Assembly (NCBI GenBank): GCA_030247885.1
Contig: JAPDRO010000010.1
Span: 248,001 to 312,000 of the forward strand
Length of the DNA: 64,000 bases
Direction: 5' to 3'
From: Taxawa tesnikishii (nom. ined.)
Lineage: Eukaryota; Ascomycota; Dothideomycetes; Dothideales
The position numbers and the translations under genes were made by a program. Under the pieces are notes generated by a model that made no database searches, was not told the origin of the DNA, and saw only the letters and a list, made by a program, of their open reading frames with translations. Positions 1-64,000 of this stretch are shown here, piece after piece (within the stretch, counting starts at the first letter, position 1; the number at the start of each line of letters is the position of its first letter).

Positions 1-239
1 CAAGTCCATCGGCCTCAGCGTAGATACCATACAACCACAAGTGCTGGCCTCGTGGTGGTCCTAGTATGTCCAACGTCCTTTTTCAACCCTTGCCCATGAA
101 GCGCCTTTGCGAGTGAAGGTTGCTGCCTCTAGCGTGCACTCCGACTGCCCTCCAGTTTGCTGTTGTCCTTGAGTATCTGCAGACAGCTGCGCAACGGATG
201 ATGGTAGGGAAGACAGCGAACTGCTTGATGATCGCCGTA

Positions 240-1770
240 CTATGCTTCCTGCCGCGTCAGACTGTCGTTCGGGGGACGCTCCGCCCTAAGCGGGCTCCGG
301 AACCCTTGCTCCTGCGGTGGCTTTGACTGCGTTGCCGTGTCCCGACTCGTCAGGTCATCGTCCGACTCTGCATCGTCCGACTCGCGGGGCATGGCGTAGT
401 CTACAGCAGCTCTGTAGCTAGATTTCGATGGAGAAGACGGCTGTCCCTTGCGAAGACTGGCTTTGTTCAGATCTTCGCCGCTGTCAATTTCCTCACTGTT
501 CGAGCTCTCCTCAGAAGTCAGTCCAGCAAGTGTATTTGCCCATTTCTGCATGTCCGTCACGTCAACGAATTTGTCCATGTATGGGTCCTTCTTAAGGGTC
601 GCTAGCACGGCTTCGGTAAGGCGGCTCTGGATTAGCTCCTGACGTTCTGAACATTGGGTTGACCAGGTCCTCCACTTCTCCTCGAACAGTTCTGCCGCCT
701 CGTTCGAGTCGAAGTCCGGATATATCGGCTCGCCAGTCTTATCGGATCTGCACGTTCCAGTAGCCCAGCTGTTGAGGAATGACTGCAAAGTAGCACAGAC
801 CGACACTATAAGGAAGGGCGACAGTGGTCGAAATAACTTAGCCGTTAACGGATGGACACCAGCTCGGCCTGCTCCAAAGTATGCGGACCGGATGCTCTCC
901 ATTATCAAATGGCTAGTATACCTCTTGGCCTACGTTCGAATCAGCTTCTAGTATCTGGCGAAGAACAACGTTGGTACACTTTTCCCGTCCTTGCACTCGA
1001 ACAAGGCGTTCGGTATATGCTTACGGGCCCATTTCTTCCTGAATGCGACGCTGCGATGCCGCGAGCAGACTAGCCTTTCGAGTGTGGCCTTGATTGAAGC
1101 GGTAGCAGTGCTCCTACTCTTGCGAACGGCTTCGCGAAGCTAGTGTACGCTTAGTATCATACCTGTTCCGTCGGTCTTCCAATGTCTTACCTTAAATCTC
1201 ATGCCTTCATGCATGGTTGCTGGAATGCTCTGTAGAGGGTTGGTCTTTAGCTTTTCGTCTCGGACTCCCGCCCACTCGCCCTCGGCCATCTCGAGAAGTG
1301 TAGCTTCCGCTTGTGAGGTAGGAAACATTGACTGTTCGCAGTGTCCGTTGTGCGTGCGAGCGATGAGTCGTATACGCACTTCCGAGTATATCTCGCGCTG
1401 GTCTAGTGGCATCACCCATCCTTTCCCTATGTTCACGCTGTAGTGTCCTGGTTGGTCTAGTATACTGCTGTCTTGCGAGCCACTCGCTCGGCCGCCGGAT
1501 TGTAAAGAACCAATGTCGATTGCGTCGACGCCGGCGCCTGTTATGCCTACGTCTCGTTTTCTTTTTCGACTAGAAGGCATTTCCTTGGAGAACGTAAGTA
1601 ATAGCGCTGCCGCCGATAGCATACCTACTTACCTCCTCCCATACTGCCCCGGAAAGACTAGGGACATACGACCGGCCTCCGCTTCTGTTAGTACTATCAG
1701 GCGTAATGTCAGCGTACGTTCGTTGAACACGTAGTCGCTTGTTATGTGTCCTGAACTCTCCTGGTGCCAT
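240..1770 (-). CDS. Uncharacterised multi-exon gene, probable passenger of the Plavaka-type element
   Basis: I do not recognise this protein. The first exon (1633-1770) encodes 46 residues starting MAPGEF. A 49-nt intron (1584-1632, GTAAGT donor, AAG acceptor) joins in phase to a second exon that begins with a basic stretch (SSRKRKR) and runs to about 1160. A 33-nt intron near 1127-1160, with an ACTAAG branch-like motif, could lead into the open frame from about 1125 to 950, which is rich in Arg and Lys. The last reading frame (240-908) is acidic and Ser-rich at its C-terminus. Exon joins downstream of 1160 are my inference. The gene lies on the strand opposite the helicase and transposase. 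CGACTCG and CGAGTCG heptamers occur in its coding sequence, as in the rest of the block. Broken or pseudogenised status cannot be excluded. Confidence 0.45.
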
Positions 1771-2304
1771 GCTACTAAGATATCGTACTCGTATACTAGC
1801 GGGATAGTAGCATATAGACGTAGAGTACTGCTTGCTCTCTTGGTGTCAGTCTGGAGTGATGGCAGTGGATGTAGTATAGGCTTTCATCGAACTAGGCGCG
1901 TACGGATTTGAGTTGAGTCTGGTGGTTTCAGCGTGCTAACCGACGTAAGGGAACGTCATCTTTCGCAAGGAATCGTTAGCTAACGCGATATCGTGCAAAG
2001 TCTGGTTCGCGGGATGTAGCCGAGCTGACTAGCGTTCATTTGGAGTAAGCCTGGCGGCTAACCCGCTATGCCATTGTTCGATATGCGAAGTAGTTCTCCC
2101 TGCTAGCAGGAAGCTAAGCATAGATGTCGGGGCCTAAGTCTTTGGCAATGTCCGACGATCCTAGCCCTCTAGGCACTAGGGTGTTTAACACCGCCGATCG
2201 TGTCAACGTTGATGCAAGCCGAGCTTCGAGACACTATATAGCGAGTAGTGTTACTTGACGGAAGAGACCCGACAGACTTGTGTCTGATTAGTTGGCTGTC
2301 TGCT

Positions 2305-2425
2305 CAGTCGACTCGGAAATCGGTGGGGACCCCGCCCCTGTCCGACTCGGAACGTGAATCGTGGAGATCGCCGACTCGGGACGCGAGTCGCCCATATCGT
2401 CGAATCGCCGCGGACGATTCGGCAA
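2305..2425. repeat. CGANTCG palindrome cluster 1 (intergenic)
   Basis: The 7-bp palindrome CGANTCG occurs at 2309, 2343, 2372, 2384, 2401 and 2415, with one more at 2641. It lies upstream of the 240-1770 gene, between it and the next minus-strand open frames. Chance expectation is about one per 4 kb. Such clusters fit subterminal or promoter-proximal sites bound by a CACTA-superfamily transposase; that role is inferred. Confidence 0.6.
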
Positions 2426-2622
2426 TCTCTCACGAGTTTGCGCATCCACAGCGGGCGGCGACGCACCGAAGGACCTAAGTCTCTTGCCTTTGATCCCTCA
2501 CCCGCATGCTTTGCTGTATCCTCTAAGCCTCGACGGCGCTCCCAGTCAGAACAGTGTACTTTCATGCAAACCATTCGCATAGACACTCTCTTCTTCGTAC
2601 AATACCCCCTCGTCTATGCGCT

Positions 2623-2976
2623 TCACTTAATCACTCGACGCGACTCGGTGGGGACGGGCAGTAGTTTGACAATATGCCTGCGTAGCGGCCTCGCGCAGTT
2701 ACGGATCCTGTCGTTGTCCAATCTATTAGGATTGATCTTCTTGTCGGTTCTAGTATTCGGTTTGTCTAGATGGTCTTGCACGCGTCTCTTGAATCGTGCC
2801 TCTTGCAGCCCGGCGAGCTCCTCCGTGTAGGCTTCTCTAATGCCGTCTCCGTTAACGGTCCATGGCTTCTTTGCGGCCGTCTCTAGTTGGAATGCGCGAC
2901 GGCTTGCTTGGTGTTGCTGCTCGAGAATAAGCGAGAGGAAGGCGTCGACGAGCCGATGACTTTTATAGACCGGCTA
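2623..2976 (-). CDS. Open frame without a start codon, likely a downstream exon
   Basis: On the minus strand a continuous frame of more than 110 codons runs from a TAG-closed boundary near 2976 to a TGA at 2623-2625. It has no ATG near its 5' end, so it is either a 3' exon of the adjacent gene that ends at 2991 or a separate exon. The product is highly charged and helix-prone (runs such as LILEQQHQASRRAFQ and KRRVQDHLDKP). I see no family match. It lies between two cargo-type genes of the Plavaka block and shares their strand. Confidence 0.35.
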
Positions 2977-2990
2977 GATATATAGGCCGT

Positions 2991-3917
2991 TCATGGCTCT
3001 GGACATTCTGACGCAGTCGGTGCTAGTGGCATAATGAAGAAAGTCAGAGGTTGCCCCGAGAGCGTCTTGTGTGCTAAGACTGCCTTCCATTGCCGCTCGT
3101 TGTCTATCGAAGGGCGGTCTCCAATCTGGTCATTGTCCCATCCGAGGAGATCGGCCTCGCGTTGGAAACCATGGTCGGATTCTAGTATCGATATGAACAT
3201 GTCCCAGTCTAGATCTTCTATCGTAATCGCGCTCGAAGAAGTACTACACGGCCAACCGCGCGCTAGTTCGCAAGGTCGACAAAGCGCTTTAAAAGTGCCG
3301 TCCCTTCGCACAACCGACATCATTCCTTGCCACGTCTCATGTTTTGTGGTTGCCATGGAGGTTTGGGGAGCACTGGCGGATAGATGGGTGTCGTCTAGCA
3401 AGCAGTGTTTCGGCTGCGCATCTTTCTCTCCGTTTACGCACTCTGTATCCTTGCTCTTAGGGAGTCCTTTGCGCCGTCGTCGGAAGTTCGTGCTTACACG
3501 GTATACCAGGTCCCGAAAGAGTGCTTGACCCTTCTCCGTCCGCATGATCTCAACCGTATCTGGGAAGCGACTTTGGGTCCACTTAGACGCAAAGATGCAC
3601 GTAAACATCTCCTTGTGTATGGCGTTCTTTTTGGAAATCGAGCGGAATGTCTGCCCAAGCAAGCCTCTTTGTGTAATCTCGTATTCTACGCGTGCATAGA
3701 ATTCTTTGTAGCCATCGTCATCTAGACCGAGACCCTCTCGAAGACTACCGTATCTAGGTTGACTGTCTGGCGACTGAGTAGATGCAGGTTTGGTGATTCG
3801 TGTTGTTGTTGTCGTCCGAGTCGTCTTACTTGGGGTAGCCGGTCTGTCCGAGTCGGTGCCATGTTGACTGACGGCAGAAGATCGCAGTTGTGTCTTGTTG
3901 AAAAACGAGGTGGACAT
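2991..3917 (-). CDS. Uncharacterised 308-aa protein of the Plavaka block
   Basis: A single open frame encodes 308 residues starting MSTSFFNKTQ. The first 50 residues are Ser/Thr-rich and probably disordered. The centre is basic (FRRRRKGLPKSK). Four cysteines are present, with a CRPC pair within FKALCRPCELARGWPC, which may bind metal, although no known finger pattern is clear. I do not recognise a family. It points away from the helicase gene, and the 1.6-kb gap between them holds a second CGANTCG cluster, so a shared bidirectional control region is plausible. CGAGTCG also appears twice in its 5' coding end (3833, 3851). Confidence 0.5.
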   Translation of the reverse strand: MSTSFFNKTQLRSSAVSQHGTDSDRPATPSKTTRTTTTTRITKPASTQSPDSQPRYGSLREGLGLDDDGYKEFYARVEYEITQRGLLGQTFRSISKKNAIHKEMFTCIFASKWTQSRFPDTVEIMRTEKGQALFRDLVYRVSTNFRRRRKGLPKSKDTECVNGEKDAQPKHCLLDDTHLSASAPQTSMATTKHETWQGMMSVVRRDGTFKALCRPCELARGWPCSTSSSAITIEDLDWDMFISILESDHGFQREADLLGWDNDQIGDRPSIDNERQWKAVLAHKTLSGQPLTFFIMPLAPTASECPEP

Positions 3918-5548
3918 TGGTACGGTATAGTTGGATCTGTTGATCGTACGGCCTCGTTATGCCGATATATTGTGTAAGGTGTAGTAGCTTGATGCGAAGG
4001 GTTGCCGTCATGTATACTGCTATATTCGGCCTAGATCTTAATATTCTAGGTTATTGTCGTGCGTATATGTCCTTATACTCATTACCTCGAGTTAATAGGA
4101 CCACGCTTACGTCGTGCACGGGTTAACCGAGGTCGCTTGTATATATACCCTTGGAAAAGCGACGTCGGCTCATCGCGCTTCTCCTTGTCATCGAAAAGAA
4201 CACTCTATAAATGCAATGACCTCGTTTAATGTTGGCTTCGACAATGGCAATGTTTGGGCGTATGGTTCGTACAATCACTCTCCTCTGCTTGTGTGCAACA
4301 TCTCTATCGCTAGATGCGCTAAACCGCAGTAGATCCGAACGGCCGGCTGTTCACATCAACCATAGCTTGTATACTTACTTCCGTTGTCGTCGTATGCGAG
4401 CTTGTAACACCAATAATCCTCGCCAGGCTAGGCCTACCTCTAGGATCGATGGCCGAGGTATGGGGACTTCTTATTAGCCGGGGACGTTCTCTCCGTTAAG
4501 GCGACTGCAATGGCGCGTCAATGGTCTAGTTTGGACGGCCGCATGGCGAGATGTTGTCTTCAGTTTGAGGAAGCATCTCCATGTAGGCATATGCGCCTAA
4601 TACACCGATCAGAACGTTTGTTGCTGTTTCCCTATCTCTTTGTCACAAAGCCTACATGTTAGCTAACAGCGTGATTGTGGTGGCACATCATCCATATCGG
4701 TCTCTTTGTGCTCGCCACGTCATGTATCGGGTTGCATAGTTTGGCGCGTTCTCAGTGCAGTAGACGGCGCATGTTTAGTGGATTGAGTCGACGAGTCGGT
4801 GCCACTACGTGTGAATCGCCTTTCGAATCGCCTTTGTCCCTTGCATTCATGTGCTGCCACGTGCAGACCCGCCTCACATGATACGAGTGCATAGGGCAGA
4901 TAGGAAAGCGATTCGCGAGCAACGAGTCGAATAGCGATTCGTTTCTGCTACTGGCCTTTCAACCTACCAGTGAACCGAGTTTGCTCTATGTTTGCATACA
5001 GGTACCCTATCAGTCCGATTGCACTCATCGTTTATCTCATTCACAAATACACACACATACACACACTAATAATCTTTCTTACGTTTACTGCCTCTTTCAT
5101 CCACTACTACACAGAGCTTTCCTCCTTTGCTACGTTCTTCTCCCAATCACAAATCACTGCGTCTAGCTGTATCGGTTACGTGCAGCACTAGTAATACAGC
5201 AACTCGTCACTCTGCGCATCAACTGTACGTTTCTCGGCGATCTACCAACTGTCTCGCCTTACACTCCGTCCAAACCTCCTCCGACTGTCGCTTGCGCGTC
5301 ACCTTACGCGCCGCAAGGCTTCTACCAAAGCTCTTCATCTACGCCACCATCGGGAAACACTGCCGTTCTAAGATCCTTCACTCAGTTAGTTCAGCTACAC
5401 ACTCAGTACTCGCGTACGTTGTTCGCTCTTTAGGCTATCAATCTGGGACTGACAACCGACATCTCTAGATCACTTACTCCACCAACCCTCTCATCCATCG
5501 GCCCTACCGCTTCGACTGCTCCTTCCTCTGTTCCATGTTCTAGTCATC
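3918..5548. other. Divergent intergenic region with CGANTCG cluster 2
   Basis: No gene is visible in this 1.6-kb gap. It separates a minus-strand gene from the plus-strand helicase gene. It contains CGANTCG at 4792, 4824, 4909, 4923 and 4935, a CA-rich stretch near 5044-5070, and pyrimidine-rich sequence from about 5080 to 5540 that could be the helicase promoter and leader. An 11-bp match to a repeat at 13625 (ACCACGCTTAC, near 4100) may be chance. Confidence 0.5.
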
Positions 5549-8500
5549 ATGGCGGCCCATTCCGGAGTGTTCAACGTATCCGACGACACAACCTGGACGG
5601 AAGATGGCATCATAACATGGTTGCGTACCAAAACAGGCGAGAGGTCCGACTCGTTCTTCAGGACGTTCTTCAACTGGAACGCAGATGACTTCCGCGCCGC
5701 GGCAACCACTACTATAGACAAATGCAGGAGTGCCGGTATGGACATGGAAGCCCCCGCCTCGGTGACAAGAAACTCTGGATCGAGCAACGCTTTAAAGCCG
5801 AGAGCTTGATGATAAATGACCCCGCCGACACATTCAAATATCACGGCGGAACGCAACCGCAATGGTTTACTGAGAGAGTGCTTCGTGGTCCAAACCGCAC
5901 CGCGGAAGTTCCGGTAGACGTGAAAGGGAGCGTACTCCAGGCGTGGATTGCAAAGGCATGGGGAGCCCGGAAGAAAGGAAACAAAGGTTCAACACCTGCT
6001 CGCTCTACGCTACGGTCCCAGACTCGGTCGAGGAGCCCTACAGCAACATCGTCGTCTAGCCACCGCAACCGCAGCCCTCTCAGGTCACGTTTGTCGAGTT
6101 CAAGCCTTGGAGCCGATGACTTCGCAAACCTCAACTTCGGTCCGTTACGCCCCGGTAATGAAGACGCGATGGATGTTGACGACCCACCGTTCGTGGTGCA
6201 CACGCTGCATGAAATGCCTCTCATCATTGTAGTTATCGAGCAAACCGGGCCGCATCTCCGCATTGACCGGAATGCCTGTTATGGTCAGACTGGTGCGTTC
6301 CTTACACCAGATGGAGCTGCTCAGTGGGACACGTTTACTGAGTTTCTGGGCACGTCGGGCCATGAGGATTGGCCAGTGTTTTGGTTCAATCCATGGGCTA
6401 GACATACACACTCTCGAGTCGATAACAGGTTCAAGCTTAGTACTGCAGTGATGCAACTCTGGAAATTCTGGCGTGGAAGGAGCAGTGCTATCCAGCTCTT
6501 TCTCGCTCCCAACGAGGACACTGTCCAGCTTGTACCCTACGAAGAGAAAGGTAAAGTCATTACGCTATCCTAAGTGGTACACTACTGACATGTCAACAGT
6601 CAAGACGCGCTTGGCCAACAACGTTCATGATGTGGTCATTCAGACTCCAGAAGAGCAACTCACGGAGGACGATTTGGTCCAACAGCGACTAGCGAATGAG
6701 GACGCTCAGCGGCTCGCGGATGAGGAAGCTCAGCGACTCGCGGATGAGGAAGCCCGGCGACTCGCGGATGAGGAAGCTCAGCGACTCGCGGATGAGGAAG
6801 CTCAGCGACTCGCGGATGAGGAAGCTCAGCGACTCGCGGATGAGGAAGCTCAGCGATTCGCCGATGAGGAAGCTCAGCGCGGCGATAAAGAACGCGATGT
6901 TGAAGAGACCGGATGGCCGTGGATGATTCCTGCCACATCAGACGACGACATTGAGGTTGCCGAAAGCCCTACCGCACCCTCTATCGATCTCAGTAGATAC
7001 AACTACTCGAAGAATGAGGCACTGTCGTCCGCGAAGCTGCGCCCTGAGATACGAGAGGGTTCAACCGAAGAAGCCTTAGCGAAGGTAACAGATCTGAAAC
7101 AAATCGACGTCGATACCTGGAACGCTGTATGCAGGTTTTTCGGCCATGACCCCACTAACACACATCCAAGATCCGGCGTGTTCTTCCCGGGATGGAAGCG
7201 CAGTGCCAAGCTTCTGTCATACCAATTCTATACGGTTGGATGGCTTCTAAAGAGGCTACTGCAGGGATCTGAATGCGTCTTCATTGGACACTCTATGGGC
7301 ATGGGCAAGACAGCTATCGTCCTTGCACTCTTGAAGCTTCTAGCGAAGGTAGCCAAAGATGGAGCGGCAGGTGTCGCGCATCCATTGGATTCTAGCTTCC
7401 ATCTGAATCCTAACGCGCTCACTCAAGTCGATGGACCATTACGACGCACCCAATCAGGACCTATGCTAGTGATTACTCCTACCTACCTGTCATCCAACTG
7501 GGTCAACGAATGGCGCAAGTTTTCTACAGTCATCTCAGAGAAATCTACTGGAGTCAAGATGATTCTGATGTTACCAGTCGGCCTGTTGACTAACAGGGCT
7601 ATGGAATCCGAATTCAAGGATTGCTACAGGCTTGACGATGTGGTCAGGCCTGAAGACCTGCCGCCTCGAGAGCAGCTAGTAGCCACTTACGGATCAGAGG
7701 AAGATGTACCCACAACGATCACAGCCAAAATTCTGCTGGAACCTAATGCGTCACATAAACCTGAGCCGTGGCAATCGGAATGGTGTGTGCTTACCACCCA
7801 GGCAATTGCGGTATCAAAACTCGCGGTTAAAGTACCAGGAGACTCAAACGTCCACGGAGAAATCTACGCCCGTTGGAGTGTCGTCGCATTCGACGAGTAC
7901 CATACGAACCGCAACCCTAATTCGTCTGTTTGGTCCAAGTTGGCGTACCTTCCTGGCGATCCGAATTTCATTTTCATAAGCGGAACTCCGTTTCCGCCGA
8001 CGCTTGCTTTGGTCCCTCCTCTTCTCGCTGCTCACGCTCGCTACTATGAACCAAAGTCCGGAACAAAGTTCATAACCATCGCGGCGAGCAAATGGACCCC
8101 GAGCAACGCACGCACTACGAATCTACCGTTTCGACCGAACCTTGCCCAAGCAAAGCAACGCGCTTTGTCTCGAACCGGCTTCATACCAATCGCTCAAAGT
8201 GCAGCGATTATCGACAAGGCTTGGAACAAGAAGAACAAACTCTCCGATGCGATCGCCAAATCGGCACAGGATAAAGAGGACGAAGAGGACGAAGAGGGAC
8301 GCAACAGTGATGACGAGCAGGATGCCCCCGGATAGTGTCCGCGTCGAGCTGACACCAGAGTTGCAACGTGCGATACAAGTCGTAGCGAAGGGCGCTGAAA
8401 AGTACATGATCCGCTTCCCTACGGAGCTTTGGTGGCAGGTCGATCCAAATTCCGAGGGCCAACCAGCACTAGACTTCCCACCGCATGCCACATGGGATCA

Positions 8501-9298
8501 GTATTTTGACATCGACGAGAAGTTCCGTCGCGACGGCCTAGGGGACGAATGGTTGCAATCGGTAAAGGAAGTCTGGACGAAGACCAACAAACACTCTGAA
8601 GCTCAGACGGAGTGGCTGTTCTTCCAGATTATTCGCAAATTTCGCATCTGGACGGTATTCCCTTGTCTGTACACTCTGATGGAGAACGACGATGAGATGA
8701 AGGCCGAGCTAAACAAAATGGACCGTGACGACGCGGCAAGGATTCTAAAGGGCGCACGGAATTCTACGTTATGGAGCCACATGCACGAGATCGATCAACT
8801 CCCTCCGATGATGGCATTGAAGGACATGATCGCGCAAATACGTGGTCAACTCAACTTCTTCAAGAGGCCACGAAAGATCATCATTGCGGCTTTTGTACCA
8901 TTCAACGTTATGGTGGTCTATATGGTAAGTAGTTACTGCTCACACGTACTAACAAACCGCTAATACTATCGCAGTACCTGCTTTGGCTAGTAGGGCGGCC
9001 AAACTACACGGCAATTAACGATGAGAAGGACATCGCACTTGTCGCTTCATGGAACAGTCAAACCGAGCGTGACGAGCAGATTGCTAACTTCAAGACTACG
9101 ACCCCTAGCTACAAAGAACAGCCTGGCATCATGGTCGCCTCAGCGACACAGATCGCGGCGGGCCTGTCCCTCGACCCAGCGGACGTGGTGATTATCGTCG
9201 ATCCCGAGTTTGACATGGCAAAGGTTGAGCAGGTTATGGCTAGAGTGAGACGTATGAGGCTCACGCAAAGGCTCCCTACACTGAAGGGTTTCGTCTGA
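5549..9298 (+). CDS. SNF2-like superfamily 2 helicase, companion of Plavaka transposase
   Basis: Three exons are readable: 5549-6550, 6600-8934 and 8975-9298. Introns of 49 and 40 nt (GTAAAG..CAACAG, GTAAGT..CGCAG) join in phase. Motif I is GMGKTA at about 7300, motif II is DEYH at 7891-7902, and motif III is SGTPF at about 7978. The C-terminal lobe has the motif V region ATQIAAGLSL and motif VI-like QVMARVRRMRLTQ at about 9230-9270. This order is that of SWI2/SNF2-type DNA translocases. A tandem QRLADEEA repeat lies before the helicase core. Two frame breaks fall in C5 runs, near 5753 and 8322, so this copy is either mutated or misassembled there. DNA remodelling at transposon ends is a plausible role, but it is inferred from position. 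Confidence 0.7.
6680..6885 (+). repeat. 24-bp coding tandem repeat (QRLADEEA) in helicase
   Basis: Seven full 24-bp units run from 6704 to 6871, flanked by degenerate partial units. They encode the octad QRLADEEA, a probable charged coiled coil or linker. Six of the units contain CGACTCG or CGATTCG at 24-bp spacing, the same palindrome found in the intergenic clusters. Confidence 0.9.
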
Positions 9299-9495
9299 TA
9301 TGCAGTGCTCCATGGTGTAACCTTCAGGATTGGATGTGTAAGCGCCAGAATTCAGCCACTCATATCCGCGATCAGGTACACCGTGTGGCCGGACAGACTG
9401 GCCATGGTGGCAATTGAACAGGTACCTGGAGCGCAGATGGTACTTGGAAGAAGACATTGCGGAATAGCACGGAGGATCCCTTATGTCTAGCGACA

Positions 9496-9810
9496 CGATT
9501 CGCTAGGTCTCATGCTTGGTTTTGCTTCTTTCTCTGCGATTATGAAGGTAGATAGACACAATGTCATCAGCTTTCTCATGCCCTTTACTCCGTCCGCGAC
9601 ATGTTGTAGTTCTTACTACGAACTATGAGTCGTTCATGATTCGAGAGTCATCAAACGAGTCGCAAGGCGACTCACATACTTGTAGTGTTCCTTTAGGGGT
9701 ATAGGGACAGGACGTGGGAAGAGATAATCCAGGGTAGATCTAGACGCGCCGAATTGCAACACGAATCGCAACACGAATCGGCAAAAGACGAATCGGCGGA
9801 AGGCGAATCG
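9496..9810. repeat. CGANTCG palindrome cluster 3 (between helicase and transposase)
   Basis: CGANTCG occurs at 9496, 9656, 9762, 9774, 9789 and 9804. The last four are spaced 12, 15 and 15 bp. The cluster ends about 100 bp before the first ATG of the transposase gene, so it could act in its promoter or as transposase sites. Confidence 0.6.
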
Positions 9811-9913
9811 GAAGATCTGATCTAATCTAATCGAGCGCCCGGGCGTCTGGGGTTAACCCTCTTCGGCTTATACATATGCGACTTCAACACGATAGTAGAC
9901 ACACACTGCCACC

Positions 9914-12900
9914 ATGGTCCGACCGCATGCCTGCAGTGCATGTGGACGCGTGTGTAAACAATCGTACGGCCTACGGATGCACATCGCTGCGTGCAGGGCA
10001 CGCCATTCGTATAACCCCGACACGCAACTGTTAGCATGGAGGATACTACTCGTCCACTGACAACCGATATATCAACCGACATCACGGACGGAGAAACGGC
10101 TGCACCACAAATTGAAGATACACCGCAGCTACAGTTCAATCATATCAACGAAGGCTATAGCACACAAAACGTAACCGGCGCAACCGCAGACGATAGTGAG
10201 TTCGAAGAACTACTAGACGTTTTTCAAGACGTCGCCTACAACCCACCAACCGCGGAAGAGGAGGATGACCCATATGGAGACATACTACAGAGTTCTGCAC
10301 TAGAGGACGAACGAGACAGCATTGGAACCGGCGGCTCTATAGCTTACGGTGGCAAGGGTAGACTGTCGTCGTCTACCTCGCGTATAGAAGGTGAAACGAG
10401 GACGTTTGAAGAAGTTACAGGGAGAGCGGCAGGTAGAGGAGTAAACAGGTAAGTGGTATTGCATATCGACACCGTTTCTCTAGGTTCTGACACAAACACA
10501 TGTGTACGCCTCCCGTATTTGCGGACCCGGAACGACTCGCCGGCTTTACTAGCGATGCGGATGTTGCGTTCGCGAACTGGCTGCACCAGGAAAACATATC
10601 CAAAAACGCAATCACTCGCCTGATGCGTGAACCAAGGCTACATGCGATCACGCAACACTTTAGCTGGCGTTCGGCGGCCGAACTCGAAGAGAAGATAGCT
10701 GCAATGGGAAGAGGAAGAAACGTCGCACAATGGAACATCCGGCCTTTTACGCTACCTTCGACGAACACATCACAGGGGACCAAAAGATACTACTTTCGAT
10801 ACAGACGAGTCGAAGACGCGATTCGGTTCTTCCTAGGGCATCCTGGTTTTAGTAACGACCTCCAATTCTCTCCTTACCGGATATGGACAGGCGATGGAAA
10901 CGCGCGCAGGGTATACAACGAGATGGCTTCGGCTGATTGGTGGTGGGACACTCAAGAGCAGCTTGGCCGTGATGATGCCACAATTATACCGTTGATCGTA
11001 TCCACCGACAAGACACAGGTGACGAACCATCAGGGAGACCAATCAGCTCATCCAGTGTACCTCACTATAGGCAACCTCATAGCGGATGTACGGAACTCTA
11101 ACCAAAGGCCTGGATCTATGCTTCTTGCTTTGATCCCGATAGTAAAAGAGAAGGACGCTACTACTCGAGCTCGTGTATTCCATGATTGTCTCAAGGTCCT
11201 GTTCGACCCTATTAAGGAGATCCTACACAATGGTGGCAGAGAGCTACCGTGCAGTGACGGATGGACGCGTCAGTGCTTCCCCATTCTCGCTGCAATGACT
11301 CTAGACTACGAAGAGCAAGCCCGGGTAACAGGGGTTAAGAGTGGTCGACAATGTACCATATGCAGCATACGTCCAGGTGATCGAGAGGACCTCGAAGCGT
11401 GGGCTCCCTGGAGGACACATGAGGAGACTCAACAGCAAATCAGTTACCAACGGATGAACCCTACCGACCGCGACCGAGAGGACTGGGTACACGATATCGA
11501 CTCGTTCGCTTTCGGCCATCCATGGGTGAACATACACGCAACAATGATGGTTGATATCCTACACCAGCTGCTTAAGGGCGTGCTTGATCACGTACGGCAA
11601 TGGTTGATTGCCCTACTAGAGGACTTGCTTCCTAAAAGGCACGGCAAAATATACAAGGCGGCAATCGAAGAAGCTAGACAGCGCGGAATACGATTTCGAG
11701 GCAAGACACTACCAAAGGACTTCGTCGCAGATCTCATCGACAGGCGTTTTGCGGCAGTCTCGCCGTACCGCGGCTTACGTGTATTCGAGCAGTTATCAAG
11801 TAGAAGACAGATGACAGGGAAAGAGCTTAAGAGCATCCTACGACAGCTGCTGCCAGTATTCACCCCATTCTTGGAGGAGGCTGGAGCTACGGAGGCAATC
11901 CTATTTATACGCGCGGTCGTCGACTTTGTCTTACTCTCGCTCTATCATAGTCATGACGACGACACCCTCCGCTACATGACGTTGGCGCTGTTTCGTATGA
12001 ACCAACACAAGGAGATATTCCGAAGGTATCGGCCTAATACAACAGAAGACACGGAAGGCCATTTCAACTTCCCTAAATGGCATGTAATGACACACTATAC
12101 GGACATGATCAGACGACTCGGATCAGCGCCAGGACTCGATACAGGCCACGGTGAGCATAACCACGTAACGTTCGTCAAGCAGGGGTACAAGCGTACCAAC
12201 AGGAAGGAGGGCTGGGAGGATCAGCTTACCATGTGGAACGATCGTAGTCTAAGCATGGCTGCCGAATTCGACATCGGACCGTACCTACGCAACCTTACTG
12301 CAGCGGAGAAGATAGAAGAAGCAGATGAACCGGTAAGGCCAACCGAGGCAGTCAATGTGGAGCGTTATTTTGGGTGGCCGCCGACGGCGCGACCAAAACC
12401 ACACGCAGCGCGGGAGAAATGGCGGCAAGTCAACGAAGTGCAAATGCTCCTTGGGCCCACAGCCGGTGTCGTCTTTCGACAAGCGTTGGCCGTGTTCGTG
12501 CGCGAATCGAGATCACCGGAAGCCGGTGCCACCCAAGCCAGCATATACGATCCTGATCGGTTGGAGGAAGACGACTCGTGGATATTGCCGTATTGGGTAC
12601 AGTTTCACCCCTCATTGCGGTGTAGAAAAGCTACTGGTAAAGATCCTGATGATCCCGATAGCACTGAACATGATATAGTCAGGTGCGCGCCGAACTGGCA
12701 AAACATCAATGGCAACGCAAGACATGATTGGATATGGGTACAGGAGTACGCAACGGTCACCTCCGAGTCGTGCGACGATTCGGCAAACACTATATCCCAA
12801 GTAGCGTTCGACGGACGTCTGCCAGCGCGCTTGCAGCTCATCGTTACTATAGAAGACAGGCAGCGCGACAAAAATGGCAACATGACCACGCGGAGATACA

Positions 12901-13244
12901 CAGGTGCGTTGGTCGATCTATATGCACCTAAGAACCCACACGGCCGCGCAGATGCCGTACATGGGATGACTGTCATCAAGCCGATGCCACTACCACCTCG
13001 GAGAGGCTTACGACGCTTGGGTGGACGAAGAATATATCCCTTGACCGGTATTTACCATAGTATCCACGTAGTATCTACGTCAGCACCATGGAACGACAAG
13101 AGCGGTGAAATGTATATTAACAATACTGCCGATTGGGAGACGTACAATTTCCTATGGAACGCGGACTGGGAGGAGGAGGCAGCTCGAATAGCCGTCGACT
13201 CGAGGAACGCCCGCATAAGAGCGGCGAAGGTTGTGACACACTAA
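9914..13244 (+). CDS. Plavaka-type transposase (CACTA-related) with C2H2 leader
   Basis: The leader frame at 9914 encodes one C2H2 finger (CSACGRVC..HIAAC-type spacing), as is usual at the start of Plavaka proteins. An acidic segment follows (10036-10448). A 35-nt intron (10449-10483, GTAAGT..CTAG) leads to the main exon, whose open frame starts with ATG at 10500 and encodes 914 residues. The core motif STDKTQVT at about 11000-11020, followed by PVYLTIGNL, is the diagnostic Plavaka block. Further in are a CTICSIRPGDR segment and HGEHNHV. The frame slips in a C4 run near 10015 between the finger and the acidic segment, and a TGA lies in frame just after the intron, so this copy may be inactive or may use the 10500 start. 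Plavaka enzymes move cut-and-paste elements of the CACTA superfamily. Confidence 0.8.
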
Positions 13245-13285
13245 AGAGCTAAACACTACTCATAAGCAAGATGACCTTAGTATCT

Positions 13286-13492
13286 GCCGAATCGTTAACT
13301 CGCTCGCCAAACGAATCGCAAGGGTAGCGACTCGCGCGGTCTTATATACGGCTCGTATATCAGACGACTCGCGTACAGTAGGGAGATAGTAGGCTATAGT
13401 TAGGTTAGCAGCCGATTCGGTCAACGATTCGGTCAACGATTCGTAGACTAGGCGATGAATAGGTCTATAGGAAGAGAGTTATCGATTCGCTT
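13286..13492. repeat. CGANTCG palindrome cluster 4 (3' of transposase)
   Basis: Eight copies lie at 13288, 13312, 13328, 13365, 13413, 13425, 13437 and 13483. Three are exactly 12 bp apart. This is the densest cluster and the last one. It lies between the transposase stop and AT-rich DNA, the position expected for the subterminal region of the element. Confidence 0.65.
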
Positions 13493-13544
13493 TGCACAAA
13501 GTTATTATAACAATGTTTCTCGTAGTATAGTATAGTCTCGCATA

Positions 13545-13640
13545 ACGTGGTATATATTTGTATAACGTGGTAAGCGTGGTAAGCGTGGTATACCTGGTAT
13601 ATACGGTACGATTATTCGTACCACGCTTACCACTAATACC
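13545..13640. repeat. Direct and inverted GTGGTA-type repeats, candidate element terminus
   Basis: Short direct repeats (ATAACGTGGTA twice, then AGCGTGGTA twice) are followed by an inverted copy, TACCACGCTTACC, near 13625. The set could form a hairpin. It lies just outside the last CGANTCG cluster and before the AT-rich block, so it may mark the right end of the Plavaka-type element. A matching left end is not visible. Confidence 0.4.
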
Positions 13641-13654
13641 GCGATCCGGGATTT

Positions 13655-13975
13655 CGTGACGTAGTTATATTCTTTCTTTTCCTTCTTTTATTTCTTACGC
13701 TTTTCCTTAGTAAGTTTATTATTATATAACTTAGTAGCTTTAATTAATTCCTTTATATTAGTTTTCTTTTTTCTTTAACTTTTTATTCTTTTCTTATAAG
13801 TTTTATACGTACCTTAACTTCTTAAAATAATTAAGGAATTTATATTATAAAAGGACTTTAGTACTTATAATATTATAATAAAGTTAGAAACTTACTTTAC
13901 TTTTCTTATTACTTCTTAATAATAAGAGTATTAAAGAGACTCTTATTTTTAGCTCTTAAAAGACTATTTTATATA
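13655..13975. other. AT-rich block, no gene
   Basis: Very AT-rich, TpA-rich sequence without open frames, resembling RIP-degraded DNA. The same kind of sequence resumes after the two transposons at 17677, so both elements inserted into one AT-rich tract. Confidence 0.6.
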
Positions 13976-15822
13976 ACGTGTTTTATCACCGAGCGGTCCA
14001 CCATTACCGAGCGGTCCGCCCTCACCAACATCGCGACTGTTATAGACTATTACAACAATGCCTTCACAACGCAACGCGCAATTAACCTACAACGAAGGCA
14101 CACTATACCTTGCTATCAAGGCTACCCAAGCAACCCCTCCTAATAGCCAAAGACACGCGTCTAAGGCATTCGACGTCCCCGAACAACCCTAAAACGACGA
14201 CGCGACGGAAAGCTCGCACGACGCGACTGTGAGCCCAACTCAAAGAAGCTACAGAAGACAGAGGAGGAGGCGATAGTGGCACGCATACTCGAGCTAGACT
14301 CGCGAGGAATAGGCGCTACAAGGACTATGGTAGAAGAAATGGCTAATGATCTGCTAGCTGCGCGTGGTCAAGAGCCTGTTGGCAAGTGCTGGGTAGACAG
14401 GTTCAAGACGCGTACCAAGGAGGTCAAGCTTCGACGTAGCCGTCCATACGATCGTCAACGGGCTCTGAACGAAGACGCACGCGTTATAACGCCCTGGTTC
14501 GAGCTGGTGAGGAAGACAAAGGAGAAGTACGGCATCTTGGACGAAGATACACACAACTTTGATGAGACAGGCTTCATGATAGGCATGATTAACGCTCAAA
14601 TGGTCTTCACAGGCTCTGAGAAACGAAGCAATCCTAAGAAGATACAGCCAGGCAGCCGGGAGTGGGTTACAATCATCCAGGGCATCTGCGCTGCTGGGTG
14701 GGCTATCCCACCCTTCGTCATCTTCGGCGGCAAGGTCCTTATATCGAGCTGGTACGCAGACCTGCCTCGCGACTGGGTACTTGAGACCAGCGCCAACGGC
14801 TGGACGACGAATGAGCTTGCTCTAAAGTGGTTAAAGCACTTTGACGCGCATACAAAGGCGCGTCAAGTAGGTGTATACCGCCTGCTGATTGTGGACGGCC
14901 ACGAGAGCCATAGTAGTCACGACTTTTACAACTACTGTGAAGAACAGAAGACTGTTGTTCTTTGCATGCCCTCACACTCGTCGCACCTGTTGCAGCCGCT
15001 TGACGTGGGCTGTTTTGCCCCTTGAAGCGGGCATACAACGCGGAGATTGACAGCTGGTCACGGTACTCCACTACGCAAGTCAAGAAAGAGGCCTTCCTAC
15101 CAGCCTTTCGCATCGCTTTCGACAAGGCGATTACAAAGGACAATATCCAGGCAAGCTTTAGAGGCGCTGGATTGGTTCCCCATAACCCAGAGCGAGTGCT
15201 GTCGAAGCTTGACGTGGTGCTTCGCACGCTGACACCCGCACTATCAGAGGTCACCCCGTGGGAGTCTAAAACACCAGCCAATCTGAAGGAGATGGAGGCG
15301 CAAACAACGCTAGTCCGCGAGCGCATGCGACTGCATAGGGATTCGCCTATCTCGCCTCTTCTGCAGGCTATGGATTCGCTTGCCAAAGGCATGGCTATTA
15401 TGGGTCATAGATCAGAGTTGCAGACAAGGGAAATCGCAGGTCTTCGGAAGTCGATTGAGGCGTTGACAGAGCAGCGCAGTCGCAAAAGAAAGTATATTCG
15501 GACAGAGGAGAGTCTCACAGTAGGTGACGTACAGGATTTGATGGCTAATAAGGACGATGGCGGTAACGAGGGTACTAAACAGCCTGCGAAGAGGGTGCGC
15601 ACGCAGAGGCACTGCGGACATTGCGGCAAGACTGGCCACAACACGCGCACCTGCACTGCAGAAATAGTAGATCCAGACGATAGCGATGCTTCTGAATAGT
15701 ACCGTAGGCTAGAGTATTGTTTTGTACAGTGTTGTAGTGCGGAGGTAATGGTCTGTAATAGTCGTGATGTTGGTGAGGGCGGACCGCTCGGTGATGGTGG
15801 ACCGCTCGGTGATAAAACACGT
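13976..15822 (+). mobile_element. Pogo/Fot1-like transposon, family A copy 1 (1847 bp)
   Basis: Inverted repeats begin ACGTGTTTTATCACCGAG at both ends and contain a doubled CACCGAGCGG-type motif. A TA target duplication lies at 13974-13975 and 15823-15824. The first 54 bases of the ends differ at one position. The single gene inside is a DDE_1 (CENP-B/pogo) transposase. It is diverged from the two almost identical copies at 15829 and 41383. Confidence 0.92.
14057..15699 (+). pseudogene. Pogo-type transposase of copy 1, frame-broken
   Basis: The ATG at 14057 opens the psq-like N-terminal helix region (MPSQRNAQLTYNEG), which closes after about 44 codons at a C4 run. The main frame (14276-15025) carries the Tc5-type HTH and catalytic Asp motifs NFDETGF, LIVDGHESH and LQPLDVGCF. 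It stops at CCT-TGA (15020-15025). The -1 frame continues with KRAYNAEIDSW to 15699, encoding a coiled coil and a C-terminal CCHC knuckle (CGHCGKTGHNTRTC). The same -1 junction is found in the other two copies. Confidence 0.8.
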
Positions 15823-15910
15823 TAATTAACGTAGTTCACCACCGAGCGGCCAACCACCACCGAGTGGCCCGCCTCACCAACCTTTGCCTATTACATGTCT
15901 ATTGCCTACA

Positions 15911-16879
15911 ATGCCACCACCACGTAACGCGCAGAAGACCTACAACGAAGGCACACTGTCCCTTGCTATCCAGGCTACCCAAGCCAAGACACCAGATACT
16001 ACGAGACACGCAAGCAGAGCGTTTGACGTCCCCCGAACGACGCTAAGACGACGACGCGACGGAACCCTCTCACGACGCGATACTCAGCCCAACTGCAGGA
16101 ACCTTAGTAGCCTAGAAGAGGACGCAGTTGTGCGACGCATACTTGAGCTAGATGCGCGAGGGATAGGCGCTACAAGGACTATGGTCGGAGAAATGGCCAA
16201 TGATCTACGCGCCGCGCGTGGGAAAGGGCCCGTTGGCAAGAACTGGGTAGACAGGTTCAAGACGCGTATCGACGATATCAAGCTTCGACGCAGCCGTCCA
16301 TACGATCGTCAGCGAGCCTTGAACGAAGATGCACGCGTTATAGCGCCCTGGTTCAAGCTTGTAGAGGACACAAAGGCGAAGTACGGCATCCTGGATGAAG
16401 ACACACACAACTTTGATGAGACAGGCTTCATGATGGGCGTGATAAACGCTCATATGGTCTTCACAGGCACTGAGAAGCGGAACAATCCAAAGAAGATACA
16501 GCCGGGCAACCGGGAGTGGGTTACAATCATCCAGGGCATCTGCGCTAGTGGGTGGGCTATCCCACCCTTTATCATCTTCGGCGGCAAGGTCCTCATATCA
16601 AGCTGGTACCCAGGCCTGCCTCGTGATTGGGTTATCGAGACTAGCCCTAACGGCTGGACGTCAAATGAGCTTGCTATCAGGTGGTTAAAGCACTTTGACG
16701 CGCATACAAAGGGGCGTACTATAGGAATGTATCGTCTACTGATTGTGGACGGCCATGAGAGCCACAATAGTCACAGTTTCCACAAGTACTGTGAGGAACA
16801 GAAGATTGTTGTTCTCTGCATGCCTCCACACTCATCGCACCTGTTGCAGCCGCTTGACGTGGGCTGTTTTGCCCCCTGA
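15911..16879 (+). CDS. Pogo-type transposase ORF1 (322 aa), copy 2
   Basis: The ATG at 15911 (MPPPRNAQKTYNEG) opens a continuous frame with a psq-type HTH, a Tc5/CENP-B HTH ending GKNWVDRF, and the DDE_1 core. The three catalytic Asp positions are in NFDETGFMMG, LLIVDGHESH and LQPLDVGCF. The frame ends at GCC-CCC-TGA, directly after the third catalytic motif, so ORF1 alone holds the full triad. Of the three family A copies, only this one keeps the N-terminal frame open, through a C5 run at about 16029 where the others have C4. It is the best candidate for an active source. Confidence 0.85.
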   Translation: MPPPRNAQKTYNEGTLSLAIQATQAKTPDTTRHASRAFDVPRTTLRRRRDGTLSRRDTQPNCRNLSSLEEDAVVRRILELDARGIGATRTMVGEMANDLRAARGKGPVGKNWVDRFKTRIDDIKLRRSRPYDRQRALNEDARVIAPWFKLVEDTKAKYGILDEDTHNFDETGFMMGVINAHMVFTGTEKRNNPKKIQPGNREWVTIIQGICASGWAIPPFIIFGGKVLISSWYPGLPRDWVIETSPNGWTSNELAIRWLKHFDAHTKGRTIGMYRLLIVDGHESHNSHSFHKYCEEQKIVVLCMPPHSSHLLQPLDVGCFAP

Positions 16880-17553
16880 AGCGGGCGTACTACACGGAGA
16901 TTGACAGCTGGTCACGGTACTCAGTCACGCAAGTCAAGAAAGAGAGCTTCTTGCCAGCCTTTCATATCGCTTTCGACAAGGCAATCACAAAGGAGAATAT
17001 CCAGGCAAGCTTCAGAGGCGCTGGGTTGGTCCCCCACGACCCAGAGCGAGTGCTATCGAAGCTTGATGTGGTGCTTCGCACGCCAACACCTCCACCGGTA
17101 GAGGCCACCCTATGGGAATCCAAAACACCAGGCAACCTGCAGGAGATAGAGGCCCAATCAACACTAGTCCGCGAGCGCATACAACAGCACAGAGAATCGC
17201 CTGTTTCACCTCTTCTGCAGGCTGTCAATTCGCTTGCCAAAGGCATAGCTATCATAGGTCATAATTCAGTGTTGCAGACCAGGGAAATCGCAGGTCTTCG
17301 CAAGGCAATAGAGGCAGCAACAGAGCAGCGCAAACGCAAGAGGAAGTATGTTCGCACAGAGGAGAGCCTTGCAGTAGGCGACGTATTGGATCTGATTGCT
17401 GAGAAGGAGGGTGGTGGTGAGGAGGCAGCTGAACAGCCTGCAAAGAGGGCGCGCGCGCAGAGGCACTGCGGGCGTTGCGGCAAGACTGGCCACAACAAGC
17501 GCACCTGCACTGCAGAAATAGTAGATCCAGGCGATAGCGACGCTTCTGAATAG
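16876..17553 (+). CDS. Pogo-type transposase ORF2: coiled coil and CCHC zinc knuckle, -1 frame, copy 2
   Basis: In the -1 frame relative to ORF1, starting by overlap at the CCCCC tract, 225 codons encode LKRAYYTEIDSW (the normal continuation of a pogo DDE domain), a helical region, a basic stretch (RKRKRKYVRTEES) and a CCHC knuckle (CGRCGKTGHNKRTC). There is no good independent ATG before 16951. It could be made by -1 slippage on CCC-TGA, by an internal start, or not at all. Confidence 0.65.
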   Translation: MKRAYYTEIDSWSRYSVTQVKKESFLPAFHIAFDKAITKENIQASFRGAGLVPHDPERVLSKLDVVLRTPTPPPVEATLWESKTPGNLQEIEAQSTLVRERIQQHRESPVSPLLQAVNSLAKGIAIIGHNSVLQTREIAGLRKAIEAATEQRKRKRKYVRTEESLAVGDVLDLIAEKEGGGEEAAEQPAKRARAQRHCGRCGKTGHNKRTCTAEIVDPGDSDASE

Positions 17554-17676
17554 TACTGTAGTGCCTGGCAGATTGCAGCAGAGTGTAGTGGTGCGGAGGT
17601 AATAGACATGTAATAGACGCAACTTTAGTGGGGTGGGCCACTCGGTGGTGGTTGGCCGCTCGGTGGTGAACTACGT

Positions 17677-18479
17677 TATAGTAAGTAGTAACTATATTAT
17701 AAGGTAAAGAGGTTACGTTTAAGTATTCTATTACCTTACTTATTTTATTACCTCGTAGTTTACGTTATAAAACTTACTAAGCTAGTCTAAGTTAATAAAA
17801 ACTACTAACATAAAATCTATGTCCTTACTAAGACTAAAAACAAAAAGAAACTTTCCTATATTAAAGTACCTTATATAGAACTTATACTACTAAATTGACA
17901 CGGTAGCAAGATAGTCTAGTACGAAAGTTACACGAGCTATCTAAGAGGGTGCGGGCGCTGCAAGTTTTCGTAGAGCTGCAAGCCAAGCAACGTGGGTTCA
18001 CGTGACCCCGTAGAAAGCCGCAATGGTTCTGTGACCTTACCTCCCTCCTTCTGAGGGCGAGCTCCGTCGAGCTGGCACTAAATCCTCATTGCATGTGTGA
18101 TCGTGGCTTCGAGATTCAAGCTGGTTCTAAACTATCGTAGTAGCTGCAGATCTAGAACCACCAGCCATGTTCTCGACCAGTGCATTAAAGTAGGCGCATA
18201 GACTAACACAATACTAGGGAAAATTTAACCGGCTACCCGAGCAAAAGCCATGCTGCAAACGACACGACGCACGGGCGCCGCTTCCGTAACTGTCCGCCTC
18301 TCTCGCCAATGTTGCCATATCCTAACGATCTTTGACCCTCTTCCTTCCGCAGCTCGCGATACCCTATGCCAACTTCCATCGCTCAGAGAGTATCGCTAAA
18401 CTACCGATTTATGTATATTCATCAACACGACGTGCTCACAGCACGCCAATACTGTCGATAACAGCGCCTTGCACATGCC
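17677..18479. other. AT-rich tail then gene-free sequence
   Basis: 17677-17930 is AT-rich, RIP-like DNA continuous in character with 13655-13975. From 17931 to 18479 base composition returns to normal. I see no gene here; the segment just before 18480 would be the promoter and leader of the histidine kinase pseudogene. Confidence 0.5.
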
Positions 18480-21400
18480 ATGCATGCTGTCGACTATGAC
18501 CGCATCAACCCGAGCACCGGGCGCCCTGTCCCATACTTTCCAAGGGCAGAGGGCAACTCCATCTGGCCGAGGGATCATGGCCTGCCTGAACTGCCCGAAC
18601 GGCCTACAGGAGTTGGACCTGTCTACGATACCGCGAACGCCAATAGCTCACTCGAGACATTCAATGAGTTTGAGTACGAGACCAACTACCAGCAGAACAA
18701 ATCTTCGGACGAGACAACACCTATACCGCAGCAGCTCACGAACTTCTCCGAGGCTTACCTCGCACCTAGATTAACTAGGAACGAACGACTAAGGTTGACC
18801 ATGCTCTGGTATCTTACACGACAGGTGACGGAGGACAAGGATTTACTACGGAGGTTGCAAGAGAAGGTTGATATCGTACAAGACTTTATAGGCTGAGAAT
18901 GTCATCATGGGTCTCCTCGACAACAGCAAATTCTCTCGCATCGTGACAGTAGGGTCGCCGCTTGCTAATATACCCAGACGGGAAAGCCCTTGCGCTCATA
19001 CTATTATGCAACCAGTGGGGGTATGTGCCGCTGAGCTGAACGAAATCCGTGTGTTTTGCTTACAACCCCTTCTCACAGTCTGTTTTCATGCTGAATAACA
19101 TGGTCGAGGACTGGAGATTCAGGCATTCGCCGCACGTTGAGTACGGGGGCTGAGAACCTATGCCGGCACACAACTGCGATACAGAACACAATCTGGCGTT
19201 GACGTGGCCCTTGGCACCCTCTGTGTCGCCTCAGACACTTCCAACCAGAATCTTCCTCCGAAAAAGCAAGCAGCGCTGGTTCGCTTTGCTGATATGTTGA
19301 CCTCGGAGTTGGTTGACAGACTGCGTATACAACGTCAGGACCAACGCCACCAAATGTCCGAAGTAATCACAAGATTGCAAGCGCATGCGGATGGTGACCT
19401 GACAGCGCTCCAACACGCTTTCCTCGATGCCCTGCACCAGATCTATCCTCACGCCGATTGCAGCATACAGTCAGCAAGCGAGGACGCTGTTCAAATGGAG
19501 GGACGGCGTCCTCTTCCCTTCTCAGAGTTCCAGGATGGTCTGTGGGAAGATACTGAGGCTATTGACGAGGCAATCAGGCTTCACAACCATGAGGATTTTG
19601 TGTGGACAAAGCCGATCCGCGCAGTTGCTAGCAGGTGCGGCAGTGGTTGCCGAGCCAGGTTCATTGTCATTGGTTCGAAGGATACGCGGCTTGTGTTTGA
19701 CGACGCTGATGCGTGATTCATTGAGAGATGCTCCATGATCATGTGGAACATCTTGCAGGAGCACTCACTGAAAGAAGCTTTGCAGGCCAAAGAAAGATTT
19801 CTACGTGGCATTACTCATCAATTGCGAACACCCATTCACGGCGTGCTAGGATCAGTGGATTTGCTTACAGAGGAGCTTTCGGCTGGGCACCTCCTTGAGG
19901 CGACGGCTTCCGAGGAGAATGGCGCGCATGCGCACAATACGTCCGCCGTACTTGCAATGATTCGGAACTCTGGCCGCGAACTAATGTCAACTGTCAATAA
20001 CATGATCAAGCTCAATCGCTGGGCGGATATGAGCGGCAACCCGAAGCCGGTGACATTGCAGGATTTTGCACGGATGGAATCGGATGTTCTCGCCGAGGTT
20101 GTGCAGCTGTTGCCAGAGGAAGAGCTCGATGGTGTCACTGTTGTCTTCGATAATCAGCTCGACGACAATATTGATGTATGTGTTGTTGACCTGGTTCTCC
20201 TGAAGGAATGCCTTCAGTCCCTCGTGTTAAACGCCATTCAATTCGCGCCTCAGGGATTCGTCCTTATCACCATATCAGCATCGGAGGATCAATCGACCCT
20301 CAGATTTGACGTCGAGGACACCGGATGCGGCATCAATCCGGAGGACCGCGAACGCATCTTCGAACCTTACGAGAAGGGCGATGTACATGCTAGAGGAGCT
20401 GGGCTTGGTCTGGCCATAGCATCCAAGATTGCTGCTGGTATGGACGGCGCTGTCACTCTTGTGGCTTCTGAGGCTGGTAGAGGCTCCCACTTCCGGGTAG
20501 AGATCCGAAACCCCGGTTTTGCCTGCTCACCAGATGCTCGCAACCCAACAGACCTGGGCTTGACGTCGCTGCCGCGCAAGTTCCGTATAGTCGACGTGGA
20601 CTGTCAGATCACCAAAAAGTTCGCTCGCCACCTTCGACGCAGAGGTTTTATAGAATGCGGACCGTCACCGGATGCGCTCAGCCTCATTAGCCTGATCAAA
20701 ACGGAGCAGTGTCAGAATGCCCTTCCCTCATTAGACAAAAACCGGACTACTATCTGCCTCGTCCCCTCGGGTGCGCAATTGGAAAGTCTGCAACCGCACA
20801 GCCCGACGCTCTTGTATCTTTCCAGCCCTTTTCACGCCGACCGCTACGACGACATCATCCGTCAAGCTGAAACGCTCCTCGGGTCCTTATCTACTAACCC
20901 TACTGAAACTTCGGTCTCACCGCCAGCGATCTCTGTGACGGTTCCCGACGGAGTTGCTGACCCTCCTCCTGTTATTAACGTAGTTGCCGGGGTAGTTGAT
21001 CAGCCTGGGTAGTTGATCAGTAGCCTTGATTAGGTTTAGTTTATCCTTAAACGAGCTAGCCGATAAGCTCTATCACGCTTGAAACTGCCTATAACGGTTA
21101 ACTGATCAACTACCCAGGCTGATCAACTACCCCGGCAACTACGTTACCAAGAAGAGGCCGTCGGTATCTCTCGAGCGTGTTCGTATTACGACCGAACTGA
21201 AGGCGCTCCTGGTTGATGACAACGCAATCAATCTCCACATCATGCGTATGTACTGCGAGAAGCGCCACATTCCCTACGTCATGGCCATGGACGGCAGAGA
21301 GGCGGTGGAGCAATACACACTATGCGCCTCCACGGACGCGCCCGTCAACCTTGTGCTCATGGACCTGCAGATGCCCAACGTTGACGGTGTTCAAGCCACC

Positions 21401-21607
21401 GTCGAGATTCGCGCCCTGGAGCGTATGGCAAGGAACAAAGGAGTAGAAAGAGGAGAGAGTATTATCTTCATCGTCACTGGACAGGATTCTGCCGAAGACA
21501 GAGCGAACTCGGCAGAAGCTGGTGCAGACGAGTTTTTCGTCAAGCCGATGAGCCTCAAGACCCTAACTTGGGCTATCGGTCGGTATTTCGAGGAACTTGG
21601 TGATTGA
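18480..21607 (+). pseudogene. Hybrid histidine kinase pseudogene (GAF, HisKA, HATPase, receiver)
   Basis: Pieces in order match a fungal class with an N-terminal GAF-like sensor. 18480-18896 is an N-terminal acidic region. 18897-19230 holds GAF pieces (IPRRESPCAHTI, a probable intron 19020 to about 19079, EDWRFRHSPHVE). 19204-19716 has GTLCVASDT. 19735-20975 has the H-box HQLRTPIHG, N-box ECLQSLVLNAIQ, DTGCGI, FEPYEKG and GAGLGLAI. 21242-21607 is a receiver with LLVDDN, LVLMDLQMP and FVKPMS. Damage includes frame slips near 18894 and in a G run near 19148, an in-frame TGA at about 19714 (a CGA to TGA change would explain it), and a MITE at 20978-21144. The MITE plus its TA adds 169 bp, which is exactly the phase offset between kinase and receiver frames. 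The ancestral role would be phosphorelay signalling. Confidence 0.85.
20978..21144. mobile_element. 167-bp MITE with perfect 44-bp inverted repeats
   Basis: The ends 20978-21021 and 21101-21144 are exact inverted complements over 44 bp, starting ACGTAGTTGCCGGGGTAG and containing GTAGTTGATCAG twice. A TA duplication is at 20976-20977 and 21145-21146. It has no coding capacity. The first eight bases (ACGTAGTT) match the ends of the family A pogo elements, so a pogo-type transposase probably moved it. Perfect ends imply recent insertion. Confidence 0.95.
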
Positions 21608-22051
21608 AGCAATGCATTTGGGATGACATTGTTCGTCATTGGACTGATTGGTGATTGTGTCGAGAGGTCCGTTCAACCAGAACAAGCCGAGCCCCCGAGC
21701 TACACTTCCAAAGTGTCGAGATTCCGAGAAAAGCGCGTTCTGCAAGGTGACGGAGCGAATGAGATCGTGCAATTGCTGGGGAAAGGAAGCCGATCGGATG
21801 GTCCGAACAATAACTTTTGTTAACCCCTGCAACACAGAAGTTGCCGGACTCGAGCTCGAATTTGGCTGTTGCTACATTTGGGCATCTTAGGGATGGTAAG
21901 AAACAAAGCGGGTGGCGAAGGAACAGTTTAGAATTGCTGGACATCACTTGGTAGACGATGTGGAATAGTCGAGCTCAGCCTTTTCTGTCTCTTTTGTGCG
22001 AAGAAGACTTGATGCTAGTGAAGAAAGATTACGAATTCAGCCAAAAAAAGT
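21608..22051. other. Gap, no gene seen
   Basis: Lies between the histidine kinase pseudogene and the NLR relic, which converge here. Open frames are short and show no recognisable motifs. Confidence 0.4.
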
Positions 22052-22840
22052 CTACGAATAGAGAAATGAATGACAACAGTCATATTGCACAGATAGTTCA
22101 TTGTGGGTAATCGGGACCTTGCTTGGGATGCTCTCTATCTGTTGTGACGATGTCGCGTCGTTCTTCTCGGGGAACACCAAATTATAGGCGAGTAGCGTTC
22201 CTATAGCCTCATCGAAGTCTCGCTCGTCCACTTTGTCCGCTCTCATTGACGTCTCCGGTACGCCCTGCCGGTCGAGCGCGCTCATCATAGATCGTATATC
22301 GGCAGTGAGGACGTCGTTCTGGCTGATCTGATCGAAGGATATCTTCCAAGAAGTTAGTCCCTCCGGAGGTCTATCCGACCTGCATCAAGAAGGGTGGCTC
22401 GCTTTGACTCGCTTTCGTCAAAGATGGCTATTAGCTTGATAATCGTCATCCGGGGCCTGTTCTTTGTGATGTAGGCGGTAGTCTGGGTGATCACCAGTGG
22501 GATGCAGTCAAGGGTGTGCATTAGGAGCCTTGCTTCGACCATGCTGATGTCTGGTAGTTTCTTTCACAGCAGAATTACTGCGTCGTGCCTGTCAAACTGA
22601 TCCAAAGTCTCGATGTCTTCCGCGTCTCCAGCCAGATCGGCGCCTGTCTGGTTGCGCGACGTTATGAGGACTACACCATGCGCAAACTGTGGAAGACACC
22701 ATGTGAAAGGGGCACCACCAGCTTGTTTAGTGGCTCCCGCTTCCCCGTGGCTGCCGTGACCGGCTTGCGTGTGCGGTTCGCTAAAGAGCATGTGATGGTC
22801 ATCCGCGTTGTCGACGACAAGTAGCCACCTTGCCCTTCTC
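22052..22840 (-). pseudogene. NLR-type NB-ARC (STAND NTPase) fragment
   Basis: Read from 22840 downward, the frames give the Walker B block WLLVVDNADD, then VVLITSRNQTG (the sensor motif typical of fungal NB-ARC proteins), then KLPDISMVEARLL and LDCIPLVITQTTAYI (GxP-like region), then IKLIAIFDESESKRATLL and a C-terminal MMSALDRQGVPE block. These run in family order over several frames, so the copy is broken. It is cut off at its 5' side at 22841, exactly where a TA and a transposon-like end begin, which removes the P-loop and any N-terminal effector domain. Fungal NLRs act in self/non-self recognition. Confidence 0.75.
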
Positions 22841-22842
22841 TA

Positions 22843-23344
22843 ACGTAAACCGCGGGGAAGCGAGACAGGTGGGGAGCGAGACATGAAAACCGACCAGTTT
22901 ACGAAGGGGGCCACGGGCATGATGCACCAGGTTGCCCTTCTCCGCGGTCGGGTCGCTTCCCTCGAAGAGGCAAACCAGACCCTGAGTAAGCGTCGTAGGG
23001 CCAAAAGGAACGTATGCGTCAGGGAGGATCGATGACCTTACGGGATGGTCAGGACCTTATGGCGCGAAAGGGCGTTGGGAAGAAGAGTCAGCAGGAAGAG
23101 GGTAAAGACGGGGAGCAGATTAGGAAGGTTAAGCCGGAGTAACGGCGGTGTAGGCAATGCGGGAACATTGGTCATAATGTGCGGACTTGTAGAGTAAATG
23201 TAGATACGTGTGGGGAAGGTGATCCAGAGTATTCTTGACTAATTCTCGGCGTTGTGGTTGAATTGTTGCAATTCTAGTCGGACTGGCCCGCTGGAGGTGG
23301 CGCGCTCGTTTGGATGGTGCGCTCGTTTGTGGGGTATGTTACGT
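22843..23344 (+). mobile_element. Degraded, internally deleted pogo-like element
   Basis: The left end ACGTAAACCGCGGGGAAG follows a TA at 22841-22842. The right end is GTTTGTGGGGTATGTTACGT with TA at 23345-23346. Inside are the remains of a transposase C-terminus: a coiled coil (LLRGRVASLEEANQTL), a basic stretch and a CCHC knuckle (CRQCGNIGHNVRTC at about 23150-23200). The DDE core is missing. The right end resembles the one at 43553; the left end resembles the one at 32357. Confidence 0.6.
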
Positions 23345-23346
23345 TA

Positions 23347-24540
23347 AGTCATTTTTGATCTTCGGAGTAGAGGCCGCGTCCCCGAGACGAAAGAAGTAGG
23401 GCCAGAGAAACAGCGCAATTAGCACTCCGCCTTTACATGTACGCAACGACGCATTGTGGAAATTCTTTGCTCGTCCCGTCTCTCGGTTCGAATCTTCTCC
23501 AATGCATTGTGGCGTTGCTGGATTATTCCCCGGACGGTACCACAGTCAGCGTCGTGCGGTTCGACGCGGAGCATGCACCTGTCACATTGCGCGAGCCTGC
23601 TTGTCCGCTCATGAGCGTTTTGGGTGAGCGCGGAGATGCCTGGAAGGCATCGTCATTTCAGAGAGACGGAACCGTGGTTATAGCAGTCAATGGGTCATGG
23701 GTTCAGGTCCCTTCCCGAACAGGAACATGGGCCTCGAGTAGGGACGTCAGAAGAGAGACGAAGGACTCTTCGGCGCCGTACCTGACTACTATTTCACAGA
23801 GCTTATGCCAACGTCAACTAGCAAGCCTTCTAAATGCCTCCTCGTCCCTCTCTGCCCCTCTCACTCTGCCTCTTCTGTTTGAGAGCCTCGCGTGTTACTT
23901 AACGACAATAGCCTTGACTTGTTAGCCTACAAGGTCGTCACGGCAAACACCCTTCGCCGGGCACGGACACGGCACTCCACCAAGCGTGCTACCATTACCT
24001 GCTCTAGTGTAGTAGCAGCATAGGCGGATAGGAACCCGGAACACGACATCATCAGGAGACACGCAGGACCGCTATGGGATCCGGCGATCACCGCTTCTGT
24101 GGATCACCTTGTGACCAAGGCCGTCCCCTACTGCTTCCAGACGGGTCTCCACTTTGACGAGCAGACTCTTCAACGGGAACATGAAGGGACCCGAGCAAAC
24201 AGGACGTGACAAATGAAAGATGAAAGAGATCGAACATCTGGACAGCTAAGGAGATATGGTGTAACATACCCTTAGACGGCACCGGGGACTCGGACGCCGC
24301 GTCCGATAACGCTCAACGACATGTCGTGTATTGACTGGATGACAAAGCCTCCTTGGGCTCGTTGATGCCCTCGCTCGATCTAAGCAAAGGCATTGCTGCT
24401 GTATCCACGCTTCTGGAATGCAACATCGTTATCTATGTGTGCGCATTGATGCCGGAGAGTGTTACGGGTCTTCCCCGCCAGACGTGGTCGGCGCAAACCT
24501 GTGCGACCTCTTGGCGGAGCCAAGACCAGCGCACTTGGTC
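23347..24540. other. Gap, no convincing gene
   Basis: An open frame of 162 codons (23437-23925) has low-complexity content and no recognisable motif. I see no RNA gene or repeat unit. Confidence 0.35.
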
Positions 24541-24712
24541 CTTGAGTACGAATCTCCTTGAGTACATAGTTACCTTTCCTTACCGTAGATAGAAGCTTCG
24601 TGCTCAACTCATGTAGCAAGTTCAATCACTGCCTTCTGCTATACAACTTCACCCGTACCTACCTTCCTGCAATACTACTGCTCCCTGCCTGATACTGTGT
24701 AGCCTAGGGCAC
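24541..24712. repeat. Dispersed repeat, copy 1 (possible solo LTR fossil)
   Basis: About 165 bp that match 37271-37436 with many substitutions. Shared blocks include ATAGTTACCTTTC, GTGCTCAACTCATGTAGCAA, CACTGCCTT and ACTACTGCTCCCT. No coding sequence. The form (TATA-like start, no ORF) fits an old solo LTR, perhaps Copia-type, but other dispersed repeats are possible. It overlaps the 3' end of the peptidase gene. Confidence 0.5.
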
Positions 24713-25800
24713 ACCCGTTACAGAGAGCCATAAAAAAGGGAAGAAACCAACAAAGTCAATGCCACGAGGAACCGATAACGGCAATTCCTCATTGCTTCCA
24801 TGATATCGTCTCGACGTAGGATGATGCTTGATGCATGTAGAACAATTAATAGCAGCCAACGCCACGTCCTTCCAGCAAAGAAAAGAAGAATTCTCGCCCC
24901 CGCTCTCTACCCGCTTAGGCCAGGCGACTAGAGATCGCTCCCGAGACGCCCCTGATCTCTTCGCGGCCGCATAACTGTCCGCTAGCGCCCTCAATAGGCT
25001 GACAGTCAGCTCCTGACCCTTTCTGATGTCGGCCGGCGCGGCGTCTGCGGGTACCTGTAGGAATATCACCGGCCGTTTGTCCACCTCCGCGATCGCCTTG
25101 TTGTCTCTTTTTCTCCGTTGATTGTCTGCAAGACAGCAATAGTAAAGGAAGTCGCAAAGGTAGTGGCCGGCGTGCGTCGAGGGTCTGATGTCGGCGTCGC
25201 ACAGCGATGGCGTGTTGGTTGCGTTCTCCTTCCAACGTCGCCAGATGTCGTCGAACGGGAGCGAAGTCTCGAGTTCGGGAGGGCAGTCGGGCCAGTACTC
25301 TGCCCCGTCGCTGCTGCTGAGCACCTTGCCGTCTACATCTTTGAGTACTGTGTACCCGTCCCGGTGTGCCAGCCTTTCGATCGCGTAGTAGTCGCGGCCG
25401 GCGGCCATGCCAATGTGCAGGATGATGTCCGCATCGTACCCGGAGCAGATGTTGGGAATGAGGTCCCGTACTTCCTCATACGAGACTCGTATCGGGTAAG
25501 GATGAATGAGTACACGGACGGCTGTGGAGGAGCTTGGATCTTTTGCTAGTCTCGAAGGGAGATTGAGCGTGATGTAGGAAGAAGGGTTGATCGGGTGTTC
25601 GCCTTGGAACGACTGGTGCAAAGGTTAGTCAAGTCGGCAACGAACAAGCTCACAAGCGCAAGGGCCATGGCCACGGGTTTTGGCGTCGAGCAACATGCTG
25701 AAGTGGCCGCGGGAACACCAAGACTTACGCCGAAGCCGGTCACAAGTATGGTGACGATGTTTTCTAATGAGCTTGAAGCGACAGGGCCCTGCTCCTCCAT
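24704..25800 (-). CDS. Pyroglutamyl-peptidase I-like protein (C15 family), catalytic His replaced
   Basis: Exon 1 is 25729-25800 (24 codons ending VTGFG). A 116-nt intron (GTAAGT..CACCAG) leads to exon 2 at 24704-25612; the product is 326 aa. The join gives VTGFG-SFQGEHPINPS, the family's N-terminal signature, and LHIGMAAGRDYYAIER matches the next conserved strand. The nucleophile Cys lies in AGHYLCDFLYY (codon 25154-25156). The position equivalent to the catalytic His of FVHVPP is Gln in FLQVPADA (codon 25065-25067, CAG), one base from His. The C-terminus is longer than in human PGP-I (209 aa) and runs into a dispersed repeat. Active members remove N-terminal pyroglutamate from peptides in the cytosol; this one may be inactive. 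Confidence 0.75.
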
Positions 25801-26303
25801 CTTTTCGCCAGCGCAGAATTGCAGGAGGGTCGTTCCTCAAAAGGCTGAACTTGTTTCGCTTTCAAACCGTCTTATAATGTGGTACAAATGTTAGATAGAG
25901 AGGACAATTGGAGGGGAAGATGGGAAAGTTGTCAATGCATTTGATGGAAAAGGCATCTCGGAGTTGAGTGCGATGGCGGAGTCGATATTTCGAGAAACAA
26001 TTAACCATCACACCACCCTATTGAGCATTTAGGCGCGCCCCACAATGAAAAGCACAGCTCAGGGAACGAGAAGTGCATACATGCGATTCAATGCGTCAAA
26101 ACAGCACAAGAGACGGGCCAGGAGTCAACTCCGATTCTCGGGCAAGAAACGGGTTATTTGACGCTCCAGCGCTTCGGCCTATCCCAAGGATAATGCTATA
26201 CTTCTGGTCAAGCACAGTTTGATACGTTACCTATAGAGGAATAAAAGTGATTTAGTAGGCCACGACGTTTCTGCAGCTATGTATGGTAAACTCGTCAAAA
26301 GTA
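25801..26303. other. Gap upstream of the peptidase gene
   Basis: No open frame with recognisable content. It would contain the peptidase promoter and ends at the TA target of pogo copy B1. Confidence 0.4.
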
Positions 26304-28434
26304 CCGTGTCCGTGCACTCAATGCGCGCATTCAGTCAATGCGCGCCAATCACCAAAATAGTCACGACAAAAAATGAAGCCACAGAGCCACACACAATAGC
26401 TGTTATTGTAAGATTTTTCGGTGGAGTACTCTACAGGCCTATGCGACAAACTTGTACTATCTATATTTGCGCGGAAGCTTGATATTGCGGCCGCATATGG
26501 ATCTTCTAGGCGGAGGAGACGGGGAGCGCTCGGCGGCAGAAGCACCACCTACATCACCTACAGCACCACGTTTCTGCTTCTTTCTTGGTGCTGCTTTCTG
26601 TGAGGCCTTGCGCTTACTACCTGAGGCTTGTTTTGTAGCTTTTTGAGCGTCGCGAGCTTGCTTTTGACGCTCTCTCTCTGCCTTGCGCTTGGCGACTTCC
26701 TTGGCCTTCACAGCAGCCTGCCGGCCACGCTCTTCCTTCTCCTTCTTCCGCTTCTCACGCTTTTCCTCAGCAAGCTTGTCATTGTATAGCTTATGAGCCT
26801 TGGCTAACTCCTTCATGTCAACCTTCTTTTTCTCTTCAGCTTCTCGCTCTTCCCTTGCAAGCCTCATGCGCACCTTGGCTTCTCGGAACGATCGAGGAGT
26901 CCACATTATGGAAGGACCCCAGTACTCATAGTGTTGCAACAAAGCTAGAGACTTGCTCTGCTTCTCTCGCTGCTTCTTGACAGTGAGAGCGTCAAGGAGA
27001 CCCTCGTTTTCAGCCCTCAGAAGGCTGTTTTGTATAGCCATATGGTGGATCGATTGCCGAACAATAGATGCGTCCTTCTCCGAGGCACTAGCCATCGCTC
27101 GTTTGGCCACAGTGTCCAGTTTTATCCAGGTATATCCGTGATACACAGGAGCTTCAGATGAGGCGTCACTGGCCGTGTCGGAGTCCTCGTCATAGAAACG
27201 GTGCAGTATAACGTTGGGGTTGAAGGGGTGTACACCTGTCGATTTGAAGGAGCTGAAGATGTTCTTCGCGGTGAAGCTGGCCACCCAGGCGTCCCAGAAC
27301 AGTGAGAAGAAGTCAGCTTTAGTCACAGGCACTAAGCCATGGTGCTTGTGAAGGCGTGTTGCCAGCTTCTTTGAGTATGCTATGCTAAGAGGCTTGAACA
27401 TCACCATATCGAGCGGCTGCAACGTGTGGGTGCTGTGAGGCGGATAGACACCCAATAGTATCTTATGCCTGTGGCAATACTCGAAAGACTCTTCCGTTAG
27501 GTGACTCCCGTGGCCATCTACAAGCAACAGGCGGTACTTTCTCCGTGCTTTGGCCTTTGTGAAGCGATCAAAGACCTGTTGCAGCCATGCCAGGCCTAAG
27601 CCGTCGTTGCTCCAGCCACTGCCTGATACTCCGAAGAAGGCCATGTGCTTGCCTATCCTCACATCCTCCACCCAGCTTGATTGGATGTTCTTGGAGTCAG
27701 CCGCATATATAAGAGCTGGCGGCAACGCTGTATCATCGGCGCAAACACACGCCAACAAGCTTATCCACTCTCTGTTGCCATGCTGGAGCATCTGCTGATA
27801 CTGCTTCTTCTTGTACAGCCGCTCGCGGAAGATCCTCTTCTGTCTGCCAACAGCTCCAATCATGAAGCCCTTCTCATCCATATTGTATGTATGCGCAGGC
27901 CTCACTTCGTAGTAGTCAATTTTGCTGCCTAGCTGTTCAAAGTACACCTTGTACTTATCACCAGAATCAGCGGCGTGGCGTGTGCGATCCATAGAAGTGC
28001 TCCATTGTGACGTGAGCTTATCGGTGTGACGGTTGAGGAAGCGCGAGACCCAGCTCTCGGAGACGGGGTGTCCAGCGATATCAGACGCGTAAATCTGCAC
28101 CATTTCTTTTGTAGGAGGAAGCTTACGCTCTGTTAATTCCTCTATATACTCCACAAGCTCTGCCTCCTGTTGTGGTGACAAGTTGCGACGTGCTAAACCT
28201 GCGTCTTCTCGCGAGCGCGTTTCCTCGGTGTTTGCGCGTCAAAGTCGAGCGCACAACACCATGCTTGTCAGCTATTTTCTGCCATGGGATATCCTCATCA
28301 GAGGGTACTGTATCACATTCTGCAAGCGCTTCTTCCATATCGCTCATCTTGTTGTGCTAAGTTGGGATGAAAATGGGTGGTTAACCGCGTCTCGGTGCAT
28401 TGACTGAATGCGCGCATTGAGTGCACGGACACGG
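26304..28434 (-). mobile_element. Pogo-like transposon, family B copy B1 (2131 bp)
   Basis: The ends begin CCGTGTCCGTGCACTCAA in inverted orientation, with ATGCGCGCATT inside the repeat and TA duplications at 26302-26303 and 28435-28436. Same length as copy B2 at 50217, and identical to it wherever I compared, except for two 2-bp indels that cancel in total length. Confidence 0.94.
26457..28347 (-). pseudogene. Family B pogo transposase in B1, N-terminal frame broken
   Basis: The ATG at 28347 starts MSDMEEALAECDTVPSDED and the psq-type HTH. Two G are missing near 28228 relative to B2, so the frame closes early. The main frame then runs to 26457 with the Tc5-type HTH (SESWVSRFLNRH), catalytic motifs NMDEKGFMIG, LLLVDGHGSH and LQPLDMVMFKPL, and a long Lys/Arg-rich coiled-coil tail ending LPRKYR. 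An intact version of the lost N-terminus exists in B2, while B2 lacks this tail. Confidence 0.85.
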
Positions 28435-28507
28435 TATCGGAACTCTTCCGCGATGGATCGTCGCGACGCGTCAACTCGTATACACTCTACCAATTCAGAC
28501 CATTACT

Positions 28508-29755
28508 ATGACTCCTCGGACCCGTGCTCTTGCTGCCATCTCGCGTAATCGTCGTCGCTATGATGAGCTCTCACCAGCTACGAGGAATCAGATCGTTGGA
28601 GCAGCTGCTGCTGGTATGCCACAGCGTAGGATACGCGACCTTTTCAACGTACCAGCTTCTACCATCAACAGGACTATCATCAACGCCTCCAAAAATCCTC
28701 GAGGTGTCTCAAAACCTCGCTCGGGCCGTCCACAGCATTGTACAGAGCGTACAAAGCGTGCTATCCTTCGTTACACCCGCCAAAATCCCTTCTCAACGTA
28801 CAGTCAGCTCTTGACTCTTCTCCAGCTGGATTGCAGCCATTCCACTGTTTACCGGATTCTCAAGGACCAAGGAGTCAAAGACTGGATTGCCAAGAAGCGA
28901 CCTTTGTTATCAGAGACCTCAGCTGAAAGGAGAAGAGAACGGTGCGAGTTGTACAAACATTGGGCTGTTGAAGACTGGCTAAAAGTCATCTTCTCAGACG
29001 AGTGTTCTGTAGAGCGAGGAACTGGCAAAATAGCTGTTTGGGTATGGCGAGTGTTTCAGCCAAGCATACGACAGAGACAAGGTGCAACCATTCAACAAGA
29101 GCAAGGACATACGTGTTATGGTTTGGGCTGGTGTACATGGTAATAAAAAACTGAGCTGATTGTTATGCGTCGAGATCTGTCATCTAAGAAGCAAGGCTAT
29201 ATAGCAGCATCCTACATAGATGCGCTCACTATGGGACTACTCCTATGTACAAGCAAGAGTTGCTATCCCAACAAGACAATGCTAAGGTCTATATAGCGAA
29301 AAAGTCAGCAGCTTTTGTGAAGAGGCTGGGTATCAAACTGCTAAAAGACTGGCCTCTATACTCACCAGATCTGAACCCTAATGAGCATGTATGAGTTATG
29401 CTAAAGAAGAAGGGGTTTGAGCTCTTTCCTGACATAGATCGCTGGCCTGGTAGTGAGGAGTTCATTCATGAGAGGATGGAGGATGCCCTTGTTAGTGCAT
29501 AGGACTAGCTTGATAGTAAGAAGGTATATAATTGTATTGCTAGCATGGTAGATAGGATCCAAGAGTGTATCAAGAACAATGGCGGGTACACTAAGTATTG
29601 AAGGAAAACACTTCTCCTGAGTAACCATGAAAATCTATGACATTTGAACTATTCTACACTTGGTTTGCAAGCAAGTTACTAGTGTTACTAGTACATAGCA
29701 ATTGGTGGTGCATTTGAGGGTGGGCTTCAGATTCGGAGAACCCCGATACTTTTAC
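28508..29755 (+). mobile_element. Tc1-like transposon relic with nearly whole gene
   Basis: ATG 28508 opens a paired HTH (SPATRNQIVGAAAAG, SGRPQHCTERTKRAIL) and the first catalytic Asp in VIFSDECSVE. After a frame change near 29060 the reading resumes as IRVMVWAGVHGNKK, and later as DWPLYSPDLNPNEHV, ending in a C-terminal helix before about 29603. At least three stops or shifts interrupt it. Its non-coding tail (29603-29755) is shared with 43300-43455, which fixes the family's right end near the histidine kinase gene. The left end is not resolved; pogo copy B1 abuts it at 28436. Confidence 0.75.
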
Positions 29756-29878
29756 GAGTTACCATACATACCGTGGTTGCTACCCTACAGTGGCCAGCAG
29801 CCGCGCTGCTATCCTGTGCGAGAAGCAGACCAGTTGTCGCTCCGCATCAACCATATCAACGACCTTCCTCCGCCGTCC

Positions 29879-31963
29879 ATGTCCGCTCCGGCACTGACAG
29901 ACCAGGATGGCCTTTTCTCGTCCGCTGCCGGGTTCCAGCACGACACAGGCCCAGCACAAGCGTCACAACCAAGCTCTGGCCAGCCAGCGGCTGTCGGCCT
30001 GATGGACCGCATCATTGCATACACGCCCGTTCCTACTGTCATCCTTGACGCGTCGCTGACTATCCTTCACGTCTCTGATAGCTATCTTGACCTCTCCCGC
30101 CGCGCGTCCAACAACATCGTCGGCAAAAACATCTATGACTTCGTCGAGCATAAGCTGTCTGTGCCGGACGTCGAGTCTGTCCGGACAGCTATCGGTACCG
30201 CAGTCGCGACCCGAAGGGTCTATGCCATTGCCGACATCCTCGTCCGGGATGGCACCTTCTGGAGCATGCGTCTGATCCCCATTTTCGAGGGCGACGTCCT
30301 GCTGTACATCGTCTTTGAGGCCGAGAACACGACACAGCAGCACTTGAAGCAGGTCGAGCTCCAGGAGCAGCTCAACACAAACGAGACGTTTCGCATACTT
30401 GTCGAAACCGTCAAGGACTATGCCATCTTCCTGCTGGACGTGAAGGGCAATGTTGCCACGTGGAATGCCGGAGCTCAGCTCCTTAAGGGCTACGCGAAAG
30501 AGGAGATAATCGGCAAGCACTTTTCCAACTTCTACGGTGAAGAGGACAGGCTTGCGGACAAGCCCGGCAAAGAGTTGGCGATAGCCTTGCGCGAAGGCAG
30601 GGTGGAGGACGAAGGTTGGAGGTATCGCAAGGATGGAACAAGGTTCTGGGCCAATGTCGTTATCACGTCAGTCTATAGGAAGAACGTGTTGATTGGGTTC
30701 AGCAAGGTCACACGAGACCTTACCGAACGACGAGCTGCTGAGATTCGTCTGATCTCTGCCTACGAGGAATCTGCGAAACTTAAGTCCGAGTTCCTGGCTA
30801 ACATGAGCCACGAGATCCGGACGCCGATGCATGGCATGCTGTCGGCGCTTACCCTACTTATTGACATCGGGCTTAACCCCGAGCAGAGAGAGCTCGCTGC
30901 CATTATCCAAGACTCTGGGGGCGTGCTGCTGCAGGTCATCAACGACATCCTCGATTATTCGAAACTTGCGTCTGGCAGCTTCTCCATCAGCTCAGACGTC
31001 GTCTGCATTCCAGACATAGTCCTTTCCGTCGCTCGCCATTCTCGAGCCACGATGAAGTCTGACACCCGCTTGGAAACGTTCCTCGATCCGCGCATACCGA
31101 GAGCCATCGAAGGCGACCCACTCCGGTACCGCCAGATAGTACAAAATCTAGTGGCGAATGCGGTAAAGTTCACCGACCATGGCTACATACGTATCCACGT
31201 GTCGATTGCGGAGCAGGAGGGCGATTCGTTCACCCTGTTGACCGAGGTAGTGGATACTGGAATCGGGGTGCCGCTGCACGCCGTTAGGTCTCTGTTCACT
31301 CCATTCACACAACTCGATAACTCGGCGACGAAACGGTACGAAGGCACCGGCTTAGGTCTCTCCATCTGCAAGAGTTTGGCGGAACTTATGGGTGGCAACA
31401 TCGGCTTCCGTCCGAACATGGACAGCCACGGCAGCGTTTTCTGGTTCACAGCAAAGTTGTGTAAGCTGCGCAGGCTCGGACAGCTTGACAGCCCCAAAGA
31501 CCAACTGGAAGTTGTGACTATGACACCTCCCAAAGATCCGCTCGCCGAAATCAAGAAGCTGGCAACTGGTAAACGGCTCCTGTTAGCGGAAGACAACAAG
31601 ATCAACCAGATGGTCATGCTGCGGATGCTCAGCAGCCTTGGCTTTGAAAGCGTCGAGGCGGCCATGGACGGCATGCAGGCGCTCTCGCTAGTCAAGCAAG
31701 CGCAGTCTGTGATGCAAAGCTACGATCTCGTCCTGATGGACATCAACATGCCTCTACTTGACGGCGTCATGGCCACGGCGGAGATCCGCAATGCTGGCAT
31801 ACAGATCCCTATCATCGCCATGACGGCCAATGCGCTGAAGGGGCAGGCGGAGGCGTATCTTTTGAAAGGAATGGACGATTACATCCCAAAGCCGGTGGAT
31901 CGTCAACTTCTGTTGGAGGCGCTGTTGAGGTGGTTGAGGAAAGGGGGCCGTTCTTGTCTTTGA
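29879..31963 (+). CDS. Hybrid sensor histidine kinase (PAS-PAS-HisKA-HATPase-REC), 694 aa
   Basis: I chose the ATG at 29879 (MSAPALTDQDG) because the frame upstream is transposon tail. PAS-like folds lie at about residues 43-150 and 168-283. The dimerisation helix contains ANMSHEIRTPMHG with phospho-His 311. The ATPase domain has NLVANAVKFT, DTGIGV, FTPFTQLD and GTGLGLSI (about 420-525). The receiver (about 566-688) has LLLAEDN, the phospho-acceptor Asp621 in LMDINMP, and Lys671 in PKPVD. All catalytic boxes are present and no break is visible. The PAS-then-kinase layout is like fungal Fos-1/TcsA-type kinases, which feed phosphate through an HPt protein to stress or cell-wall regulators; that group assignment is tentative. 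It is probably cytosolic, as no membrane segment is seen. Confidence 0.9.
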   Translation: MSAPALTDQDGLFSSAAGFQHDTGPAQASQPSSGQPAAVGLMDRIIAYTPVPTVILDASLTILHVSDSYLDLSRRASNNIVGKNIYDFVEHKLSVPDVESVRTAIGTAVATRRVYAIADILVRDGTFWSMRLIPIFEGDVLLYIVFEAENTTQQHLKQVELQEQLNTNETFRILVETVKDYAIFLLDVKGNVATWNAGAQLLKGYAKEEIIGKHFSNFYGEEDRLADKPGKELAIALREGRVEDEGWRYRKDGTRFWANVVITSVYRKNVLIGFSKVTRDLTERRAAEIRLISAYEESAKLKSEFLANMSHEIRTPMHGMLSALTLLIDIGLNPEQRELAAIIQDSGGVLLQVINDILDYSKLASGSFSISSDVVCIPDIVLSVARHSRATMKSDTRLETFLDPRIPRAIEGDPLRYRQIVQNLVANAVKFTDHGYIRIHVSIAEQEGDSFTLLTEVVDTGIGVPLHAVRSLFTPFTQLDNSATKRYEGTGLGLSICKSLAELMGGNIGFRPNMDSHGSVFWFTAKLCKLRRLGQLDSPKDQLEVVTMTPPKDPLAEIKKLATGKRLLLAEDNKINQMVMLRMLSSLGFESVEAAMDGMQALSLVKQAQSVMQSYDLVLMDINMPLLDGVMATAEIRNAGIQIPIIAMTANALKGQAEAYLLKGMDDYIPKPVDRQLLLEALLRWLRKGGRSCL

Positions 31964-31989
31964 ATTGCCCTCGTATCGCAAAACAACCA

Positions 31990-32356
31990 CAAGTGCAGTG
32001 CGCCCGACAGTCACTGGTACAGTCAGTCGACTGCTTGACTGACTGACTAACTTACTTACGCATCCCACTACTGTTAAAACACTCGGTCAGTCGACTGGCT
32101 GACTGCCAAGAGCACTGCACAAATGTTGGCCGGATGACGCCAGCAGATGAATTCCACACGAAGCGAAGAGTGCCTTACCGGCACCATGCAACCGCCGGAT
32201 AGGGCAGAAGTCACAAAGCGCGCTACGGGGCCATGACACCCAGAATCTCACGACGCTAGTCCTGACAGTCGGTGTCTGAGAAGCGATGCACTCGTTGCTC
32301 GTCAGTAGGCTAGACTCACCTCCGCCTTGGCAAGATTCTTCATCCAGGGGCCAACG
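31990..32356. repeat. Paired CAGTCGACTG palindromes with GACT repeats, then gene-free DNA
   Basis: Just 3' of the kinase gene, TCAGTCGACTG occurs at about 32023 and again at about 32087 with surrounding GACTGACTGACT. The two arms are roughly inverted around a 50-bp centre, so they could act as a terminator hairpin or be a small inverted-repeat element. No gene follows up to 32356. Confidence 0.4.
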
Positions 32357-32460
32357 GCTATAACGTAAACCGCGGTGAAGCCAGACACGAAAACGCCAAC
32401 TTCCACCTTCAATTACTATTCACGCACCGCAACAACGATGCAGTCTGAGTCTGAGTTGCT
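32357..32460. mobile_element. Pogo-like terminal fragment (relic)
   Basis: After a TA, the sequence begins ACGTAAACCGCGGTGAAG, close to the left end at 22843. About 60 bp further, CACCGCAACAACGATGC matches a segment near 37811. This looks like the end of an otherwise deleted element. It lies about 180 bp from the 3' end of the HMG-box gene. Confidence 0.4.
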
Positions 32461-32638
32461 AGTCATGTTTCTGGCCCCTTCTTCCTTATCCTCGAGTACT
32501 TCCGCAATTGAACGCTTGCGTGGCCATCTACGTGGCTTCTTGCTCGATGAATCCGCTTCTGTTGCCTTCGCTATCTCTAGCATAGACACTTTCTTTCACT
32601 TGCTCTGAGCGATTAATTACCCATCAGAACACTGTCAC

Positions 32639-34390
32639 TCATACCGGCCTGGTTGTCGGTGGTTGGTGGTAGTCAGGCTCGTGTGCGACGTGCTCACTTG
32701 CACGCAAAAGCATCGCCAAGGATGTTCTGGCGCGCGAGTCTTGTCGGTTGGAAGAATTTGGCGGCTGCGGAAGGCAGACCGGGTGGAAGCTGGTGTTGGG
32801 CGGACCCGGCAATGTATCATGAATCAATAACGGTCCGCCAGATGAAGACAACGATGGCAAAGTTCTCCCAATAGAGCCTTTCACCGTCTCTATGGGAGGA
32901 AGTGAATAAGCTGAAGTTATTCTGCTTCCAGTAGATTGCCTGTCGAGTGAAACCTCTGACTTCACTGTATCATCGCGCCCGAGAGATGGCATAGATTCGT
33001 TTGAGGTCATTGTAGTCCGCCGTGATGCAGGATGAAGACCGCCTAGTTGAGGGCCCGTTAGGCTGTGCCAGGCCGATCCTTTATAGTCAGAGGTTGGCGG
33101 ATAAGGAGAACCTTGCAGATAGGAGGGTTGTGGACGCTCGTCTACTCCTCCATCTGAACACCATCTGTATGGCTCACGGTCTACTAGATGCAAATACGGT
33201 CGGAAAGGCGCAATAATGGGCAAGTTGGGGCTTGTAGACATCTTGCGGTTCAGAGGTGATCGCACTTGAGACCCGGAATTTCTTGGGGAAGCTGGATTCG
33301 ACGCATTTGGCAGAAGCTGATGTCGGCCGACAGGACTGGTCGACAGGTCCTGCTCGCCGTCTGCACGGCCGTAGCTCCAATGAGGTTCTTGGTGCCGAGA
33401 GCTCGCTCTGTCACTGTAGTCCTGGCTGTTGCCCCTGGTAGACCGGTTCTCCATATCGAATTTAGTCCTCTTTCCGCCATCTAGAGCAACGAATCAGCAG
33501 CCGCATAACCACGGGGATAACATAACACTTACCTGGGTTGTGTTTTGCTCTGAATTCGACAACATATTCCTGGTACCGAGCGTACTGTAGAGTCTTCTTG
33601 TACTCCGCAAGGTTCGCGTAGTACTTTTCCTTGAGCGATTGAGCTTCCTTCTCGCATGGCTCTTTCTCGCTTTGAGACGATTCCTGCCAGCATTCACCAA
33701 CAATCTTAGCGATTTCGGTAAAGGAGAGCTCTTGGCCTCGCAACTTTTCTCGCATTACTGGCGCATGTCAGCACCGCCCACGAAGCTTCGAGGCAATACG
33801 TACGGTTGGAAAAGATGACATAGGCTGAGGGTGGTCTTTCCGGAGCGAACTCATCGGGCTGTGAGTGTTAGACAGGTTGTTTCTAGAACCATTGCGCACC
33901 TGAAGAGAAAATACCTTGGGGTGGCGCCTATACTTCCGCTTTGCGCCGGGCTGCGCTTGATCCGAGCCAGCATTCTGTACATCAGACTGCTGAACTTTGT
34001 TGGTCGATGTGCCCCCATCTCCGCTGCAGGCAGTTTCGTCTGTCGAGTTGTTGGCTTGCAGCACCTCGAGAGGCATGTATTTGCCGTCTTTGGTCCTGGA
34101 CTCGGCTATAAAGCGCTGCAGTTTCTGTACCAGGCATGAGAACGTACAAACGCTTAGACCGTTTGTTTGGATTTACATACCCTGCGATGGCCTAACTTCA
34201 CGCCCAATGCATCGCTGGCCGACTGTAAGCACTGCAAGGGTGTAAGATAGGTGAAGAAAACAACACACAGATCGGATTCGGTAATGTCCATGAGGGTGGG
34301 CAGTATGTCAAAACCCTCGTCGATAAAGGCGCGGAAGTACTGGGACAAGCCCAGCCTCCACAATACGTCGCATAACTCGGTCCCTTCCAT
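32639..34390 (-). CDS. SAM-domain plus HMG-box DNA-binding protein, 495 aa, six exons
   Basis: Exons 34269-34390, 34181-34214, 33915-34124, 33804-33858, 33533-33757 and 32639-33480 sum to 1488 nt, exactly 496 codons. Introns are 46-56 nt with GT..AG ends. The N-terminus is a SAM domain (LWRLGLSQYFRAF, ITESDLDALGVKLGHRRKL; about residues 5-60), a protein-interaction fold. Residues about 119-205 form an HMG box (RPPSAYVIFSN, IAKIVGECWQ, YYANLAEYKK) preceded by a basic KRKYRRHPK. The C-terminal 280 residues are Ser/Pro-rich and probably disordered. HMG-box proteins bind DNA in the nucleus; in fungi many regulate mating or sexual development. The specific role here is unknown. It is the best-supported intact multi-exon host gene in the window. 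Confidence 0.88.
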
Positions 34391-36557
34391 GCTGCAAGCT
34401 AGTAAGGGGCAAGAAAGGTCCGCGTAGACGTTTACCAGCGCGGTATTCTTATATATCCCTGCTGGAAGACCCTGCCGAAAAGAAGCCTTGCAACGGCATG
34501 ATGACAGTGGGTGGGCGGTGGCATGCGGCAGCGCGACCTTTTGGTTAACTGCCGGAATTAGAGACCAGGAGAGGAAGGGTGACTCGAACTTGGCCGGGAT
34601 GCTGTAAGATCGATGAGCAGTGGACCAGAAACGGGCGGGGTGACATGCAAGTAGGTCATGCGAAAGACCGGAGTGTGTGAGGCAAGGGATGCCAGATTGC
34701 GACGGCCGGACCCAAGTGCAGCAGATCTCGGTCATCGACCAAGTTGGTCAACGCGTCTTTGGGATGGTGCACAACGACCCGGCACAGATGAGTGCAACTG
34801 CAGACAGAGAAGACTGGGATTTGGGGAGAAGGTGCGCGTTGAGCGGAGACTTGCCTGTTCTGGGATCGCAGATTGTGCAGAGCGGCCAAAGCAACGCAAA
34901 ATCGCCGTCGCCATTTCCCCACCAGATCGGAGTGGGATGCCGTGCAAACAACGGGGAGACGGTTGTAAGACCCATAAGGATCTGGATGGCGAAGTCAAAG
35001 AATCGCATTTGAGTGACCTAGGGCCAAACGAGTCGATCAGGCTAAGCCGAGCGCCCCACCCGTTGGCGAAACATGAACTAGTCCCTGGCTTTAGCCTTGC
35101 CTCGGCGGGTCAGTCTGTTGCCGGATCGACCCGTTAAGGCCACGAGCTGCTCACGTGCTCTACATAATCAATAACAGGAAACTGCAGGCCATACTCTATA
35201 CAGAACTGCATACACATCTGTAGATCCTGATGTCACTGCTGGTCATGCCAAGGTGTTACCGGCAGGGACAGGGACACGCAAGGATCACAATGCAACAAGA
35301 ACAGCACCACATACTGCCGTGGTTGCATGAGTACGGGGTCAGGCTGCCCGGTACACATATAAAGAACGCACCGAGTCCCCGACATCCACCCATTACTCGA
35401 TGCTGAAGATGAAGCCCGCCGCTGGATTATCGACCATCTGCAAGCCAAGGCAAGAGCACATCCACTTTCGCAATGCCGGTTGCACGCTATCTTCCCCCAT
35501 CTGCGGTGCTACTTCCGTGACGACGGGCGCTTCGCCGCACTGTCTCCGGAGGTCAAGACCGCTTCCCTAGCTGCTGTCGCTCTGCTTCTTCGACGTAAAG
35601 ACAAGCAGAGACCATCGCCTCCAACACCCACGATCGCCGACTGCCCCTTTTCTTCCTTCCTTATTTTCGACTACTGGGCATGGTTGCGATAGCAACGCTG
35701 GTCATGCATAACAAAATCCCCTGGTCGCTTAAGTTCGTACAGATAAGGCAGATATCCGTGCTGCGTTTGAAGCTGCATTCGCGTTTGACTTCCGCATACG
35801 TCGCAGAGGGCTCTTTCGTATATATCGCAGTATGAATCGTTTGTCGCGATCTGAAAACTCTGGAGGACGTCCAGGTTTCGCGTGTGATTGACCGCGTGGT
35901 CGTGTAGGCGCGTGCTAAAGTGTGTCGTATATCATGGAACGCGGAAGCTTGAAATCGCGTTCGATCTTCACGTACGTATCGCCATGCGCATGCGTTGAGA
36001 TGATCTGATCACCCGTAGATGGTGAGAGATCGCAATTGCGAATATGGCTATGGTTGATTTCAGCAAGTGACTGCCTTGATCGTGGCGTGGTTACGTGTTG
36101 AGTTGATGGTTGGTCGGTTGGTTGGTTCGCACGTCTAACAGCCCTTGTCTATGCGCCCGCATTCCAGCTCTTGTACCTTCCATGTAGCGCTTTGTAGACG
36201 GAGGTATTCTCAAATATCGGCGTACTGCTCGCAGAACAGGTCGGGAAGAGGGCGAGTGCTGTCAAAGGCGAGATGTCGCTACAGGGGAGACGGAGAGGAG
36301 CATGGAGGTTTTGCGGCTATCCGCTATGGCGACCGAGTTGGAGGGTCAAGCTGTTGTTGCCCGATTACATGGTCCGATTGCGTCTGTTGTTGTTAGGATG
36401 CCCGAGGACTCCTGTTGCACAGACCTGGTGTAGCGATAACACCGTAGGCGTCCATATCGTTCTAATCGAAGAGGTTGCCTTGGCAAGACAGAAGTATCCG
36501 ATAGTTAGCCGCACGGTCGATCTGTTGGCAGCTACACCGTCAATTGAACGCGTAACC
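34391..36557. other. Long gap, no firm gene
   Basis: The first few hundred bases would be the promoter of the SAM/HMG gene. A plus-strand open stretch near 35395-35692 (WIIDHLQAKARAHPLSQCR, FAALSPEVKTASLAAVALLL) could be a fragment of a real protein but has no family I recognise. GGTT microsatellite-like sequence lies near 36108-36125. Confidence 0.35.
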
Positions 36558-37063
36558 ATGTCACAACAAAGACGTCCTCTTGCTCAAATTGATGGTAACA
36601 ACCGTCGCAACAAGGAACTTAGTCCACACACGCGTGGCCAGATTGTTTCAGCGAGAAGTCATGCTAATACATACACAAAAATTGAGCACGATTTCAGGCT
36701 GCTCTATTCCACTGTCCACGACACAGTCAACAACCCAGCTAGCCGTCCACATGGAGAATCACACAAAAGACCTGGCTATCTACAGAAGCTTACAGATCGC
36801 GACAATCGACGTATCCTACGGTATATACAAAAGAACCCTTTTGCGACATATGCGACAGTCAAACGCGAGCTCCACCTAGATGCTAGCACCAAAACTATAC
36901 AGCGAACTATACAAGCAACTGAAATCTGAAAATGGATGGCAAAGTCACCTCTTTTGACCGCAAAGACTGCGCAACTGATGTTGACTTGGGCCAAAAACCA
37001 CAAGCACTGGAATGCGTTTCAATGGTCAACAGTCATCATTCCAGACGAGTGTCAGACCATGGC
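36558..37063 (+). mobile_element. Tc1-like transposase relic, 3' truncated
   Basis: ATG 36558 (MSQQRRPLAQID) opens HTH motifs (ELSPHTRGQIVSARS, LQKLTDRDNRRILRYIQKNP) related to the gene at 28508. After a frame slip near 36925 it continues as LLTAKTAQLMLTWAKNHKHW to the first catalytic block IIPDECQ. The rest of the catalytic domain is missing. Confidence 0.7.
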
Positions 37064-37270
37064 CTTGTTGAATCCTCTTCGATCTTCTTTCGGCGGCGTC
37101 GTGGCCATAGCCTGATTGCGCACTGTCCGGTAGATCGTTTTGATGTCGTGCATCAGACGCAGGGTTAGCCGATGAATGCAATGATCCACATACCTGCTAT
37201 GCGCGACGCCCGCGACACCCACGACAAGAGCGACCGTCGCACACGTCGTGCATGGCGCTCTATGCGCTGT

Positions 37271-37436
37271 TGACACGAATGTCCTTGGGTATATAGTTAC
37301 CTTTCTTTACCGCAGATAGGAGCTTTGTGCTCAACTCATGTAGCAAGCTTAATCACTGCCTTTTGCTATACAGTCTCAATACCTGATCACCTACAATACT
37401 ACTGCTCCCTACCTTACCTGTCTAGCCCTAGGCCCA
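37271..37436. repeat. Dispersed repeat, copy 2 (possible solo LTR fossil)
   Basis: Partner of 24541-24712; starts TGTTGACACGAATGTCCTTG and contains TATATAG followed by the shared blocks. It abuts the truncated pogo relic at 37437. An old copy, judging from the many differences between the two. Confidence 0.5.
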
Positions 37437-37860
37437 CTCGTGCGTGCGTGCGAGGGTGGAAACCCTTGAGCATCTTGTTCAAGGATCCATTCAATAAGGA
37501 ATTCCTCTTGTTGTCGAGACAATGGTTGTTGTGGTTCATGAGCAGTGCGTGCGTGAGCTGAGCCGCTGAGGCGAAGGCGAAGCATGGATTCAGCGATGTG
37601 ATACTCGCGTGAAGCGGCTCGGATCGATGGAATGTTGTTACTACGTATTGCCGCGAGGGCAGGTCGAATCGTCGCTTCGCGTTGATCCATTGGAATGGCG
37701 TGGTTATTGCGTGGGACTGAGACTCGAGGCGATGTGGTGGAAAGAACGCGTTCCGCAGGAACCACGGGTGCGCAGCCTCTGGCGTGGCGAGCTCAGTTAC
37801 TTTTTGCACACCGCAACAACGATACGGTCAGAGTCCGAGTGGCTGGTATAAAACACTGTG
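37437..37860 (-). mobile_element. Pogo-like transposase N-terminal relic and element end
   Basis: On the minus strand ATG 37690 gives a psq-type HTH (ATIRPALAAIRSNNIPS, AASREYHIAES) and the start of a Tc5-type HTH (QQEEFLIEWILEQDAQGFPP). Coding stops at the dispersed repeat. Upstream, 37811-37850 shares CACCGCAACAACGAT with the fragment near 32417, probably sequence near the element's terminus. Confidence 0.6.
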
Positions 37861-40085
37861 GAAAAAGCACTACATCGTCTTATATACATTCAGATATGGT
37901 TATCCAGTCGAACTACAATTCACTAGAGGGCAACCAGGAATCCCAAAGGTTACAGAAAGCGTTACTTTTTAGCGTTGAATGTGACAAGGCGATCTGCAAC
38001 CACTGCCTCAACTATCATCCACGAGTTATCTGAAGCAAGTCGTGTCCTGCAACCTATATATGCCTCAAGCATCTCCCGCCCTCCTGCTAAAATGCGAACT
38101 TCTAACAGACTAACAAATCATTCCTGCTTCTCTTCCCCGACCTGGCCGGCGAATTGCTGTTCTCGGACTTCATCTCCATCAAGAGCCCGCTAGCCTGCTT
38201 TATCCGGCCGATGTTCTCCTCGCCTTGCAGTCCCTTAGTAGCGTTACTGTCAACATTGCTATGCCTCGGTACGGAAGAAAAAGGATGAGATATATTCTCT
38301 CTTAGAGGATGGTCTTCCCCAGTCTTAACGGCACCAATATCAGAGGAATCGTGAGCCTGTGAGAGCGAGAAATCACCGGAATCGAAGTACTTTCTTCTCT
38401 GAGTCGATGATCGGATCAGCTAGATCTACATCGTTAAAGACAGAGGAGAGTGTGTAGATACCTCTAGCTGGTGGTTGAGAAGGTTTCCTCGGCGTGGGAC
38501 CTTTCCGTAGAGGTGTAAGAGACGCTCATTCCTCTCGGTTTCGGTAAGGGAATTCGCCTCAGAATAAGCATTCATTCGTCTCTTGCATTAGAGAGCATGG
38601 GAGTAATATGCTTACTTTGGAATTGCGCTCTTTCTGAACGGAATCCATATTGAGGTAGGTGTGCGTTGTATTGAGTGCGAAGGAGGTAAGGTCAGGCGAG
38701 CAAGGGATAGCTACGTTATACTATGGATTCTGTCTGCCTATCCGACACTGTACTGTGTCACAGCTTGTCTGTAGAGCCACAAGATGCCCACGATGACAGC
38801 CTAGGTAGCCCGAGCGAACAACTAACCGCATACGCCGTTTCAGACGCATAGGCGTACGGGCCTGGGTGTTTTGACAGTCCGCTTCCCCGTAGTTTGCGTA
38901 AGGTGACAATCCTCCCAGTAGTTGCCCTGTTGCCATCGAGAAGCCGATGCCTTGAGCACCTTCTGCGATCGGCCGCGGAGCTTTGGCCGACAAGCCATGT
39001 CGGCAGGCCTCCCTAGTTTTCGCGTGCGCCACTCTCCATCCTCATCGATCCGACAGCGATCGGCCTTAACGCCGCCGCTAGTTCAATCCGGCGCAAAGGC
39101 TCCCAAGCTCGTCGGGGCATCAACCGACCTCCGCGATATTGCTCTGCAAAAGTTATCTATGCACCTCCTCGGTCATGATGTGCACCTACGGCCTTTTAGG
39201 CCCATCAGAACAGCGCGGATTAGAGCGATGTGCTTCCACCCCCGATCTGCACTACACATTTTCGGATCCTTCGATCCATAGCTAGCCCCATTATTCACCA
39301 TCCCGTCAACTTTGCTAACATCGGCACTTCTTCCGGCTCCGCCGACACAAGTTGCAATTCACCATACAGCTTTGGTACTCTCGTCATCATCACCATTCTG
39401 ACTTGCTCATCGCTGCCGCTTTCTATCCCGTTCGTGGCCTTGCTCGACCATCCGCCGTGTTTCCTTGCATACTAATAGTCCTGCTCTACCATACGGGCAA
39501 TCAGCCTCATCGCATCCTTTTCTAGCCATTTAACCCCTCTGAGGCCATGCCAATTCACATTTACCACGCCCCTTGTTGCCTGTCCGGCTGCTTCGTGCAA
39601 AGCTCATCTTCGCGCTCCCGGGAGACTATGCACGCAACACCTTCGCACATCTGCACTGCTACGGGCGTACTCTTTCCACACAGCACATACCCTAGAGCAT
39701 AGTTAAACTCATCCCTGCCGGCAGGGCGTACTTGTGCCTCTCTACGCTTGTGCATCGGTCGATCCCACCTTGCCCGAGTCGATCGGCTTCGGACCTGGAA
39801 CCGTAGTCTCGGCGTCTTGATTCGCATGATGCCCGATTTCTGCGCCTTCAGGCATGCACTACTCTTTGCGTCTCTATTGGGTTTGTACACACTGCGACGT
39901 GCTGTCGCCGCTCCAACTTCTGACCTGCGAACCTGTTCAAGATCTAATGGTCACCAACCAAACGTCTTCATGAGCCATCTGGAACAAGTTCTGGAAATGC
40001 TGGGCTTGTCTTAATTTATGGACATCCAAGAGAGAGACCTGTGCGCTTAAGCTCCCACACCGAGCCTTTGACGAGGCCTAACGAC
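37861..40085. other. Long gap, no gene seen
   Basis: Only short frames without recognisable motifs. No repeat unit or RNA gene could be supported by eye. Confidence 0.35.
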
Positions 40086-40310
40086 CCTAAAGCACGGAGA
40101 CTACTAATCATGGACGGCCATAGCAGCCACATAACCGCGAACGTGATCGATCACTGCGTGGAATGCAATCGACTTGCTCATCCTGCCGCCTCATTGCTCG
40201 CATGTGCTGCAGCCGCTTGATGTTAGTGGGCTTGCGCCGCTGAAGCGCGCGCTAGCTTCGAAGACCGACGCCGCTTTACCACTCAACACAGGCCGAACAT
40301 CGCGCGTAGA
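40086..40310 (+). mobile_element. Pogo-like DDE fragment
   Basis: RRLLIMDGHSSHITANVIDHC is the second catalytic block. After a frame change, LQPLDV and GLAPLKRAL give the third. Here the GCG-CCG-CTG-AAG codons run through in one frame, unlike the family A elements, where one base fewer causes a stop. Only about 75 codons survive, followed by AT-rich DNA. Confidence 0.65.
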
Positions 40311-40379
40311 ATAGACTGAGATGTATATCTACCCAAGGGCTAGGGCTCCTATTACTAACAGTGTTCTTGTTAGACGGAG

Positions 40380-41382
40380 ACATGCCGGTCTAATTCCACT
40401 AAGGCGATCAATGCTTAGGGTTATTTTCAAGCTCTTTATAGCCGATTAAAGTCTTTATATAGCTACCGAAACTAATACGTAGGTTATTATATTCTAGCAT
40501 AAAGTTGCAATTTAGGTAGAGTTTAACTAACTTTCCCCTATAGAAACTATCTCCTAGTAAGACTCCTTATAGTTAATAAAATCTACGCTTCGTTATAATT
40601 AAGCTTTAACTTAATTAACTTTCCTTTCTATTAACTTAATATAAGTATATCGTAATATATATAAGCGAAAAGCTAAACCTTAATAATAACGTACTAAAAG
40701 TTAATAGTTCGTACTAGGAGTAATTATAAATATAAATTATAATACGCTAGTTAATAAGATTTAGTATAGCTAACTTTAAGTAATTATTATTAAATAAAAG
40801 TCCTTAGCTTTTACGTTAAACTTATAGCTTATATTTAACTAACCTTAGTACTCTTAATATTAATAAATCGAATAGAAAGCTACGTCCCTATTACTATTAT
40901 ATAGCTATAAATAAGCTTTATAAATAGATACTTAGATATAAGATACGTAATTTAAGCTATAAGCGTAATTCTAGAAAGTATAAGTCTTTAAGGTATTTTA
41001 ACTTATAAAACTCCTTATATTTAAAGACTTAGTAATATTATATTTACTACTAAATACTTATAGTAACTAAAGTATTAATAATAACTATTTATTCTTTTAA
41101 CTTATAATATTATATTTATACTTACTTTAAAGTTAAGGGTTAATATACTCTTTTAAGCTAGTACGTTTAGACCTCGTATAACTAGATAATAAGTAATAAA
41201 TAACTAAGTAATAACTAAGTACTTAAAAACTATACTTATAATATAAATATTCTTATAGTTTTAAGTAAGTTATTAAACTATTAAGTTATATTATAAATAT
41301 CTTTACTTTATATATTATAAAATAGTACGTATTTTAAACTAAAGCTAGTAATACGTCTCTACTTAATAAAAGAGTAACTATA
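40380..41382. other. 1-kb AT-rich block, no gene
   Basis: Extremely AT-rich and TpA-rich sequence with no open frames, like RIP-mutated repeats. Pogo copy 3 inserted at its right edge. Confidence 0.6.
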
Positions 41383-43227
41383 ACGTAGTTCACCACCGAG
41401 CGGCCAACCACCACCGAGTGGCCCGCCTCACCAACCTTTGCCTATTACATGTCTATTGCCTACAATGCCACCACCACGTAACGCGCAGAAGACCTACAAC
41501 GAAGGCACACTGTCCCTTGCTATCCAGGCTACCCAAGCCAAGACACCAGATACTACGAGACACGCAAGCAGAGCGTTTGACGTCCCCGAACGACGCTAAG
41601 ACGACGACGCGACGGAACCCTCTCACGACGCGATACTCAGCCCAACTGCAGGAACCTTAGTAGCCTAGAAGAGGACGCAGTTGTGCGACGCATACTTGAG
41701 CTAGATGCGCGAGGGATAGGCGCTACAAGGACTATGGTCGGAGAAATGGCCAATGATCTACGCGCCGCGCGTGGGAAAGGGCCCGTTGGCAAGAACTGGG
41801 TAGACAGGTTCAAGACGCGTATCGACGATATCAAGCTTCGACGCAGCCGTCCATACGATCGTCAGCGAGCCTTGAACGAAGATGCACGCGTTATAGCGCC
41901 CTGGTTCAAGCTTGTAGAGGACACAAAGGCGAAGTACGGCATCCTGGATGAAGACACACACAACTTTGATGAGACAGGCTTCATGATGGGCGTGATAAAC
42001 GCTCATATGGTCTTCACAGGCACTGAGAAGCGGAACAATCCAAAGAAGATACAGCCGGGCAACCGGGAGTGGGTTACAATCATCCAGGGCATCTGCGCTA
42101 GTGGGTGGGCTATCCCACCCTTTATCATCTTCGGCGGCAAGGTCCTCATATCAAGCTGGTACCCAGGCCTGCCTCGTGATTGGGTTATCGAGACTAGCCC
42201 TAACGGCTGGACGTCAAATGAGCTTGCTATCAGGTGGTTAAAGCACTTTGACGCGCATACAAAGGGGCGTACTATAGGAATGTATCGTCTACTGATTGTG
42301 GACGGCCATGAGAGCCACAATAGTCACAGTTTCCACAAGTACTGTGAGGAACAGAAGATTGTTGTTCTCTGCATGCCTCCACACTCATCGCACCTGTTGC
42401 AGCCGCTTGACGTGGGCTGTTTTGCCCCCTGAAGCGGGCGTACTACACGGAGATTGACAGCTGGTCACGGTACTCAGTCACGCAAGTCAAGAAAGAGAGC
42501 TTCTTGCCAGCCTTTCATATCGCTTTCGACAAGGCAATCACAAAGGAGAATATCCAGGCAAGCTTCAGAGGCGCTGGGTTGGTCCCCCACGACCCAGAGC
42601 GAGTGCTATCGAAGCTTGATGTGGTGCTTCGCACGCCAACACCTCCACCGGTAGAGGCCACCCTATGGGAATCCAAAACACCAGGCAACCTGCAGGAGAT
42701 AGAGGCCCAATCAACACTAGTCCGCGAGCGCATACAACAGCACAGAGAATCGCCTGTTTCACCTCTTCTGCAGGCTGTCAATTCGCTTGCCAAAGGCATA
42801 GCTATCATAGGTCATAATTCAGTGTTGCAGACCAGGGAAATCGCAGGTCTTCGCAAGGCAATAGAGGCAGCAACAGAGCAGCGCAAACGCAAGAGGAAGT
42901 ATGTTCGCACAGAGGAGAGCCTTGCAGTAGGCGACGTATTGGATCTGATTGCTGAGAAGGAGGGTGGTGGTGAGGAGGCAGCTGAACAGCCTGCAAAGAG
43001 GGCGCGCGCAGAGGCACTGCGGGCGTTGCGGCAAGACTGGCCACAACAAGCGCACCTGCACTGCAGAAATAGTAGATCCAGGCGATAGCGACGCTTCTGA
43101 ATAGTACTGTAGTGCCTGGCAGATTGCAGCAGAGTGTAGTGGTGCGGAGGTAATAGACATGTAATAGACGCAACTTTAGTGGGGTGGGCCACTCGGTGGT
43201 GGTTGGCCGCTCGGTGGTGAACTACGT
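41383..43227 (+). mobile_element. Pogo/Fot1-like transposon, family A copy 3 (1845 bp)
   Basis: Ends and TA duplications (41381-41382, 43228-43229) are as in copy 2. Three bases shorter than copy 2, accounted for by C4 instead of C5 near 41586 and a lost CG pair near 43008. On its right it interrupts the tail of a Tc1-like relic. Confidence 0.94.
41470..43102 (+). pseudogene. Pogo-type transposase of copy 3
   Basis: Same gene as in copy 2. The N-terminal frame closes at the C4 run near 41586; the catalytic frame is open from 41683 to 42432 with all three Asp motifs. The -1 junction GCC-CCC-TGA is present at 42424-42432. In the downstream frame the 2-bp loss near 43008 removes the CCHC knuckle, replacing it by an unrelated tail ending at 43088. 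Confidence 0.85.
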
Positions 43228-43229
43228 TA

Positions 43230-43455
43230 ACTGTATTGTGAGTATGGTGGATAGGATCCAGGCTTGCCTTCAGAATGATGGCTAGTACACTAGATACTGA
43301 AGAAAATCACTATTCCTGAGTTGCCATGCAAACCTCTAAGATCTGAACTATTCCATACTCAGTTTGCTAGTTAATTGCTAGTGTTATAGGTACAGGGCAT
43401 AGGGTGGTGCATCAGAGGGTAGGCTTCTGGATTCGGAGGATTCGGGGAATTACGC
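43230..43455 (+). mobile_element. Tc1-like element tail (relic)
   Basis: The last codons (SMVDRIQACLQND) and non-coding tail match 29525-29755 in order. The catalytic part is absent; pogo copy 3 lies directly to the left. Confidence 0.7.
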
Positions 43456-43553
43456 AGACTTTTGCCGAGGTATCATATTGTTGTTGAGTTTGTTACGTGG
43501 ACGAGTTTTAGTGGCACGCTCGCTTGGGTGGCACGCTCACTTGTGGGGTACGT
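43456..43553. mobile_element. Pogo-like right terminus (relic)
   Basis: Ends ACTTGTGGGGTACGT followed by TA at 43554-43555, with GGCACGCTCGCTTGGGTGGC and a second GGCACGCTCAC copy inside. It resembles the right end at 23344. No left partner is seen. Confidence 0.55.
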
Positions 43554-43740
43554 TAGCCCTAAGAGCAAACTGAAGCTGGCATGATTGAAGAACGAATGAC
43601 TCTCAGCCGCGTAACGAAACCGAGCCTATAACTAATGAACGTCGACGCAATGGAACACTAAACCGTTTCCTGGATCTCCCAGTTAGAGCGCTTCAAATGC
43701 ATCTTGCGGGCATGATGTTCGGCTCGTACCTCCGTCTTCG

Positions 43741-43996
43741 TCACTTCTGTCGACCATTGTTACCACTCGTTTTGGTCGCGCCGGCTTGAGTGCTGGCGTT
43801 GCGATCCCCAGCAGCCTGCGCACGTGCCGCAAAGCCTTTGGAGCTCATATCACCGCCACCACGAGCCTGTTCACTGCATAAACCACAGCGACGCTGGACT
43901 GCTACGGATGGGTTGTCTTACCTGGGCGGATTGGATGCGGGCTGCATCGGTCTGTGTCATTGGACTTTCGGTTTTGGTCTTAGATTGGTCAGACAT
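43741..43996 (-). CDS. Small SMP-like (seed-maturation-protein domain) protein, 66 aa
   Basis: Two exons, 43922-43996 (25 codons) and 43741-43866 (41 codons plus TGA), are joined by a 55-nt intron with GTAAGA and AACAG ends. The product starts MSDQSKTKTESPMTQTDAAR. The second half contains GGGDMSSKGFAARAQAAGDR, which I recognise from a very conserved family of tiny ascomycete proteins with plant SMP/LEA-like sequence. Such proteins are hydrophilic, often linked to dormancy or desiccation, and cytosolic. The exon sum is in phase and nothing looks broken. The assignment is from memory of the family. Confidence 0.8.
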
Positions 43997-44378
43997 TGTC
44001 TCGTTCGATGTTGCAAAGTATAGCAGTCTTGTGTACAACTTGATGTTTGAAAATTCGAATGGGTAAAGAACTCATTCAAGGCTTTATGCTGAGCTTATAT
44101 ATATTTCACACGATGGAGGGTAGACGGAGAACGTGAGCGAACAACGAGCCGTAAAGCTTGCGATCGTACATCAAGCATATACTAGCCTTCCCAAGAAATG
44201 GATCACTGTCATCAACTCTAGGATCCATCGGTGTTGATTATCTTCGCATCATGACCCACATCTAAACACCATGTAGCCAGCTTTCTTGCGCTAAGTCGCC
44301 GTACGGTCTTTTAGCGCTTGTATGCCGCATCGCAGATCTGCTGATGGCGGCTCAGTACCACTATACCCTTGATGTCGT

Positions 44379-44911
44379 TCAGGAGGGCTTTCGTGAATCA
44401 GTTTTTGCCGTATCCGAAAGAGATGAACGATGGAACAGACCTTCATCGGTCGGGTTGCGGCACATTGCTGCAGCCTCCACAAGCCGTTTCAGCCTTCGAG
44501 AGTAGTCGTGCACCCTTGACCGGCTGAGGCGAACTGATTGCGCGCATATCCGATCCTCAATCTCCGCGATCTCCGTGGCTGAGGCTCCGCAGACCTGCTC
44601 CAGATCCTCGAGCACCGAGCTGAGGTGTACTGAAGACGTGCTTTTGTCACGTTTGTTAGACGCAAGCCAGAATTTCGACCCTGCGGGGTCTGCTGCACTG
44701 CAATCGCGGTAACTGTCTGTCCACCGCGCCTGTGGTCGCACAGCCAACACAGGTGGTCGAGAAATCGATGCCAGTTTGTCTTTGGAACGGAGCGAAAGCC
44801 AGACGAGGGTTTGACAGTACCGATCAGCGTGACAGCTTCGTAGAACAGCCTCGTGCTACGGTCGCGAGCGCTCTGTGACGAAGATGAGGCAAGCGATCCT
44901 GTTTGTTGCAT
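44379..44911 (-). pseudogene. Uncharacterised fungal protein, frame-broken
   Basis: From ATG 44911 (MQQTGSLASSSS) the frame reads LFYEAVTLIGTVK and NWHRFLDHLCWLCDHRRGG, then slips near 44690 beside a C4 run and resumes as KFWLASNKRDK and VLEDLEQVCGASATEIAEIE down to 44379. The spacing of blocks suggests one protein of about 175 aa belonging to a lineage-specific family without a known function. No catalytic motif is visible. Confidence 0.5.
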
Positions 44912-45000
44912 GTTTTTGATAGGAAGAAGTACAGAGGCAGGTATGGTATAAGGTCTGAGCTCGGAGCAGTACATCGGGTTTTGTTGAGCACTTCTGGCTA

Positions 45001-45037
45001 TCACGCGCCCACCACGCGCCCACCACGCGCCCACCCC
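45001..45037. repeat. Short tandem repeat CACGCGCCCAC, 3 units
   Basis: Three near-identical 10-bp units (ACGCGCCCAC) just upstream of the broken gene ending at 44379. A minor feature, perhaps promoter-proximal. Confidence 0.6.
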
Positions 45038-45398
45038 GGTCCATGTTGCGATGATGCTGTTCAGAGCATGGCAGGTCATTCCTCGTCCGCACAGGATGTC
45101 CTACACACGAGCAAAGCGACCTCTGTGCTTCGAGACTGGGACCCTATCATTCGCGTGTACGAAGCTCGTTGCCCGATCGATGGCATCTCGAAATCGACAT
45201 CATCGCGCTACGTCGAACTGTCGAACTGACTGAAGATATTAGAGAACCGGTGTGCAACAGAGGAATCTGATCCAATGCTTCTATGTTGATGAAAAATCAT
45301 GCATTCCTGTTCTATGTGTCACAAACATAAGCCTGGTTTCCTTCTCGAAACTCCCTGAAAGCTTTCTTCTGTGACTATCTGAACGTAGGGAGACCACA

Positions 45399-45947
45399 CT
45401 ACGACGACATGATACCCAAGCCTTCACACATCTTTGCAGCAGCAAGGTGTCTCGCATCCTTCTTGGTTCTGGCTGTCCCATCGTACTTGAGACCCTCGAA
45501 AGAAACGACAGCTCTGAAAGACGGTGGGTCCAGAGACTCCATCGCGACGGTGTACGACGGTTGTGCACCGACAAGGTCTCCGTGCTCCTTCAGTGCTATC
45601 GTGTACTTTGCAAGACCTGCGACACTAAACGCTCCATGGACCGATCGCGTCGTCCCACTGAACGGTGTCTGTTCGGCACGGGCCCACGCTTCTGTTCCAC
45701 CTCCTGCTCGTGCTCGGAGTTGTGGCGCTGCACCTCCAAACTCGTGGAGACTCGACAGCATTGTTCGTCTTTCCTTTCTTCCTCCGCTCCGCATGATGGT
45801 TCCGATCAGGGTCAAAACAGTCTTGTAGTCGTCGGAAGCATCACCTGAGATGCTGAATCTAGGGTTGACCATTCCTTGAGCTTGCAAGAAGTTGAGCTTA
45901 TCCTCGTATGGATACTGTCGGAGTGTAGCCTCCAGTTTAGACTATCG
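45399..45947 (-). CDS. Double-stranded RNA-binding domain protein
   Basis: The C-terminal 70 residues fit a dsRBD: YTIALKEHGDLVGAQPSYTV, then FRAVVSFEGLKYDGTARTKKDARHLAAAKMCEGL, with the KKDA..AA signature of the second helix. The frame is open from about 45947 (KLEATLRQYPYEDKLNFL) to the stop at 45399; ATG 45887 is the first internal Met. A 5' exon is likely; the acidic frame at 45952-46218 could supply it through an intron around 45948-46000, but the splice is uncertain. Binding of dsRNA, for example in RNA silencing or editing, is the family role. There is no nuclease domain. Confidence 0.6.
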
Positions 45948-45951
45948 ATAG

Positions 45952-46218
45952 TCAGTGAAAATGTCCGCTTGGGATCAGAGGCTTGTTGACTACATCGACG
46001 TCTACTGAGGAGTCGCTAGCCCCTGCGGTGCATAAGAAGTGGTGCGCAACAACGCATTCGAGACATCTCTTGCCGAACCAGTAGTCCACTGCGTCGTTTG
46101 GCTCGTCATCTGGAGCGGATGACATGACTTCGACGTCTGATCCTCCCAAGTCGCCGTCATCCTCAGAACTCATCTCCCACTCGTTCTCCAGGCTGATAAA
46201 GTCGAGATCTGATGGCAT
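45952..46218 (-). CDS. Acidic open frame, possible 5' exon of the dsRBD gene
   Basis: ATG 46218 begins MPSDLDFISLENEWEMSSED. The product of 88 codons is strongly acidic, with three Cys (GKRCLECVVAHHFLC). It ends at the point where the dsRBD frame opens, on the same strand. A candidate donor (GTAGTC near 45991) and acceptor (GATAG near 45950) would link them, but this is weak. Confidence 0.4.
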   Translation of the reverse strand: MPSDLDFISLENEWEMSSEDDGDLGGSDVEVMSSAPDDEPNDAVDYWFGKRCLECVVAHHFLCTAGASDSSVDVDVVNKPLIPSGHFH

Positions 46219-46639
46219 GATGTCCTATCGCTGCAAAGAAGTGTATGAGGCTTGGAACGCTTTCGAGTGAGATAAAGAGCTGCGGGCAGCTTATGTATCT
46301 GAACACATTCTTCTTGTTCGATGCTATGTACAAGGTGTGGAGCGCACTGCTTGCTGGTTGGAACATCGAGGGTGAGTCACGCTAGCATATCCTGACGCGA
46401 CAGCCTGAGGATCGAACGCGTGACATCTCCCGCAATCAAGCCACCACCAGCTAGGTGAAGACGGTGGTGTGTTGCCTTAGCACTGATGTATGCGTCACTG
46501 ACGTGGCTCCTGTCAGTCTTGAAGGGATCTGTCACTCGACGGGCACGATCCGCCGAGTGCGGAAGCAGAGGATGATTGGAAGCAGAAGGCCATCTTGTGT
46601 GACGCATGATCACTGGAAGTGTTGCTTGATTTGGGTAGA

Positions 46640-47625
46640 GTGTCTAGCATTGTGTCCTTCTCGGGCTCAACCACATGAGTTCAGAGCATGTCCTGTAGGA
46701 CGAACTCTGAGAAAAGTCTGGGCTCTGCGCAACACTCGATGCAGGCCCTCCTGTGTCCACAGTCACGTGCTCATCGTGCAACTGGCTTCTCATCTCGCTC
46801 AACAACCATGAGACAACCCTACGGCGCAAAGGTGCGAACTTCGTGACCAGATCTTGCATTGCGCGCGTCTGCAGACGCGACATCACCTGATCGAACTTGC
46901 GACCACTCTTTGGCAAGAGCTTGGTCCAGCTGAGTCTGTTAGCGACGTCTTTGTTCTCATCGTGAGTTCGCTCACTGTGTCTCGGAGAGCTCGTTGCCCA
47001 ACAGCAGGCTGACGCCCTGGCCTGAAACGGCCTCGAAGTACCTGTAGCGATGGCCTGCGCTAAGCATCTCCTGCAAGACATCCCTCGCTTCGATAGAGCT
47101 TCTGCAGAGGTTGCCGGATCTGTGCAACGCCTCTGCAGTCTCCTTCAGCGAGAACCCGGCGCTCCCTTCGCAGAACTCGACAAGCACAATGCAGGAGCAC
47201 CTCTGAACGATGCGTGACTACGCGTCAAAACGCCTCGCTCGTAGGAAGCAGCCTGCAATCTGTGCTCCAGGCGGAAGCATGCTGGTGTCGGGTAAGCAAG
47301 GGCGGTTCCAGAACTGCTCGGGGTCGTCGAGCCAGGTCGCTGCGTTGTCTTCCAAGAGCTGAACGGTGTTGTGTTCAGGAAGGTCGACCTCCAACATTCT
47401 CGCAAGACGTCTCTTGTCGTTTCCGCCCTTCTCACGCACCATGTAAGGGACGTGCTTGAACAGGTTCGGCCGCTCCTGTTCAAGCACCAACAGCTCGTGT
47501 AAGATTGTCCTCACGCTTTCGGCGTCCTGGAAGCTGTCAGCCTCAGCCCCACACGGCGCCTTGTCAACGAATACATGGAGATCATCTCCGGTCAACATAT
47601 ATCTCAACTGTAGTGGCCACTCCAT
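46640..47625 (-). pseudogene. Uncharacterised protein, broken in several frames
   Basis: ATG 47625 reads MEWPLQLRYMLTGDDLHVFV, LLVLEQERPNLFKHVPYMVR and MLEVDLPEHNTVQLLEDNAATW to PPGAQIAGCFLRARRF, stopping at 47218. The next frame resumes with ILVEFCEGSAGFSLKETAEA and GHRYRYFEAVSGQGVSLLLG, and a further one with SRLQTRAMQDLVTKF and SWLLSEMRSQ. It reads like one gene of about 300 aa with two or three frame changes or unrecognised introns. Function unknown. Confidence 0.45.
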
Positions 47626-47802
47626 GGCTTTGGACTCAGGCTTCCTGGACTCAGGCTTCCCGGACTGGCGTTAGTTGCGGAGTGCGACTGCACATATACT
47701 CGATCGGAGCTAAAGAGCCGTACGGTTGCTTAGCGGCTATGCACAGACCAGCCCTTCGCCCTCTCGCCAGTACCAGTTCATGTGCCTTTGTTGGCAGAGT
47801 AC

Positions 47803-47861
47803 ACGTTGAGGTACACGTTGGGGTGCACGATGAGGTGCACGATGAGGTACACGACGAGGTA
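47803..47861 (+). repeat. 12-bp minisatellite at the insertion site of element C
   Basis: Five units of a 12-bp motif like GGTACACGTTGA or GGTGCACGATGA run directly into the left end of element C. The A/G and TT/AT variants differ between units. On the plus strand it would encode VHDE-type tetrads, but no real gene is evident. Confidence 0.75.
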
Positions 47862-50214
47862 ACGAACTTCCCCACTTGATGCACGTTCCCACTTGATGCA
47901 CGCTTTTCCGGTCTTAGCGATACATGAAAGAACAGCTCTAATTATTTGACCACTAGGTGCATCAGCCTAAGATTCTACACAGCTCAAGAAGAATAGTAAC
48001 AGAACTGTTCTAACTACTAACTAATTCAAAGATATCGTGAGGGTGGCTGTGTGCTGCGCCCGGAGCGTAACCTCTGCGAAACTGGTACCTAGCCTGTATC
48101 TCGCTGGCGCAAAGCATGACCAGAGCTCCTTCCTCTTGGAATAGTCTCGCGCTGAAGTCGACACGCTGAAGAACCTAGAACACCGCCCAAACCGCTTGTG
48201 TCTTGTTGAGTGCGTTGTGTGGAAGGCTGTGCGTGAAGCCTCTTCTGGGGACCTCTACCTCCTCCTCTTCGAGACCCCTCTTCTTAGGCTTAGCAGCGTC
48301 TACTTTCGCTGCCCTTACCACTATCACTTCTCCTTCCTCTGTGCTAGTAGACTGAGGCTGCTTAGTAGATTGCGCATGCTTGCTAGCTTGTTGCGCTGCT
48401 CTCCTCGCCGCTCGTTCGGCCTTTTCGCGTTCCCGCTCTACTTTGGCTGCCTCGCGCGCTACAACACGCGCAGCCTTCCTTCCCTCCTTCTCACGCGCTT
48501 TGTCTGCTCGTGCTCTAGCTGCTACAACCTTCCGATCTTGTACAGCTTGCTTGCGTTGGCGCTCCGCCTCCGCTTCGTTGGCTGCTTGCTGCCGAGCTCG
48601 CTCAACCCGAGCGGGGCTGAAGAACCGTGCTTGACCCGCACTCTCGCCCTCTTCATACAAGACCAGCCTCCGTCCACGCTTCTGCTTCTTCTTCTCCTCT
48701 ACTATCACCTTCTTCAAGCCTTGGTTCTCATGCTGTAAGATCTCTACCTTGGTAGCTAGCTTTTCACTAGCATGCAGTAGAGGGAGCGCTTCGATAGTAA
48801 CATAGCCATCCTTTTGCATATGGCTAAACATACGGCGTAGCGAGCGCGCTGAAGTAGGCGTTCGAACATGCTGTGGCTCAGGCGTAGTGTTGTTCTGCGT
48901 GATTGTAGCTATCACACGTTCGGGGCTGAACGGGTGAATCCCAGCCGCCTCCCATGCGCTTTTCACATTCTTCTCTGTGAATGCGCATTCCCACGCCTCG
49001 TGGAAGAACTTCCAGAACTGTCGCTTAGTGATACGAGTGAGACCTCTACCATCACTTAGGAACCGGTCGACTTCTCGCGAGTAGTAGGTTGCTAGAGGCG
49101 AAAACATGCCGATATCGAGAGGCTGCAGCCTGTGGGTTGAGTGTGGAGGGAGAACGGCAAGTAGAATCCGGTTACGATCGGCGTAGTCAACAAAACCAAG
49201 GTTTACATGACTACTGTGGCCGTCTACGATAAGCAGGCGTTGACTTCTAGCCGCTTTTCGGCGTGTGTTGTGGTCAAACACGTGCTCTAACCACTGTAAT
49301 CCCAAAACCTCATTGCTCCACCCTTTCTCGGAGCTAGCGAAGTATGCCGACTGTTTTTCACCGTCAAAGTCCTCCAACCAAGAGTCTTGCAAGTCCCCCG
49401 ACTCGCTCTGGTAGATGAGTGCGGGTGGAAGGTGCGTTCCATCGGCGCAGATGGAAGCAATAAGCGTGATGAAGTCCCGGCTACCATCCTGACTTGCACC
49501 GAGCAAGCGCCCACTTTCTAGTGCTTCACGTGAGACGATTCTTCTCGTAGACCTAGAGAGGCCTATCAAGAAGCCTTTCTCGTCGAAGTTGTACGTGTTT
49601 GACGGCGTGACGTCGTACTGCTCCATCTTTTTGTGAAGCTAGGTTAAGAGCGTTAGACGCGTATACTAGAAGCAGGCTGCACGCTACTATAACGCAGGTG
49701 GGAGAAAACTAACTAGGTCAAAGAACTCTTGGAAGTATAGCGAGTTATCTGCCACCTTGCGCTTGTAATCAATCACTCGTAGGTACACGCTGGTAAGGCG
49801 ATCGCGGTGTCGCTGGTAGAAGCGCGTGACCCAGTTCTTTCCAAGCTTAGTTTTCGTGATCTCCTCAGCGATATTCTTAAGCATCTGCGGTGTTGGTGGA
49901 AGGCCACGATCCGTAAGTCTATTCAGATGCGCAACAAGCACCTCTTCTTGCGCATCTGTGAGCTTCCGGCGCGTGTAGGAGACGGCTTCCTGGATTGTGC
50001 CTGTTTGGCCTTGATGGCGCCTTGATAGTGTACTCCGATCGACCCTCCACTTTTTGCGGTGGCAGCATAGTTCACACGCTCTTGCGAATCTAAATCTACT
50101 AGTGCAGCCTCGATCCGAGCGTTGTTGCTCATTGTAGGGTGGAGTAATGGTGATAGGGTTTGGTGAGGAAAATCGTGCATCAAGTGGGAACGTGCATCAA
50201 GTGGGGAATCACGT
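47862..50214 (-). mobile_element. Pogo-like transposon, family C (2353 bp)
   Basis: The ends carry CCCCACTTGATGCACGTTCC followed by a second CACTTGATGCACG, in inverted orientation. The outermost six bases differ between ends. TA duplications are at 47860-47861 and 50215-50216. The right TA is also the left TA of copy B2, so the two elements abut. Confidence 0.92.
48175..50132 (-). pseudogene. Family C pogo transposase with one intron, near-intact
   Basis: ATG 50132 (MSNNARIEAALVDLD) starts exon 1 (49714-50132), with psq-type and Tc5-type HTH (KLGKNWVTRFYQRH). A 75-nt intron (49639-49713, GTTAGT..CCTAG, with a CTTAAC branch-like site) leads to exon 2 (48175-49638). That exon has NFDEKGFLIG, LLIVDGHSSH and LQPLDIGMFSPL and an Arg/Ala-rich coiled-coil tail. 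Exon 1 is one base short of phase: an A5 run near 50060 would need six A to keep KWRVDRSTLSRRHQG in frame. That is the only break seen. Confidence 0.85.
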
Positions 50215-50216
50215 TA

Positions 50217-52347
50217 CCGTGTCCGTGCACTCAATGCGCGCATTCAGTCAATGCACCGAGACGCGGTTAACCACCCATTTTCATCCCAACTTAGCACAAC
50301 AAGATGAGCGATATGGAAGAAGCGCTTGCAGAATGTGATACAGTACCCTCTGATGAGGATATCCCATGGCAGAAAATAGCTGACAAGCATGGTGTTGTGC
50401 GCTCGACTTTGACGCGCAAACACCGAGGGGAAACGCGCTCGCGAGAAGACGCAGGTTTAGCACGTCGCAACTTGTCACCACAACAGGAGGCAGAGCTTGT
50501 GGAGTATATAGAGGAATTAACAGAGCGTAAGCTTCCTCCTACAAAAGAAATGGTGCAGATTTACGCGTCTGATATCGCTGGACACCCCGTCTCCGAGAGC
50601 TGGGTCTCGCGCTTCCTCAACCGTCACACCGATAAGCTCACGTCACAATGGAGCACTTCTATGGATCGCACACGCCACGCCGCTGATTCTGGTGATAAGT
50701 ACAAGGTGTACTTTGAACAGCTAGGCAGCAAAATTGACTACTACGAAGTGAGGCCTGCGCATACATACAATATGGATGAGAAGGGCTTCATGATTGGAGC
50801 TGTTGGCAGACAGAAGAGGATCTTCCGCGAGCGGCTGTACAAGAAGAAGCAGTATCAGCAGATGCTCCAGCATGGCAACAGAGAGTGGATAAGCTTGTTG
50901 GCGTGTGTTTGCGCCGATGATACAGCGTTGCCGCCAGCTCTTATATATGCGGCTGACTCCAAGAACATCCAATCAAGCTGGGTGGAGGATGTGAGGATAG
51001 GCAAGCACATGGCCTTCTTCGGAGTATCAGGCAGTGGCTGGAGCAACGACGGCTTAGGCCTGGCATGGCTGCAACAGGTCTTTGATCGCTTCACAAAGGC
51101 CAAAGCACGGAGAAAGTACCGCCTGTTGCTTGTAGATGGCCACGGGAGTCACCTAACGGAAGAGTCTTTCGAGTATTGCCACAGGCATAAGATACTATTG
51201 GGTGTCTATCCGCCTCACAGCACCCACACGTTGCAGCCGCTCGATATGGTGATGTTCAAGCCTCTTAGCATAGCATACTCAAAGAAGCTGGCAACACGCC
51301 TTCACAAGCACCATGGCTTAGTGCCTGTGACTAAAGCTGACTTCTTCTCACTGTTCTGGGACGCCTGGGTGGCCAGCTTCACCGCGAAGAACATCTTCAG
51401 CTCCTTCAAATCGACAGGTGTACACCCCTTCAACCCCAACGTTATACTGCACCGTTTCTATGACGAGGACTCCGACACGGCCAGTGACGCCTCATCTGAA
51501 GCTCCTGTGTATCACGGATATACCTGGATAAAACTGGACACTGTGGCCAAACGAGCGATGGCTAGTGCCTCGGAGAAGGACGCATCTATTGTTCGGCAAT
51601 CGATCCACCATATGGCTATACAAAACAGCCTTCTGAGGGCTGAAAACGAGGGTCTCCTTGACGCTCTCACTGTCAAGAAGCAGCGAGAGAAGCAGAGCAA
51701 GTCTCTAGCTTTGTTGCAACACTATGAGTACTGGGGTCCTTCCATAATGTGGACTCCTCGATCGTTCCGAGAAGCCAAGGTGCGCATGAGGCTTGCAAGG
51801 GAAGAGCGAGAAGCTGAAGAGAAAAAGAAGGTTGACATGAAGGAGTTAGCCAAGGCTCATAAGCTATACAATGACAAGCTTGCTGAGGAAAAGCGTGAGA
51901 AGCGGAAGAAGGAGAAGGAAGAGCGTGGCCGGCAGGCTGCTGTGAAGGCCAAGGAAGTCGCCAAGCGCAAGGCAGAGAGAGCGTCAAAAGCAAGCTCGCG
52001 ACGCTCAAAAAGCTACAAAACAAGCCTCAGGTAGTAAGCGCAAGGCCTCACAGAAAGCAGCACCAAGAAAGAAGCAGAAACGTGGTGCTGTAGGTGATGT
52101 AGGTGGTGCTTCTGCCGCCGAGCGCTCCCCGTCTCCTCCGCCTAGAAGATCCATATGCGGCCGCAATATCAAGCTTCCGCGCAAATATAGATAGTACAAG
52201 TTTGTCGCATAGGCCTGTAGAGTACTCCACCGAAAAATCTTACAATAACAGCTATTGTGTGTGGCTCTGTGGCTTCATTTTTTGTCGTGACTATTTTGGT
52301 GATTGGCGCGCATTGACTGAATGCGCGCATTGAGTGCACGGACACGG
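50217..52347 (+). mobile_element. Pogo-like transposon, family B copy B2 (2131 bp)
   Basis: Same ends and length as B1, with TA at 50215-50216 and 52348-52349. It inserted at the TA flanking element C, or the reverse order occurred. The plus-strand gene occupies most of it. Confidence 0.94.
50304..52034 (+). CDS. Family B pogo transposase, 576 aa, catalytic core intact (B2)
   Basis: ATG 50304 (MSDMEEALAECDTVPSDED) opens a frame through the psq-type HTH (IPWQKIADKHGVVRSTLTR), the Tc5-type HTH, NMDEKGFMIG, LLLVDGHGSH and LQPLDMVMFKPL, all in register. Near 51980 a GA pair is missing relative to B1, so the last 60 or so residues of the basic tail are replaced by SKASSRRSKSYKTSLR. DNA-binding and catalytic parts are whole, so this product could be active. 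Pogo enzymes cut and paste at TA targets in the nucleus. Confidence 0.88.
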   Translation: MSDMEEALAECDTVPSDEDIPWQKIADKHGVVRSTLTRKHRGETRSREDAGLARRNLSPQQEAELVEYIEELTERKLPPTKEMVQIYASDIAGHPVSESWVSRFLNRHTDKLTSQWSTSMDRTRHAADSGDKYKVYFEQLGSKIDYYEVRPAHTYNMDEKGFMIGAVGRQKRIFRERLYKKKQYQQMLQHGNREWISLLACVCADDTALPPALIYAADSKNIQSSWVEDVRIGKHMAFFGVSGSGWSNDGLGLAWLQQVFDRFTKAKARRKYRLLLVDGHGSHLTEESFEYCHRHKILLGVYPPHSTHTLQPLDMVMFKPLSIAYSKKLATRLHKHHGLVPVTKADFFSLFWDAWVASFTAKNIFSSFKSTGVHPFNPNVILHRFYDEDSDTASDASSEAPVYHGYTWIKLDTVAKRAMASASEKDASIVRQSIHHMAIQNSLLRAENEGLLDALTVKKQREKQSKSLALLQHYEYWGPSIMWTPRSFREAKVRMRLAREEREAEEKKKVDMKELAKAHKLYNDKLAEEKREKRKKEKEERGRQAAVKAKEVAKRKAERASKASSRRSKSYKTSLR

Positions 52348-52681
52348 TACAGAAACACAAATCAACTGGTCCGATAACGTAACACGCGTCCTCGAAGGGA
52401 TCTATTCAGAAGTGGATGGTAGGGTATAAGACCCCTTCCAGAAGTACATCTTCTGAGCACATCTGTTGGCTGTTCTTTCCTGTAAGATCTTAAACATCAG
52501 CAAAAGGGGCATTGGTGCCGGCCATATTGTGCATCGGAGATATCATCCCATCGATGAAATTGTTCACCTGTGCGCCTCTGTATAGCATCCGTAAGCCAGT
52601 GTCTAACAATCATACGATTTTCGTCCGCTGACAACTGCTCCTCAGTGCCGGACCTCTGGGAACTACTTTGTCAGAGCTACT

Positions 52682-53924
52682 ATGGCTTACTCTCCAGCAG
52701 ACAAGCGGCGAGTGTTTCTGGCTTACAGAGCGGTATTTGCTGGAAACAACGTCCACATACGGAAACATAAAAGATTCTCGACAACGTTCTCGCACATAAA
52801 TCATCGTTCGGCCCGTTGATCAAAGATTTTGGCACTGACAAAATAGTCGAAATCCTTAGGAATCTCCTAGAGCGCCGGATATTTGAATCCGAGCTACAGG
52901 CAAAAGTAGAGTTCCCGGAGCTGTTCCAGACATCCCCAGCTCGCGACGTCCAGCGATTCAAGTCAGAGAACGATGCAGCGCGCTCTGAAGCGGAGGCTCT
53001 GGAAGAGATGCAGATCTCAGAAGAGAAGGGAGATGGAGGGTGCGATGAGGACGCCATCCAGTCTGGAATCAAGGAGTTGGATGATGTCGTACAAATTGAC
53101 GCCGGTAATAGTGATCGGTCTTGGGATACCATCAGACATGTTTCTTATCAGTTTTAGGTACGACGGGGTTGCCCGGAAGTACAAGCGACGAAGTCCCGTC
53201 CTTGTATCCTTCCTATCTTCCCTTCAAGGCGCAGCATCTCGTCCTGACAACTACCCAGCATGTGCTTGAGGAATGCTGCTTCGACTTTGTTCAGAAGTGG
53301 CTGCCTTCCATACTCTGCAGAAACCAATGGGACTGTGCAGAAGCAGTGGAGCTAACTGAATGGACACGGATCTTGGCCAAGCGCTCGGGCAAGATCCCTG
53401 GCTATACCTCGTCGTTGAGCAATGTCTCTTTCGATGAGATCCTCTTTTCGACGAACAGACTGAGGCATATCGCGGTCCACCGGCTTCGGACCACCGCTCC
53501 AGGGATTGAACGATTGATCCAGTCCTCTGTGAGGTTGGCAGAGACCTTACAAGACTCTCAACGAGCGGCAAAACTAGAAGAACTGCATTATGAGATCAGC
53601 AGCAGAGTCGCAGCCATGGAGCTCAACAAAAACGTTCTGGAAGACCGGCTTGCCATCGAGCTGCAGGAGATACAACAGCAGAGGGAGGCACTTGACAAGA
53701 AGGAGAGAGGGCTCGTGGCTACGATGCTGAGAGAAGATACTGAGAACAAGTCACTGGTAGGGATCTTGCTGGAAGACTCGGTGCAGAGGATATTTGAATA
53801 TGGACCTAGTGTTGTGAATTGTGTTCTGAAAGACCGGGACACCCATAGGATGGGAATTTACCAAGAAGATGTCGATGGGGCTATGGAAGCTGCAAGCTGT
53901 GAGTCAGGGAACAAGGAAGAATAG
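52682..53924 (+). CDS. Uncharacterised coiled-coil protein family, one intron
   Basis: Exon 1 is 52682-53104 and exon 2 is 53158-53924, joined by a 53-nt intron (GTAATA..TTTTAG) that keeps phase (IDAG-TTGLPGS). Blocks such as WDCAEAVELTEWTRILAKR, TNRLRHIAVHRLRTTA and ELHYEISSRVAAMELNKNVL belong to a recurrent ascomycete family of unknown function. The last 100 residues form a coiled coil (LQEIQQQREALDKKERGL) ending near EDSVQRIFEYG. From ATG 52682 (MAYSPADKRRVFLAYRAVF) the frame slips once in an A4 run near 52771, where one more A would link it to ILDNVLAHKSSFG. The gene is otherwise open. Confidence 0.6.
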
Positions 53925-55783
53925 ATCAGGCAGGACTAGCCTTGAGGATGGAATATGTACTGGATAGTTTGGTTGAGAAGAAACGAAAGGACCGTCTTCC
54001 GCAGTACCCTCTAGCCTAAGAAAACATATGTACCACTCAAGCAGACTGGATTAAGATAGAGAAGACCAAACCGAGCAAAGTTACAGGCAGTTGGTTGATT
54101 GATCGATTGTTGGGGCTATAAGCTCCGAGGGAGAGAGTTAATCGTTGATCAGGGAAAAACCACATCTTTATTGTCTTCCCAACTTAGCCAATTTCTTTCC
54201 CTTCTCAACCTCGCGCACATCAGAATTTCAGTCAAGCCTCAGGAGTAACTGCTGCACAAGATCTACCACCGCACGTCTATGTCCTCCCATCGTCTCTACG
54301 AACATCTTCCCGTGCACATATTTCTCCAGATGGCACGCTATCCAATGAGCCACAAGCTCCCACAATTCATCTTTTGTGCCCTCTTGCTCTGTGGTATTCT
54401 GACAAAAGATGTTAGATTGCGTTGTAGTTCGTGAAAAGTGATGTATCGTCGGGAGTGGACGTCGTTTTTCTCCGCGAAGACATAAGTTCTGACTCGACTA
54501 GGAAACACGTTCGCATGCTCCTCTCAGGACTCTGTGTTCTTACTTGGCTTGGGAATGAGCACCTCTCTGCTATGACTGCGCCCTGGGAACTGTGTCCATA
54601 GTGATTCTTTCTTGGGGATTGGCGTGGGGTTCCAAGCACACCCTAGGTACGGGTATAGGCTGAGGTTTATCACCCGACATGGTGCGCCACGTCTCTACTG
54701 CCCCCTCCTTTCTCGCAAGTGTACTCCCTGCGAACTCGGGGCCCATTGATACCTTTAGACTAGGCTCAAGACGTCCTCTTCCTGGGACTTTAGGCTGCTT
54801 CTCTAACCGAGCCCTTATGCGTACACTCAACAGCAACCAACGCATGCTTCCGTTGCATATGCACATATTTTCGATCTTGGTAGACACGTCATTCGCAACG
54901 TGGAGTCAGCTGATACGGGGCGAATATGCAGTGCTGCCCGGAAGGTCGTAGCCTATGTAGATGCAGTGTGACTTAGCTCCTAGTTAGTGCAAAATATTAG
55001 CAAGGGGCTTGTTTGAGCTATTTTGTGCGATGATAGTCCCTTATCAGATTATAAACATTGCGTTTACTCGATCGTGATGGGCTTTGTTGTCGCAGCCAGG
55101 GTGATAGTGCTATAGAGTTAGTTAACTGCCGACTCGCTATAACTAGCGGAGCTTGCAGCACCGATGGTGCCGATGCGATGTTTTCCGACGCTAATCCAGT
55201 AGCAGGTGCATGCACGACTCTATGCTTTAGTCATGCACTGTTCCTGCCTTATGACGCGAACTTGCAGAAAGCGTCTGTGATTTATAACAGAAGCTTGTCC
55301 CGGTCGACATGAGAATCTCATCTGGAATGCCAGGTTTCTGTAAGATGCCTGCACGAAGGAATAAGGAATATTACGCCGTGACTGAGGGCTTTAGGCTCGA
55401 AAAGCCTACTATATACTCTTCTTGGTGAGTCTAGTTTACTTGCGTGTTACGTACACTCCGCCTTGTTGACGCGCCCATAGGGCCAAAGCGCACGTCAAAG
55501 TCACAGGTTACCGCAATGCGAGCAGAACCCCTTATCATAAAGGTTTCCGCACACTAAGTGACGCGAAGCGGTTCATGAACGAATCAGGCTGTGGAGATTA
55601 TGTGCTCGACATCGTCACTGAAATGGAGAACACGACTCCAAATCGTAACGATTAAGCGTACTATGCAGTAGCAAACGGATGTCGGCCTAGCATCTATCCC
55701 TACTACTAGTGAGTCTGATGGATTTGTGACGTTAGTCGCTGAACTAATAGGCTGGGAGTACGGGAAATGGCGCACAACCAGAA
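53925..55783. other. Long gap, no firm gene
   Basis: Short frames only. A minus-strand frame at 54570-54887 has proline-rich text without motifs. I see no repeats or RNA genes. Confidence 0.35.
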
Positions 55784-56098
55784 GTGGAATACGTTCCTTA
55801 CAACTGTTACAAACACTTCCGAACTCGTGAGCAGGCAGAGAATTTTATACAAGACTGGATCGAAGCTTACATGGAGGTTGCCGTGGAGATGTGTAGAGAA
55901 CAGCTTGCAGCTGGATGGCGACCACTGCCGGAAGGAGCTCTAATCTGTACGACTCTTCATCCCCCTCAAAAAGAACGGCAAGACAGTGTCATAGAACTTG
56001 GTTCGCGGACTAGAGACTGTCACCATGGACCGAAAGAGGAATTTCGAAGTGTTGTGCGGATTGGGCTTGGTTTAGAGAGTGGACGGGTAGATGGCTAA
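55784..56098 (+). CDS. Hypothetical 104-codon frame
   Basis: The frame reads EYVPYNCYKHFRTREQAENF and IQDWIEAYMEVAVEMCREQL, an amphipathic, protein-like first half followed by weaker sequence. No family identified; the KHFRTREQAENFI block is faintly like a caulimovirus/RNase H1 N-terminal domain, but too little is present to claim it. The start codon is uncertain. Confidence 0.3.
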   Translation: MEYVPYNCYKHFRTREQAENFIQDWIEAYMEVAVEMCREQLAAGWRPLPEGALICTTLHPPQKERQDSVIELGSRTRDCHHGPKEEFRSVVRIGLGLESGRVDG

Positions 56099-56499
56099 CT
56101 CCGCTCTTTGCAGAGCGTCAGTTCGCAGCAATATTCTAGCCACATTCCTTGGGTAGCGTATCGCAACTTTTTCGCTCTGTTTCGCTATCCTTAGGACAAT
56201 CCTCGACTGTATTAGGCTCAACTAACTACGCGGTCCGAAACTAAGATGGGCTATAGCGTAATAGAGATTCTCGGATAGCCATTGTCACTACAATAGAGTG
56301 AGATCCTAGTCTCAGGTATCGTACATACGCCTCCCGACGTGGGAAGAGGTGGGTCCATTAATAAAAAACAACCGAGCTGTCTCCGGCAGACTCGTTGCTA
56401 GTGATGACGAGCTGAAGAAGGTCAATATGACTTCCTACTATCTGTGCTCTCAAGACGGCAACTAACCAACTCCGCCAAGCACCATGCCTCACTAGTTGG
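56099..56499. other. Gap, no gene seen
   Basis: No recognisable open frame or repeat between the hypothetical frame and the next pogo relic. Confidence 0.35.
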
Positions 56500-57150
56500 G
56501 TATGATTCATGGCCCCAGACGTTTTTCTCTGCCGTCAACAGTGGTCAGCCACTCGTAGTCGTGACTATCAGACGTCCAGCCGCTGCTGCTGGTTGAGCGA
56601 CTCCAGTCCTTGGGTGTTTCCGCGGGTACCTACGCAGTATCCATGTTTCGCTCTGAGATGGCCAAGGGTGGATCAGCCGTGCCGGCAGCGCTTACGCGCT
56701 CGACTGCGGTTATCCACCCTTATCTGCTTTCGATCTGCTTCCAACGGGCTGCCTCGCGTATATCAACCAATGCTCTTGACGATTGACTTGCTCCGACTGC
56801 GAAACCAGTTTCATCCATATTATAGACGCATTTTATCGGTACTAGCATTGCAGGAAAAGCTCCGTTTCCGCGTCGAACCACCTCTTTACGCCGGCCGTCA
56901 TGGTGTGCCGCTTCGAGCCGCACACTGCTAGACTCACGAGTCTAAGCGCCTGCGATCTGGGGATAGCGAATTTTCAAGTAATCGAGCCGTGCTCCGCCAA
57001 TTGACCGAAGAGAGTGTAGTTGTCTTCGAAGGCCGAACACGACCGCGTCGAATATCTTCAGTCGTTCCCATGGTCAACGCGAGCGAGGCAGGGGATCCAG
57101 TACGTTTAAGACCTGTAACCCGTCGTAACAATGTCCTTTGTTCCGCGTTT
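56500..57150 (-). mobile_element. Pogo-like transposase relic, heavily degraded
   Basis: The frame 56923-56720 reads CVYNMDETGFAVGASQSSRA, the first catalytic block of a DDE_1 transposase, then WKQIESR. Further down, WITAVERVSAAG continues the family pattern. Upstream pieces (56934-57150) are scrambled over frames. Several stops and shifts; no ends identified. Confidence 0.6.
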
Positions 57151-57759
57151 AGAGACCTGCTCCTGTTAGTACACTGTAGCGCGCGAAGTTCGTCCAGATA
57201 TACGATCTCGAAGGGTTGTGTTTAGAGCGTCAAATACGATATCAGCTTCGCGGATTGACGAGCATTTCTTCTTTCACAAAGCACAAGTTTCGTTCTGGAT
57301 ACTAGACTCCGGATAGGCTAGTATGTAATGTGTAGAAGTAGTCATGGTGGTTGGTAGTGACGTTGAAAACACGAAAGGTGAGAACTCGGTGATTCATTAC
57401 CCCACCTGACTCCTCCTAGTGTCCACATCCCGGTGGGGTTCTGTTAGCGTCGCTCTGCCAAACTGCTCAAAACACGGCCAACTCACTTTGTTTGACCGTA
57501 TACACCCCCAACAGCAGCGATGTGGCTATTTTCAGCTTGTGCTAGCAAGCTGCAACTGACACCACAAGGCGAAAAAAGCCAAGCCATGAAATCATTCGAG
57601 CCCCGTCACGTCGCAGTCGCTTTGCTAGCTCTTTCGCTATACCCCTCACTGAAGAAGGTTAATCGTGGCTTGAGGCCGCTTTTGGCGATAGAGAGTACCT
57701 TTACTAGTTGGTGCGTGCGTTCTCGAGTTCTTGAAAGTCTGCTATATAGTATGCGAAGG
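57151..57759. other. Gap between two transposon relics
   Basis: An open stretch at 57520-57786 may belong partly to the Tc1/mariner relic that follows (VRSRVLESLLYSMRRQN). Otherwise nothing is recognised. Confidence 0.35.
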
Positions 57760-58340
57760 CAGAATACGAGGACTACGGCTCGATAGATAAGCCTAAGGTG
57801 GTGGGGCATGCTAGGCGGCCAAAGAGGATGACTATAGGTATCAAGGATAAGCGAGCACAGTTCATTTGCGAGCATAACGACGTCTGGCGCGGGGAACTTA
57901 TCGATCGCGTACTCTTTAACTATGTTTTCGAGGTCTCGAAGGCTACGATGCTCGCTCAATAAAGAAGCTAGGGTTCTCGAGGAAGCTATTGTAGAGACTG
58001 GCCGCACAGGCTAATCCAGTGTATAGGCGGCGGTTCCACGAAGAACTGTAGACTTCTCAGCCCTACCAGTTGGTATTTGCAGACAAGTTGAACGCGTGTA
58101 AGGATACGGTTCAAAGACGGCTTAGTTTGCTGGCCGTAGGCGTGCGGACGATGGACATGGTTTCGAAGAAGAGCTGAACTCGCCACACAGTTCTGTCTGC
58201 GCTGAACATCAATGGCTACATACTAGACATTGCATTCGTTATAGACAGCGCCGTGCATAGTAACATGTTCGAGATCTGGTTCTTGAGAAGCTCTATCATG
58301 TTCTCTTTTGAAATGCTGCTGTGGCCAAGCCAAAATCTGA
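57760..58340 (+). mobile_element. Tc1/mariner (DDE_3-type) transposase relic
   Basis: Pieces in order: DKPKVVGHARRPKRMTIGIK, FNYVFEVSKATMLAQ (HTH part), NPVYRRRFHEEL, QPYQLVFADKLNACKDTV (first catalytic region, the Asp-Glu position altered), TRHTVLSALNINGYI, and a trailing SAVHSNMFEIWFL. Order and spacing match fungal DDE_3 transposases, with several stops in between. It lies next to the membrane-protein gene at 58470. Confidence 0.55.
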
Positions 58341-58469
58341 GGATCCGGGCAAATAGCGCAGGATACCACACTACCCCTGTGACTCAGCGTATTCACGGCC
58401 CGATCACGCTTCCCCTGCGTCCGCCTCCCACTCATCGGTACGCTCTGGCGCAGCAGCATTCAGTCTATC

Positions 58470-59007
58470 CTAAGATTGACTGCCCTGCCTAGGCGCTTGC
58501 CGCATAGCTTGCTCCAAAAGACGCCGGAAGGAACCCGGCCCGGCTTCTACACCTTCCAAGCTCCCAGTATATTGCTCCAGCTCTCTAAGAACCGTGTTGA
58601 TGCCGAGGTGCTGCAACAACACGCCAGCGTCTGTGTGTATGATTCAGCCTCTGGTCAGTCGAAGACGGCTCAGTATTGCTCATCGATGACTACATACTTT
58701 GAGGTCTACCGGGAGTGATGCGGGATCTGTCGTTGCTCCTCGCGACTCCGCCACGCTGCTGTCGGCAGCTCTTGATCATGGCGAACACTGCGACTACCAC
58801 AGCTATGGCCAAGACTGCCAGACTAACAGCAAATATGATCGCAACTGTCTGTCCACTTCTGAGGTAGAAGCGAAGGTCAAGCGTGGAACCGCTTCCTGGA
58901 TTCTTCTGAGCAACTTCATAGCTGTCTGTTGAAGACACAAGCTTACCTTTTGACGACGCTTCAGCTGCCACTGCGGTTACGTCGTGGCCAAGAGAAGTCA
59001 CTGGCAT
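58470..59007 (-). CDS. Small single-pass membrane protein, 156 aa, two exons
   Basis: Exon 1 is 58698-59007 and exon 2 is 58470-58630, with a 67-nt intron (GTATGT..ACACAG). Together they give 471 nt, exactly 157 codons. The start is MPVTSLGHDVTAVAAEASSK, with no clear signal peptide. Residues about 54-78 (VAIIFAVSLAVLAIAVVVAV) form one membrane span followed by the basic KSCRQQR, predicting an N-out, C-in orientation. The C-terminal part (LGINTVLRELEQYTG, FRRLLEQAMRQAPRQ) is helical. No family recognised; the layout is common among short fungal proteins of unknown role. Confidence 0.6.
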
Positions 59008-59066
59008 GGTGAATATCGTACGATGAAGGAGGGTATGCGTCCTTTGGTGGGCGGCTCTGGTCTGAC

Positions 59067-59084
59067 TGACGTGACAGCTTTATA
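59067..59084 (-). promoter_or_regulatory. TATA box and CRE-like site upstream of the membrane-protein gene
   Basis: On the minus strand TATAAA lies 72 bp before the ATG at 59007. A TGACGTGA-type motif, readable on the plus strand, lies immediately nearer to the gene. Position and order support a promoter for the 58470-59007 gene, but no transcript data are available. Confidence 0.4.
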
Positions 59085-60740
59085 CATCAAAACAATGGGC
59101 GTTGCACAGATCGTCGTTGGTTACACACATCCTCCTGTGCTACTGTGAAGCCGTGGACCAAGCGCAAAGTAGAATAGCATTGTCGCGCAAGACGCGGATC
59201 CTCGCAAACCCTACTCCAACCGTACGACGGATCACCTCACCGCCTCATGACTTCGGCCGTGGCTGCTTCGTTCATTTAAGACTCACTGCTTAGAGCATAT
59301 CCTTTGTAAAGGTTATCGCCAAAGGACGGCGAACATGGTGTGAAGCGTTGGGGAACTTCGCCTTACGCCGCGAGGCTTAGCAACTGGGCTTTAGTACATA
59401 CCGAGCGTAAAGACTGACATGCTTGTGATCTAACTGTCATCGGCGAAAGGTGCCAGCCAGACTTACTGTCTGGAAACATAAATCTCTCTCATGAACGTGG
59501 AATACTGTACGGGCTGTTGTGCGGAGATGGCTGCATGGATGCCGAAAGGGTCTTGCAGCGAGCAGGACCGGAATTTATCGCAACTGCATAGGGCACTCTT
59601 GCAAATGCAAAAGCGATGCAAGTTTCACGAGTGCTACGTCGGCTCTAGGTTCAGCGGTACTACAAGACGACTTCTTTGACCAATTATGCAGCTTGTGTTG
59701 GCGCTAGCTCCAAGCTCAACACGTCTGGCCATTGCTGCGCAGGGATAGAGCCTCGCAACGTGTAGATCTTTGCGCAATGCGACGGCAACGGCAGCAAGCC
59801 TAACCCAGCGGGAAGCGACGAACTGGGCGATGCGAAAGAGGAGATGAGACACACGCGCTTTGCTGCATGATGCAGAAACGTACAGATGGAGTCCTGCCAG
59901 CTGCCCAACATGGCTGCTCGTTCCACTCCCAGACGTCTTGTAGCTGCCTGACCTATGCTTCACCGACGGACTCTTCTTGTCAAGATAATAGCGTGGGGTG
60001 CGCGACGCTCTTCTCCCTCTCCACCACAATCTGTTGCGGAGCGTCGAGCTCAGCATCGATACACGGGCGTCATTCCGCACCAGTCCGTTGTTGTGCGCAT
60101 GAGCTGGCTGTGACGGGATTAGAAGTCACAGTTGCTGTCTGGAAGCGGATGCAAAGGCTCGACGGGTGAGCAAGAAGCGCTCCTGTCGAAGGGCCTACAG
60201 AACAAGTGCGTAAACGATGTCTAATTACAGTATTGGAAGTCCAGTCATTGAGTAGCTGCCTCCGAATGTCGAATTTGGACTGTTCCGACAGTCCGACGCG
60301 CGGTTCTTGGTGTGAAACGGAGTGTGGCTAGGAGTTCAGTTATTCCAGTTTTTAATATCGAGCACCGATGCGGGGTCTGTTATGGTAAAGGCAAGTAAAC
60401 CATTCTGAGTCATTGGGTTAGGGTTCGCTGTGGCTTGCGACAGAAATGAGGGGATCGTAGTGCGCCGTTCACGACATGAGCGACGATCGCTCCTGTCGTA
60501 GATGTCGCGGGCGTCGCGGGCTTTATGTGCGACTTTGGCAGCTAACGAAGTTGCCAAGCCTGTCGCGCATGCTGCCGCGGGGCTTGTAACACTCTCGTGG
60601 TCATCTCCAGGGCAGAACGCACCAACACTGCGTGCGTGCCTGCGCATACGCCTTCGAGCTGGATATTCTAGACTAGCAGCAGTGGCTGGACGTCTGATAA
60701 CCCAGGTCGCTGGTGGCTGACTACTGTCCTTGACCCCTTG
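59085..60740. other. Long gap, no firm gene
   Basis: Frames such as 59634-60080 and 60336-60647 on the minus strand lack known motifs. No repeats recognised. Confidence 0.35.
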
Positions 60741-61310
60741 ACGCGGCCTGACGACCCTACAGCGCGGCGACTACTAATCATGGACAGCCATAACAACCAT
60801 ATAACTTCAAACATAATGGCCTTCTGCATAGAGAGGGGCAGGCCTTGTGCCTTTGAGTCCTACAATAGCGCTTGACAAGCTGCTTACCAAGCTAACCATG
60901 GGGGACCCACAATCTCATACACCTCTACAACAACCCGATCTGGATCTTTCGCTACTCGACAACTCTCCTCCAGATGGCATCGGACTACGTGAAGCAATCG
61001 CAATGCTCAACCCGACTATCAAAGCCGCACAGGATCTTCTTTCTCTAGGTTAAGCGCTACACGGAGATGATGACTCGCACTATTAAAGTAACGCGAAGCG
61101 AGAACGTCACTCTACGGAAGCAGGTCAGAGAGCAGCAAGAGCTTCTTAGTTCCCGAAAGGCTCGGGAGAAAGACAATCAGGTTGCATCAAAGGGGAGGTT
61201 TGTGTTTAGCACCCAAGAAGTTCTCGAGATAGCAGGGGAAGCGAAGCGGATTCATCAAAGAAGAATTAGCGCGGACGGCCACGCAAACGTGCAATCGAGG
61301 ACATAGCAGG
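60741..61310 (+). mobile_element. Pogo-like transposase relic (second catalytic block to coiled coil)
   Basis: RRLLIMDSHNNHITSNIMAFC is the LLIMDGH block with Gly changed to Ser. After a collapsed region come PLSPTIALDKLL, GIGLREAIAMLNPTIKAAQ and then TLRKQVREQQELLSSRKARE, the usual C-terminal coiled coil of these proteins. It resembles the fragment at 40086. No terminal repeats found. Confidence 0.6.
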
Positions 61311-64000
61311 GGACGAGGAAGAAAAAGTGTTTGGAAACATCTCTAGCGACTTAGATTCTGACTGTATCATTGTTGCGACACGTGCATAGCGACTGAAGCT
61401 AGGAGGTAGCAGTTTGGTGGTCGGGAGGGGCCGCTTAGTACGAAGAGTCTCTGCAGATGCGAAAGAAGTGCCTAGGAGACAGTGGCCGCAGCGCTATAAG
61501 TATAGTGGTTAGCCGTTTCGCGTGTGACAGGTCCATCGTATGGAACATATGAGGCGCAGCGAGTACGCGATGATCGTAAGATGAAAAGATAAGTGCTATG
61601 CTTATACGGGCGACTAATCGTGATTGTGCGCGGAGCGCGGTTAACGCTTATTTGATGTTTCAAGGACGTTAATTGATTCGTGCACTATACCGCACTACTA
61701 TAATCCAAAAGCTTCTCACACCAATTTCATTACAATCCAAGTACGATATTTCCTACCTTCTAGCTCCATAGCAAGGCTACGGACGTTTGGCAATGGAGAT
61801 TATTTCCTAAATCCTACTATTTAGCGGCTATAACGCACTTTCTTCTAGCATCGTGGATGCATAGCAAAAGTGTAAGTAACAGGTATTAGAACTTGGTTTC
61901 CTGTAAAGTGTCTAAGCGTATAGACATAAATAAGGATGCCGTTGCTTCATCTCGCTTGCTAGTGCTAATGGAACGATAAGATGTGGTTTCCTGGATCCCG
62001 GAAAGCCGCGATATCCCTGCAGAATATAAGAGCTATACCGCTTTTGTACTCGCTTCTATTCAAAATAGGGTCTAGGACCCTTAGAATCTGGCTGTGTCTC
62101 GCCTATCTAAAAAGGAGGGCAACTATGAAATTATTACGATACCGCCTAGGGAACACTTGTTAGATGCCTGCAACTACTCAACTCTTAGGATGCCTATCGT
62201 TCGGGGTTTCTTGGATATGGATATCAGAATTGTGCATCCTACTATATTCCAGGCTTTTCCTGGAACAAATCCGGACCACTAGCGATCCTATAACAAAGCA
62301 TTGCACACCGCCTACATACCAAATAGAATCGCCTACCTCGTTTTCAGGGCACAGTTTGCTAACGGTAGAGCAGTAGTGAAGCTGAATCAGAATCTTGCCA
62401 TGTTTCTCCTTGAATCCGAAATGGATAGAAGTTCGCTAAGAGCTTACTATTGTCCGGTTGGTTCGGAGCAGTTCGCTATTACGCAGGACGTAAGACTACA
62501 TGACTTCCCTAGCACGTGTGCTCATCAAAACATGACCGTCAAATACTGTAGTCTTGAGAAGCTGACCATCTTTCCTGCTGCCACTAGCACGTGTGTAAAG
62601 ACGAACCTTGTCTTAGACGTTGTTGTCGCCATCGCATGCGAAGAAAGGCCCGAAGTCGATCACCGCCATCGGGGGTTAAGGAACAGAAGACAGATAGCTT
62701 TGTAACAAAATCTTCGAGTTGACGTTAACGTTGACGTCAGCAGAACCTAGGGTAGCAAGAAGGATTGCGCGTGGCATTGGGGGTTTAGAGCGCTATTAGA
62801 GAATGCTATCGTCCTCTGTACACCTGCTCAGAACAAAAATTTTGCGTATAATACGATGTCCATACCACGTCAGAGATGTCGGCGCTAGCACCAAAGATGG
62901 TTTGACATGCACTACAGCTCTGTCCAGTGCCTGTTATCGATCGGTGTACACTCTTCTGTCGTGCGTTGACACAAGAAGAAGTCTTTGACTGCGAGCCAGA
63001 TACCTCTAAGCAGGCTATCGGGTCTTCGGCGTTCCAGCATTCTTGGTTCGTGTGGTTGGAATTGTGCTGGTGTCCATGCGGTTGTCATGGTATACAGGGC
63101 GAGCGGCCGTCGGCCATCTATGCCTCCGCCGAGGAACTGCGTGCGGTAAGGCGTTCGAGTGCGCGGTCGAGCTGGATGAGATGACATTGTGGAGGTCGCA
63201 AGAGGTAAATGCTCGTACGAGGGTACGTAAGCCACTGTAGGGACGTTGATGGATAGCTGGCTCGGTATGGAGCGCATTGTGCTGAGCTGTTGTTCCTGTG
63301 GGCTTGTGGGCGAGCGATCGCAGAGATAAATAGACTAAGAGCGTCTGGAGGCGCAGTATGTGATTGTGTGACGTTCCGCGCTTAGCAAACACGCATGATT
63401 GGGCAAGCCGCTTGAATTCGCTTGCCTGCCGCCTTTCTGAGGAATACAGCTTACGAGTAATTCCGATTCCTCGGGCTGTATCATGTTTTGAGCTATACGC
63501 GATACGCTATATCGAGAGCCGACCGGAATGCATCAGTTTCATGGAATCATTAGAAGTGGGTGTATGTCATTCGTACAGTCATTGGAGATCTGGGTGAAGG
63601 CGACCAGCTGGTATAATCTGGGTAATCCGATCGATCGAGGGCTTGTAGGCCGAGCTTCCCCACACTTGGTCGGACCACGGCACGAGCGCTTGCAACTCAG
63701 TCCATCGATGAGCAGGACCGAGGCTTGGACTATGTGCCTTGCGACGCAACAAAAACAACCCTAACATCATCGCTCGTCATGACATGGTCGCATTGGAATG
63801 GGTTATGCACTGTATGTACTAATCAAACAAGGCCTTTGGCTATAGGGAGAAGAGGAGCTTATAGCAACCGTTACTCAGCAATCATCGCCGTACTCGGTAG
63901 CGCGACGGCTGTAGCTATCTTGACCGCCTGCCGCAATGGCCGCAGGTCTTACACCTGTCCTCGCCGACACTAGTCCCAGCTCCTCAAACCAGGACAACGT
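61311..64000. other. Long terminal gap, no gene supported
   Basis: A frame at 62301-62705 (AYIPNRIAYLVFRAQFANGR) is the longest readable one but has no recognised motif. The segment near 61680-62300 is mildly AT-rich. Nothing else could be supported up to the end of the window. Confidence 0.35.

Follow-up and report, generated by a model that had tools for sequence, protein, structure and literature searches.

An exact 7-bp dyad, CGANTCG, repeated through the interior of a Plavaka DNA transposon of the fungus Taxawa tesnikishii

The transposon and its genes

Taxawa tesnikishii is a fungus of the Dothideales, described from biological soil crusts of deserts. The window analysed here, a stretch of 64,000 nucleotides, opens inside a complete 14,345-bp Plavaka DNA transposon (C2:247317-261661, window -683 to 13661), the first 684 bp of which lie upstream of the window start and the interior of which is a block rich in the word CGANTCG. 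The termini form a perfect 20-bp inverted repeat, CGTCACG..CGTGACG, with the left partner at C2:247317-247336, upstream of the window. The features in the window are as follows.

1..13661, no strand: in-window part of the Plavaka transposon; four copies match over the full length and differ beyond the ends
240..1622, minus: Gene 1, DUF6532 protein (Pfam PF20149, E 1.7e-9, 38.3 bits, cut-off 24, on the predicted splice form)
2309..2647, no strand: 7 CGANTCG clustered in the gap that separates the DUF6532 gene from ORF2, with one 12-bp pair
2991..3917, minus: ORF2, orphan protein whose N-terminal domain is helical and whose C-terminal domain is PB1-like
4792..4941, no strand: 5 CGANTCG clustered between the divergently oriented genes for ORF2 and SNF2, with one 12-bp pair
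5540..9298, plus: Gene 3, SNF2-type ATPase in several exons with predicted limits (PF00176, E 3.6e-11; PF00271, E 3.5e-7)
6734..6860, plus: 24-bp coding repeat (RLADEEAQ) in an SNF2 piece, one CGANTCG per unit, 6 sites
9496..9810, no strand: 6 CGANTCG clustered ahead of the transposase gene, the last four spaced 12, 15 and 15
9914..13244, plus: Gene 4, Plavaka transposase (PF18759, E 3.1e-73, 247 bits, cut-off 26.3)
10533..13202, no strand: 10 CGANTCG in the main transposase exon, 1.3 expected by synonymous codon shuffling
13288..13489, no strand: subterminal cluster on the right with 8 CGANTCG, including three at 12-bp steps
13490..13661, no strand: right tip, 172 bp beyond the outermost CGANTCG, with TACCAC/GTGGTA repeats
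13642..13661, minus: right terminal inverted repeat, CGTCACGAAATCCCGGATCG on the minus strand

Plavaka, SNF2, Helicase_C and DUF6532 are the Pfam matches above cut-offs in the transposon ORFs; TET/JBP was not found in the ORFs scanned, which covered part of the frames. In Gene 1, the introns (1190-1140 and 977-930) were placed by eye, the second donor is weak and the start codon is uncertain. The helical domain of ORF2 ends in a conserved basic stretch. Gene 4 appears to have a short zinc-finger-like first exon, with the zinc finger under the Pfam cut-off (E 0.0019), and the deposited transposase gene model P0001 begins at 10036.

Whole-length copies of the transposon are present at C11 (97.5% identity), C30 (about 97%) and C1 (87-88%), each with different flanks. 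A 2-bp target duplication accompanies three of the four copies (TA, CT and AA) and is absent at C30. Counting the window copy, 12 right and 16 left ends of the family were found. The searched stretches of transposase, ORF2, SNF2 and DUF6532 contain no internal stop in the window copy. All other gene matches listed have internal stops, with the exception of a 70-residue distant SNF2 match at C23; this survey of the genome scored 50 of 62 first-look candidates.

Two DDE_1 transposases with Tc5-type DNA-binding domains, one of them also Psq-type, adjoin the transposon at window 14276-16879, and a stretch of 81% identity (C11:593408-594927) adjoins its C11 copy. Further along the window, the 2-kb bin at 40000-42000 has a G+C of 0.386 compared with 0.46-0.55 in the others, and is possibly a RIPed insertion.

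Abundance, placement and spacing of CGANTCG

The window holds exactly 55 CGANTCG, 49 within 300-13492 and 6 in the remaining ~50.8 kb (31222, 35029, 37665, 39775, 49399 and 55130). An earlier note on this DNA had described a 13-kb block of strong enrichment with isolated copies outside it, and both parts of that description hold. Its hand count of about 26 intergenic copies in four clusters is exact (7 + 5 + 6 + 8), with 23 copies elsewhere in the block, and its chance expectation of about three agrees with the ~3.3 per 13.2 kb given by the genome density. The genome-wide count it had called for gives a low ordinary density, 7446 in the 29.37 Mb searched (0.254/kb), with 8188 for the reversed control word. 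The block does stop, at the transposon end at 13661, but its proposed start at 300 has to be moved: the code begins upstream of the window, with 11 further sites in this transposon's left part, at C2:247492-247940 (window -508 to -60).

The whole transposon carries 60 CGANTCG in 14,345 bp. Dinucleotide shuffles give a mean of 6.3 (maximum 16 in 500 shuffles), Markov models of order 2 and 3 give 7.0 (maximum 15) and 8.3 (maximum 17), and order 4, which partly memorises the word, gives 19.7 (maximum 34; 200 sequences for each order). Among all ordered trinucleotide pairs with gaps of 0-15, CGANTCG ranks at the top by a wide margin (z 18.7), followed by four words that overlap it (z 7.1-7.6); the first unrelated pair has a z of 7.0. 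Other gapped palindromes in the transposon reach z 4.3 at most. None of the nine classes of one-mismatch words is clearly enriched (67 in total versus 98.8 expected), and since this expectation ignores half-sites consumed by exact sites, the result indicates no enrichment rather than proven depletion. The flanking sequence is near random and, for most sites, unlike that of the others. The free central base described in the earlier note is confirmed, with both the CGA and TCG halves exact; its proposal of a dimer is compatible with the data, as exact halves around a free centre would suit such a protein.

The density is 6.9/kb in non-coding DNA (37 sites in 5367 bp) and 2.6/kb in coding DNA (23 in 8978 bp), with exon limits partly predicted and introns scored as non-coding. 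There are five non-coding groups, one per gap: the left group (11 sites, ahead of the window), 2309-2647, 4792-4941, 9496-9810 and 13288-13489. One cluster is found upstream of each of the four genes, and 41 of the 60 sites, 23 of them coding, are situated outside both end clusters. The two tips (175 bp left and 172 bp right) contain 11 TACCAC/GTGGTA versus 0.1 from the interior rate, and TACCAC is the top word of the 5- and 6-mers scored there; a second, separate repeat therefore marks the tips. Since the tips are defined as lying outside the outermost sites, and 1.5 CGANTCG would be expected in them at the mean density, its absence there says little.

The 12-bp spacing of neighbouring sites, already remarked on by eye, is real. 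The transposon has 8 such pairs, a number reached in 0 of 5000 jitter trials that left out the coding repeat and shifted positions by at most 30 bp, and it has 4 pairs at 18 bp. Of the 27 pairs with 12-bp spacing in the genome, 25 fall within the transposon family, as do 15 of the 17 with 18-bp spacing (2 and 4 pairs, respectively, for the reversed-pattern control). Together with the defined ends, this near confinement bears out the suggestion that the block belongs to one mobile unit. The left array follows an 18-bp lattice over 14 units, 8 of which have the exact motif; the spacers of these 8 units, which were picked because they carry the motif, are 41% alike, compared with 26% in shuffled letters. 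On the basis of this likeness, the array probably arose by duplication, after which the spacers drifted and these motifs stayed exact.

A looser search (CGAATCG, 5-35 bp, CGANTCG) yielded 77 forward and 78 reverse matches versus 14 and 22 in the control. Among the matches listed (first 100 places), many of the loose pairs are a 31-bp subtelomeric repeat, and the rest are either copies of the family or isolated pairs at scattered places; loose pairs thus also occur outside the transposon family. The subtelomeric repeat has two CGAATCG 24 bp apart; among the matches listed, many contig ends have it at a distance of ~6.2 kb (for example, C1:6246-6276, C2:6227-6257, C3:6235-6265 and C3:1023323-1023353). 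It is conserved and apparently unrelated to the Plavaka transposon.

In coding sequence, CGANTCG has been entered through the choice of synonymous codons. The main transposase exon has 10 sites, compared with a mean of 1.29 and a maximum of 5 in 2000 synonymous shuffles, and of the 64 gap-1 dyads in it, none exceeds expectation as strongly as CGANTCG (z 8.1; next 2.7). Serine following Asp or Glu is encoded by TCG in 6 of 7 cases and other serines in 5 of 35, a post hoc comparison that overlaps the ten sites of this exon. The SNF2 piece with the 24-bp repeat has 6 sites versus 1.20 expected, all 6 inside the repeat. By the same shuffling, ORF2 has 2 versus 0.33 (P 0.03) and the DUF6532 exon 3 versus 0.61 (P 0.009); another SNF2 piece has 1 versus 0.17 (P 0.16), a third 0 versus 0.00 and the second transposase exon 0 versus 0.24. 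All seven coding pieces together contain 22 sites versus 3.84 (maximum 11 in 2000 shuffles). Seven control ORFs in the window outside the transposon show no excess (2 sites versus 2.12).

RIP and the word in other copies and lineages

The aligned copies differ from the window copy almost solely by C>T, and in the full-length copies these changes fall mainly at CpA and CpG. The comparison comprised the three full-length copies and the right parts of 6 of 8 others (C24b and C1b gave no alignment because one strand alone was compared). In the C12 copy, for example, 1249 of the changes across 4638 aligned bp are C>T and 2 are of other kinds. Such near-pure C>T divergence indicates that the family multiplied recently and that RIP hit afterwards; the code predates this multiplication. 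The window copy, the one little-RIPed sequence of the family analysed, has a (CA+TG)/(AC+GT) ratio of 0.91 in the 5.7-kb locus L015. In the copies at C11:630-636k, C6, C12, C29 and C9, RIP changed about one-quarter of the aligned bases, with 2-6 non-C>T changes per 3.8-4.6 kb, and these copies represent a very clean RIP record in a recent family.

CGANTCG is kept at 55 of 60 sites in C11, 55 of 60 in C30 and 42 of 60 in C1, and control CGnnnCG words are kept at 48, 51 and 37 of 54, respectively. Protection of the sites from RIP was not observed: their loss resembles that of the control words (in C1, 42/60 versus 37/54). Because the differences between copies are almost purely of the RIP type, the copies reveal neither protection nor selection.

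The same clusters were looked for around other Plavaka transposase genes, as the earlier note had suggested. They recur in copies of the same family, and the distant Plavaka lineages, which are RIPed, show no excess: 13 distant loci have 8 CGANTCG versus 8.2 expected. This count leaves aside the overlapping or less RIPed loci L018, L020, L027, L031, L033, L039 and L043, and also L015-L017. A RIP-tolerant form of the motif gives 374 versus 353 in the 13 loci and, as a positive control, 370 versus 271 in seven heavily RIPed loci of the same family. A form with at least one CG kept gives 125 versus 99.5 in the distant loci (z 2.5) and its control 136 versus 121.7 (z 1.3), values compatible with a faint trace of the motif. 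The code therefore does not track Plavaka transposases generally, although RIP weakens this test.

All four genes have homologs in a sister family (C10:462-477k, C18:12-26k and C22:54-68k), with ORF2 32-33% identical. The copies of this family, which are RIPed, contain 11 CGANTCG in about 46 kb, near the genome mean. CTANTAG or another dyad as a code of this family is not supported, the best dyad with gaps of 0-8 having a z of 3.8 against Markov-3 shuffles; as RIP would erase codes with CA or TG, absence in the sister family is weak evidence. Within the limits of RIPed copies, the code is restricted to the transposon family. Further relatives are represented by proteins: P0002, P0004, P0005, P0096 and P0097, the last from Meristemomyces frigidus, where its contig measures 100,764 bp.

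In one distant Plavaka lineage, the 12-bp unit GAYRTC-CTACTA is repeated in tandem at L032 3520-3777 (also in L034-L038 and L040-L044), ~200 bp past the transposase match; the right end nearby resembles that of the window transposon. GATATC, a candidate for a second palindrome code in this lineage, turned out to be part of the 12-bp tandem repeat and probably arose to some extent from GACATC through RIP.

A proposed role for the dyad and its relation to known systems

We think it probable, from the arrangement of the sequence, that CGANTCG is the site of a dimeric protein encoded by the transposon, which would cover the interior, mark the element as self and control its genes or chromatin. A symmetric dimer would sit on the two exact CGA/TCG halves around the free base. 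The sites are packed in each non-coding gap, in some places as 12- or 18-bp arrays, and are sparser yet favoured within genes; with sites in all gaps and in genes, the bound protein would cover the transposon interior. There it may mark the transposon as self and control its genes or chromatin, in a mode akin to the VANC anti-silencing of plant VANDAL transposons and with aspects of En/Spm TNPA. The transposase would read the two tips independently, via their TACCAC repeats. As reader of CGANTCG, ORF2 is the likeliest candidate by virtue of its basic-ended helical domain and PB1-like fold, perhaps together with the SNF2 ATPase; binding, reader identity and purpose are what we infer. More tentatively, and with real doubt, the code may serve self-recognition and have been written across the whole interior, genes included, by synonymous codons for the transposon's own dimeric PB1-type protein, which would coat and tag the entire element with the SNF2 ATPase as effector, related families having their own code or none.

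The sites could also be classical subterminal or promoter repeats for transposition, bound by the transposase (perhaps through its N-terminal zinc finger), which would join the ends and regulate itself as TNPA does in En/Spm. The dense end clusters (11 sites left and 8 right), the outermost sites at 175 and 172 bp from the ends and the three sites at 12-bp steps on each side would fit, as would the 12-bp array (GAYRTC-CTACTA) near the right end in a distant Plavaka lineage and the resemblance of Plavaka to EnSpm transposases in the passages of PMC12730594. We nevertheless regard this explanation as unlikely, since the tip word TACCAC suits an end role better and end-pairing needs none of the 41 sites beyond the end clusters, let alone the 23 coding ones. 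With so many sites away from the end groups, end-pairing alone appears a less likely purpose than gene control, self-marking or anti-silencing.

A strict short dyad is typical of fungal regulators, and a host transcription or chromatin factor might read CGANTCG, the transposon having gathered sites for expression or silencing. The cluster upstream of each of the four genes and the looser motif pairs in the subtelomeric repeat would agree with such a factor. It is improbable, however, given that the word is not enriched genome-wide (7446 versus 8188 for the reversed word), that its 12- and 18-bp pairs are almost confined to the family and that other Plavaka families of the same host lack an excess. 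Least probable is an origin without function, through composition, RIP or tandem-repeat spread. The motif has no CA or TG and is thus spared by CpA-directed RIP; one coding repeat accounts for 6 sites, and 12- or 18-bp tandems account for several. Against this, a RIP relic was rejected because the window copy is little RIPed and RIP makes TA, which is absent from the motif; composition and codon bias were rejected on the basis of shuffles, Markov models and synonymous-shuffle tests; and other gapped palindromes stay low, most flanks are unlike and synonymous positions carry the motif.

If CGANTCG marks the transposon as proposed, a distant parallel is found in the DNA uptake sequences of Neisseria and Haemophilus, short words spread through the genome, coding DNA included, that serve as a self-mark for bacterial DNA uptake. 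Both are short dispersed words, but here the word would mark one eukaryotic transposon.

The nearest working model is VANC in VANDAL, and the nearest by transposase En/Spm with TNPA. The VANC21 motif YAGTATTAY is described in passages of PMC5735166 and PMC10398659 as occurring in the VANDAL transposon's own non-coding regions, often in tandem, with VANC motifs differing between related VANDAL families of Arabidopsis. CGANTCG is likewise a family-specific short motif clustered in the transposon's non-coding DNA (37 sites, 5367 bp). Whereas the VANC passages describe non-coding regions, CGANTCG is also found in coding DNA by synonymous choice; it differs further in being a dyad with a free centre and in accompanying a Plavaka transposase, and no VANC homolog was among the above-cut-off Pfam matches of the transposon ORFs. 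According to the passages of PMC2613891, TNPA-like proteins of En/Spm-type CACTA transposons bind repeated motifs, of 12 bp in En-1, and the repeats and their binders diverge between families. The transposase clade is related, as far as PMC12730594 describes it. TNPA repeats are described as subterminal, whereas CGANTCG extends over the interior and the tips bear a different repeat, TACCAC, which suits the subterminal pattern better; no TNPA homolog was among the above-cut-off Pfam matches of the transposon ORFs.

With Plavaka elements the transposon shares the transposase family (PF18759), inverted repeats and 2-bp target duplications. The passages of PMC12730594 give the termini as TGT..ACA for PlavakaA and CATCA..TGATG for PlavakaB, so the element, with CGTCACG..CGTGACG, is neither of these types as described there. 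It also differs from the elements in those passages in carrying an SNF2 ATPase, a DUF6532 protein and a PB1-like protein, with no TET/JBP in the parts scanned.

Transposon proteins that recognise their own element via short motifs are known in plants (VANC and TNPA). If our reading is true, an exact 7-bp dyad in a fungus, written synonymously into coding DNA, would represent a new form of self/host discrimination, operating in a genome that fights repeats with RIP. The claim is directly testable, with four candidate proteins and one fully specified site.
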